A stretch of DNA of 46,512 nucleotides from positions 11,583 to 58,094 of the forward strand of contig PBSO01000006.1 of NCBI GenBank assembly GCA_002726275.1, written 5' to 3'. A program made the position numbers and the translations under genes. Of the stretch, positions 1-46,512 are shown in pieces (within the stretch, counting starts at the first letter, position 1; each line of letters begins with the position of its first letter). This stretch comes from Methanobacteriota archaeon (GTDB taxonomy: Archaea; Thermoplasmatota; Poseidoniia; Poseidoniales; Thalassarchaeaceae). The notes beneath the pieces were generated by a model. It had not been told where the DNA came from. It ran no database searches and worked only from the letters and a program-made list of their open reading frames with translations.

Positions 1-3000
1 GAAGAAGGAGTGAACTGGGATGTTATCGTTCCTGCTATGGATGTTGCATTGATGACGCCATCTACGACCTCGACCCCGGTGGTCATGTCCCAACCGTTGC
101 CGTCGTAGGAAGACGCTGCGAGAACCCTCTTCCCCCCAACGTGAACCTTCATCAGTTGTGGTGTGGACTCCTCATCATCTGTGTCCATCAGAACCTTCAG
201 CCTGATCTGGGGGTATGTGGCTGTATCGACTCCTGCGAGCGAGATCGGGAAGGACGCGTTGGTGAAACCGGGTATGTCTTCGCCTGAGGCCTGATCCACT
301 AGGGTCCCACGGACCCATGTGTCATTTGGAATACTGGCGGTAACGTCTATCCATCCCAAGTTGAAGTCGTCCATCTCCGAGGCGTCTATCGATGGGCTTA
401 GCCAAGCCCCGCCCTCTCCGTAGTTCGCGAGGAGTATTCCGAAGTTGTCGATGTAGCCGCCCCCATACGAGTTTACGGACGTGTCTGTGTCTATTCTGAA
501 CCTGAACCTGAGGTCGTCACCAGCATATGCATCCAGTGGGGCGACCAGGGTCTCGAAAACTCCGCCATTACCGCAATCGCCGCTCATCCAAGCGTTGTTT
601 CCGTACATCGCGTTTCCTGAGTATCCAACTGAGCCATCGTACCACCCGGCAATTCCCGGGTCGAAGTATTGCCAACCACCGTTGTTCACCTTGATGTAGA
701 GCCCTACGGCATCCCAGTAGTTCTCGGTGCACACCCACTTGTCGAATGTCAACTGAGTTGATCCGTTTGAGGGGATTGAGTAGACAGGCGACTTGACATA
801 CGCATCTGCGCTGTTGCAGTAATTCCCATTTAGGTTGGTACCATACAAGTAGGGGAATGAGGGCTCTTGAGTACCGGCCCCTGAAGCTGAGCCGAGTTGG
901 CCGTACTGCCAGCCGCAGGCGCCAGAAGAACCGGACTTGGACCAACCGGCCGCATTCGTGGTCGCTGGGTCACTCGCGGTGCTGTCCTCGAAGCCCATAT
1001 GGACACTCTGAACGCCCCTTGTCCAGATGTAGTGAGTCCATTGGTCGACTCCCTGGTTGACCCCATAGTGGAACATGGATGAAGGCGTCTCGACCAAGTC
1101 TTGGAAGAGAGCAACGCCGTCGTTGTCTACGACTCTGATGGCGTCAACCGTCAACCCTTCCTTCTGATCACCGGGGTAGGACCCGCCATAGTGGGTGTAC
1201 TGGTCGGTGTCCACGATAATCCTCATGTGGACGGAAGCTTGGTTCCTGAATGAGGCAGGGATGTCGAGTGAAATGGTTCTGATTCCGTTGCTCTGCTGCC
1301 CATAGGATGTTCCCGATGCATCGGAGTACCCATAGCCGGGAATTGCGCCGACCCTGTCCTCGCAGTTCGTTGTGGTGGATGAGCCGGAAGAGGAGATGTC
1401 TGTCCAGGTGTTATTGTTAAGGGATAGTTCGACGCATGCGTTGTCGTTGTAATAGCCGTACAAGTCCCACTCCATATCTATCTCAATTGCCGAGGTACTG
1501 TTTGTTCCTGTCAGGTCAATTGTCCTCTGTAGGGCCCCATATGCGTTACCCATGTAGTTGCAGTAAGTCGCTGTAGTGGTGTAGCAGCCATGGTGCCAGA
1601 CACCATAGTCAACTCCGTCATTGTTGAAGTGGATGTTGTCGATGAACCAACCGGGCCTTTCGTTGGACGCATCCGGATCAGTCCAAACGTGGAACTTCAT
1701 CTGGATGTGAGTGGCCGAGGTGATTCCGCTGATTGACTGGAGGGAGATGTTTGACGAAACCCAACCGCTGTGAGTCGTTGAAGCGAATACGGGCATAGTT
1801 CCGGTGGGCGCCCCATTTACAGATGGTGCATCGCTAGAAATAGTGCTTGGATAGCCCCCATCTGGAGCTATCCACGTCCAGTCCCCCCATGCAGTTGGAC
1901 CGTTCCTGATTCGGTATTCCACCCATGCGCCGTCTCCGCCTCCGGATGATGTGCTGTCAAGATGGTACCAGTGATCGAAGGTCATGTAGAAGGCGTTCAT
2001 CTCGGAGGAGTCTGGTACGCTTACCGCTTCGGTTAGGAGGAAAGTGTCGGTGCCGGCAGGGAGTGGTTCGCCTGGAAGTGTTGCGGCCACTACAAGCCCC
2101 TCGGTCGACTGCGCAGGAATGACTCCGTAGGACATGTTGATCTGGTCGCCCCACAGGGTCCCATTCATCCCGGATAGCGTAGTTGCCTGCCAGAGTCTTG
2201 GGCCATTGCAAATGTACTCAGTGGCCGAGATCTCGTTACTGTCGAGAGTCCCGTCCTCATCGACATCGAGGCCGGATTCTATCATGTAGCCCCCATAGCC
2301 GCAGTTCGAGCCCTCTGACTCCGAGGTGACAGACAGTTCGTAGTTGAAGTAGCCACCGAGAACGGTGGTTATTGACCCACTAGTTCCGGAGGTGTCACTG
2401 ATGGATATGGAAGGAGCGGAGGTGTAACCCGAGCCTCCAGAAATGATTTCTGTGTCGTGAATTGGGCCCGTGGTTCCTAGAACCGCAATTAGCTGAGCGC
2501 CATTGCCCCCGGAAGGGATTACGTAGATCGTGTCGTCAGATGTGTAACCCGAACCGGAATTGGAAACAACGACTGATGTTATTGCACCGTTACTGCTCAC
2601 AGTGCCAACATATGCTGTTGCACCGGAACCACCACAGGCACCTGGGCAGATGATGGATATACTGTCGTTGGCCGAGAAGCTGGAGCCCCCTGCTTGAATC
2701 GTTATGCTATCGATTCCTGAGCTGATTGAGTAGTTACCAGAGAATCCAGAACCACCGCCACCAGAGGCAGAAAGGGTTCCTGCGGAGTATCCGGATCCGG
2801 CATTGGACACGGTTAGCCCTGTCACGACATCGGAAAGGGCGTTTGCACTGCAATAGTATACCACGTCTGTAATCTCACTTGAATCCAGTGAAGAGTCGAA
2901 ATCGTTGTCCGGACCGTGACTGAGGTAGGTTCCATTTCCGCCGCTGCAGGAAGTCAGATTTGTCCCCTCGGAAATTGAGTATACTCTCTCCCAACCCGGG

Positions 3001-3380
3001 GTGTAGGTGAACCTGTCATTCATTGAAACAGTGATGTTTCCTGAATCGAAGGAGTCTATGTTTGATCTGGAACCATCATCCTTGAGGGCGATCGTTTCGC
3101 CTGAGGTGAATTCTGTGTTGTAGAAAACGCCAGAGTCTAAGTCGGTCGCTTCCCACGTAAATCCGGAGTCAGTATCACTGGCCATTTGAGAATCAGTTAC
3201 ATGGAGCCATCCATCTTGTATGGTGGCATTTCCGGGCACTTGGAAACCTGAAACGGTAACAGACTCGTCGGGGTTTACCGTGGATGGTCCGGACCATGAA
3301 GAAGTGGCGGCGTTCGTTAGGGGTGCAAGCAACATCAGGAGGACTAAGGCTCCAGCGAGCCTCCTGCGGTCTGTCGACAT
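1..3380 (-). CDS. Large secreted surface protein, C-terminus truncated by window edge; DUF7151-like C..GG..I..GLD.. repeats and G-S-G-Y repeats
   Basis: Absent from the ORF track because it has no stop inside the window. ATG on minus strand at 3380 (MSTDRRRLAGALVLLMLLAPLTNAATSSWSGPSTVNPDESVTVSGFQVPGNATIQDGWLHV) with signal peptide. Frame stays consistent to the left edge (..AGTITSQFTPS). Contains NCGYGGYMIESGLDVDEDGTLDSNEISATEYICNG and SCSGGNGTYLSHGPDNDFDSSLDSSEITDVVYYC. Confidence 0.85.
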   Translation of the reverse strand, partial: MSTDRRRLAGALVLLMLLAPLTNAATSSWSGPSTVNPDESVTVSGFQVPGNATIQDGWLHVTDSQMASDTDSGFTWEATDLDSGVFYNTEFTSGETIALKDDGSRSNIDSFDSGNITVSMNDRFTYTPGWERVYSISEGTNLTSCSGGNGTYLSHGPDNDFDSSLDSSEITDVVYYCSANALSDVVTGLTVSNAGSGYSAGTLSASGGGGSGFSGNYSISSGIDSITIQAGGSSFSANDSISIICPGACGGSGATAYVGTVSSNGAITSVVVSNSGSGYTSDDTIYVIPSGGNGAQLIAVLGTTGPIHDTEIISGGSGYTSAPSISISDTSGTSGSITTVLGGYFNYELSVTSESEGSNCGYGGYMIESGLDVDEDGTLDSNEISATEYICNGPRLWQATTLSGMNGTLWGDQINMSYGVIPAQSTEGLVVAATLPGEPLPAGTDTFLLTEAVSVPDSSEMNAFYMTFDHWYHLDSTSSGGGDGAWVEYRIRNGPTAWGDWTWIAPDGGYPSTISSDAPSVNGAPTGTMPVFASTTHSGWVSSNISLQSISGITSATHIQMKFHVWTDPDASNERPGWFIDNIHFNNDGVDYGVWHHGCYTTTATYCNYMGNAYGALQRTIDLTGTNSTSAIEIDMEWDLYGYYNDNACVELSLNNNTWTDISSSGSSTTTNCEDRVGAIPGYGYSDASGTSYGQQSNGIRTISLDIPASFRNQASVHMRIIVDTDQYTHYGGSYPGDQKEGLTVDAIRVVDNDGVALFQDLVETPSSMFHYGVNQGVDQWTHYIWTRGVQSVHMGFEDSTASDPATTNAAGWSKSGSSGACGWQYGQLGSASGAGTQEPSFPYLYGTNLNGNYCNSADAYVKSPVYSIPSNGSTQLTFDKWVCTENYWDAVGLYIKVNNGGWQYFDPGIAGWYDGSVGYSGNAMYGNNAWMSGDCGNGGVFETLVAPLDAYAGDDLRFRFRIDTDTSVNSYGGGYIDNFGILLANYGEGGAWLSPSIDASEMDDFNLGWIDVTASIPNDTWVRGTLVDQASGEDIPGFTNASFPISLAGVDTATYPQIRLKVLMDTDDEESTPQLMKVHVGGKRVLAASSYDGNGWDMTTGVEVVDGVINATSIAGTITSQFTPS

Positions 3381-3489
3381 GTAATGTGCTTGGCTTGTCA
3401 CTATTATGAATCAATTGGTTCAATATCGCGATTGGTGCCATTAGGGCTGAATTTTGTACGGAATAATGACGATGATATTGGAGTAATTG

Positions 3490-3564
3490 TGGAGCCACTG
3501 GGGAGAATTGAACTCCCGACCTTCCCATTACCAATGGGATGCTATACCCCTAAGCCACAGTGGC
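3490..3564 (-). tRNA. tRNA-Thr (anticodon GGT), CCA encoded
   Basis: Reverse complement GCCACTG..GCTTAGGGGTATAGC..TCCCA TTGGTAA TGGGA..GGGAG TTCAATT CTCCC..CAGTGGC T CCA; all four arms fold. Confidence 0.95.
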
Positions 3565-3656
3565 GCATTGACAGCGAGAACGGTTTCCTCTTTGGCTGTT
3601 ACGCCACGAAACCGAGGCGATTAACTCAAGACCGGACGTATTCTCGGAAGGTCGCT

Positions 3657-3742
3657 GCCGAGATCGCATAGCCTGGTATTGCGCATGACTGGAAATCATG
3701 TGGGTTCATCCCTCCGGAGTTCAAATCTCCGTCTCGGCGCCA
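3657..3742 (+). tRNA. tRNA-Ser (anticodon GGA), long variable arm, CCA encoded
   Basis: GCCGAGA..TCGCATAGCCTGGTATTGCGC..ATGA CTGGAAA TCAT..variable arm..CGGAG TTCAAAT CTCCG..TCTCGGC G CCA. Confidence 0.95.
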
Positions 3743-3808
3743 TATCCGGAATAATACGAGAATGGGCGTTCGTGTTTGCGCGCCCCTTATTTCATCGGAC
3801 GTTTGGCA

Positions 3809-4975
3809 ATGAGCATGGAGGACGGGGGGCCAGTAGCTTCTGAAGTTGAAGGTCGAACCACTGGGCTAGTTAGATTGTCCGAAATTGAACTCCCGACCAG
3901 ACTGGGAGAGAGGTACGATTTTCTAGGAATTGTTGACACATTGCTTCAACAGGCCTCTTTTCACATTAGGACATCTAGAAGGTTATGGGGTGTCAATGAG
4001 GCGTCCGTATTACTCCTTGCTTCGGCATCGATCATTCTAGGATCATGGGACTTTGGAATCGGCGAGCTTGCCGGTGGTGGCGACTGGGGGAGGTCTGGTA
4101 TTCTCGGTGAAGACAGTGGCTTCCTCCACCTAAACGAATGGACTAGGATGCTCTCTCTACTCTCGGCAATGGCGTGGATATCATCGATCGCCCTACTATG
4201 GATCAGATTTCCGATTATGAGAGAGAATTTCTTTTTCCTTATTACAGGCATGTTCGCAGTTCAACTTGGATTCATATTCTCGCATGCCAGTTCACCAGAT
4301 TTTCCCTTCAATTCAGAAATTTCTGACTGGGGAGGAGTGGTTTTCTCGAACCTCATTCTCCTCTTTATTTGTTGGTTTGTTGTTCATAGAGCAGTAGTGG
4401 AAACCAGAGACGTCCATGTTGAGGAGAGGCACGCCCACCCCGATCCAAGAGTCGTGGAGAAAGCATGGGAGGATCACAAATTACACGCTTGGAGTTCAAG
4501 CCTTGCAATCTGGGCCGTCCTGATTAACGTCATGTCATGGTCGGGATCGCATGCCATAGCAGATAGGCCCCCAATAGTGGATGGGGTATTGGGCTATTCC
4601 TTGTTGTTTGTTTTCTCGGGAATAGCCTCCTACTTCTTCCTGCTGCACGTTCTATGGTACCCGCACTTCATGCTAGGAGGCGGGGAACATCAGATATGGT
4701 CATCCAGAGCAAGAGAGGTCGCAGGAGAGAATTCATCATCCGTGGCGCAGAGCATACAGGGAAGTTGCCCTGTCTGCGGAGGGGAGACCCCTGTGACTAA
4801 GAGGCCCTCGGGGAAGATCGAGGTTCGTTGTTCTGACCCTGAATGCAAGGGCCAGGGGAAATCGGGGGATGCATGTGTCAAGTGTGCGACTATTCTTCCC
4901 TCGAGGGTGGTATGCCCGTCGTGCAGCTCGAATACCACTGTGGTCAGCCACTTCTCTAAGTCTGAGGCTTGGTAA
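3809..4975 (+). CDS. Multi-pass membrane protein with C-terminal double zinc-ribbon
   Basis: ORF 3776..4975; ATG at 3809 preferred over TTG at 3776. Several hydrophobic helices, then CPVCGGE..CSDPECKG..CVKCATILPSRVVCPSC. Confidence 0.75.
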   Translation: MSMEDGGPVASEVEGRTTGLVRLSEIELPTRLGERYDFLGIVDTLLQQASFHIRTSRRLWGVNEASVLLLASASIILGSWDFGIGELAGGGDWGRSGILGEDSGFLHLNEWTRMLSLLSAMAWISSIALLWIRFPIMRENFFFLITGMFAVQLGFIFSHASSPDFPFNSEISDWGGVVFSNLILLFICWFVVHRAVVETRDVHVEERHAHPDPRVVEKAWEDHKLHAWSSSLAIWAVLINVMSWSGSHAIADRPPIVDGVLGYSLLFVFSGIASYFFLLHVLWYPHFMLGGGEHQIWSSRAREVAGENSSSVAQSIQGSCPVCGGETPVTKRPSGKIEVRCSDPECKGQGKSGDACVKCATILPSRVVCPSCSSNTTVVSHFSKSEAW

Positions 4976-6330
4976 AACCAAGGGGTGGTGATTCTTTGGT
5001 GTGGCCCGTCCTAGGAGTAATATTGGATCAAGAGAATGGGTTGGTTAGTCACACTCCATCGGAACAAGATAGTGAGATTGTTGAGCGAGAAGGTGCTGAT
5101 GCATTTCGGGATGCTTTGCCGTGGGTAATAGGCGTAGTTTCGGGATTGGTCATTTTTCTCAGCATCCTAATTATCGGGCTATGGGCATGGGCCCAGATTG
5201 AGGATGTCCAGCTTGGAGGGCCCCCCTCGTCACTCCTTACTTGGGAGGATCAATACCGGGAAATGACAGGGATCGATGATGTCACCGAGTTTGATGGAAC
5301 TGGCATCGATTTATGCATTGTAGATACTGGAATAGATACCACTCACCCAGACCTGAGAAATGCGAATGTTGTCTCGTGGAAGGACTTCATTTCTGACATG
5401 CAAGAGCCTTACGATGACGAGGGGCACGGAACCGCGATGTCCGGAATCATTGCAGCCGATGGGAGTCTGACTGGAACATCGCCCGGTGTTTCCCTAATAG
5501 TTGCGAAAGCGATTGGCTCCGACGGCTCGGGAACCGATTCGGCGATTGCAGAGGCAGTGGACTGGTGCGTCGACGAGGGGGCTGAGATAGTCTCGCTCAG
5601 CCTAGGTGGTGATCAGGGATTCGGCTCCGGGCTCTTCAGCACTGACTCATTGGAGCAAGCCGTGGAAGGTGCGATTGAAGAGGGTGTTTTCGTTGTTGCA
5701 GCTGCAGGGAACGATGGGGATGACGATGATGGAGATGTCGAGTCACCTGGCTCTGTCGAGGGTGTCATCTGCGTTGGCGGAATTACCAGAACGGGGGACA
5801 TCTGGTCGGGAAGTTCGCAAGGGGACAACAATGGGAGACTATGGCCGAACCCCATACTCCCTCGTCAAGACCCAGACAGGAAACCCGAGATTGTGGCACC
5901 CGGTCACGAAGTACCAGTTCTGATGGCCAGTGGGATAGGGAACGGGGCCTGGTGGGGCTGGTCTAGTGGCACATCAGCTGCTACTGCATGGGTCTCAGGC
6001 TCTATCGCAATTCTTCTCCAGGCTCATCCAGAATTACAACGGGGCGGGGTGCAAGGAGGAGAGGGTGCAATCGATGATGTCAAGAATAGGATTATGGAAA
6101 ACTCGCAGATGAAAGATGGTCAGAGTGGTCACGATGATCATTATGGATATGGTCTCCTAGATATTGACGCGTTAATCGACTCATTCGGAAACACTAGTTC
6201 TGAAGGTGAAATTGGGATTTACACGGGACCTACAGGGCCATGGGAAAAACTACTGGTAGAGAAGAGTCAGGTTGCACGTCGAACCACGGCAAGGGTTCCC
6301 CCCGTGAGTTCGACGAATGCTAGTGTGTGA
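4969..6330 (+). CDS. Membrane-anchored subtilisin-like serine protease (S8 family)
   Basis: N-terminal TM (WVIGVVSGLVIFLSILIIGLWAW). Catalytic motifs DLCIVDTGIDTTHPDL (Asp), GHGTAMSGIIAA (His), VVAAAGNDG (oxyanion Asn), SSGTSAATAWVSG (Ser). Confidence 0.9.
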   Translation: MVKPRGGDSLVWPVLGVILDQENGLVSHTPSEQDSEIVEREGADAFRDALPWVIGVVSGLVIFLSILIIGLWAWAQIEDVQLGGPPSSLLTWEDQYREMTGIDDVTEFDGTGIDLCIVDTGIDTTHPDLRNANVVSWKDFISDMQEPYDDEGHGTAMSGIIAADGSLTGTSPGVSLIVAKAIGSDGSGTDSAIAEAVDWCVDEGAEIVSLSLGGDQGFGSGLFSTDSLEQAVEGAIEEGVFVVAAAGNDGDDDDGDVESPGSVEGVICVGGITRTGDIWSGSSQGDNNGRLWPNPILPRQDPDRKPEIVAPGHEVPVLMASGIGNGAWWGWSSGTSAATAWVSGSIAILLQAHPELQRGGVQGGEGAIDDVKNRIMENSQMKDGQSGHDDHYGYGLLDIDALIDSFGNTSSEGEIGIYTGPTGPWEKLLVEKSQVARRTTARVPPVSSTNASV

Positions 6331-7061
6331 TTATCGCTGACCGACTTGATGAAATCTATCCACTCATTGAATGAGATAACCTTTCTCTGTGCTTCAGTGG
6401 GTTCCTCATCGGCGGAGGGAGTTCCCACGTCACCAGTTGGAACCTCTGGCTCAGGAACTATCATTATCCCCCCCGGTGCTAGAATCTCAAAGGCGGATTT
6501 TGCGGCACTGGGCCTCTCCTGATCGGGAAGGTCGATGATGACCAGATCCAACCCAGTAGGTATTGACGAGGGTCTTGCTGACTCGGGGAGGGAAGCAGAT
6601 GCGACAGACCAGGTCAGGGCTTCTGCGATTGCCTCTGACCAGGGGCTGCCGACCACTCTGGCCCATCCCTCCGCTTCGTATCTCCTAATCAGGCGATCTA
6701 TAATCACCCCAAATCTTGCACCCTCCTCTATTATTATGAACGAATCTGGTTTACGAGATCTCCCACTCCCTTCCTCGGAAGCATCCCCGCACCACAAATC
6801 GAGGAGCCATGCAGAAAGGTGCCCGATTCCCCCTCCCACGAGTAATACATCACCAGGGGTAACTCTGGAAACTATATCTCGAATCCTGGCCCTCATCGAC
6901 CGGGGCATCGTCCTGAGGCCCATCAAAAGCATCTGTTCCCCTATTGAGGAGGCTATTAGGGGCTCGACATCGCCCCTCTCGGCGTCCTCGGAAAGTAGTT
7001 TCTCCAGCATTTCCCTTTCGGACATCTGAGGGAGTCCGAAGCCATTTGAGGACCCACCCAT
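6267..7061 (-). CDS. Class I SAM-dependent methyltransferase / spermidine-synthase-like fold protein
   Basis: GDVLLVGGGIGHLSAWLLDLW (SAM motif I-like), FIIIEEGARF, LDLVIIDLPDQE, EILAPGGIMIVPEPE. Confidence 0.7.
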   Translation of the reverse strand: MGGSSNGFGLPQMSEREMLEKLLSEDAERGDVEPLIASSIGEQMLLMGLRTMPRSMRARIRDIVSRVTPGDVLLVGGGIGHLSAWLLDLWCGDASEEGSGRSRKPDSFIIIEEGARFGVIIDRLIRRYEAEGWARVVGSPWSEAIAEALTWSVASASLPESARPSSIPTGLDLVIIDLPDQERPSAAKSAFEILAPGGIMIVPEPEVPTGDVGTPSADEEPTEAQRKVISFNEWIDFIKSVSDNHTLAFVELTGGTLAVVRRAT

Positions 7062-7116
7062 GTGTATCGGCAGAGGTTGTCACTAATCAAAATAGGCTGC
7101 TCGGTGGCTTCAAGAG

Positions 7117-7728
7117 ATGCCGGGTGGCCGAGAGGGCATGGGCGGGGCAGATGAGTCGGTTGCCGATGTCGCGGAATGCCCCGTATGTTTGGAGCTGACT
7201 GAGCATGAGATTCTAAGTCGTGTTGACAAGGGGGCTGGTGAGGATCTCCTGGTTAGATGCATCCAATGTTCCCACGTTCATCGAATTAGCCTCAGGCCGC
7301 CATCTTCGACTTCAGTAAGGACGACTCTTTCTGATGGGGCGGACAGTTCATCTGTAATGATTGAGTCTGACAGTGATGAGTCTATCTCAGAGGGCGACCT
7401 GTTCCAGTTTGAAGATGCTCATTGGCAGGTCACTAGAATTGAGGTTGGGGACAAAATGTCTGTGAATTCTTCAAAGGCCGGAAAGATAGTTTCGATGTGG
7501 GCAGTTAGGAAAGACGCCTGCCTAGTTAGATTGACTATGACTGAAGGGGAGGTCAGCAAACCATCTAGCATTGAATGCGACCCAGAGAAAGTTTTCTCTT
7601 GTGGCACTGTGATGGTAATAGATGGGAAGAAGTGGAGAATAAGAGCCATCCACACTGGTGTAGGCAGAACCCTGAGGGGAAAGAGAGTAGCAGCTGAAAT
7701 TAGAAGAATGTACTTGCATTCAATTTGA
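7117..7728 (+). CDS. HVO_0476-like zinc-finger protein
   Basis: CPVCLELTEHEILSR..GEDLLVRCIQCSHVHRI CxxC...CxxC finger followed by a beta-rich domain, archaeal HVO_0476-type arrangement. Confidence 0.7.
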   Translation: MPGGREGMGGADESVADVAECPVCLELTEHEILSRVDKGAGEDLLVRCIQCSHVHRISLRPPSSTSVRTTLSDGADSSSVMIESDSDESISEGDLFQFEDAHWQVTRIEVGDKMSVNSSKAGKIVSMWAVRKDACLVRLTMTEGEVSKPSSIECDPEKVFSCGTVMVIDGKKWRIRAIHTGVGRTLRGKRVAAEIRRMYLHSI

Positions 7729-7730
7729 TC

Positions 7731-8684
7731 TTACCTGCGATTAGTCCATGGCATCAAGAGAGCCTTGACAACATGACTTGCTACCTCGGGATTCTCCCTA
7801 AGTCTCCTAATTCCATATTCGTACCACCTAGTCCCATATGGCACGTATACTCTGGTCAAGTGTCCCTCGGAAGCAAGATTCCTCCTGATGTTCCCCCTCA
7901 CTCCCAACAAGAATTGGAACTCATACCCCGGCCCTTTCCTGCGTACGCCTTCGACGTTGTTGTTAGACAGTCCTCTCTCCCTTAAGGCGTCCAAAGCATA
8001 TTCGATTACCGGTAAATCGTGAGATGCTATTGCAGTGTATGCCCCTTTGTCCAGCATTGATGTGATCGCCCTATTGGTGGCATCGACAATTTCCGAGTAT
8101 TTTGTGTAGGCTATGTCCTCTGGCTCTAGGTAAATTCCCTTGCAAATTCTGAAATCTGACTCACCTCCCAGTGAGTTACATATTGAATCTATGTCGGATT
8201 CAGTCCTATGCAGCCTTCCTTGTAATACAACTCCAATATTTGTTAGGCCCTTTGAATGCATTGCCAACATTACATCAATTGTGTCCTGGGTTACCCTGCT
8301 GTCCTCCATGTCTAGCCTCACATAAGAGCCGCATTCCTGCGCCTTCCTTGTAATTTCCTCGATATTGGAGTAAGCTAATTCTCTATCGATTAGAAGACCG
8401 AAGGCTGTCGGCTTGATCGAAATATCCGCGTTTATCCCCAGTTCCTCTATAGCCCGCAATAGCCGTGTGTACTCCTCGAGGAAAAAATTAGCCTCATCCA
8501 TTGATGTGATTTCTTCACCCAAGACATCGACTGTAAAACAGGCGCCCTCTTTGGAAAGATTCTGCATGGTTGAGATGGCATCAGACATCTCCGATCCGGC
8601 CACATATCTCTTCGCTACTCGCTTAACAATGAACTTGGGAGCTAATGGCATCGATGCCACAATGAGTCGCCCGAACAGTGCCAT
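7731..8684 (-). CDS. Proline dehydrogenase
   Basis: Translation resembles stand-alone ProDH: TVDVLGEEITSMDEANFFLEEY, SIKPTAFGLLID, VRLDMEDSRVTQDTID, GVVLQGRLHRTESDID, RICKGIYLEPEDIAY, IASHDLPVIEYAL, EFQFLLGVRG, RVYVPYGTRWYEYGIRRLRENP. Confidence 0.92.
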   Translation of the reverse strand: MALFGRLIVASMPLAPKFIVKRVAKRYVAGSEMSDAISTMQNLSKEGACFTVDVLGEEITSMDEANFFLEEYTRLLRAIEELGINADISIKPTAFGLLIDRELAYSNIEEITRKAQECGSYVRLDMEDSRVTQDTIDVMLAMHSKGLTNIGVVLQGRLHRTESDIDSICNSLGGESDFRICKGIYLEPEDIAYTKYSEIVDATNRAITSMLDKGAYTAIASHDLPVIEYALDALRERGLSNNNVEGVRRKGPGYEFQFLLGVRGNIRRNLASEGHLTRVYVPYGTRWYEYGIRRLRENPEVASHVVKALLMPWTNRR

Positions 8685-8717
8685 CTTACCTCCGAGGAGG
8701 CAGGAGAGCCTTCACGA

Positions 8718-9659
8718 TTACTCTTGTTTCAGGTCCCTCCCCCTTAGCACCGGGACGTTGATTTCCTCGAGATATGCAATCAAGGCGGATCTTTGCCAGC
8801 CTCTGAAAGACTTCCTGTCCAGATGTGCGAAGATTTCGCCACCCGGGAATGCGGAACGAGTTGCACCAATTGCATTAGAGGCTGACTCTTTCCAATTCCC
8901 TCCCGGCCCTCCTGAGCCCCCTTCATTGGTCTCGAATCGGAGTGAGTAATTGGCTAGAACGTGCCCCAGCCAGAAGTTTCCTGATTCAACTACGGCCTTG
9001 TGGCGTGGTGCATAGTGACCGCCCCCAAAGCCGACCATGACCGAGCCACTGCCATCCCATGTTCCTAGCGGTTCACCATCATTCAATCCCAACACATCGC
9101 ATATTACGTTAGACCAAACGGCTGCAACATCTTTCCTATTCCACTCCAATTCAGTCGACCCTATCTCTATGTATAGCGAGGGGGATTCTAGTTTGGGGCC
9201 ATGGTGTGTGGTCTCTATTGTCAAGTCGAATTCCTCATGGAGGCCTTCGTCTCGAGCTAGTTCTAGCATCTTTCTATAGAGGCTGGAGAATCTTGGCGAG
9301 GGAGGTACGACAAAACCCCTCTCCCCCCCTGCAATGCCTGGCGCTCCCAAGGGAGTTTCGCCTGGCAGACCGATGGCGTGCAAAGTAATTGCAGGAGTGT
9401 TCGATGAGGAAACATGTCTAGAAAGAACCAGTATCTCATCGATTTCTTCACCCGTCTCGACCGTGTGGGCGTGATCAATTCCTTCGGCGTGGATGTGAAG
9501 CTGATCGATTTCCAGAATTTGGACTGGCATTCTGGGGTGATTTCGCACTCTCCCATGGGGATACTCCTCCATATCGCCCCAATCTGTTGACTGAATCAAT
9601 GAATGCGCCAAGTTCATTGATGCATCATCGAGAGTCGAACAGAGGATGAGAGTGACCAT
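8718..9659 (-). CDS. dtdA: D-aminoacyl-tRNA deacylase (archaeal DtdA/GEK1 type)
   Basis: TIETTHHGPKLESPSLYIEIGSTELEW and VGFGGGHYAPRHKAV..GHVLANYSL signatures. Start chosen at internal ATG (MVTLILCSTLDDAS). Confidence 0.9.
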   Translation of the reverse strand: MVTLILCSTLDDASMNLAHSLIQSTDWGDMEEYPHGRVRNHPRMPVQILEIDQLHIHAEGIDHAHTVETGEEIDEILVLSRHVSSSNTPAITLHAIGLPGETPLGAPGIAGGERGFVVPPSPRFSSLYRKMLELARDEGLHEEFDLTIETTHHGPKLESPSLYIEIGSTELEWNRKDVAAVWSNVICDVLGLNDGEPLGTWDGSGSVMVGFGGGHYAPRHKAVVESGNFWLGHVLANYSLRFETNEGGSGGPGGNWKESASNAIGATRSAFPGGEIFAHLDRKSFRGWQRSALIAYLEEINVPVLRGRDLKQE

Positions 9660-9731
9660 GACATGGCAAGGCGAATTACACTTCAATGCTTTGAGCCACA
9701 CCTTGAAGCGAGATGGTTGTGACGAGAGGTC

Positions 9732-10640
9732 ATGGGGGAGATTGGTTTCAATCCTGTGCGAATTGACAAAGGGCATCCGACGTCAGTGATTATTGGTTCA
9801 CTAGGGGAGTTATTGCGGATTGATTCCGAGGGAAACCAATTGGGTGGCATTTCGATTCCGTTTCCATCCCAGCCAACATTTGGAACTGTAAGTTCGGGAA
9901 CATGGATTGGGACTTGGGTTGACAGGGACCTCAGAAAGGCATGTATGGGTGCGACCTCTCTGGAAGGTAATTTATTCGACGGAAAGGGGCGTGATTTCCT
10001 CAGAAACTCTCAGGCCACTGCATCCGATGTGCTGCCTGATTCATACACGTGGTGTAGAGACATAGAAGGTGAGCCCATGGGGGTATCTAGCAATGAGGGG
10101 GCGGTGTTCTTCGCAATTCTGAATACCGGCATTTACAAGATCGATAGTGAAGCAACGGAATTGTGGAGAGCGCCATACCCACAATGGCCGGACTTGCAAG
10201 ATTTCAGGAGGGTCGATTCAATAGCCGAATTGGTCCACACACGGGATGGAGTCGTTATTTGGTCTGAATCAGGGGGAATCTCATTAATTTCAGAAGATGA
10301 TGGAACTACCCTGATGTCAAGGACCCTCAGGTTGCCCGAGAGGATTATCGGTGTCAGACATGACCATAGAGCAGGATGGATGATTATGATGAGCGGCCGT
10401 TATGCCGGAATTTTGAGCGGACTTGATTCGGAGCCAGAGGTTGTGAAATTGCCCGGCCCCGTAATGGATTCTATCGGAACCAGTGAGGGGGACTGGATCT
10501 GGACCGGATGGAGGCACGACGGAAGAATGAAGGATGGAGTTATTGATATCCGAGAAAGGGAAGACATTGGAATCTCGATATTGGGCGACAGAGTATTGAC
10601 CAATAGCGGGGATTGGAGTTTTCACGCCTTCACTGAGTAG
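9732..10640 (+). CDS. Hypothetical protein, beta-propeller-like repeats, no signal peptide
   Basis: Intact 302-aa ORF with repeated strands containing W/G turns (TPTVIIGSLGELLRIDSEGNQLGGI; GAVFFAILNTGIYKIDSEATELW; GVVIWSESGGISLISEDDG). Confidence 0.65.
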   Translation: MGEIGFNPVRIDKGHPTSVIIGSLGELLRIDSEGNQLGGISIPFPSQPTFGTVSSGTWIGTWVDRDLRKACMGATSLEGNLFDGKGRDFLRNSQATASDVLPDSYTWCRDIEGEPMGVSSNEGAVFFAILNTGIYKIDSEATELWRAPYPQWPDLQDFRRVDSIAELVHTRDGVVIWSESGGISLISEDDGTTLMSRTLRLPERIIGVRHDHRAGWMIMMSGRYAGILSGLDSEPEVVKLPGPVMDSIGTSEGDWIWTGWRHDGRMKDGVIDIREREDIGISILGDRVLTNSGDWSFHAFTE

Positions 10641-10801
10641 CCACACTTGCCACAAGACTTCCTGTCACTGTGTACGGCGAGAAAGACCCCGGGTCCGCAA
10701 GTCGGACAAGATTCGCCCCTTTCCAAAACTGCATCCTTTCCTTCTCCATTAATCGTATACTTGGAGTGCTTGGCGTTTTGGTTTGGCGTTCCCTGTGGCA
10801 T
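10622..10801 (-). CDS. rps27ae: 30S ribosomal protein S27ae
   Basis: 59-aa ORF below the track cutoff: MPQGTPNQNAKHSKYTINGEGKDAVLERGESCPTCGPGVFLAVHSDRKSCGKCGYSVKA; CPxCGPGVFLAxHxDRxxCGKCGY is the S27ae signature. Directly downstream of rps24e. Confidence 0.95.
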   Translation of the reverse strand: MPQGTPNQNAKHSKYTINGEGKDAVLERGESCPTCGPGVFLAVHSDRKSCGKCGYSVKA

Positions 10802-11157
10802 TATTCATCGCCCCCTTCCTCTTGTGTAGAGTCCTCTTCATTGCCGGCTTCCTCTGCTGATGAATCGCCCTGGTCCCCTTGTCTGAATCGGTTGTGCCTC
10901 TCCACAATATGATTTGGTTCGATAGATGCAGCCTCCTCTGAGCCGTAAATAAGAGCTAGTCCAGTGGTTCGAGGCATTCCATATCTCGTACTGACGTCTT
11001 TGACGAAAACCAGATCTGAGTTAGCACCCGGCTCCATCTTTGTTGCTGCAGAAACCATTTCCTCTAATTTGGGAGTGGGTGTGTTAGGGTGGTCCCAAAC
11101 AAAACGTATCTCAACCCTGTTTAGCAATGGATTGTCCTTCCTTTCAATTACTTGCAT
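10801..11157 (-). CDS. rps24e: 30S ribosomal protein S24e with acidic C-terminal extension
   Basis: MQVIERKDNPLLNRVEIRFVWDHPNTPTPKLEEM..VFVKDVSTRYGMPRTTGLALIYGSEEAA; Glu/Asp-rich tail. Confidence 0.95.
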   Translation of the reverse strand: MQVIERKDNPLLNRVEIRFVWDHPNTPTPKLEEMVSAATKMEPGANSDLVFVKDVSTRYGMPRTTGLALIYGSEEAASIEPNHIVERHNRFRQGDQGDSSAEEAGNEEDSTQEEGGDE

Positions 11158-11165
11158 TATTTCAC

Positions 11166-11369
11166 CTACCTGATGTTGACCTTCAACGCATAATTTCCTG
11201 GCCTAGTTATGTTTAGCCTCTTCGCGACCTCGGATCTCTCTGGGTTGAGAATTACTACGAATCCCTGCCAATCAGTGGTTACAGGGGAATTGGGGCAGGA
11301 ATGACACTGACCTTCTCCGTCCGGGAGAATTGCATTGCAATCTCCGCAAGCGAAGGGCTGCTTTACCAT
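11166..11369 (-). CDS. spt4: Transcription elongation factor Spt4
   Basis: CGDCNAIL..CHSCPNSPVTTDWQGFVVILNPERSEVAKRLNITRPGNYALKVN. Confidence 0.93.
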   Translation of the reverse strand: MVKQPFACGDCNAILPDGEGQCHSCPNSPVTTDWQGFVVILNPERSEVAKRLNITRPGNYALKVNIR

Positions 11370-11370
11370 A

Positions 11371-11919
11371 CTAATCAGTCTCCTTTAGCCAATCTGCTGC
11401 GCCTAGGCCATCCATTTTACAATTCAAACCAATCTTGCTAGCCCGAGGGTCATTCTGATTGATAGCCTTGGAAACAACTCTGGAGCGCACGTGAGAGCCT
11501 TCCTCGATGTGCTTACCGGTCTGCGAACCCTCGATTCTCCTAACACCCATATTGACCTGGATTGGTTCGTCTAGAATCTGGGATTTGTGAAGTAAAGCCT
11601 CTACTGGCCCTATCCTGACGAAGGCCCCGTACTCAGAAACATCGGAGACGTAGCCATCGACAACCTCGTTGTTCTCCATGTTGAATAGAAGTGCCTTGAA
11701 CTTCACGGCCTGGTAGATTGCACCATCGCCATGAATAATTCTCCCCCTCCCCACGGGCTTGTGGTCAAAGGTAAGGACGGTGTAGTTCTCATCCGAGTCG
11801 AATCTGCCCTCAAAAGCGTCATTCGCCAGACTGTCAATGTGGTCTTCCAAACTGTGGCCCTCTCTGATATACTCAGCTGGGATACGGATAGTGTCCTCTC
11901 GCTCAATTATGCTGTACAT
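11371..11919 (-). CDS. rpo7: DNA-directed RNA polymerase subunit Rpo7 (RpoE1)
   Basis: MYSIIEREDTIRIPAEYI..GRGRIIHGDGAIYQAVKFKALLF..GYVSDVSEYGAFVRIGPVEALLHKSQI (S1 domain). Confidence 0.95.
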   Translation of the reverse strand: MYSIIEREDTIRIPAEYIREGHSLEDHIDSLANDAFEGRFDSDENYTVLTFDHKPVGRGRIIHGDGAIYQAVKFKALLFNMENNEVVDGYVSDVSEYGAFVRIGPVEALLHKSQILDEPIQVNMGVRRIEGSQTGKHIEEGSHVRSRVVSKAINQNDPRASKIGLNCKMDGLGAADWLKETD

Positions 11920-11955
11920 TTTCCTGCCTCAATCGACGGACCACTCCGGCAGCGA

Positions 11956-11979
11956 GGACGGGGGGTTTCCCTCCCGTCC
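11956..11979. promoter_or_regulatory. GC-rich hairpin upstream of rpo7
   Basis: GGACGGGGGG TTT CCC-T-CCCGTCC: 10-bp stem with one bulged T and a TTT loop, 37 nt upstream of the rpo7 ATG. Confidence 0.5.
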
Positions 11980-12077
11980 GTCATCGGCTAAGCCTCTGGA
12001 GGAGAAGTCCGTGCGACCCGGCGACCTGCCGCCCCTGTATAAGCGCAACGGACGAGCGAAAATGGCTGGCGGGACCT

Positions 12078-12114
12078 CATATTGGCTCAGACCGTAGGTC
12101 TGAGTGAGAATATG
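12078..12114. promoter_or_regulatory. Inverted repeat in the rpo7 / giant-protein divergent intergenic region
   Basis: CATATT-GG-CTCAGACC-GTA-GGTCTGAG-TGAG-AATATG: perfect 8-bp inner and 6-bp outer arms. Confidence 0.5.
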
Positions 12115-12157
12115 GGGCGAACGTTCAAGTGGGTTACGAAAACCAAATTGGACTCTG

Positions 12158-15100
12158 ATGACGGTAGATGCTGGCAACAAACCCCCCTCCAATAGGGCTG
12201 GAGCGACCTTGGCTGTTTCGATAATGCTGGTCATGTCACTATCTCCAATGCTCATCATGATGACGGATGGAGACGCACTGAATAAAGACTCAGGGGGAAT
12301 GATGACTTCCGTAGATGAGCCTTGGTCTGATGGCGATCAGCCATGGCCACAGCCGGGAAGGACACCGGATAGGGCATCAGTCCCCCCTCACCATGTCCAT
12401 TCCACCGATTCTTCGACAGGGGGCCTCCTGTCGATTGTAGATCCTGCAATTAACTGGGAGTTTGGTTCCGATCAATTAGGCACCGACTCTCTCGGAACGC
12501 CAATTGCTGATTTCTCTTCATCCTTGACCACTGAACCATCCTCTGAGGAGAGGTGCGGAGGAGACTCACTCTACACAATCCTCGTGCAAACAGACCCTTC
12601 ATCCAGTGAAAGTCACATGAAAATTATCGAGGGCGAAGACTCAGATTTAGCGTGGGAGGTGAGCCTTGGGACGACAGAGATGATCAAGTCCTCGCCCGTG
12701 GTTGTGGATTTGGATGACGATGGGAAGCCAGAGGTAATAGTTGCTTATGACCAAAGTGGGACCCTTCATGTTGATGCATGGTCACCAAGGCTATTCTGCT
12801 CGGTTACCGGATGGGACCCCGGTGCAGGTAGTTCGCAGCAACCAATCTGGACATGGGAAGAAGACGACTTGATGATAAGTGGAGACCCTACAAGCACCCT
12901 GAATGGACTTGGTGGCCATAGGCCAACAACTCAACCTTTGCTTGCGGACTTGGATCTTGATGGAGATGCCGAGTTAGTTCTGGCTACGATTAATGAGAAT
13001 AGTGGGGACCCGGTTGTTGTAGCACTAAGCCTCCCCTCGAGCGGGACTCCCTCTACACTTTGGGAGAAGACACTAGACAAGGGGAGTCATCCATCGGACC
13101 CAGCATTTGCACAGACAGATGAGAATACCGGCTATGTTGTCCTGACCACCACTGAACACACCAATGGCGGAATGTGGGTTTGGAGACTTGATTCGACTTC
13201 CGGAGATTCAGGATGGGATGGGCTTAGTTTGAGTAATGTGGACGGAGACTCTGACGTGCCCCACATCAGACTCCCAGGACCCGTAGTAGCAAATCTGGAT
13301 GCCGATGAAACCCCTGAAATCGTTGTTACCATCCCCACTGATGCAGACGGATCTAACACCATAGACGGTGCTGAATTCAGAGGACTAGAGATCAGCACTG
13401 GTTCTGAAATTTGGTCATTTCAGGCAGAAAATGGGTATGCTGACGCACCCCCCATTGTTATCGATACAGATGATGATGGCACGGTAGATAGGGTCTGTTG
13501 GGCCACTTGGTGGCAGACGGCAACAGCTAGACATGGGGTCACTGGCTGTCACGATGTAGATGGCTCTAGTCCAGAGGAGGCTTGGCACCGAGACCTTGAG
13601 CAGAGTAGCGGCGCCCCAAATGACGAGATTGCGGTCTCTCCGCCCTTTTGGATGGATATTGATGGTAGCGGCGAGCCTGAGCTTCTGGTCGCCTACGGTA
13701 GATCCCTTTGGGCGTTCGATGGATCTGAGGGTACTGGATCTGCTATTAACACCGATTGGACCAATGAACTGGAGCTGAATCATCGAACTTGGTCAGCTCC
13801 CGCGATGGCCGACATAGATGGCGATAGGACCCTTGACATCGTCATTGGAAGTAGTGTTGTATCACTTGAGAGGTCTGACGTCAGGCCACTTCTTGATGGC
13901 GGAGGTATAGAGTTGGATCCAACTGCCCCTAGCCCCGGAGAGGAGGTGACTGTGTCTGCATTTATCGAGAACTCTGGGACCGGACCCATAGATTCGGAAT
14001 TCGATGCGGTCCTCTATGCTGACGGAATAGAAATAGGAAGGAGGACATTTACCTCGCTAGAGCCTGTTGAGCCATCGGGATCGGGGTCTTTTGACACATT
14101 CAGTGTTGAATGGTCGGGCCCCCTAGGAGATCATGAGTTCGTGCTGGAGCTAGATAGCTTTGGGAACTTGACCCAGACTAGGACGGACAATGATATCGCT
14201 AGCAAAATAGTGTCTATCGTGCCCACGTATAATGCAACATTCGAAATTCCAACTGAGCCCGTCAGAGTGTCTCCTGGAAGTAGCACTACATCTAGCCCCT
14301 CCGTTAGATCCACGGGAAGGCTCGCAGGGACGTGGTCACTCAGTGTAGATGGTTCTGAACTTCCAGAGGGTTGGACCTGGTCTGACTCCACCCAGGGAGG
14401 AATCAGTAATATCGAGATCGGAGTGGGTCAGACATGGTCACCCGACATTGTCATCACAGCCCCATCAGAAGCCCTAGGTTCGGACTCTGGATACCTATCT
14501 CTGACACTAACTCTTGATGAGGACTCGAACGTTTCTGTTTCTGCAAACCTTCCAATTGAGGCGAATAGGACAAGGGGGCTCTCACTTAGGGGGCCGGACG
14601 GAACGGCACAGAGTAGTGGATATGGGCTGCCAGGGCAGAATGCAGAATCATGGTTCATGGCCGAGAATCTAGGAAATGCCGAAGAAGACCAAATTCTTCT
14701 TTCTTGGGATAGCACTTCCTGGGGTAATGACCTACGACTACACGATACAGGAGGTTCCGAAAGGTCGGCATTGATACTGGGCCCTGGGGAGAAGCTGGCC
14801 CTAGTGGCAACTCTCGATGTCCCCTTGGATGCCCCTGCAGGAGATTCAGTTAGCACACCCTTGACAATGTGTGTTGGCACGGGAACGGAAGAAGAGACAT
14901 GTCAAACTATCCAATTGACCTTCCATTCCTCAAACGTGGTTTCTGGCAATCACATCAGAAGTGTCCCCTCGAATGGACTTGAATGGTCTGTGATTTCTGA
15001 AATGCCCTCCGACAGCGGGACTGTCACATGGTCCCTTTCTGAAATGGGGATGGCGATGCCAGGGTGGTCTTGGGCGGGAACTGGTGACCTCTCGGTTTCG

Positions 15101-17827
15101 GGAGACTCGGTAATTATGTCCGGATCTCCAGGAGGGACCTCTTCGGGCTCTATTGTTGCTAACCTGCCCGAAGACGCTTCGCCTGCATTCCACTATTTCT
15201 CAGACACGAGTCAAGAGTCCTCAGAGCACAACCTAATCATCACATTGGAGGTTTTGCAGATTTTCAGATCAAACTTGACCGTGATTTCACCACAAGTTCA
15301 GCCATATCTGGTTGAAGTGGAGGAGGGTTCCCTCGTAGTCCTGAGGCTCGAGAATCCAGGAAATGGTGGGGACGAATACTCCCTTGACTACTCGGTGGTA
15401 CTGGATTCCAATATTACCAGTGACCCGGGCGTAGATGTGGAGTTTTCAATTGGCCAAGTTGGACTGACTTCCGGAAGCCTGACCACCATTCCAGTAACTG
15501 TAACCCTCCCCGAAAGCACACCTGCAGGAGTGCCCTTGTGGATTGAGTTCACTGTAACTTCCCTGGGGGATCCCGGAGTATCATCGACTGATGCCGTAGC
15601 TCTTGAAGCGAGGCAGGACCACAGATGGGATATCGTCGCTAGCTTCAATTCAACTCCGGTAGCCGAGGGAAGTGTTTTCATCGTTGATCCGGGCGATTCT
15701 TTCTCATTGGATGTTGATGCTACCAACATAGGCAATCTGGCAGATGACATCATTCTCGAAGTGATGACCGCATTGGACCTAGTGGAGGGCGATAATTCTC
15801 TCGGGTGGGCCTCCACAGGAGACTCGGAGGAAAATGTTGGAGTGAATCAGACTGTTTCACTTAGCATCGATTCATCCATTTCTGCGGAATCATGGAGTGG
15901 CTCATCTATGGCTGTCACAGTCACAGCATCTTCTCAGGGAGAGGTGGTTTCCACATTCTCATTCACAATTGAGTCGGCTCATGTCCCATCATGGAACGCT
16001 ATGGCTGACCAAGCGAATCTAGAAATCGACCCTTTCGGTTCGGAAATCCAACTTACAGTAGTACAGGATGGCAACTCTCCCACGAGGGCATATACATCGA
16101 TGTTCATCACTGGTGAGTCTGGTTGGCAGGTTGATGAGCCAGAGGACCTCCCTGTCCTTTACCCGGGTGAAACAGCCCCCCTAATCCTGAACATCACCCC
16201 TCCTCAGGATGCCATCTATGGAAGAGCTGTGGAGCTTAATCTTCGTCTAAGGGAGGGAGACTCTAGTGTTGTTTCCGAGATAGTTTTCCCACTCAGAGTT
16301 GCAGTCACGCACGACTTCTCCCTATCCGGGGAAGGTGATTGGCTGGTTAGCAACTCGGGAGGGCACCCCCTAGCGATGCTTGAGAACCTTGGAAATGCCC
16401 CCACGACCATCTCATTGCAAGTTCTGAGCCTCCCACTTGATTGGTCCGTATCAGGTAGAAGCGAGGTGGTTCTCGGAGTCGGAGAGATTGTTGGAGTCCC
16501 CTTGGAGTTGATTCCTGATGAAGGCTGGGACGGCAGTGTGAAGACGATCAGAATATTGGCTGAGGACTCAGAGGGGAATCAACGTGAAATCAACCTTGAT
16601 ACCGAGCGAGGAGGCTTTTCTTGGGCCACCTCGCCAGTTATTATCTCGACCAGTGGAGATCACGCTCTGCTCGGAATCCATAACTCAAACTCCGACTCGA
16701 TTGTATCTGACTCCGATTCAGGACTTCTGGAATGGAACGATTTGGGTGGTTGGTCATGGCCTGCCACCACAAGCGGAATTGGGGGAGTTTCGGTTTCCTC
16801 TAGCTCCGAAACTGGATATTTACAATACAAGTCGATTGTAGTTATTCCACCGACCAGAAATGCGAATTGTATAATCTATGGGACGGTAAATGAAATCTCT
16901 GCCAGTTGCTCCATAAACAATGGAACGTCACCTTTCGCATACACCTTGATGCTAGTTGACGACCTAGGAAACATGATGGGGTCGCAATCTGGAACAGTTG
17001 GAGCTAATTCTACCGGGGTCGTCAACATGAGCTCTTCCGACTGGTCGCCCTCTCCAGGAAATAGGGAAATCTCAATCAGATTGTTGGACTCGAGGGGGAT
17101 TCTTGTAACCTCGAACTATCAGAACTTTGAGGTCCGGAGGAGTGATTGGAACGTCGGACTCGTTCAATTGGAACTAGACGGTCAGGGCGCTAGTCAGAAG
17201 ATTGAGATTTCGACAAAAAGAGATAATCATGAGTTGCTCCCAGTCGGCACCCAGTGCGTCATTTCAATTGTAGTAGAGGGGCAATACTCCTCTACTCACT
17301 TGGTCGACATGACTACGACAAATGCACTTGCCCCCAAACCTTCCATTGACAGGCCGGACGTTGACGACGATGAGGAGCTCGTGGCCACCATTAGCTGTAG
17401 CTTCCCTTGGGATCAGGATGCGGATCCTTCCGACGATGAGGCCAGAATAATACTCTCTGGTGGCGAGGACATTGAAATTGGAATTAGCGATTCAAGTACG
17501 GCAATTGCAGCGGCGGCAATCGTTATTGGCGCATCAATAGCGATATCCTGGATGATTAGCAATTACAGGGAGGGCAAAGAAATGATGGAGAAGGCTCGTC
17601 TTGCAGTTGAGAAGAAGGCGATTGAGAAGAGGGCCTCTATCGAAGAAAGTAAGAGGTCTGAACCAGTTGACTCATCGGAAGAATTGAGTGAGGGCATGCG
17701 AGATGAGATGGCTGATACCGAGGCCAAAGGAGCTGAGAGGGGGCCATCAGAAGATACTCCACCTGTTGGACACGCCGATGACGACTCATTCGAGAGTCGC
17801 CTTAACAGGCTAACGGGCGACAGGTAA
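12158..17827 (+). CDS. Giant secreted protein with FG-GAP/VCBS-like repeats, CARDB-like domain, C-terminal TM and charged cytoplasmic tail
   Basis: ORF 12104..17827; ATG at 12158 precedes the signal peptide. Repeated VVDLDDDGKPEVIVAY / LLADLDLDGDAELVLA / FWMDIDGSGEPELLVAYG / MADIDGDRTLDIVIG. CARDB-like PSPGEEVTVSAFIENSGTGPIDSEF; TM TAIAAAAIVIGASIAISWMIS. Confidence 0.85.
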   Translation: MTVDAGNKPPSNRAGATLAVSIMLVMSLSPMLIMMTDGDALNKDSGGMMTSVDEPWSDGDQPWPQPGRTPDRASVPPHHVHSTDSSTGGLLSIVDPAINWEFGSDQLGTDSLGTPIADFSSSLTTEPSSEERCGGDSLYTILVQTDPSSSESHMKIIEGEDSDLAWEVSLGTTEMIKSSPVVVDLDDDGKPEVIVAYDQSGTLHVDAWSPRLFCSVTGWDPGAGSSQQPIWTWEEDDLMISGDPTSTLNGLGGHRPTTQPLLADLDLDGDAELVLATINENSGDPVVVALSLPSSGTPSTLWEKTLDKGSHPSDPAFAQTDENTGYVVLTTTEHTNGGMWVWRLDSTSGDSGWDGLSLSNVDGDSDVPHIRLPGPVVANLDADETPEIVVTIPTDADGSNTIDGAEFRGLEISTGSEIWSFQAENGYADAPPIVIDTDDDGTVDRVCWATWWQTATARHGVTGCHDVDGSSPEEAWHRDLEQSSGAPNDEIAVSPPFWMDIDGSGEPELLVAYGRSLWAFDGSEGTGSAINTDWTNELELNHRTWSAPAMADIDGDRTLDIVIGSSVVSLERSDVRPLLDGGGIELDPTAPSPGEEVTVSAFIENSGTGPIDSEFDAVLYADGIEIGRRTFTSLEPVEPSGSGSFDTFSVEWSGPLGDHEFVLELDSFGNLTQTRTDNDIASKIVSIVPTYNATFEIPTEPVRVSPGSSTTSSPSVRSTGRLAGTWSLSVDGSELPEGWTWSDSTQGGISNIEIGVGQTWSPDIVITAPSEALGSDSGYLSLTLTLDEDSNVSVSANLPIEANRTRGLSLRGPDGTAQSSGYGLPGQNAESWFMAENLGNAEEDQILLSWDSTSWGNDLRLHDTGGSERSALILGPGEKLALVATLDVPLDAPAGDSVSTPLTMCVGTGTEEETCQTIQLTFHSSNVVSGNHIRSVPSNGLEWSVISEMPSDSGTVTWSLSEMGMAMPGWSWAGTGDLSVSGDSVIMSGSPGGTSSGSIVANLPEDASPAFHYFSDTSQESSEHNLIITLEVLQIFRSNLTVISPQVQPYLVEVEEGSLVVLRLENPGNGGDEYSLDYSVVLDSNITSDPGVDVEFSIGQVGLTSGSLTTIPVTVTLPESTPAGVPLWIEFTVTSLGDPGVSSTDAVALEARQDHRWDIVASFNSTPVAEGSVFIVDPGDSFSLDVDATNIGNLADDIILEVMTALDLVEGDNSLGWASTGDSEENVGVNQTVSLSIDSSISAESWSGSSMAVTVTASSQGEVVSTFSFTIESAHVPSWNAMADQANLEIDPFGSEIQLTVVQDGNSPTRAYTSMFITGESGWQVDEPEDLPVLYPGETAPLILNITPPQDAIYGRAVELNLRLREGDSSVVSEIVFPLRVAVTHDFSLSGEGDWLVSNSGGHPLAMLENLGNAPTTISLQVLSLPLDWSVSGRSEVVLGVGEIVGVPLELIPDEGWDGSVKTIRILAEDSEGNQREINLDTERGGFSWATSPVIISTSGDHALLGIHNSNSDSIVSDSDSGLLEWNDLGGWSWPATTSGIGGVSVSSSSETGYLQYKSIVVIPPTRNANCIIYGTVNEISASCSINNGTSPFAYTLMLVDDLGNMMGSQSGTVGANSTGVVNMSSSDWSPSPGNREISIRLLDSRGILVTSNYQNFEVRRSDWNVGLVQLELDGQGASQKIEISTKRDNHELLPVGTQCVISIVVEGQYSSTHLVDMTTTNALAPKPSIDRPDVDDDEELVATISCSFPWDQDADPSDDEARIILSGGEDIEIGISDSSTAIAAAAIVIGASIAISWMISNYREGKEMMEKARLAVEKKAIEKRASIEESKRSEPVDSSEELSEGMRDEMADTEAKGAERGPSEDTPPVGHADDDSFESRLNRLTGDR

Positions 17828-17841
17828 GTTTGGGTGTCTCA

Positions 17842-18468
17842 ATGTCTAGAGCGCCGCCAACACCCGCATTCTACACCTTTGACCCCATAACACGTGACTT
17901 GGTTGACTTGATACCACCGATTCAAGCCTCCATGGGAGGGGACCATTCGGATTTGATTTCTATGTGTCCGGATTCAATGGACATCCGGAATCTTCGCCAA
18001 GGTGAAGAAGCCCAATTTGATCCAGCCACCATGCTATATCTCGCAAGTGGAGACTGGGAGGAAGGGGGGACGACATCAAGGCCCCTCGACTCCATGGCAA
18101 CCAAAGAGAAGCTAGGAAGGTTCCCAAGTGATGACGGCAATGTTATTTCATATCTAATTTCATACACTAGGCAGAAGGGCGACATGGAAGTTTTGCACGA
18201 ACTACTGGCCAAGCTTTGTGATGGACTATCAGAAGATAACTTGGGCGAACCTGGATTCAGGAAAGGTTTCGGGGGGATGGAGCTACTCGGTTGGATAAAT
18301 AACTCCGAAGTTAAGGAATTGAGGACTTCGATAAGATCCGGCAGATGGACTGCATTGGCCGATGAGCCATTAGACGGTGGTGTTGACTATGGCTTCAGGC
18401 ACCTTCTTTCTATATTGAGGTCAGCAGAGAAGAGAGGATGCGGGATTCTGATGAGGATGCATTCCTAG
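17842..18468 (+). CDS. Hypothetical protein
   Basis: Intact ORF immediately downstream of, and co-directional with, the giant protein gene (MSRAPPTPAFYTFDPITRDLVDLIPPIQ..); no family recognised. Confidence 0.65.
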   Translation: MSRAPPTPAFYTFDPITRDLVDLIPPIQASMGGDHSDLISMCPDSMDIRNLRQGEEAQFDPATMLYLASGDWEEGGTTSRPLDSMATKEKLGRFPSDDGNVISYLISYTRQKGDMEVLHELLAKLCDGLSEDNLGEPGFRKGFGGMELLGWINNSEVKELRTSIRSGRWTALADEPLDGGVDYGFRHLLSILRSAEKRGCGILMRMHS

Positions 18469-19380
18469 TTAAAACGGCGTTCCGGTTAATCTCTCAAACA
18501 TCTCAGAATACAAATTGGCTGTTCTGGAGATTATTTCACCTGGTAGGGGCGGAATAGGTGGTTCGGTCGTACCGGATTTCCGTGCCTGGTAAAGTTCCGT
18601 GTGGTGTCCAGTACCAAGGTAATACTCACGGACAAATTCCTTTGAAAGGGATACTATCTGCCCCTTCTCGTAGGTTTCTGCATCCCACCAACGATCCTCG
18701 TCAAGCGTCCCAAATGAGTCGACAAGTACTGGTTTCCTACCGTCCCCTAAAGCAAACTCTTTCTTGCCATCAACATGAATTAGGCCCCTAGCTGATGCCT
18801 CCCTCTCAATTATCTCGTCTATTGCCAAGACACAGTCCAATATTGCATCAAACTCCTCATCGGTCAAGTTAGAAATTTCTAGTGCCTCCTGCCTGTCAAG
18901 TAATCTGTCGAACTTCTCAAATTTGGTTGAAACCTCCAAATATGGGCGAGGTAGTTTAACACCCATTTCAAGGGATTGACCCGGCTCAAAGCCAAATTCC
19001 TCCGAGCCTACGTCACCCCTCTCATACCTTCTCCATCCGGAACCAGCAAGGTGGTGCCTGCAGATAACCTCCAATGGAACGAAGACATTTTCCATGTCTC
19101 TCGGAATTGCTCCTGGCTCTTTTATGACTTCGAATTTCCTAGCGAGGCACCTATCCGGAGCATTCATCTCGATTAGATGGGTTTCACAAATCCCCTCCTG
19201 CTCGACCAAATTGAACCAATGACAAGTAGTTCTGTTGAGGCTCTCGCCCTTTCTTGGAACCAAACTAGGAATTATCTGATCAAAAACGCTAATCTGGTCT
19301 GTATACCTGAACTCAATCACCCCCGGGTCATCGGTACTCCATACCTGCTTAACCTTGCCCTGATACATCATCTGTGCCAT
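18469..19380 (-). CDS. purC: Phosphoribosylaminoimidazole-succinocarboxamide synthase
   Basis: MYQGKVKQVWSTDDPGVIEFRYTDQISVFDQIIPSLVPRKGESLNRTTCHWF..GLIHVDGKKEFALGD..LVDSFGTLDEDRWW. Start taken at ATG 19380. Confidence 0.93.
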   Translation of the reverse strand: MAQMMYQGKVKQVWSTDDPGVIEFRYTDQISVFDQIIPSLVPRKGESLNRTTCHWFNLVEQEGICETHLIEMNAPDRCLARKFEVIKEPGAIPRDMENVFVPLEVICRHHLAGSGWRRYERGDVGSEEFGFEPGQSLEMGVKLPRPYLEVSTKFEKFDRLLDRQEALEISNLTDEEFDAILDCVLAIDEIIEREASARGLIHVDGKKEFALGDGRKPVLVDSFGTLDEDRWWDAETYEKGQIVSLSKEFVREYYLGTGHHTELYQARKSGTTEPPIPPLPGEIISRTANLYSEMFERLTGTPF

Positions 19381-19426
19381 AGCACCCCTCGGCAGTAGTA
19401 CGCCGATGAACATTACTGACGTCTCG

Positions 19427-20404
19427 TCAGTCTTTCCTGGCTGCTTCATTAACTATGAATATCAAGAGAATGAAAATCGCAATTATTCTCAAATCAAAAT
19501 TCGATTCGGCATCTTGCGGCCCATGGGGGCTGAACAAATTAGCAACATTGGAAATTTCAGGAGACTCGGAAGATGAGACTATCACAGTTCCACCAACATG
19601 ATAGGGGGAGGATGTAATGAATCCACCTGGAATCATGTCTGCCGTCACCGAAGCCATTGCAATATCGCAAAGGTCAGATTGAGTTAGATCGCTGAGCACG
19701 TTTTCGAATACCCCACTGTCGTGACTATAAAGGGTCAGCTCGACCTCATAGTGGCTTGCTATACTGTTTGTAATCATCTCAGCCATATCGACCTCGAATC
19801 CAACCAATTCATCATTATCATCAATCCCGGTCATAGAGGACTCTTGGTCCAACATGCAGACTCCCAAATCAGTATCCTCATACAGTATCCTGTGCAGTGT
19901 TCCGCCCTCTGTTGGTGTGGGCCATGCGTCCTCGTACATCTCAAAATTTGAGGATTGTAGCTGAGGGAGGTCCGCGAACCATAGTTGGTGAGTCGAGAAT
20001 GCCGTGCCCCTCTGAAATATGTCCGCTAGCGCAGAATTAACTGCGTACCTTAGCTCATCATTTCCGCTTTCCTGAGAACTGTCGGATCTAATCATGGCCA
20101 CGAAATAATCCGAAATATCAAACATGTCGAGTACGGAAATCGTTGACCACTGCGCGATCATCTCGGAATCGGTCAGTAAGTGGTGTGGGCCAATAACATA
20201 GTCGACATTCCCATCCCTGAGCGCCCTCATGGCGAAGGGGACATTCTCGTACTCAATCTCCTCTAGTTCGGAGTTTTGCGCTATGAAATGCGAAGATTCC
20301 TCTCCAGCAATAGTGCCTATTGAATAAACTGACTCACCTGATGCCAGAACCCATGAAGAGGAAATCAGGATCGGGACGATTAGAACCGCGGCAAGCCCCC
20401 TCAT
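19427..20404 (-). CDS. Family-3-like amino-acid substrate-binding protein with apparently permuted lobe order and C-terminal TM anchor
   Basis: Signal peptide (MRGLAAVLIVPILISSSWVLASG), then lobe-II-like GTIAGEESSHFI..ALRDGNVDYVIG..NSALADIFQRGTAFSTHQLWF, then lobe-I-like GVCMLDQESSMTGIDDNDELVGFEVDMAEMITNSI..LCDIAMASVTADMIPGGFITSSPYHVGGTVIV, then TM LRIIAIFILLIFIVNEAARKD. Confidence 0.8.
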   Translation of the reverse strand: MRGLAAVLIVPILISSSWVLASGESVYSIGTIAGEESSHFIAQNSELEEIEYENVPFAMRALRDGNVDYVIGPHHLLTDSEMIAQWSTISVLDMFDISDYFVAMIRSDSSQESGNDELRYAVNSALADIFQRGTAFSTHQLWFADLPQLQSSNFEMYEDAWPTPTEGGTLHRILYEDTDLGVCMLDQESSMTGIDDNDELVGFEVDMAEMITNSIASHYEVELTLYSHDSGVFENVLSDLTQSDLCDIAMASVTADMIPGGFITSSPYHVGGTVIVSSSESPEISNVANLFSPHGPQDAESNFDLRIIAIFILLIFIVNEAARKD

Positions 20405-20489
20405 GACCGCATCAAGGAGCGTTTTGACTTAGAATTGGCGGTCCGCCTAGACTATATCCAAGGAAGAATGCCAGATAACAGGGCTCGCC

Positions 20490-22673
20490 ATGCACGAAGC
20501 GGAATCTGGACTTCCCAAAGCAGCAGTCGGACAAGGCCTGGCCAGAGTTGTTGCTATTGCTGCGGTGGTTCTTCTCATGGCCGGCTCAACGCCCGGACAA
20601 GCGAGTGGATTCACAAGTGGTTGGGAAGTCGTTGAAAGCGGAACCTCAGAGGACCTTCTCACGGCTGCCCATTTTGGTGACCAAGTTTGGGCATTTGGCA
20701 CAGGCGGCGTAATTCTCAATAGTATTGACAACGGGATTTCCTGGGAAAATACAGATTCGCCAACGACGTCTGACATACGCCACTCAGACTCTGATTTTGG
20801 ATCTCTAATTATATCGGGGGATTCTGGATTGGTGCTTCTGAAGAGCAGTGTTGATGATGAATGGACGGATATCTCCCTTCCCGAGGATTCGCAAGTAAAT
20901 GGGGTATCCCTGACTGGTAGTCAGGGCGCCATAGCCGTAGGCAATAATGGAACTATTTGGGAGTTGGAGGATGGAGAATGGACTGAGATTAGTCTATCTA
21001 TCGAAAGTGACCTACTGGGAGTTTCATTTATTGATGAAAATCTAGGAATTGTGGTTGGTTCCGGTGGGACGATTCTTTTCTCCAGTGACGGAGGTGAGAA
21101 CTGGGAATATAGAGAGGCGCCTGAGGGAGCAGGTGATTCGGATATTGTATCTGTTGAATTCTACAGTCCTACCCGGATATATGCCATCACAGATGATGGC
21201 AGTATCCTGATATCAATGAGCAATGTAGTTACTGGTACTGATGTAGGTTATGTGTGGACACTGGTAGAGTTCGAAAGACACTATCCCCCAGGAACCAATG
21301 AATATATTCTAGGTCCCGAAAACCTGGATGTCGAATTGACTTCAGTAGAAGTTGTTTCGACCTCAAAGTTACTGATGACAGGGGCCGGGGGTTACCTCTC
21401 AATGAGTATTAACGGCGGGACCATCGTTTCGCAGCAGATCAATCCACTTGGCAACGAAACCAGCTTCAATGGAATTGTTATGGTGACAGGGTTCACTGGA
21501 ATAGCAATTGGAGATGGAGGTTCCATCCTATGGACAGATAATGCAGGTGCGGATGACCAGGTCGGTTTCGTGGTCCCTGAATATGGAAACTTTGGAGTCT
21601 TCGTAGACGAGACGAAGGAGATGTTCCTTTCTGGGTTCATTGCGACATTGAAGATAGTCGCATTTGGAATTGTTCTAGGTTTCTTCCTAGGGATAACCCT
21701 AGCTATGTGCAAAACCTCTCCAACATCTCTGAGGTATATTGTGGAACGTTATGAACCTCGATACGTCAGAGTAGCAGGAATTCCCATCCTAGGGGCAGGG
21801 ATTTTCCAGATATACTCAGCAATTCCCGGAACTACTGATCTAGGATTGCAGGGGATTGAGTACATTTTCCTACCCGTCGGTGCGCCAGAATCATTCCTGA
21901 GGATTCTACTTGGCATTGCTCTGACATTCGTGGGTTTACTATTCCTGAGCAATGACGGCGAGTTTGCTAAAATTAGAATTAAGTCGATATCATTGAATCC
22001 TTGGAGGGTGAGGCCTCTAAACACTATAGCGACTGTATACACGGACTTCTTCCGCAATACCCCCTTAATTGTTCAATTCTTGTTCATTCACTTTGGAGTT
22101 AGGCTAGGGGCACTTATTCAAGGGCCCGGCCTGGACATCTTTAGCTTCGAGAATATAGGGGGGAATCACAATTTCATAACAGATATATTCGCTAGATACG
22201 ATTATTCAGAATCAAATTATGGAACACTAATTGGGGGGGTGCTGTATGATTCTGCGTTCATCAGCGCGATATGTGCCCTTGGTTTCAATTCCGGCGCATA
22301 CCAGTGTGAAACCATAAGAGGTGCAATTCAGGCAATTCCTTCTGCACAGATGGAAGCGGGAAGAAGCATTGGATTGACCTACCTTCAAACGATGCGGCGA
22401 GTAATAATGCCCCAAGCAATTAGGATATGCATACCCCCAATGGGAAATGAAATGGTCAACTTGGTTCTAAACTCATCCCTAGCGATGATTATTGGATATG
22501 CAGAACTCACACGACAGGGGAAGTTGATTGTTGCAAGTACCTTCCAATACGCATACGCTTGGGGAATGGTTCTGATATCCTACTTCGTGGTAACCTGGAC
22601 CCTCGCACTTTTCCTCAGGTGGATGGAAGAAAAAACCAGAATACCAGGGCTGGGGATGACAGGAGGTAACTGA
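20490..22673 (+). CDS. Fusion: signal/TM plus Ycf48/BNR-like beta-propeller plus polar amino-acid ABC transporter permease
   Basis: Residues ~40-360: TSGWEVVESGTSEDLLTAAHFGDQVWAFGTGGVILNSIDNGISWEN.. GIVVGSGGTILFSSDGGENWEYREAP.. TGIAIGDGGSILWTDNAG. Residues ~370-727: FLSGFIATLKIVAFGIVLGFFLGITLA.. YTDFFRNTPLIVQFLFIHFG.. SAQMEAGRSIGLTYLQTMRRVIMPQAIRICIPPMGNE (EAA loop). Confidence 0.92.
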   Translation: MHEAESGLPKAAVGQGLARVVAIAAVVLLMAGSTPGQASGFTSGWEVVESGTSEDLLTAAHFGDQVWAFGTGGVILNSIDNGISWENTDSPTTSDIRHSDSDFGSLIISGDSGLVLLKSSVDDEWTDISLPEDSQVNGVSLTGSQGAIAVGNNGTIWELEDGEWTEISLSIESDLLGVSFIDENLGIVVGSGGTILFSSDGGENWEYREAPEGAGDSDIVSVEFYSPTRIYAITDDGSILISMSNVVTGTDVGYVWTLVEFERHYPPGTNEYILGPENLDVELTSVEVVSTSKLLMTGAGGYLSMSINGGTIVSQQINPLGNETSFNGIVMVTGFTGIAIGDGGSILWTDNAGADDQVGFVVPEYGNFGVFVDETKEMFLSGFIATLKIVAFGIVLGFFLGITLAMCKTSPTSLRYIVERYEPRYVRVAGIPILGAGIFQIYSAIPGTTDLGLQGIEYIFLPVGAPESFLRILLGIALTFVGLLFLSNDGEFAKIRIKSISLNPWRVRPLNTIATVYTDFFRNTPLIVQFLFIHFGVRLGALIQGPGLDIFSFENIGGNHNFITDIFARYDYSESNYGTLIGGVLYDSAFISAICALGFNSGAYQCETIRGAIQAIPSAQMEAGRSIGLTYLQTMRRVIMPQAIRICIPPMGNEMVNLVLNSSLAMIIGYAELTRQGKLIVASTFQYAYAWGMVLISYFVVTWTLALFLRWMEEKTRIPGLGMTGGN

Positions 22674-24781
<2,108 letters not shown>

Positions 24782-24892
24782 TTAATTGAACGATTCCCAT
24801 TACAGGTACCGGGCGCTTTGGCGACCCGAATCGCCCTTTTGAATAGTATCCCCCGGGGATGTGCAACGGGACACCTATACGGAGGAGTTCAA

Positions 24893-26209
24893 TTAAGTGA
24901 AAATCATCCTTTCGGCTATTTCTGAGACTTTTTTCTCATAGCCGGGGAGAGTCATGATGTAAACCGCTGCCTGACTTACCTGGCGAGTCTTCAGGGCGTC
25001 GGCGATTGGTGTATGCTCCTTGAACCACCTAGTCTTTCCATCATCTCCGATTATTCTGATGTCCACTTGCGACATCCTTGGTTCAGCGAGAAGGAGTTTG
25101 ATATTAGGGACATCGACAGCAACGTATCCAGGCTCCAATCCGGACCTCTGGGCCATCTCATCCTCAAATGACCTCCTCTTCTCAGAATCAGAGGCCAGTC
25201 CGGCTAGGAGACTAATCTGGTCTTCACTCAACTCCTGCCTCCTTCGGCTAGAGCATACCTTGAGCAATTGCCTGTACTTTAGCCTCCTAATCATATCCCT
25301 GGCATAGTCTCCGGCACCATATAGGGCCTGCCAAATTTCTGCATCGACTCGCCTTTGAAGATCAACTGAGTCGGGCAATAAGTCCTCACTGCGTTCGACT
25401 GCCCTTGACAACATGATCTCTGTGACTCTTGTTACCCTGTGGAAGTATACTGCACTGTACATCAGACCACGTGCCATCAGCATCCCCTCCAAGGCAGGCA
25501 GCCCCCCTTCCTCAACCGCAATGTCGCCACCATGCCTCTCGAGACACATGATTAGTCTCCGATAGTCAATAACGCCGTGATTGACCCCTGTGAAGTGGGA
25601 GTCCCTTAGCAGGTAGTCGATCTGATCACAATCAACGGGCCCGTGAACAAGGTGAGCGAGAGTATTGTCTTGCTCGACAAAATCGGAACGCCCCTCTGAC
25701 CACGTCATAAGATTCCTCTCTGAACCCCTAGCATCAGGACCCCTAATCAGGCTGGCAACTTCCTTTGGTTCGATTCCATATCCTTCGAGAATATCGGGAA
25801 TCGCCTTCCTATTATTGATTGATTTTTCCTCTCCTTCCCTTAGTACATCGTAATCTCCAGTGATAATTCCCTCCGTTATGGACATGTGATCCATCCCCCC
25901 CCTCTCGTGTAGAATATGCTCGAGTGTGTGAGAATAGGGGCCATGGCCAACATCATGCAGCATTGCAGCAACCTGTACCAAATCGGTCTCGGAGTCGTCC
26001 AATTCCATTGACTCAGCCATCATTCCAGCTATGTGGGACACTCCCAATGAATGCTCAAAGCGAGTATGGTGAGCCCCCGGGAATACCAGGTGTGCGAGGC
26101 CGAGTTGTTTAATGTGGCTCAGCTTATTCATCTCAGGCGTCTTTAGCAAATCATTCCTGACTCCATCTATCCGAAACTGGCCGTGAATGGCGTCGTTGAT
26201 GGTCTTCAT
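24893..26209 (-). CDS. HD-domain phosphohydrolase (dGTPase/SAMHD1-like)
   Basis: HHTRFEHSLGVSHIAG..AAMLHDVGHGPYSHTLEH..DQIDYLLRDSHFTGVNHGVIDYRRL. Start probably 26209, upstream alternative at 26278. Confidence 0.9.
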   Translation of the reverse strand: MKTINDAIHGQFRIDGVRNDLLKTPEMNKLSHIKQLGLAHLVFPGAHHTRFEHSLGVSHIAGMMAESMELDDSETDLVQVAAMLHDVGHGPYSHTLEHILHERGGMDHMSITEGIITGDYDVLREGEEKSINNRKAIPDILEGYGIEPKEVASLIRGPDARGSERNLMTWSEGRSDFVEQDNTLAHLVHGPVDCDQIDYLLRDSHFTGVNHGVIDYRRLIMCLERHGGDIAVEEGGLPALEGMLMARGLMYSAVYFHRVTRVTEIMLSRAVERSEDLLPDSVDLQRRVDAEIWQALYGAGDYARDMIRRLKYRQLLKVCSSRRRQELSEDQISLLAGLASDSEKRRSFEDEMAQRSGLEPGYVAVDVPNIKLLLAEPRMSQVDIRIIGDDGKTRWFKEHTPIADALKTRQVSQAAVYIMTLPGYEKKVSEIAERMIFT

Positions 26210-26402
26210 GCGCTTCCCTGCGACCCTCCGAGAGTATGTCTGCCCTTGAATCACACTCCCATTGGAGGTTGGCGACATATTGCGTACAATGGAAACTAAG
26301 GTCCAACTCAATGTATTTCATTTGCATTTCAATTGAGATACAATTAAGACCCCCTGCCCCTCTGTGCGGTTTGGAGGAAGCAAGTTGGCCGGTCACAGCC
26401 CC

Positions 26403-26753
26403 ATGGTTTCGCTAAGGATACCAGAGGACCACCTTCTGGAATTAGACAGGCTGGTTGGCCTTGATGGAATGAGGAACAGGTCTGATGTGATTCGATATGC
26501 CCTGAGGCAGTATCTTTCATCTGAGCACCAAATTTCGGGCGATAGGGTACAAGTAGATCTAGGTCCGGACCTGAGTGCCAGGATTAGTGACTACTGCAAG
26601 TTACACGGGGAGAACCCTGATGTTGTCCTTAGACAGGCAGCTAGGGAACACATCAGGCGTGTGGCAATAGAAGATGCCACAGTTGAGGACCTCCTTGCTG
26701 CGCGGATGGATGCTCTCCGCGCAAGACATGATGATGATTCAAACGCTATTTGA
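26403..26753 (+). CDS. Ribbon-helix-helix (CopG-like) DNA-binding protein
   Basis: MVSLRIPEDHLLELDRLVGLDGMRNRSDVIRYALRQYL; RHH strand-helix-helix at the N-terminus. Confidence 0.8.
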   Translation: MVSLRIPEDHLLELDRLVGLDGMRNRSDVIRYALRQYLSSEHQISGDRVQVDLGPDLSARISDYCKLHGENPDVVLRQAAREHIRRVAIEDATVEDLLAARMDALRARHDDDSNAI

Positions 26754-26763
26754 GGCGAGGGAA

Positions 26764-26889
26764 ATGTGTGAGGACGGGATGCACGGAACCAACGCGGGGG
26801 GGCGCACTATGCGCCCTCTCGCACCCAATTTCGAAGGACTTCTGTCGAGAGCCAGAAAGGCCAACTCTACGATGAGGACCGAGGCTTAG
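26764..26889 (+). CDS. Possible 41-aa small protein
   Basis: ATG..TAG: MCEDGMHGTNAGGRTMRPLAPNFEGLLSRARKANSTMRTEA, between the RHH and helicase genes. Short ORF, no homology evidence. Confidence 0.25.
   Translation: MCEDGMHGTNAGGRTMRPLAPNFEGLLSRARKANSTMRTEA
26796..26820. other. Hairpin (11-bp stem with two G-U pairs, CTA loop)
   Basis: GGGGGGGCGCA CTA TGCGCCCTCTC; perfect 7-bp core GGGCGCA/TGCGCCC. Confidence 0.5.
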
Positions 26890-26953
26890 ATGTCCACATC
26901 CATCCGACTTTGAACCCAATCTTCTTGGTCGTTCTACTTACAGGACGCTTTCC

Positions 26954-28972
26954 ATGACTACTCCCGATGCTCCGGAACTAGGAGTTTACTTGGCTCATGA
27001 GGAGATGAGGGAGTCGCAAATTGAGATGATTTTGGATGGCATTGATTCGCTATCAAGGGGAGGTTTTCTTTTGGCGGCGGCTCCAACGGGAATTGGGAAG
27101 ACTGCTGCATCATTAGCCTCTGCATTATGCGTTGCGAGCAGTAGCGAAGGGGCTAGCCCGAAAATTATCTTCATGACAGGGAGACAGTCACAGCACAGAA
27201 TCGTAGTTGAAACTGTCAACATGATCAACTCCAGGCTACCTGTAGGCATCCCCAGGGTGAAATTGGTTGACATTATCGGACGGGAAGGAATGTGCGAGAT
27301 GGTAGATAAGTCGACGGGAAGGTGCAACTGCGAGCAGAGTACGACAGAGGAGGGCAGGCAGGCAAAGAGAAACAGAATGAAAGACATCATACTTTCCGAA
27401 CCCCGACATGTGGATTGGAGCATTAACTACGGCAAGCAGGAAAAGGTCTGTTCTTGGGCATCTGCTAGATCTGCAGTCAGGGATGCTGATATCCTGGTCT
27501 GTGACTACAACCACGTTTTCATTGAAGGAGTAAGGGAAAGTTCTCTCCCAGCAATGGGAATTGAGCTTTCTGAGTCAATACTGATTGTCGACGAAGCTCA
27601 TAACCTCCCCGATAGGATAAGAAATGGCCTGGAGAGGAGGATAACTGATCAGGTATTCAGAAGAGCCCTCGCGGACATTCAAGAATACAAAGGAAATCTC
27701 GAGAAAGTGGCTGTACAGTTGGATACAGCCGAAGCGTATGGATTTAGTGATGCCGTGAAATTGGAGGCGCAAGTTAAGGCCATCAAGGACGACAGTGGAT
27801 TGAGGAAATGGTTCAATCAGAAAACTCAGGAAAATGAAGATTCTAACTGGGATGATTTGAGGATAGACACTGATGAATTTCTGACAATACTGGGTAGAGC
27901 CATTGAGGACGTAGGAGATAATCCAGAAAATGACCATATCACACAAATTAGAGAAATGAACAGAGGACTGATGAAAGTCAAGATCGATGAAGACGAGTCA
28001 TTAGATGAGGACGAGCAAAATGACTGCGTTAGACTTGCTGAGATGCTGGATGTTTGTATCCAATACAGGAATAATGATGCTTTCTCACTCATTTTTGACA
28101 ACGTACTCGATGAACCTAGAATTACCAGTCACCTACTTGATCCGGGACTAGTTGGACAGCCCATCTTTGAAGAATGCGCTGGCTCCATACTGATGTCCGG
28201 TACACTATTCCCACCCGTCATGTATTGCGATATCCTGGGAATTCCCGAAGATGGTTACACTGGAAAGGAGTACAGCTCGGGATTTCCACCTGAGAATAGA
28301 CATGTTCTAATTGCCAGTGACGTGACCAGTAAGTTCTCCGAGAGAGAGTCTAGTTATGCAAAAATAGGTGAGCATGTTACTTCAGTTCTGAAGAATACCC
28401 CAGGGAATGTTGCAATTTTCTCCCCTAGCTATTCGATGATGGAGAGGGTGGTTTCAGACACCGGATATATCTTCGGAAGGTATCGCCTTAAGGAAGAAAG
28501 GGGGATGTCAAAGCGCTCTGTTGACGGCATGGTCAATAGACTCCACGAACTGAAATCTATGGGCAAGAATTCTGTTATCTTCGGAGTACTAAGCGGGAAG
28601 CTTTCCGAGGGGATTGATTATTCCGACAACATACTTGACGCAGTAGTCTGCATAGGTCTCCCCCTACCTCCACCCAGTGCCAAACAAGATTCTCTGTTTG
28701 AGTACTACACGAGTAGGTTTGGAAGAAGCAGGGCATGGAAGTATGCCAGTCTGCAGCCAGCCATCAACAGTGTCCTGCAAGCGCTTGGCAGACCCATTAG
28801 AAAATCCGAAGACAGAGCGATTGTAGTTCTGCTGGAAAAAAGGCTACTTGATAGCAGGAGCAAGGACTGTATGCCCGAATCAATGGACTCCCTAAGGACG
28901 TCCAGTCCGAATAGAACTGGTAAGCACGTAGAGCGTTTCTTCAAAATACCTCAATCAATGGGTTCATCTTAG
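26954..28972 (+). CDS. XPD/Rad3/DinG-like superfamily 2 helicase with putative Fe-S cysteines
   Basis: FLLAAAPTGIGKTAASLASAL (Walker A), ILIVDEAHNLPDRIRN (DEAH), MCEMVDKSTGRCNCEQ..KVCSWASAR cysteines, SVLQALGRPIRKSEDRAIVVLLEKR (motif VI). Confidence 0.92.
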   Translation: MTTPDAPELGVYLAHEEMRESQIEMILDGIDSLSRGGFLLAAAPTGIGKTAASLASALCVASSSEGASPKIIFMTGRQSQHRIVVETVNMINSRLPVGIPRVKLVDIIGREGMCEMVDKSTGRCNCEQSTTEEGRQAKRNRMKDIILSEPRHVDWSINYGKQEKVCSWASARSAVRDADILVCDYNHVFIEGVRESSLPAMGIELSESILIVDEAHNLPDRIRNGLERRITDQVFRRALADIQEYKGNLEKVAVQLDTAEAYGFSDAVKLEAQVKAIKDDSGLRKWFNQKTQENEDSNWDDLRIDTDEFLTILGRAIEDVGDNPENDHITQIREMNRGLMKVKIDEDESLDEDEQNDCVRLAEMLDVCIQYRNNDAFSLIFDNVLDEPRITSHLLDPGLVGQPIFEECAGSILMSGTLFPPVMYCDILGIPEDGYTGKEYSSGFPPENRHVLIASDVTSKFSERESSYAKIGEHVTSVLKNTPGNVAIFSPSYSMMERVVSDTGYIFGRYRLKEERGMSKRSVDGMVNRLHELKSMGKNSVIFGVLSGKLSEGIDYSDNILDAVVCIGLPLPPPSAKQDSLFEYYTSRFGRSRAWKYASLQPAINSVLQALGRPIRKSEDRAIVVLLEKRLLDSRSKDCMPESMDSLRTSSPNRTGKHVERFFKIPQSMGSS

Positions 28973-28997
28973 TTGGTCTCGTGGAGTTGATGATAAC

Positions 28998-29477
28998 ATG
29001 ACATGGAGGAGAGTGGAGATAGACATCTCCGATGAAGGCGAGGGAGGCGAGACGTCACATCCGAGTTCGTCCCTTGGCCTCGATATTTCTGCCTCTGAGT
29101 CGCATTCACAGTTTTTAGCCGAATCATCGCACATCTCCGAGGTTTCAAGAGGACATGAGGGCTTTCTCAACCAGGTTGGAGTAATCCCTGAGTCGTCAAA
29201 GATGGCTTCTAATGAGATACTTCCAGTTGGCGAACTAGTTGCCGATCTTGGTGGTTCGGTTAATGGCGACTTCATGGAAATACCGATGCCATCGACAGAT
29301 AGGAGAGACGTGGTCCTGGAGGTCATGGAGGGAGAATTGGGGAACTTGGCCAGAATAATGTCGCCAAGTTCTTTCGGTGGAGTACTGAGGACTTTCAGAC
29401 TTCCATCTGGTTCCATTATTTCCGGTGCGACTTGGAATGGCCATACATTGGGGCTGTCACTGGAGAATCACTCCTGA
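28998..29477 (+). CDS. Hypothetical protein
   Basis: 159-aa ORF following the helicase; its last 10 nt overlap the convergent giant gene. No family recognised. Confidence 0.5.
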   Translation: MTWRRVEIDISDEGEGGETSHPSSSLGLDISASESHSQFLAESSHISEVSRGHEGFLNQVGVIPESSKMASNEILPVGELVADLGGSVNGDFMEIPMPSTDRRDVVLEVMEGELGNLARIMSPSSFGGVLRTFRLPSGSIISGATWNGHTLGLSLENHS

Positions 29478-32400
29478 GGAACCAAGGAGGTCTCTCTTGA
29501 TGGGACCTCGTCAAGCTGGTCAATCTCCTGTAGAACTGCGCTCAGTGCCATCTGGGCACTCTCCCTATGTGGCTCTCCCAATACGTGGCTAGAGTACCTT
29601 GCCTCCTCGAAAATCCTGTCCAGTGAGAGCAGTGCCTGCTCGCTAATCGGTAGAGCGTTCCTTATTGCAAGCTCGAACTCCCTGACTGTCTCGAAGTCCC
29701 TCCTCAGGAAGCCCCTGCTCATCAGAATCTGGCAGAGTCCCTCGTAGCAGTTGAATATGGCCTCCCTAACCTCGTCCCCTGCGGCCAGGAGTTCTGCGGT
29801 GTAGCTGAACACTCCTGCCAAATCATCAATGGCGGCCTGCTTTCTCCTCCTTACGAACATCACTCCTGCTACGGCTAGACCAATCAAAACAATGGCAATC
29901 AGGGCAGTCAAAGCTGGCCCTACCAAGGATGCCCCTGCCTCTGGTTCGTACACGACGTCTACGACGGCGAACTGCGAGAGTCTGGCAGCGTCTATCGGAT
30001 CTATCAGATCCGAGTCTGAGCTGAATTCCACCGATAGTTCGCCCCAGAAGGCCCTATCCCACAGAGGGTGGTTCTCGTGGAATGACTCGAATTGGTAAGT
30101 GAAAATTCCATTCTGATCGGTGACACCCACCACAGTGAAGTGAGTGGCTGTCTCGTTTACCAGCCTCGCTGTTATGGAGACTCCCTCTATGGGTTGTATA
30201 CGGTCCGTCGCTGTGACATTCACCTTTCCAGACAGGGAGCTTTCCCCGATGCCAAGATAAAGTTCGTCCGGCAAGAACTCAAAGTTGACTGGTACCTTAA
30301 TCACGACCTCGAAATTAATCACGCCGCCATTGAGGAATCTTGAGGAGTCTGGATCAACAACCAATGACATACTGGCAATTCCGGGAGGCATGGTCGATAT
30401 CGCGTTTGACTCCACTAGGAATTGGCCGGTTGTTTCGTCCCATGTGATTTTTGTATTTGGCCTGAGTGAGTCCTCCCAATATAGGGAAATTTCCATCTCC
30501 TCCATAGTATTCCCCTCTCCCCCGATCTCAATAATCCTGCCAAGGACCCTGATTGGCCTATTCCCATCGCTTCTGACAACCTCATCCTCTAGGAATAGAA
30601 TCTCAATCTTTACATCGGCCCTTGTATAGACAGTGGCATTCACAGAATTTGCTAGGTACAACTGCTCTCCTGAGAATACCAGTGAAACATCGTGGGAGCC
30701 CCTAGAGATCAGATACCCAAGTTCGTGACTGATGCTGAATGTTCCGTCTATACTGGTAGTGATGGTGGAGATGACCTCTCCATCAAGTAGGAATGACAGT
30801 TCCCTGCCCTCCAATCCGGGATTTCCCGCTGAGTCTGCATCGAATAGCCTCCCAGAGAGGTTCCATGATCCACCCCGAGTGACCACGTTGTTCTCCACCT
30901 GCAGGGTCATCCCAGTATGATACGCTATTGTGAGGTTCGCTTCAACGGATCCTTGACGGTGATATCCTTGGTCGGGTGCAATTACAGTGAGGGAGTGTTG
31001 CCCGACATCTAGGAACTCTGAGACCACCCAGGAGTGTGCCCATTGGCCATTTTCATCGGTTGTAGTTGTGCCAATCAGTATTCCGTCGATGAAAATCTGA
31101 AGAGAGTGATTCTCGAGCCATCCATTTGGCAGATTGTCCTTGACATTACCACTGAGCTTCAGAACATCTCCGACTGCAACAGGATTGGGTTGTTCTATTT
31201 CGACCTCGACAGGTCCGAATACTGTGAAAATGGTGGTTGAGTTTGAGGCGATAACGAACTCCTCGCCGCTGAATTCAATTCTAACGTTCCTAGGCCCTAG
31301 TGGCATATCTGGTGGAACGGGGAAGAACAGACTGAATGTTCCGTTATCTGAGACTGACAGTGAAGTGAGGAATTGGTCGTTCATGTAAACGTCAAGTTCT
31401 CGGCCGGGGAGGACTCTGCCAGCACCATCAGTTAGCATCCCCTCAATAAGTAGGAGTTCGTTCCTATCTATCTCCCCGGGAGGCGTAGTTAGGACTACCT
31501 GCGAGGTCTGCGTGGCATTGAATTGCTCTGTTACTGTCGAAGGGAGGAAGTACTCGGGATTCAGGGAGTCGCCCTGCCCCATTGGATCGACCCAGGTAAA
31601 TCCTCCGAGGAAGTCCACGGTGAGAGTGTGGGCTCCATAGTCAGTGTCCAGTGGGAGGTCGTATGTAATGCTCCAAGCCCCAGTTGATGCGTTGGAAATT
31701 GAAGTGTACAAAGGACCGACATCTATGCCATCTATTGAGAGGTGGACCACTCCGCCCTTTTCCTCGCCATTCTCGATCAGTGGTGCACCGTGCTCATCCA
31801 ACAGGGTTCCAGTGAATGTTACTGACTCGCCTGCTATGGCCGAGCCTGTTACTGAGGTCACTTCGAGTACAGAGGGTGCAAGTATTACCACCCTTGTCCA
31901 TGTTTCATCGCCAAGCAACCCGGTTGAGCCATTGAATCCTGCGAATGTAGCAGTTATTGTCATCGGCCCCGGTGCCCTGTTTTCGTCAGTCTGAATTGAG
32001 GTTGTAAGTATGCCACCCTCATCTGTGAATCCTGACCACGATGGCGCCCCATCTATCGAGACGTCTATCTGGCCTCCCGAAACGAACTGTCCTGAATTGT
32101 CAATCAAGGACATGTTCAGGGTGATGTTGTCACCCCTCACGACCCTCTCATCCGGATCCAAGTCGGCAGGAGATATTATCGAAAGCATGGAGAATCCCCT
32201 GCTATCGAATGACCCATCTTCGGAGCTTGCGCCGTAATAGTTGACAGAAGGGGTGTAAGAAGCAGTGATGTTATGAGTCCCCCTGGGGAATGAAAGATCT
32301 AGGAAAATCCTAGCTGCCCATGTACCGTTTGCATCGACCGTCCCACCAGTTACAGAGAAGGAGTTAGTGTCACCGTCAATAGCGAAGTTTAGTGTTGGAT

Positions 32401-35400
32401 TCAGAGCATTTCCCGATCTGTCCACGATTCCACTCCCATTACTGGATGTCAACGTACCACTGATGTCTAGGAACTCTCCCGCAGCTGGATTGGAGGTGAT
32501 TGGATCGAATGATATGGTTGTCGGGGACCTTACTGTGATGGTGTTGATAATTGTTGATGAAGTGTGCAGTGTGTCCGAACCGTTCGATCCATTGAACATG
32601 AGAATTATTGGAATAAGTCCCAAGGGATGCGAATGAGGTACTGAAAATGTGAAGTTGACAATTCCCTGTCCGTTTGTGGACTGTTCGGGGTTAAGCCATG
32701 TTTCGTGGAATAATGCGGAGACGGACATGTTTGCTAACTGTCTGTCTGCATCACTTGACTCAACCAATCTAGCACCGAATGAGATTGATGTGCCCCTGTC
32801 GACTATTGTGTTCAATATCGGGTTTCTGTCTGTTAATTGAGTCACGCCTCTGACCAAGATAGTCTCATTGCCCGTCCCCGTTAGGTAGAAGGGGGTGCTT
32901 CCGTTTTCCACACTTACCACCACGGTTTTCAGCCCGTTGCTCACTCCGTCCCCCAGTGGGTCTGTTGGCACCATTACAGAAAATGAGCCGTTCGCTGAGG
33001 TGACGTGTCCAGTGATTAGTGTCTCACTAGGGTCATTTAGGAAGAAGACCTCCAGGGTCATAGGGCCAGAAACTGAACGGTTCTGGTCAACTCCGTCGAG
33101 GACCTGCCCTTGTAATTGGAAGAATTGCCCAGCAGTAACTTCCGGCAAGGGGGCATTGTCGATCCTGATGCTGCTTGCAACCTGTACAGTAAGGTTGACC
33201 ATGCTCTCATTGCCTAGCCACCTTCCTGCGTCAGGAGTAGTCAGGCTGTCAGTGATATCGTCCGGTGCATGCAGTCGAACGTCGTAATACCCAGGAGGGG
33301 CGTCTGCAGGAATTGTAGAAGTGAAGCGAGCAACCCCATCTGATCCTGAAACTGTGCTATTGAGGACCTGCTGAAGAGGTCCGCCCCAATCGAAGTACAT
33401 ATCGACAGTAGTATTTTGCAGTCTCTTCGAACTCTCCACATCGGTGATGGTGGCATTAGTCACCAGTGTCTGTCCTGCGATTACGATCGACTGCAGGGGC
33501 TCGGACTCCACCACATACTCGGTCTGAATCCCAGCTTGCAGTACAACTGCCCCGGGAACAAGGTAGTATGCACCTCCAGACGGGGGGTTCTTCTCGAAAT
33601 CTAGAATGAGTCTGAGATCGTATACCCCCGCTCCCACGCCGCTTGGCATTTGGAATGTTATGTTGTATTCACCCGTTGTGTTGTCAATCCACTGCTCGCC
33701 CAGTCTGTATGTTACGGGAGGGGCTGGGAGGCCGTCCGGAGTAGGGGGTTGTTCCGAGGGAACTTCCATATTGACGATTATCGAGGAGTTGTTTCCGAGA
33801 ATTGTGGTGTTCAGGTTAATGTCCCTAGTGAATCCTGATATCCAGGATGTTTGTCCCCTCGGAGTCCATTCTGAGCCGAGTGTGTGAGTTACGTCTGCCC
33901 TGCCTTGGACTCTGACGGTGTCCAGAACACTATTCGGAAGAAGCCATGTGGAGCCACTGTAATTCAGTTGCCATGGGTAATCTCCGGCCTCGACATCGAT
34001 TGTTGGCCTCCATGTGACCATGACCCTAGGTAGTTCGGGATTCGATTGATTCCACACTAGCTCTCCATTGAAATCCAGAGTGTAGTCTCCCAAGAAGCTC
34101 GCGACTGAAGTTCCAGTATGGTCGGACAGTGTGACCTCTACCTCTGAATCGGAACCAACTGGTGCAGGATTTAGGATATAGCTGAAGTTGATACGGCTCT
34201 TTACTCCGTGCTCATCCCTGACCACTGCCTCATCTTTTGCGAATAGTCCATCTGCCTCGAATTGATACCTTATCTCGACAAGTCCCGCAGGGATGGGGAC
34301 ATCAGCAGCTGAGAATGACCAATTTACGGCGAACTGCCCCAGTGCCCCGGACCAATCTGAATCATTCAGATACCACGATGTCAAGGTGGTGAATGGCCCA
34401 TTTGCAGCAGATCTTCGCATCTGCATTGTCAAGGTTCCATTTAGTGCCTCAGGAATCGCCGACCTACTTAGGACGGTTCCGTTGAGGAAAATGGGCTGAT
34501 CGATCTCCAGTATGGTGTTGTTTTCCCCCTGTCCCTCTAGAGTCACCGTCAAGTTTGGAGCGGGCGTCAGGTTCAGGTTAAAGCCGACTGAGCTGGGCCG
34601 TAAGTGGTAGAGTGGCGTGCTTGCGTTATTGAGGTCTTCCTCATGCCAACCAAGGAAATTCAGAGTTGCGGAAATCAATCCTTCCTGTTCAGTTTCGTCA
34701 ATTGGGACTGAGAATTCGTAGTACCCCCCTGCACCGACGCTGGAAATGAGGCTTACTGGTCCATCGAAAGAGGTAGTGTAGTTGAGGACTACCTGTAGGC
34801 TGTCCAACTGTGTGATGTCGTTGTATGGCTCACTGGAAAGGGATATGTCGCCCGTAATTGTGGTATTCACCCCTATGCCAATCTTGGGCTCATCAGGAGG
34901 TTCCGGGTCATTCACCGACATTGACACGTCATCAGTGACATTCAGCTTCCATGGGAATGATATTCCCTGGGATCCGACATACCCATTCTGGTATGTGCGA
35001 AGAACGAGTGATCCGTATCCAGGATTGATCACTTCTTGGGGTTGACCAGTGATGTTGAAGGTCCCATTTGAGTCGGTAATTGCAGTACCTATGTAGTGCT
35101 CTTCGATTGCTGCTGAACCGGGGACATTCTCAGTCTGATTTGATTTCACCAGATACATGTCAATGGTGATGTTAGAGACCGTTGACTGGTTCTCAGTGAA
35201 CCTGAGAGTTCCCTCCAGGGATAGATTGCCAGACGATAGGTCCCTATCGAACCATATGGGCCCCCAGGTTTCATCCACGACCTCCACAGTTGAGAGTAGG
35301 GGGCACGCCTCGAAGGGGATCCATCCCAAATCGGCATCGCCGAGATTGGAGTTGGTCTGTAAATGGACCTCTACCCATGAGGTGAAATCCTTGCCGTATA

Positions 35401-38400
35401 CCTCGAAAGAGGTTCCCGTCCACTTCCCTCCTGAGAAACCAGTAACTTTGCGGGCAGGGATTCCTGCGGATCTGAGCATGACGGCAAATAGGGTGCTGAA
35501 CTGATCACAGTCACCCTCTAGGGAATTATTGAGGATCCAAAATGAAAGGTCGTCTTCACCATCGGCAAGGCCCACTTCCGTACCATTGTGATTTCTTAGG
35601 AAGGTGGTTGTTGAATTGCCATTAACAATGAAATCCTGTATTGCTGAGACCCTGTCCCATGCAGAGAATGCTCCTGATTCGTTGATGATGGTAGTAGTGA
35701 TTGCATTGACAAAGGCAGCAGTGTTTCCCCTCTGCAAAAATTCGCTTGGTAAGTCTGTAGCGTAGGAACTGTTGGCAAACTCGGTGGTGTTATCTCTGAT
35801 TGCCTGTGTAATCAGTACTTGTGGGGCAGTGACGAATAAGGTGTCTATGGTTGCACCATCAACAATCACGTCTCTGGTGAAATTTGAGAAATTTAGACCG
35901 GCATTGGCATCGGTCCATCCCGTGTAATTGACCGCGTTGTGAGGGGCTATTATCTCCTCGCCCGAGAAAATTAATGCTCCTGATTCCAGTGATATCTCCC
36001 AACCTAAAACCTCAGATCCGTCCCAGAACTGTTGGTCGGCGACCCCCTGTGTGGTTGAGAATCCGGGGTACATCTGCGTGTTTCCAACTAGACTGGTGTT
36101 TACACCCCATGAAATTCCCGTGTAGAAGTCATAGGTATGCCATCTCCAGTAATGAGTAATGTTGGGATCTACGCCAACCGAGGTGTTCATTGCCTCGAAG
36201 AACATCATATTGGGGTCTATGTCATCAGCGGGGTCCCATGGGTCTCCATCGGCATTTAGACAATTCATGTCCCAGAACTCGGATGTGCACTCCTGTCCGT
36301 CGGGTATTCCTCCTCCGTCAGTATCCGGATCCCTCCAATCAGTGCCCGTGGCATTCTCAATGGTATCGGGGATTCCATCGCCGTCGGTATCTACGGGATT
36401 GAGGTCGTCATTCGGGTTGTTCTGCGGGTTAGTGCCATCGAGATACTCTTGGAAGTCTGTTACTCCTCCGTTGTCGGTGTCAGATTCATTCCACAACGTG
36501 AAGTAAGTGTCGGTCGTACCATTCCCGCCGAGACTCCCAAAGGCGACCAAACATACTGTGGTGTTCTCGAAGTAATTGTTTAGCCCATCGCCATCGGTAT
36601 CCAGAAGGTTATCACAGGGGTTGCTGGGGTCAGTTTGGTTGAGAATCTCGTCCAAGTCATTCACGCCATCGCCGTCGGTATCGGACATATTCCAGTCCGA
36701 CAGAAAACCAAAGCTTCCTGTTGATTCTTCCCAATCGGCCAAGCCGTCACCATCAGTGTCGAAGTAGTCATCGTCGCAAATGGGGTCGTTGGAAAGTCCG
36801 AGAGACTGGTCCCAACACCAAGAGAAGTTGACGAACAGTACTGTTGCCGCATCGGGCGGCTTGTCGGTATCTACTCCCCTCAATGTGTCACCATTAATGG
36901 AGGTGAACCTGAAGCCGGTTAGGCTCCCGTTGGTTGATGACACGTAGAACCCCATCGGCTCCCCATTCTGCCTCCAATCCTCGGGAGTGGGGTCGAGTGA
37001 TGTGGTTTCATTCAATGTAAGTATCATGTTAGTTGAATCGAAGTCTACGATGGACAGATTCAGTGTTTGGAGAGATGTGCAGGGATCTGTACCATGGGAC
37101 GGATCAAGTTCTGATCCATCACTAATCCCCCCTCCGTCCGTGTCGGCGACATTCCACAAGGTGCACGTCATATTTTCCTCCCAATTTGGGATTCCGTCAT
37201 CGTCAAAGTCACCAGAATCCTCAATTCTGGTCGGATCTGTCTCGTTCTCATCCACTACTCCGTTCCCATTGAGGTCTTCCTCGCCGTCATCGAACTGATC
37301 ATCATCAGTATTGTTGTCACGAGGGTCAGTCGCCAGAGGGGGATCGCCATATTGGCCATTCACCTCAACTCCGTCGTCAATTCCATCGCCATCGGTATCA
37401 GGGGATGTGGGATCAGTCAACAGAACGAGGGCCTCATAGGAGTCGTTTAGCCCATCGCCATCGGTATCATTAGACTGTGGGTCAGTGGATGTAATCCCAT
37501 CTACCTCCGCCGTGAAAATCTGACAGCCTCCCGGGCCAAGTTGCAGAACTGGGTTGCACGGAGATTCGGTGGCAGTCATACTCAATGGCCCTGGTCGGAA
37601 ATACTGAGTGGGCGGAGTTGTTGTACCATTCCTAGTCCCCCATGCTGGATTCACGAACTCCTTCAAGTTGACTAGTCCGTCTCCATCGGGATCTCCGAAA
37701 GCCCCATCTTGGTTTGTACGTGATGTTGGGTCGAGTCCATTTGCCACCTCCCAACCATCGGGCATCCCATCTCCGTCCGTATCCCACCCATTGGGATCCT
37801 CGTCTATGGCCCCATCGCCATCATCGTCGTCACTGGTGCAATTAGAGTCCCCATCCCCATCGGAATCAAAATTATCCACCATTCCGTCCTTATCGTCATC
37901 AAATGTGTTGAAGCATATGTTCCCCCATGGATCTTCATCGGCCCCATCTGAACCGAGGCCCTGGATAAGTTGCATGGCGCTCTCCTCGTCCCAATTACTA
38001 ACTGGGACCGTTCCATTCCACCAAACACCATTGTCAAGCTCATTTGGAGTGTTTGTGGAGTCCCAGTTAGATGGCATTCCGAACATGAACTCATTTAGGT
38101 TGGACAGGGAGTCTCCATCGGGATCACCTGTAGAGCCATTATCTCCAGAGGGGGAAAGTGGATTCAGGCCGTACTGCCACTCCCATCCGTCTGGGAGCCC
38201 GTCATTGTCTGTATCCCAGTCTTGGGGCTGAGTGTTGATGTAGAACTCTAGTCCATACGACAGGCCGTCCCCATCCTGATCCGTAGAAGCCAACGCTTCC
38301 CAAGATGCGAACTCCAGTGCGGAGTAGGATGAGAGTAACATTAGAACAGAGAAAATAATGGCAGACCTACTCTTAGAGAGACTGTCCGAACGGGCACCAG

Positions 38401-38461
38401 TAGATTGACTAAATGAGCTCATGCTACGCAACCCCTTGTAGTTGGGCGCAAAGTAGGGCAC
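29468..38461 (-). CDS. Giant (2997 aa) secreted protein: TSP3-like Ca-binding repeats, transglutaminase-like domain, many Ig-like domains, TM and DUF4129-like cytoplasmic C-terminus
   Basis: Repeated DTDGDGxxD motifs at 36.2-38.3 kb; EGDCDQFSTLFAVMLRSAGIPARKVTGFSGG..DFTSWVEVHLQ..LGWIPFEACPL. TM VGPALTALIAIVLIGLAVAGVMFV, then AELLAAGDEVREAIFNCYEGLCQILMSRGFLRRDFETVREFELAIRNALPISEQALLSLDRIFEEARYS. Confidence 0.9.
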   Translation of the reverse strand: MPYFAPNYKGLRSMSSFSQSTGARSDSLSKSRSAIIFSVLMLLSSYSALEFASWEALASTDQDGDGLSYGLEFYINTQPQDWDTDNDGLPDGWEWQYGLNPLSPSGDNGSTGDPDGDSLSNLNEFMFGMPSNWDSTNTPNELDNGVWWNGTVPVSNWDEESAMQLIQGLGSDGADEDPWGNICFNTFDDDKDGMVDNFDSDGDGDSNCTSDDDDGDGAIDEDPNGWDTDGDGMPDGWEVANGLDPTSRTNQDGAFGDPDGDGLVNLKEFVNPAWGTRNGTTTPPTQYFRPGPLSMTATESPCNPVLQLGPGGCQIFTAEVDGITSTDPQSNDTDGDGLNDSYEALVLLTDPTSPDTDGDGIDDGVEVNGQYGDPPLATDPRDNNTDDDQFDDGEEDLNGNGVVDENETDPTRIEDSGDFDDDGIPNWEENMTCTLWNVADTDGGGISDGSELDPSHGTDPCTSLQTLNLSIVDFDSTNMILTLNETTSLDPTPEDWRQNGEPMGFYVSSTNGSLTGFRFTSINGDTLRGVDTDKPPDAATVLFVNFSWCWDQSLGLSNDPICDDDYFDTDGDGLADWEESTGSFGFLSDWNMSDTDGDGVNDLDEILNQTDPSNPCDNLLDTDGDGLNNYFENTTVCLVAFGSLGGNGTTDTYFTLWNESDTDNGGVTDFQEYLDGTNPQNNPNDDLNPVDTDGDGIPDTIENATGTDWRDPDTDGGGIPDGQECTSEFWDMNCLNADGDPWDPADDIDPNMMFFEAMNTSVGVDPNITHYWRWHTYDFYTGISWGVNTSLVGNTQMYPGFSTTQGVADQQFWDGSEVLGWEISLESGALIFSGEEIIAPHNAVNYTGWTDANAGLNFSNFTRDVIVDGATIDTLFVTAPQVLITQAIRDNTTEFANSSYATDLPSEFLQRGNTAAFVNAITTTIINESGAFSAWDRVSAIQDFIVNGNSTTTFLRNHNGTEVGLADGEDDLSFWILNNSLEGDCDQFSTLFAVMLRSAGIPARKVTGFSGGKWTGTSFEVYGKDFTSWVEVHLQTNSNLGDADLGWIPFEACPLLSTVEVVDETWGPIWFDRDLSSGNLSLEGTLRFTENQSTVSNITIDMYLVKSNQTENVPGSAAIEEHYIGTAITDSNGTFNITGQPQEVINPGYGSLVLRTYQNGYVGSQGISFPWKLNVTDDVSMSVNDPEPPDEPKIGIGVNTTITGDISLSSEPYNDITQLDSLQVVLNYTTSFDGPVSLISSVGAGGYYEFSVPIDETEQEGLISATLNFLGWHEEDLNNASTPLYHLRPSSVGFNLNLTPAPNLTVTLEGQGENNTILEIDQPIFLNGTVLSRSAIPEALNGTLTMQMRRSAANGPFTTLTSWYLNDSDWSGALGQFAVNWSFSAADVPIPAGLVEIRYQFEADGLFAKDEAVVRDEHGVKSRINFSYILNPAPVGSDSEVEVTLSDHTGTSVASFLGDYTLDFNGELVWNQSNPELPRVMVTWRPTIDVEAGDYPWQLNYSGSTWLLPNSVLDTVRVQGRADVTHTLGSEWTPRGQTSWISGFTRDINLNTTILGNNSSIIVNMEVPSEQPPTPDGLPAPPVTYRLGEQWIDNTTGEYNITFQMPSGVGAGVYDLRLILDFEKNPPSGGAYYLVPGAVVLQAGIQTEYVVESEPLQSIVIAGQTLVTNATITDVESSKRLQNTTVDMYFDWGGPLQQVLNSTVSGSDGVARFTSTIPADAPPGYYDVRLHAPDDITDSLTTPDAGRWLGNESMVNLTVQVASSIRIDNAPLPEVTAGQFFQLQGQVLDGVDQNRSVSGPMTLEVFFLNDPSETLITGHVTSANGSFSVMVPTDPLGDGVSNGLKTVVVSVENGSTPFYLTGTGNETILVRGVTQLTDRNPILNTIVDRGTSISFGARLVESSDADRQLANMSVSALFHETWLNPEQSTNGQGIVNFTFSVPHSHPLGLIPIILMFNGSNGSDTLHTSSTIINTITVRSPTTISFDPITSNPAAGEFLDISGTLTSSNGSGIVDRSGNALNPTLNFAIDGDTNSFSVTGGTVDANGTWAARIFLDLSFPRGTHNITASYTPSVNYYGASSEDGSFDSRGFSMLSIISPADLDPDERVVRGDNITLNMSLIDNSGQFVSGGQIDVSIDGAPSWSGFTDEGGILTTSIQTDENRAPGPMTITATFAGFNGSTGLLGDETWTRVVILAPSVLEVTSVTGSAIAGESVTFTGTLLDEHGAPLIENGEEKGGVVHLSIDGIDVGPLYTSISNASTGAWSITYDLPLDTDYGAHTLTVDFLGGFTWVDPMGQGDSLNPEYFLPSTVTEQFNATQTSQVVLTTPPGEIDRNELLLIEGMLTDGAGRVLPGRELDVYMNDQFLTSLSVSDNGTFSLFFPVPPDMPLGPRNVRIEFSGEEFVIASNSTTIFTVFGPVEVEIEQPNPVAVGDVLKLSGNVKDNLPNGWLENHSLQIFIDGILIGTTTTDENGQWAHSWVVSEFLDVGQHSLTVIAPDQGYHRQGSVEANLTIAYHTGMTLQVENNVVTRGGSWNLSGRLFDADSAGNPGLEGRELSFLLDGEVISTITTSIDGTFSISHELGYLISRGSHDVSLVFSGEQLYLANSVNATVYTRADVKIEILFLEDEVVRSDGNRPIRVLGRIIEIGGEGNTMEEMEISLYWEDSLRPNTKITWDETTGQFLVESNAISTMPPGIASMSLVVDPDSSRFLNGGVINFEVVIKVPVNFEFLPDELYLGIGESSLSGKVNVTATDRIQPIEGVSITARLVNETATHFTVVGVTDQNGIFTYQFESFHENHPLWDRAFWGELSVEFSSDSDLIDPIDAARLSQFAVVDVVYEPEAGASLVGPALTALIAIVLIGLAVAGVMFVRRRKQAAIDDLAGVFSYTAELLAAGDEVREAIFNCYEGLCQILMSRGFLRRDFETVREFELAIRNALPISEQALLSLDRIFEEARYSSHVLGEPHRESAQMALSAVLQEIDQLDEVPSRETSLVPQE

Positions 38462-38504
38462 TTAAGAGGAATGGAGCGTCGTTCGGACAATGACTCGCTA
38501 GTTA

Positions 38505-41438
38505 TCAGACTAGTTCAATGTCGTCGTCTTCGTATACGTCGGGCTCATCTTCCTCGATCGCCACCACGGGAGCAGGCAAATCGTCATCTTCTTCTTCCTC
38601 TTCATCATCGTCCGAATCACTGGAAATAGCGTCCAGATATGCCATGTGCGCCTTCCACCTTCTCCTGTTCATTGCACCCTGTATTCCCGCTATTAGGAGC
38701 ATTGCTGCAACCAGTCCGACGATGTATGTAGACAGCCTCGGGTGCGTGACCTCGTTGACCAATCTATCAATCAATGAAGATATCCCCACCCTCATCACCA
38801 CAGTCTTCTCTGCTGTGGCATCATCAGGCCAGCTCTGCTGTGTGTCGAAGGGAGTTGCTGTGACCACAACATCGACCTCCTCGCCATTGTTAGCCGAATC
38901 AGGGACATTGACGTCTAGAACGAATGTTACCTCGTCGAACGCATCTAGAATAATCAGAGCAGAACCCGAAGGGCCGTCAATATCCACGGACCATCCTGCC
39001 CCATCGACTTCGGCCTCGAGGTAGACAGTTAGAGGGCTATTTCCTAGGTTCTTGACCTTCATCTGTATTGGATACGACTCGCCTGGGACGAGAAGCCGGT
39101 TAGGGGTGACCTGGACGATTTCCAGGTTGGGATCATCTGGGTCAATCTCGAATACCATTGGTAAATCGAAATATTTGGCATCTGAATCGGTGGTGTCTTC
39201 AATAATCCGGAGGTAAACGGTATGGTTGCCGAACTCGACTTGATTGGTTAGCGTAATTGTTACGAATACCTCCGTCTCATCCCCGGGAGCGAGGGAAACA
39301 CGCGGAATGGCATTTCCAGAGTCGTCCTCGATTCTGAACTGCCACTGTCCGTATGCACTGTTTCTATCGGTGTTTTCGTCTAGAGAAGCGGGATTCTGGA
39401 TCCTCCACCAAGTGGCAGACTCGCCCGAGGTCATGGTGTTCGTAATCTTGGCCCTGAGAGTGACTTCTGCATTCCCCGCACCCGGTGAGCAGAGGGACAC
39501 CCTGATGTGGCCGAGGGGCGATCCATCACAGTCGTAAGAAACCTCAGCCCTAATTCCAAAGGTTCGTTGGATGGTGAAGAGGACTGTTGATCTGAGAGAT
39601 GCGTTTCCAGAGCTAACGACCTCTATCTCGACAGGTCCAATGTCTGGGTCCTCCCTGTCAGCCGAGGGCTTAATCATGAGTCTGAGTACCTGGGTATCGT
39701 GTCTATCCAGGAGTGCGGTATGGAATGTTCCATCCCCTTCATCCTCCAATATTCTTTGCCCGGTATCATTGTCATAGACGTGAATGATTGCCTTTGATCT
39801 TTGTAGGACATCGATTCTGAAGGTATCGGCATCAAAGCCGGTATTGAAAATCTCCAGTAGGAAAGGCGTGAACTGATCATAGTCCACATACCTTGGTATT
39901 GTTGAGTCTATGTCATCAGGCCGGGATGAGTTTGCTATTGGTACGTCATGGTCTTCTGACCAAATGGACACCTGTGGAGGCTGGAATACATCGATCTTCT
40001 CCAAGTCTATCTGCAGGGTATCCTGATGAACGACAGTTAGGACTCCCTCGACTTCTGCCTCGGCAACTGCCCTAATGTCAATAGAGCTGGGGGCACCGGT
40101 CAGATCCTCCGGTGCAAGCAGCGTAAGAATTGGATTCAATATGTCGCCCCCTGCGTTCAGCGTATAGCCCCCGGGTGAGTCGAATTCCAGTAGCCATGAG
40201 CTTGGGAAGTTTGTGAGGACCTCCAATTCCACATCCATGGATTTTGTTGAATCACCCCTATGGACAAGTTGTAGGGGAACTGGGGTTGTTTGTCCCGGTG
40301 CTATATACTCGGTAGTTCGATCCAGCCTATGATTGAGTGCGACTCCCCACTGCTCCATAGTTACGGGCTCGTGCTCAATGCTGACACTATTTCCTTGGAT
40401 GTCTGATACCTCCAGCTCTACCGAGTATTCGCCGGCAGGGATACCACTTGGGTAGGACCACAGGTACTCTCCGAAGATTCCCTGACTGGTGTCCTCAATT
40501 TCCTCGTCGTCTTCATCGATGACGTGATCTATTCTGTAGACTCCATCTGGGTCCCTCATCAATAGTCTGACTGAGTCGACGTCGTACCTGCCAAAGCTAC
40601 TTTTCACATCGAACGAGAACTGCATAACCCTCTCAGAAAGGATGTCATTTGGAAACCACTCTAGCTCTGGCCCTTCTGCTAGCTCTGCCCCCTCCCTTTG
40701 AAGGAGTACGAGACTATTCGAGATTGCGTTGGCCTCGATCTCGAGTGTACTGAATCTATCATCACCATCAATCTCATTCCACGCCACTTCGGCTTCGCAG
40801 CTAGAACCGAATGGACTGCCGCCACTATCACATCCGGACATGTCAGCGTCAATTATCAACTCAAGGCGCTCATCTTTGTCGATTGAGAAAGATTGGTCGT
40901 TTCCTAGGTCAATCTCGAATGTCTCGTGATCGAAACTGCAGCTCTGGGTTAATCCTGGATTGCAGGCGTCTGCGCTCCACGAAACTGAGCCGACTTGGCT
41001 TCCTGAGGACTTGAGTGTGATAGTCCATTCAACGGAAGATGTGTCTGGCCCGGTCGCCCTCATGAAAAGTCCAAGCGGCAGATAGTACGAGCCGGATCCT
41101 GAACCGTGATTTGGGCGACCTACAACATTCAATGATGAGAGCATTGGACTTGTGCGGAATTCTATACTACTATCTAGGGCGCTCATTGCCTCCTGGCCGC
41201 CCGATTCGGGGACTTGGGTAGTAATGTATCCATCACCGCCAGCTGAGGAGTTCTGGGAAGCAAAATACATCGTGTAGAGATTTAGTTGGACATCTGAACC
41301 AGCTTCCATCATTCTCTCTTCTGGGAGTTCTTTCTGGTGGTCCGGAACCATGCCCAAGGGAGTCAACATTAGCAATGATAGCATCAAAGCGAGCCTGAGC
41401 TGGCGAGACTGGCCATTCGCTATGCTGCTCTCATACAC
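38505..41438 (-). CDS. Secreted 977-aa Ig-like/CARDB-like protein with C-terminal TM and acidic cytoplasmic tail
   Basis: Signal LRLALMLSLLMLTPLGMV. NPxG-like repeats (LLVPGESYPIQMKVKNLGNSPLTVYLEAEVDGAGW), TM LSTYIVGLVAAMLLIAGIQGA, tail SDSDDDEEEEEDDDLPAP..EDEPDVYEDDDIELV. Confidence 0.88.
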   Translation of the reverse strand: MYESSIANGQSRQLRLALMLSLLMLTPLGMVPDHQKELPEERMMEAGSDVQLNLYTMYFASQNSSAGGDGYITTQVPESGGQEAMSALDSSIEFRTSPMLSSLNVVGRPNHGSGSGSYYLPLGLFMRATGPDTSSVEWTITLKSSGSQVGSVSWSADACNPGLTQSCSFDHETFEIDLGNDQSFSIDKDERLELIIDADMSGCDSGGSPFGSSCEAEVAWNEIDGDDRFSTLEIEANAISNSLVLLQREGAELAEGPELEWFPNDILSERVMQFSFDVKSSFGRYDVDSVRLLMRDPDGVYRIDHVIDEDDEEIEDTSQGIFGEYLWSYPSGIPAGEYSVELEVSDIQGNSVSIEHEPVTMEQWGVALNHRLDRTTEYIAPGQTTPVPLQLVHRGDSTKSMDVELEVLTNFPSSWLLEFDSPGGYTLNAGGDILNPILTLLAPEDLTGAPSSIDIRAVAEAEVEGVLTVVHQDTLQIDLEKIDVFQPPQVSIWSEDHDVPIANSSRPDDIDSTIPRYVDYDQFTPFLLEIFNTGFDADTFRIDVLQRSKAIIHVYDNDTGQRILEDEGDGTFHTALLDRHDTQVLRLMIKPSADREDPDIGPVEIEVVSSGNASLRSTVLFTIQRTFGIRAEVSYDCDGSPLGHIRVSLCSPGAGNAEVTLRAKITNTMTSGESATWWRIQNPASLDENTDRNSAYGQWQFRIEDDSGNAIPRVSLAPGDETEVFVTITLTNQVEFGNHTVYLRIIEDTTDSDAKYFDLPMVFEIDPDDPNLEIVQVTPNRLLVPGESYPIQMKVKNLGNSPLTVYLEAEVDGAGWSVDIDGPSGSALIILDAFDEVTFVLDVNVPDSANNGEEVDVVVTATPFDTQQSWPDDATAEKTVVMRVGISSLIDRLVNEVTHPRLSTYIVGLVAAMLLIAGIQGAMNRRRWKAHMAYLDAISSDSDDDEEEEEDDDLPAPVVAIEEDEPDVYEDDDIELV

Positions 41439-41472
41439 GTCTTGTCGCCCACAGGAGTGGCGTTAAAGCGTT

Positions 41473-41489
41473 CGTGCCCTAAGGGCACG
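41473..41489. promoter_or_regulatory. Perfect 8-bp-arm palindrome between the divergent giant-protein gene and tRNA-Leu
   Basis: CGTGCCCT-A-AGGGCACG. Confidence 0.45.
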
Positions 41490-41555
41490 TGATGTATCGG
41501 TTCTGAGGGGTGTCAAAGCGCTCGATTCAAGGAGGGGGACCCGCCCTCGGGGGCC

Positions 41556-41641
41556 GCAGAGGTACCCGAGTTGGTCAAAGGGGCCGGACTTAAGCTCCGG
41601 TGCATAGTGCTTCGCAGGTTCAAATCCTGCCCTCTGCACCA
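41556..41641 (+). tRNA. tRNA-Leu (anticodon TAA), CCA encoded
   Basis: GCAGAGG..CCGGA CTTAAGC TCCGG..variable arm..GCAGG TTCAAAT CCTGC..CCTCTGC A CCA. Confidence 0.95.
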
Positions 41642-41642
41642 A

Positions 41643-42047
41643 TCACCTAATCCTAGTCATTGAACATCCCAATTGTCCATCAATTCCCTCGACGTCCAGC
41701 TTCTTCAGTGAAACTGTAGCGGCAATAATTTCACCCGGGGCCATTATCTCATCCAACAATTCAGAAGCGAGTGTCTCCATCAATGCACTTCTTTGAGACG
41801 AAATGGCCCTATCTATCGAAGAAGAAAGATACTCGTAGTCGAGAACCCTGTCTATTTCATCCTCCTCTGGCTTAGAGGCCCCTCCAATAAAGACATGAAT
41901 ATCGAAGCTTATTCTCTGAGGGGCGCCAATCTCATGCTCGTAAATTCCAATATCAACTTCTCTAACTGAGTTCTCCAAGAATAGGGTTGTGAATTCCTTG
42001 TTCCCTGATTGAACTATTTCCCTTAGGGCGTCCATATGTGATTTCAT
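41643..42047 (-). CDS. Dihydroneopterin aldolase-like (FolB family)
   Basis: TLFLENSVREVDIGIYEHEIGAPQRISFDIHVFIGG..DRVLDYEYLSSSIDRAISSQRSALMETLASELLDEI..VSLKKLDV. ATG at 42047, directly after the upstream SDR stop. Confidence 0.8.
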   Translation of the reverse strand: MKSHMDALREIVQSGNKEFTTLFLENSVREVDIGIYEHEIGAPQRISFDIHVFIGGASKPEEDEIDRVLDYEYLSSSIDRAISSQRSALMETLASELLDEIMAPGEIIAATVSLKKLDVEGIDGQLGCSMTRIR

Positions 42048-42048
42048 T

Positions 42049-42810
42049 TCACCCCTCCGTTTCGAAATAAACGTCCCTTTCTCTTGCGAGAAAACGTTCT
42101 CCTGAATCAACGAAAATGGTCTGTCCGGTGATGGACCTAGCCTGCATCAAGAAAACGACTGTCTCGGCAATATCAATTGGACTTGGGCCGAATCCCAGTG
42201 GAGTCTCGGATTGGGCCCTATCGAATCCCGATTGGGTTTGCTCTCGGCTCTTCAGAGTATGTCCCGGAGCTATGGCATTGACCCTGACTTGGGGAGCTAG
42301 TCCCCTAGCCAGTGCCTCGGTAATTCCTAGCATAGCAAATCGGGAGGCCGTGTAGGAAAGGTGGTCAGGATTCGGCTGTGCGATCTTCTGATCTAGGATG
42401 TTCACGATGGAGCCAGTTTCGCCATCTGGAATCCTTCTGGTGAGCTCTGATATTAGGAGGACTGGCGATAATGCATTCACTTCCATGTGCTCATTCCATG
42501 AAATCCCTGAAACATTGGAAATATCGTCATGGGAGAATAAAGATGCATTGTTTACTAGGCCCACCACAGGCCCTAATGCTGACTCTGCTTTAGAAATGAT
42601 ATCTGGTACTGCCTCTGAATTGGAAAGATCGCATCGAATAAGTGAAGCCTTTCCCCCTGATGATTGGATCATTGAAACGAGCTCTTCGGCCTCATCTTCG
42701 GATGAAAAGTAGTGCACTGCAACAGAGAAACCACTCTTGGACAAAGCTATGGATATCTCCCTTCCGATCCTAGTGGCCGCCCCCGTTACAACTACTGTCC
42801 CGCCTGCCAT
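42049..42810 (-). CDS. SDR-family oxidoreductase, pteridine-reductase/FolM-like
   Basis: VVVTGAATRIGREISIALSKSGFSVAVHY (TGxxxRIG), LVNNASLF, NILDQKIAQPNPDHLSYTASRFAM, VRVNAIAPG. Start chosen at ATG 42810. Confidence 0.82.
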   Translation of the reverse strand: MAGGTVVVTGAATRIGREISIALSKSGFSVAVHYFSSEDEAEELVSMIQSSGGKASLIRCDLSNSEAVPDIISKAESALGPVVGLVNNASLFSHDDISNVSGISWNEHMEVNALSPVLLISELTRRIPDGETGSIVNILDQKIAQPNPDHLSYTASRFAMLGITEALARGLAPQVRVNAIAPGHTLKSREQTQSGFDRAQSETPLGFGPSPIDIAETVVFLMQARSITGQTIFVDSGERFLARERDVYFETEG

Positions 42811-42911
42811 GGCTACCCGAAGAATCACCCCCCTATTACGGGTTGTACTTGGTCGACTCAGGGATAACCCCATGAGAATGGTTAATTTCGTACTTCCATC
42901 CGAAAGAACCG

Positions 42912-43970
42912 ATGGTCACTCGCCTCCCCATCATCGAGAATGCTCGTGATGACGGTGGTGGCTGTGGCATAGCCCCTCCAGAAGATGCAAAAAATGGTAA
43001 ATCAAGGGAGAGAAAGAGGCTGCCAAAGTGGTTCAAAACTTCATTGCCGGTCGGAGAGTCTCAAGTCAGGTACAATGAGACGAAATCGCGTGTTAATGAG
43101 AACAGTCTGAATACTGTCTGTGAAGAGGCAAGATGCCCGAATGTCCACGACTGCTGGGGCAGGGGAACTGCGACATTCATGATTGCTGGAGAGGTTTGCA
43201 CCAGGGGCTGTAGATTCTGTGCAATTGACACATCGAAGAGACCCCCTCCCCTGAACCCTGACGAGCCCCAATCATTGGCCGATGCAGTGAGCAGGATGGG
43301 GCTAAGTCACGCGGTCATCACTGTAGTAAATCGTGATGACCTCCCTGACGGAGGCGCCAGTCATTACAAAGATTGCATTAAATCTGTACATGAGAAGTCT
43401 CCTCATGTTGGATTGGAGTTGCTTTGTTCTGATCTTGATGGGGACAAGGGCTCACTAGCTCTACTCTTGGACGGGCTTCCACTGAACGTCTTCGCCCACA
43501 ATGTGGAGTGCGTTCCCCGACTAGACTCCGTGGTCAGGGATCCAAGAGCCTCATTCGAGCAGTCAATTTCAATTCTATCAGAGGCCAAGAGGCTTAGGCC
43601 TGACATACTGACAAAGAGCAGCATCATGGTAGGGCTTGGAGAAACGGATGATGAGATATCGGATGCCATGAGGGAGTTGCATTCTGCTGGGGTGGACATG
43701 ATAACACTGGGTCAATACCTGCAACCAGGCGATAGGCACCTCTCCGTAGATAGGTTTCCAGAACCATCCTCTTTCGCAGAGTGGGACAGGGAAGCCAGAG
43801 AAATCGGTTTCAGTGCTGTGGCTAGTGGCCCATTAGTAAGATCTAGTTACAGGGCGGGAATGCTCTGGGAAGAGGCCCTGGGCGGAGAGCCGGTCGTAAC
43901 TAGGGAATCAACTGGTTCTGCCGTAAGTTTCCTTTCAACAGGGCTGATTGACCAAGGCCAAACAATATGA
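42912..43970 (+). CDS. lipA: Lipoyl synthase
   Basis: CEEARCPNVHDCWGRGTATFMIAGEVCTRGCRFCAI (both Fe-S motifs), VFAHNVECVPRLDSVVRDPRASFEQS, GLGETDDEI, GPLVRSSYRA. Confidence 0.95.
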   Translation: MVTRLPIIENARDDGGGCGIAPPEDAKNGKSRERKRLPKWFKTSLPVGESQVRYNETKSRVNENSLNTVCEEARCPNVHDCWGRGTATFMIAGEVCTRGCRFCAIDTSKRPPPLNPDEPQSLADAVSRMGLSHAVITVVNRDDLPDGGASHYKDCIKSVHEKSPHVGLELLCSDLDGDKGSLALLLDGLPLNVFAHNVECVPRLDSVVRDPRASFEQSISILSEAKRLRPDILTKSSIMVGLGETDDEISDAMRELHSAGVDMITLGQYLQPGDRHLSVDRFPEPSSFAEWDREAREIGFSAVASGPLVRSSYRAGMLWEEALGGEPVVTRESTGSAVSFLSTGLIDQGQTI

Positions 43971-43992
43971 GCATGTAGTGGGTGATGATAGC

Positions 43993-45234
43993 ATGGCGAG
44001 AGACGTTTCTGACATCCCCTTGCACATCCCGGATGCCCCACACAGGCCAGGGGAGGACGCAAAATTTGCTGATTGGCCATGGGAACCCGGGGATCTTGGC
44101 AAGCTTGACGTCGATTGCTCCGCGGAGGAGACATCGGAGCATGCAAATGGTTTGGTCAGGGTCTTGGGCGATGACAACAGTGCCTCAGGGAAGTGGGATC
44201 CGAACCTTTCTGCCGATGAAATGAGGCTGGGCCTTGAGCATATGCTCAGACTACGTATTTTTGACGATAGGATGATGAAAATGCAGCGTACTGGCAAATT
44301 GTCATTCTACATGAGGTCCTTTGGCGAAGAGGCGATAGCTATCGCTCAAACAATGGCCCTTGAGGAGCAAGACTGGTTATTCCCAACTTATCGACAGCCC
44401 GGTGCCCAATTCGTCAGAGGGCGTGACATGGTAAGCATGATTTGCCACTGCATTGGAAACGAGGAGGACAACGTGAAAGGTCGGCAAATGCCCGTTCACT
44501 ACACATTCAAAGAGGGACGATACATTTCGGTCTCAAGTCCGGTTGGAACACAATTCAGTCAGGCAATCGGAGTCGCCTTGGCATCTAGGTACAAAGAGCT
44601 TGATGAGGTCACAATTACATGGATAGGGGATGGGGCGAGTGCAGAAGGAGACTACCACTATGCGCTAAACTTTGCAGGAGTTTTCAAGGCCCCTGTTATC
44701 CTAAATGTGGTGAACAACCAATGGGCGATTTCCACGCATAGTAATTTTGCAAGCGGACTTCAGAATTTCGCCATCAGAGGGATTCCGTATGGAATTCCAA
44801 GTATCAGAGTAGACGGGAATGACTTTCTGGCATTATTCTCAGTAACCAAGTGGGCAAGAGAGAGGGCCTCCAAGGGACTCGGTGCAACGCACATAGAAGT
44901 TCTGACATACCGAGCTGGTGCTCACAGTAGCAGTGATGACCCATCCAGATATAGGCCTGCAGACGCAAACGAGCATTGGCCGGGTGGCGACCCAATTGAG
45001 AGGCTGAAAGATCATCTAATTAACATTGGAGAGTGGTCAGATGAGGACCACAGTAATCTATCGGAGAAATTAGACTCCGAAGTAATGAGTGCATACAAAG
45101 AGGCAGTGAGATTCGGAGATCTGGCAAATGGCCCATACCCCTCATCTGATGCCATATTCACGGAGGTTTACGAAACCCCTCCATGGCACCTAATGGAACA
45201 ATGGGATGAAATGAAGAAATGGAGGGATGATTAA
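43993..45234 (+). CDS. 2-oxoacid dehydrogenase E1 alpha (branched-chain BCKDH-like)
   Basis: KMQRTGKLSFYMRSFGEEAIAIAQ, KGRQMPVHYTFKEGRYISVSSPVGTQFSQAIG, WIGDGASAEGDYHYALNFAGVFKAPVILNVVNNQWAIST, HSSSDDPSRYRP. Confidence 0.93.
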   Translation: MARDVSDIPLHIPDAPHRPGEDAKFADWPWEPGDLGKLDVDCSAEETSEHANGLVRVLGDDNSASGKWDPNLSADEMRLGLEHMLRLRIFDDRMMKMQRTGKLSFYMRSFGEEAIAIAQTMALEEQDWLFPTYRQPGAQFVRGRDMVSMICHCIGNEEDNVKGRQMPVHYTFKEGRYISVSSPVGTQFSQAIGVALASRYKELDEVTITWIGDGASAEGDYHYALNFAGVFKAPVILNVVNNQWAISTHSNFASGLQNFAIRGIPYGIPSIRVDGNDFLALFSVTKWARERASKGLGATHIEVLTYRAGAHSSSDDPSRYRPADANEHWPGGDPIERLKDHLINIGEWSDEDHSNLSEKLDSEVMSAYKEAVRFGDLANGPYPSSDAIFTEVYETPPWHLMEQWDEMKKWRDD

Positions 45235-46244
45235 TGCCCAACATGAACATGGTTGAGTCAGTGAATAGCGCTCTGCAGACCATGCTTTCGAAAGACAAGA
45301 ATGTAGTAATCTTTGGAGAGGATGTAGGATACTTTGGAGGTGTCTTCAGGACTTCTGACGGACTCCAAGAGGAATTTGGAAAACACCGTGTTTTTGACAC
45401 TCCGCTTTCTGAGGGAGGAATTGCCGCTACGGCATTCGGAATGGGCATTAATGGTCTACGTCCAGTTGTTGAAATACAATTTGCAGACTACATTTTCCCA
45501 GCATATGACCAGATTGTCAACGAAATCGCGAAGGTTCGGCACAGGTCAGGAGGGGAGTTCTGGTGCCCATTGACGATAAGGACGCCTGCAGGAGGGGGAA
45601 TTAGGGGCGGACATCACCATTCTCAATCTCCAGAATCTCAGTTCACACATACTCCCGGCCTGAAGGTCGTCTATTGCTCCACGCCATACAATGCAAAGGG
45701 CCTCCTAATCAGTGCCATTGAAGACAATGACCCAGTAATTTTCTTCGAACCCAAGAGGTGCTACAGAGGTCCATTCTACGGTGACCCGCACAATGTCCCA
45801 ACATGGGGAGGGCATCCGGAAGCCGAAGTTCCCGAGTCCCACTATACAGTTCCCCTTGGTGAAGCTCGCTTGGCGATGGAAGGGGACGAATGTACGGTAA
45901 TTGCTTGGGGCGCCATGGTCCACGTCAGTGAGCAGGCGATCAAAAATAGCGGTGTTTCATGTGACCTTATTGATCTCCAAACACTAGTCCCCTGGGATAG
46001 GTCTGCAATTGAGAAGTCTATTGCCAAGACTGGTCGTTGTGTCATTGTTCACGAAGCGCCGAAAACCAGTGGATTTGGGGCTGAAATGGCAGCCTCGATA
46101 CAGGAAAGGTGTTTCTGGAGCCTTGAGTCTCCAATTGAAAGAGTTACAGGTTGGGACACCCCATTCCCCCATACTACTGAATGGGATTACATGCCCGGAC
46201 CCACTAGGATAGCCGCGGCGATTGCGAGGACACAGGAGGAATGA
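45234..46244 (+). CDS. 2-oxoacid dehydrogenase E1 beta (branched-chain BCKDH-like)
   Basis: VVIFGEDVGYFGGVFRTSDGLQEEFGKHRVFDTPLSEGGIAATAFGMGINGLRPVVEIQFADYIFPAYDQIVNEIAKVRHRSGG; HHSQSPESQFTHTPGLKVV. Confidence 0.95.
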   Translation: MPNMNMVESVNSALQTMLSKDKNVVIFGEDVGYFGGVFRTSDGLQEEFGKHRVFDTPLSEGGIAATAFGMGINGLRPVVEIQFADYIFPAYDQIVNEIAKVRHRSGGEFWCPLTIRTPAGGGIRGGHHHSQSPESQFTHTPGLKVVYCSTPYNAKGLLISAIEDNDPVIFFEPKRCYRGPFYGDPHNVPTWGGHPEAEVPESHYTVPLGEARLAMEGDECTVIAWGAMVHVSEQAIKNSGVSCDLIDLQTLVPWDRSAIEKSIAKTGRCVIVHEAPKTSGFGAEMAASIQERCFWSLESPIERVTGWDTPFPHTTEWDYMPGPTRIAAAIARTQEE

Positions 46245-46512
46245 GTGTGGGAAAATACGTATTCAAACTTCCAGACATAGGTGAAGGAGTTGTCGAAGGA
46301 GAGGTTGTAATATGGCATGTTTCTGTCGGCGACAAGGTCTCTGAAGATGATGCCATTGTCGATGTCATGACTGATAAGGCCACGGTGACCATACCATCTC
46401 CCACTGATGGAGTGGTTACTTCCCTTAGCGGGGACGTTGGAGATATGATCGCCGTAGGGACTACGCTGGTCGAATTCGATTCGGATAGTTCCGTGGAAAT
46501 CCCCCGGGACGC
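46241..46512 (+). CDS. 2-oxoacid dehydrogenase E2 (lipoyl domain), truncated by window edge
   Basis: ATGA overlap with E1 beta; MSVGKYVFKLPDIGEGVVEGEVVIWHVSVGDKVSEDDAIVDVMTDKATVTIPSPTDGVVTSLSGDVGDMIAVGTTLVEFD with lipoyl-Lys motif DKA. Confidence 0.93.
   Translation, partial: MSVGKYVFKLPDIGEGVVEGEVVIWHVSVGDKVSEDDAIVDVMTDKATVTIPSPTDGVVTSLSGDVGDMIAVGTTLVEFDSDSSVEIPRD

Follow-up and report, generated by a model that had tools for sequence, protein, structure and literature searches.

Sequence evidence for a circularly permuted family-3 solute-binding protein beside a propeller-fused GlnP-type permease in archaea

Circularly permuted solute-binding proteins (SBPs) of ABC transporters are already known in families other than family 3. 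In Treponema pallidum, TpMglB-2 (Tp0684) is a permuted type I sugar-binding protein for which the designation 'Type Ic' has been proposed, and its authors suggested that topology and tethering may be linked (PMC4990184). A permutation family comprising glycine betaine- and molybdate-binding proteins has also been found from structure with CPSARST, at less than 24% identity (PMC2395249). A search of the open-access literature, which leaves out most subscription journals, found no family-3 amino-acid SBP described as permuted.

This protein, hereafter P1, is encoded in a stretch of 46,512 nucleotides (the window) from an archaeon of the Thalassarchaeaceae. This family would correspond to Marine Group IIb, consistent with a study reporting branched-chain and L-amino-acid SBPs in Marine Group IIb and not in Marine Group IIa (PMC6336850). 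A reading made from the DNA letters only (the sequence-only reading) had proposed that P1 is an SBP with swapped lobes. Its interpretation is supported overall, with amendments described below.

Lobe order of P1

The P1 gene and its parts were delineated as follows, the exact lobe II boundary being placed from alignment and the signal peptide cleavage site being an estimate.

19427..20404, minus strand: P1, gene of the circularly permuted SBP3 protein (325 aa; reading frame open, ATG start)
20327..20404, minus strand: signal peptide-like hydrophobic N-terminus, residues 1-26 (hydropathy peak at residues 1-23; kept in homologues)
20090..20326, minus strand: lobe II, canonically second, residues 27-105 (residues 36-144 correspond to canonical chain 130-232)
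19970..20089, minus strand: C-terminal part of lobe I, residues 106-145, 'ELRYAVNSALADIFQRGTAFSTHQLWF' (residues 113-147 match GlnH 191-225)
19874..19969, minus strand: fused junction from the old C-terminus to the old N-terminus, residues 146-177, 'WPTPTEGGTL'
19577..19873, minus strand: N-terminal part of lobe I, canonically first, residues 178-276 (Pfam and phmmer)
19532..19576, minus strand: crossing of the hinge plus the first turn of lobe II, residues 277-291, ending at the permutation cut
19436..19495, minus strand: C-terminal transmembrane helix, residues 304-323, with an invariant FDxR at its start
19856..19858, minus strand: Cys183, lobe I (invariant in window-type P1)
19667..19669, minus strand: Cys246, lobe I (candidate disulfide partner of Cys183)

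The only Pfam family found in P1 is SBP_bac_3 (PF00497), with 33.4 bits against a gathering threshold of 26.4. This match pairs residues 183-284 with profile positions 4-97 (E 4.5e-8), i.e., 102 of the 325 residues and the first three quarters of the profile. A PHROGs match of unknown function (residues 194-289, E 3e-4) likewise reflects the lobe I half only. When P1 was searched with phmmer against PDB sequences, residues 195-286 aligned with positions 27-111 and residues 36-144 with positions 130-232 of AncQR (4zv1). The inverted order of these halves bears out the permutation that had been claimed, and P1 departs from the canonical order of SBP3 members (N-terminal part of lobe I, lobe II, C-terminal part of lobe I). 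After rotation of P1 by hand, a single colinear alignment was obtained, from 35-255 to 27-232 of AncQR (E 3.5e-6), with further amino-acid SBPs, among them GlnH and ArtJ, ranking below. Such a gain in score and colinearity upon rotation is the behavior expected of a permuted ABC-transporter SBP.

Similarly, an HMM was built from eight canonical bacterial SBP3s, and every rotation of the mature sequence was scored against it. In native order, the window P1 matches this profile only as two out-of-order pieces and reaches 22.6 bits, which increases to 35.6 bits at rotations 125-129. For three relatives from a second family (see below), scores at rotation ~120 rose from 77.7 to 161.5 bits (L138), from 68.9 to 150.8 (L139) and from 83.8 to 171.2 (L140), the rotated sequences starting at HMM position 21 or 25 and reaching position 253 of 257; the score increased in all 16 P1 rows tested. 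Chance similarity to SBP3 was rejected by two controls: 1) 60 shuffles of the window protein, scored over the rotations, gave a maximum of no more than 1.5 bits and 2) three held-out canonical SBPs scored best at or near zero rotation.

At the sequence level, these comparisons identify P1 as a family-3 SBP that has undergone circular permutation in nature. Its cut separates 'SPEISNVANLF' from 'YSIGTIAGE', directly past the first hinge crossing from lobe I to lobe II, and the former motif aligns with 'SPTISDVFEL', which precedes 'AVQSGTT' in canonical-order proteins. Neither of the outcomes named as evidence against a swap was seen at this level: no complete, canonically ordered lobe I is matched by residues 27-145, and each half of P1 fits a complementary part of one canonical domain. 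The N-terminal half had been assigned to lobe II as a whole; lobe II is present there, followed by the C-terminal part of lobe I ('..ALADIFQRGT....LWF'). AlphaFold, run on a three-sequence alignment only (window, L034 and L035), returned a pLDDT of 32, and because no usable model was obtained, the fold and site geometry of P1 rest on sequence.

The C-terminal anchor foreseen by the sequence-only reading was recovered by hydropathy as a hydrophobic segment at residues ~300-323, and F303, D304, R306 and R323 are invariant across 15 aligned P1 homologues. In the window's family, P1 proteins of 323-331 residues with the same order and the same C-terminal helix occur in 17 genomes from three genera. 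A second family of the class (f3) carries a less diverged P1 in eight genomes (genera g23 and g24). The permuted order is thus kept in independent homologues (17 + 8 genomes), which confirms what homologues had been expected to show. NCBIfam C-terminal sorting signals (MYXO-CTERM, NPXTG) scored far below cut-off on the f3 tails. Profile searches with the P1 family identified two relatives among genome contigs ('Euryarchaeota archaeon UBA4' and 'UBA438') and none among viral contigs. Outside the class, the family-3 matches of the phylum search that were read are all in canonical order. A class of ~400-residue SBPs in relatives was considered as a further permuted form and set aside, since by Pfam range, sequence and neighboring permeases it looks AapJ-like and canonical.

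Relatives of P1 and the origin of its order

Genomes of the window's family also encode ~1,040-residue lipobox proteins, here called P2 (among L041-L055, e.g., L043:4191-7418), which contain one SBP3 domain and two ANF_receptor/Peripla_BP_6 regions. In two P2 loci checked, a BPD_transp_2 permease gene (branched-chain amino-acid type) is located behind. The SBP3 domain of P2 begins inside lobe I ('WDPIIPNL..') and continues with lobe II and the C-terminal part of lobe I, while lobe I's opening strand and helix come last ('YPTPTEGSTL..VLESGSLKFCSDTxYPPFES..VGFDVD'). Its score is 88-119 bits in native order, where a further piece of 17-34 bits matches separately, and 131-162 bits once placed in canonical order. 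Across the fused junction, f3 P1 and P2 are colinear with 37-49% identity, the remaining piece being out of order, and this alignment includes a linker, 'VVLTDDxDxxTAxAYP', found in several P2s.

The linker motif of the P1 junction is also found in P2, is less clear in the second-family P1, and constitutes the N-terminal leader of canonical-order relatives, the C proteins. In the same clade, L044 and L047 have the canonical order with the leader 'PTPTEGSSL' or 'PEPSEGSSL' at the start of the domain. L044:3035-6643 and L047:1-2678 are large archaeal proteins, the former with additional LDL-receptor class A modules. Cys183 and Cys246, which may form a disulfide inside lobe I, occur together in the displayed rows of window-type P1, P2 and C, and neither occurs in the displayed rows of second-family P1 and bacterial SBPs.

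Since f3 P1 and P2 align colinearly across it, the joint between the old C- and N-termini seems to have been made once, and P1 and P2 are most simply read as products of one tandem duplication that was trimmed on two occasions, each time at another place. In this scenario, an ancestral gene with two SBP3 domains in tandem would have been truncated at both ends, joining lobe II and the C-terminal part of lobe I from one copy to the N-terminal part of lobe I from the next, and P2 would have been resolved from this tandem a second time, by a cut elsewhere. Tandem arrays of two, three and four canonical SBP3 domains, 16-35 residues apart, do occur in the phylum; their existence indicates that such intermediates are viable, the arrays themselves not being the direct ancestor. 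No direct tandem ancestor of P1 and P2 was seen among the PF00497 hits in the class. The arrays L170-L173, from another family of the phylum, combine two to four tandem SBP3 domains with a C-terminal region which looks membrane-bound.

In a midpoint-rooted tree, P1, f3 P1, P2 and C are set apart from bacterial and AapJ-like SBPs (99/98), the branch order within this group being unsettled. The long window-type P1 branch is placed with canonical C (83/79, weak support) and not with f3 P1, which would suggest that the permuted order arose twice, once in the f3 family and once in the window's family. However, both groups share the cut site, the C-terminal hydrophobic helix and the divergent locus with a fused permease, a single clade of window-type and f3 P1 is not rejected (p-AU 0.303), and the window-type branch carries a long-branch warning; two origins are accordingly judged improbable. 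It could also be argued that two unrelated truncated SBP fragments were joined by chance or by assembly error, as in native order each half gives a weak score of its own. This is hardly credible: the two halves complement each other within one domain, the rotation results contradict it, the order is kept in 25 genomes, and the gene is under purifying selection.

The importer locus and the binding site

P1 lies divergently to genes of an ABC importer, with the following neighbors:

20490..22673, plus strand: GlnP-type ABC permease (BPD_transp_1) with a fused YCF48-like beta-propeller, divergent to P1
22674..23417, plus strand: GlnQ-like ABC ATPase, directly behind the permease
23414..24778, minus strand: glutamate/leucine-type dehydrogenase, beside the ATPase (in the window and the loci of five relatives opened)
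18469..19449, minus strand: SAICAR synthetase (purC), on the strand of P1 and overlapping its 3' end

The propeller-permease divergently adjoins P1 in 17/17 genomes of the family, and the ATPase gene comes next after the permease in the loci opened. These include three f3 loci, in which P1 is divergent to the same pair. P1 thus shows the linkage to permease and ATPase genes expected of an importer's SBP subunit, and the propeller-permease is its likely partner. In many other species, permease and ATPase are retained with no P1 alongside. The propeller-GlnP fusion is found in six genera of the window's family and in f3, and its N-terminal YCF48/BNR propeller is probably extracytoplasmic. Between the window and a g9 genome (L010/L101, G098), the permeases share 81% identity, yet the adjacent P1s are just 37% identical; permeases of other species in the window's own genus are ~55% identical. 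This mismatch is read as gene exchange or a burst in P1. The window also contains two giant open reading frames (12104-17827, 1,907 aa; 29468-38461, 2,997 aa).

In six f3 P1s, positions 11, 52, 72, 77 and 161 are Asp, Trp, Thr, Arg and Asp, as in amino-acid SBPs, and a further contact listed between 11 and 52 is Tyr. The window P1 has Leu, Val, Thr, Ile and Pro at the five positions and Glu at the additional one, in an alignment which for diverged P1s (20-25% identity to f3) is uncertain at single positions. The equivalents of Asp11, Arg77 and Asp161, which contact alpha-amino acids, are thus present in the f3 relatives and in P2 and absent from the window P1. Other window-type P1s are changed similarly, L015 retaining the last Asp (161). 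The description of P1 as a permuted, C-terminally anchored receptor is hence retained for the permutation and the anchor, and it is doubtful whether the window P1 is a 'receptor' as usually understood, because the classical contact residues are missing in its branch. The idea that P1 is a pseudogene is rejected by dN/dS values of ~0.13 (window vs L005) and ~0.05 (L006 vs L008), which indicate purifying selection.

Both P2 and the propeller-permease were counted in 72 cases, the permease only in 14, P2 only in six and neither in 57, in a table made by hand from two listings that ignores shared ancestry. Both occur in genera g1, g4, g6, g7, g9 and g11. P2 was undetected in four P1 genomes, and none was seen in the f3 family, where P1 is intact. 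As P2 keeps the contacts, co-occurs with the permease and is not seen in f3 with its intact P1, a takeover of P1 function by P2 is suggested, and the intact SBP3 domain of P2 probably supplies the importer's substrate in the window's branch. The window P1 would most likely be a conserved membrane-bound accessory of the importer or a receptor for another ligand.

Beyond the permuted order and its link to the permease, we infer the following steps. P1 would fold as the usual two-lobed clamp, with its membrane attachment on the lobe II/hinge side, and would dock on the adjacent permease. Originally, it may have been the importer's own permuted, anchored receptor, and f3 P1 would still serve in amino-acid binding and delivery. 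In the window's family, the SBP3 domain of P2 would have taken over amino-acid capture, P1 being afterwards lost in many species and elsewhere kept as an accessory or for another ligand. As a whole, the explanation which combines a permutant of tandem-duplication origin, a clamp docking on the permease, a receptor role in f3 and an accessory or other-ligand role in the window's branch is considered quite probable. Its narrower form is considered possible, though less likely than not: a site-dead, membrane-bound importer accessory in the window's lineage, delivery by the differently permuted SBP3 domain of the three-SBP lipoprotein P2, and one tandem duplication behind both. A different reading is that the window P1 is still the importer's receptor, its pocket having been rebuilt for a ligand other than a standard alpha-amino acid. 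Within the genus, P1 and the adjacent permease have similar dN values, and this comparable purifying selection, together with the strict divergent linkage to permease and ATPase and the invariant residues in the lobes, argues for a rebuilt pocket. Nevertheless, the charged contacts are lost with no clearly conserved replacement set over three genera, the permease is of the GlnP/amino-acid type, and permease and ATPase occur in many species without an adjoining P1, which makes a rebuilt pocket rather unlikely.

Comparison with known systems

A single archaeal clade contains canonical, hinge-cut and lobe I-cut versions of one binding domain, with the fused junction still recognizable, and the tandem arrays of the phylum are the kind of intermediate predicted by permutation-by-duplication. 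This makes it a natural system for testing whether closure and permease docking depend on the order of the SBP lobes and on how many covalent links pass through the hinge. Since standard annotation sees part of the domain only (102/325 residues), similar permutants may be overlooked elsewhere.

Like canonical SBP3s (PF00497; GlnH, ArtJ and HisJ/LAO type), P1 has both lobes and both hinge segments in recognizable form and adjoins a GlnP/GlnQ-like permease and ATPase, and its f3 relatives retain the amino-acid contacts. Unlike them, its order is lobe II, C-terminal part of lobe I, N-terminal part of lobe I, with a C-terminal transmembrane anchor, and the window's branch is devoid of the amino-acid contacts. 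The tandem-SBP3 proteins L170-L173 resemble P1 in their head-to-tail family-3 domains, a layout that can yield a permutant by trimming, but contain two to four complete domains, each in canonical order. The glycine betaine- and molybdate-binding family similarly involves permuted relationships among ABC-transporter binding proteins, although in other SBP families, whereas the permuted and canonical relatives of P1 share one close archaeal clade. P1 is also reminiscent of TpMglB-2, a natural permutation of a membrane-tethered ABC-transporter SBP. In contrast to P1, however, TpMglB-2 has a Type I/Cluster B fold and a sugar ligand, is a lipoprotein without a C-terminal helix anchor, and had only its N-lobe strands moved to the C-terminus.

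Follow-up and report, generated by a model that had tools for sequence, protein, structure and literature searches.

A putatively exported Ycf48-fold propeller fused to an amino acid-type ABC importer permease, with a permuted binding protein alongside, in Thalassarchaeaceae

A single gene of the Thalassarchaeaceae contig examined here encodes a probably exported, Ycf48-type beta-propeller joined to an ABC importer permease, and the same fusion is conserved in many relatives. Within the 46,512-nucleotide stretch analyzed (the window), the open reading frame occupies exactly positions 20490 to 22673 (+) without interruption, with 727 codons of protein in a single frame, and the genome carries one copy. 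The protein runs from an export signal through a seven-bladed propeller (aa ~44 to 357) to a GlnP/ArtQ-type permease (aa ~368 to 727). Pfam recognizes both parts above its curated cutoffs: PSII_BNR/Ycf48 in two stretches (E value, 1.8e-13) and BPD_transp_1 at aa 506 to 711 (E value, 6.9e-18). The arrangement of signal, propeller and permease given in the preliminary description is confirmed.

The N terminus (aa 1 to 39; 20490 to 20606, +) is probably a cleavable signal peptide. It has a hydrophobic core at aa 12 to 30, modeled by AlphaFold2 as a helix at aa 14 to 32, and many orthologues have an A-x-A motif ending directly before the propeller (e.g., VPANA/QEYRSGW and IPAVA/QEYRSGW). With this signal before it and the first transmembrane (TM) helix after it, the propeller would lie outside the cell, where it had previously been placed. 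A signal peptide and a tether to TM1 on the outer face suit the N-out topology established for HisM/GlnP-type permeases.

The propeller (aa 44 to 357; 20619 to 21560, +) was delimited by Pfam, AlphaFold2, Foldseek and sequence searches. Over aa 40 to 357, its AlphaFold2 model reaches pLDDT values mostly of 83 to 93, with a drop to 57 to 71 around aa 240 to 280; in the model of the whole fusion (mean pLDDT, 66.4; pTM, 0.49), the propeller is confident and the membrane part poor. The best 12 PDB matches of the propeller model in Foldseek are all Ycf48/HCF136 proteins, with TM scores to the target mostly of 0.70 to 0.75, and sequence searches agree in placing Ycf48/HCF136 nearest. By these computations, the predicted fold is shown to be that of Ycf48. 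The propeller shares the seven-bladed fold and the PSII_BNR sequence signature with Ycf48/HCF136 (2xbg, 5ojr and 5oj3) but differs in its archaeal origin, in its fusion with an ABC permease, and in lacking the six-arginine patch by which Ycf48 binds D1, as defined previously (PMC10403576). Six of its 314 residues are lysine or arginine, and two arginines are invariant in Thalassarchaeaceae. A Ycf48-like function exerted through the arginine patch is ruled out by the absence of the patch; the archaeal host has no photosystem. The window's other secreted proteins share the strong negative charge of the propeller, and a special electrostatic role was rejected on that ground. Two very large secreted-looking proteins with similarly strong acidity are encoded at 29468 to 38461 (-; 2997 aa) and at 12104 to 17827 (+; 1907 aa, with FG-GAP and CARDB matches).

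By its sequence, the transporter belongs with the type I ABC importers for polar amino acids (the GlnP/ArtQ, or PAAT, kind), and its substrates are presumably amino acids. Its TM1 region (aa 368 to 408; 21591 to 21713, +), a single AlphaFold2 helix, aligns with residues 4 to 47 of ArtQ (4YMS). The core comprising TM2 to TM5 (aa 505 to 727; 22002 to 22670, +), identified by Pfam, NCBIfam and the ArtQ alignment, has the BPD_transp_1/HEQRo_perm_3TM signature and an EAA loop for ATPase contact, QMEAGRSIGLTYLQTMRRVIMP (22347 to 22412, +), with residues invariant in orthologues. In the ArtQ alignment, TM1 falls at about aa 366 to 411 and TM2 starts at about aa 505, which indicates an insert of ~93 residues predicted to include two TM helices (aa 412 to 504; 21723 to 22001, +), delimited also by the model and by orthologues. 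This insert has no counterpart in the plain permease and was not part of the preliminary description; given the customary N-out topology, the TM1-TM2 loop would face the cytoplasm. In some genera (g7 and g11; L022 and L026) the insert is much longer, giving proteins of 840 to 870 aa. Six g6 genomes (G403, G405, G408, G412, G417 and G439) have one in-frame TGA near the C terminus of the fused permease, inside the region covered by the alignment; it is probably a true stop a few codons early.

Directly 3' of the fusion lies a gene for a GlnQ/HisP-type ABC ATPase of 247 aa (22674 to 23417, +), assigned from its sequence, Pfam and NCBIfam, with intact Walker A (GSSGSGKS), signature (LSGGQ), Walker B (LLFDEP) and H-loop (VVTHE) motifs. 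NCBIfam places the ATPase nearest GlnQ (E value, 8.5e-87) and the permease nearest GlnP. Since the module contains only one permease gene, the permease is expected to act as a homodimer.

Fusion orthologues occur in 26 of 37 genomes of the same family (including that of the window), at 29 loci in metagenome-assembled genomes (MAGs) of close relatives, and in 86 of 149 sampled Thalassarchaeaceae (MGIIb) genomes. In these independently assembled MAGs nearly all are a single open frame, with exceptions where contigs end, and in no genome examined are the propeller and this permease encoded separately. The join once feared near 21590 (aa ~367, at the boundary of propeller and TM1) is thereby discounted: with full-length fusions in many independent MAGs from two orders, an assembly join or a chance fusion of two genes is virtually excluded. 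The conservation of both the fusion and the permuted binding protein described below marks them as real lineage inventions rather than assembly errors. Mean pairwise identity among orthologues is lower in the propeller (0.51) than in the permease core (0.70 to 0.85). The gene order purC, (binding protein), fusion, ATPase and gdhA, the last encoding glutamate dehydrogenase, recurs among relatives.

The fusion is absent from genera g2, g3, g5, g8 and g10 of the family and from sister family f2. When 394 Thermoplasmatota genomes were searched with a profile, it turned up in one further place, three genomes of genus g23 in family f3, which belongs to another order of the same class; from the known makeup of class Poseidoniia, this lineage is probably Marine Group III (MGIII). 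These fusions (610 to 620 aa) have both Pfam domains above the cutoff and lack the TM1-TM2 insert. In a tree of permease cores, 15 fused sequences from Thalassarchaeaceae and the three from f3 form one clade (support, 100/99) that is separate from the phylum's unfused permeases. The simplest reading of this tree is a single fusion event in the ancestor of the fused clade; vertical descent with losses and transfer would account equally for its spread between both lineages. Among 60 relatives, every PF14870 match lies inside a fused frame or in a contig-end fragment. No stand-alone Ycf48-type propeller gene was seen among them, and such a gene was rejected as a recent donor.

The anchored binding protein that had been proposed as a partner is encoded next to the fusion on the opposite strand (19427 to 20404, -). 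It is a divergent family-3 solute-binding protein of 325 aa, recognized by Pfam and NCBIfam, with a signal peptide and, from hydropathy and its model, a C-terminal TM anchor (aa 305 to 323; 19436 to 19492, -). Its halves are swapped relative to ordinary family-3 proteins, with the cut at the interlobe hinge and the anchor last. The first half (aa 25 to 144; 19973 to 20332, -) corresponds to what ordinary proteins have at their end, lobe II and the C-terminal part of lobe I, and the second (aa 169 to 290; 19535 to 19900, -) to the N-terminal part of lobe I, which ordinarily comes first. Neither this permutation nor the altered ligand site described below was noted in the preliminary description. 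The evidence for circular permutation is strong for the f3 counterpart and weak for the window protein alone. The f3 protein matches 5t0w in two segments in swapped order (residues 162 to 285 to 14 to 132 and residues 31 to 134 to 136 to 242; E value, 5.6e-23), and after reordering it gives one colinear match to 4zv1 (9 to 234 to 9 to 233; E value, 9e-28); many of its other PDB matches likewise improve on reordering. For the window protein, the best AlphaFold2 model has a mean pLDDT of 75.7 and the other four are below 50. Foldseek returns binding-protein-like folds at low TM scores, as expected from sequential alignment of a permuted fold, which lends weak support.

The amino acid clamp, defined by D10, R75 and D157 of Escherichia coli GlnH, differs between the two lineages. 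Aligned with GlnH, the f3 protein keeps D10, T70, R75 and D157. In the window protein and its relatives, the three charged positions are instead occupied by L/Y, I/M/V and P/S/T. With these residues lost, an ordinary free amino acid is unlikely to be the ligand of the window protein. The binding-protein gene is divergently oriented and adjacent to the fusion in both Thalassarchaeaceae and presumed MGIII. In the 60-genome comparison, 8 of 26 fusion-bearing genomes have an orthologue, and a few of the absences may reflect incompleteness; in many fusion-bearing genomes the adjacent gene is absent and no orthologue was found elsewhere in those genomes. The propeller is therefore not kept solely for that protein.

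A second permuted family-3 domain (SBP3) is found in fusion-bearing genera at the front of a LivK-type receptor of ~1030 aa, where it precedes two LivK domains. The SBP3-LivK gene lies upstream of genes for a fused LivHM permease and LivG/F, as at L156:3536-6634 (G006:C18), part of a Liv operon whose fused LivHM has 1246 aa; another copy, on G000:C15 (L125), is cut by the contig end. The idea that this receptor is an orphan lacking its own permease is ruled out by its place in the operon, which also gives it another obvious job. The LivK-borne domain keeps the amino acid clamp in the GlnH alignment, and its cut point differs from that of the window protein. A profile of the window protein nevertheless aligns with it through the shared junction and linker (positions 113 to 221), so that the two probably derive from one duplicated or tandem ancestor. 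Among same-family genomes, SBP3-LivK accompanies the fusion in 22 of 26, and none of the 11 that lack the fusion has it. The four fusion genomes that miss it are 69 to 81% complete, and the LivK examined in g10, a genus without the fusion, is a plain 394-aa protein without SBP3. The larger sample holds two exceptions, G291 and G419, with SBP3-LivK and no fusion. This co-occurrence is suggestive and is confounded by ancestry (six genera versus five).

These findings are tentatively explained by a docking and assembly scaffold working with permuted receptors, an account that as a whole we place a little short of probable. A single event in an ancestor of the fused clade would have given the permease its exported N-terminal propeller. 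Linked to TM1 on the outside of the membrane, at the site taken by substrate-binding domains in GlnPQ-type fusions, the propeller would be a fixed extracytoplasmic platform that keeps membrane-anchored binding proteins close to the translocation gate. Its ancestral partner may have been a circularly permuted, C-terminally anchored amino acid-binding protein, apparently still intact in presumed MGIII. In Thalassarchaeaceae this partner has either lost its clamp or gone altogether, and the transporter may be supplied by a different receptor, possibly the permuted SBP3 domain attached to LivK. The earlier suggestion of a docking platform for the anchored binding protein survives in part: a divergent companion is conserved in both lineages, but its loss from many genomes that retain the propeller-permease argues against an exclusive pairing. 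Where the adjacent protein is lost, the receptor may be the LivK-borne domain, AapJ or none at all. Docking itself and the LivK-borne partner are both proposals of this account. Its boldest form, in which the propeller recruits interchangeable permuted receptor domains, at first the dedicated anchored one and later the LivK-borne SBP3 where the former decayed or was lost, so that one receptor serves two ABC transporters, is on present evidence unlikely.

Other roles for the propeller draw on the same observations. Ycf48 and HCF136, its nearest structural relatives, are assembly factors that keep hold of freshly synthesized D1 while photosystem II is being built, and the propeller is retained where the adjacent binding protein has been lost; it could accordingly be a built-in assembly or stability factor, unrelated to binding proteins, that stabilizes the permease or helps to pair its two copies. 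Yet the arginine patch with which Ycf48 contacts D1 is missing and unfused permeases of the phylum manage without such a factor, and we regard this role as rather unlikely. Retention of the propeller in genomes without the adjacent protein, together with the lost clamp of the remaining Thalassarchaeaceae binding proteins, would also fit a propeller that itself binds substrate in place of a binding protein, at least where that gene is gone. The same genomes, however, still have family-3 binding domains elsewhere, on LivK and AapJ, presumed MGIII combines the same propeller with an apparently intact binding protein, and the propeller's negative charge, being common to the window's secreted proteins, is no sign of a cation-binding role. 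Substrate capture, raised in the preliminary description, found no direct support and seems very improbable.

Propellers are common as protein-binding scaffolds, and this one might instead anchor the transporter to an S-layer or envelope protein or to a secreted peptidase, coupling uptake to local release of amino acids. The window does encode large secreted proteins and a subtilase, but no co-conserved envelope partner stands beside the fusion gene, whose neighbors are purC and the genes for the binding protein, ATPase and glutamate dehydrogenase, and such anchoring appears quite improbable. The subtilase-family (S8) peptidase, encoded at 4969 to 6330 (+), might release amino acids that are then taken up.

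The proposed scaffold has partial parallels among known transporters. ArtQN/GlnPQ-type PAAT importers (4YMS) share the permease core, EAA loop, GlnQ-like ATPase and family-3 binding protein; unlike them, the present system carries an exported propeller at the N terminus of the permease and two additional TM helices between TM1 and TM2, and its binding protein is permuted, C-terminally anchored and encoded on the opposite strand. GlnPQ/OpuA-type importers have binding domains fused to the permease (PMC8025302) and so also join an extracytoplasmic domain covalently to it, as do L116 and L124 in this phylum, but the fused domain here is a propeller rather than a substrate-binding domain, and the binding protein is separate and tethered. 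A GlnP-type permease of G098, from another Thermoplasmatota family (L113:3528-4829), resembles the fusion in its permease family, its signal-like N terminus and its extracytoplasmic beta domains before TM1; those domains are PKD domains instead of a propeller, and it falls elsewhere in the permease tree. N-terminal additions to permeases of the phylum have arisen in parallel, as PKD domains (L113) and as several SBPs (L116 and L124). A known precedent for the permutation is TpMglB-2 (Tp0684), the naturally permuted, membrane-tethered binding protein of an ABC importer (PMC4990184). TpMglB-2 is a sugar-binding Type I/Cluster B protein, whereas the protein here is of the amino acid-type family 3, has a C-terminal anchor and was permuted independently.

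No description of a propeller fused to an ABC importer permease was found in the open-access literature, and the fusion extends the short list of domains known to be built into such permeases by a propeller that presumably does not bind substrate. The host group consists of abundant uncultured marine archaea, in which amino acid receptors are among the most transcribed genes (PMC9723583); the livK reported there as highly transcribed in Thalassarchaeaceae may be the SBP3-LivK gene. The fusion and the naturally permuted family-3 proteins provide a concrete system for studying how binding proteins are held at, or handed to, a translocator, and for asking whether a single receptor can serve two importers.
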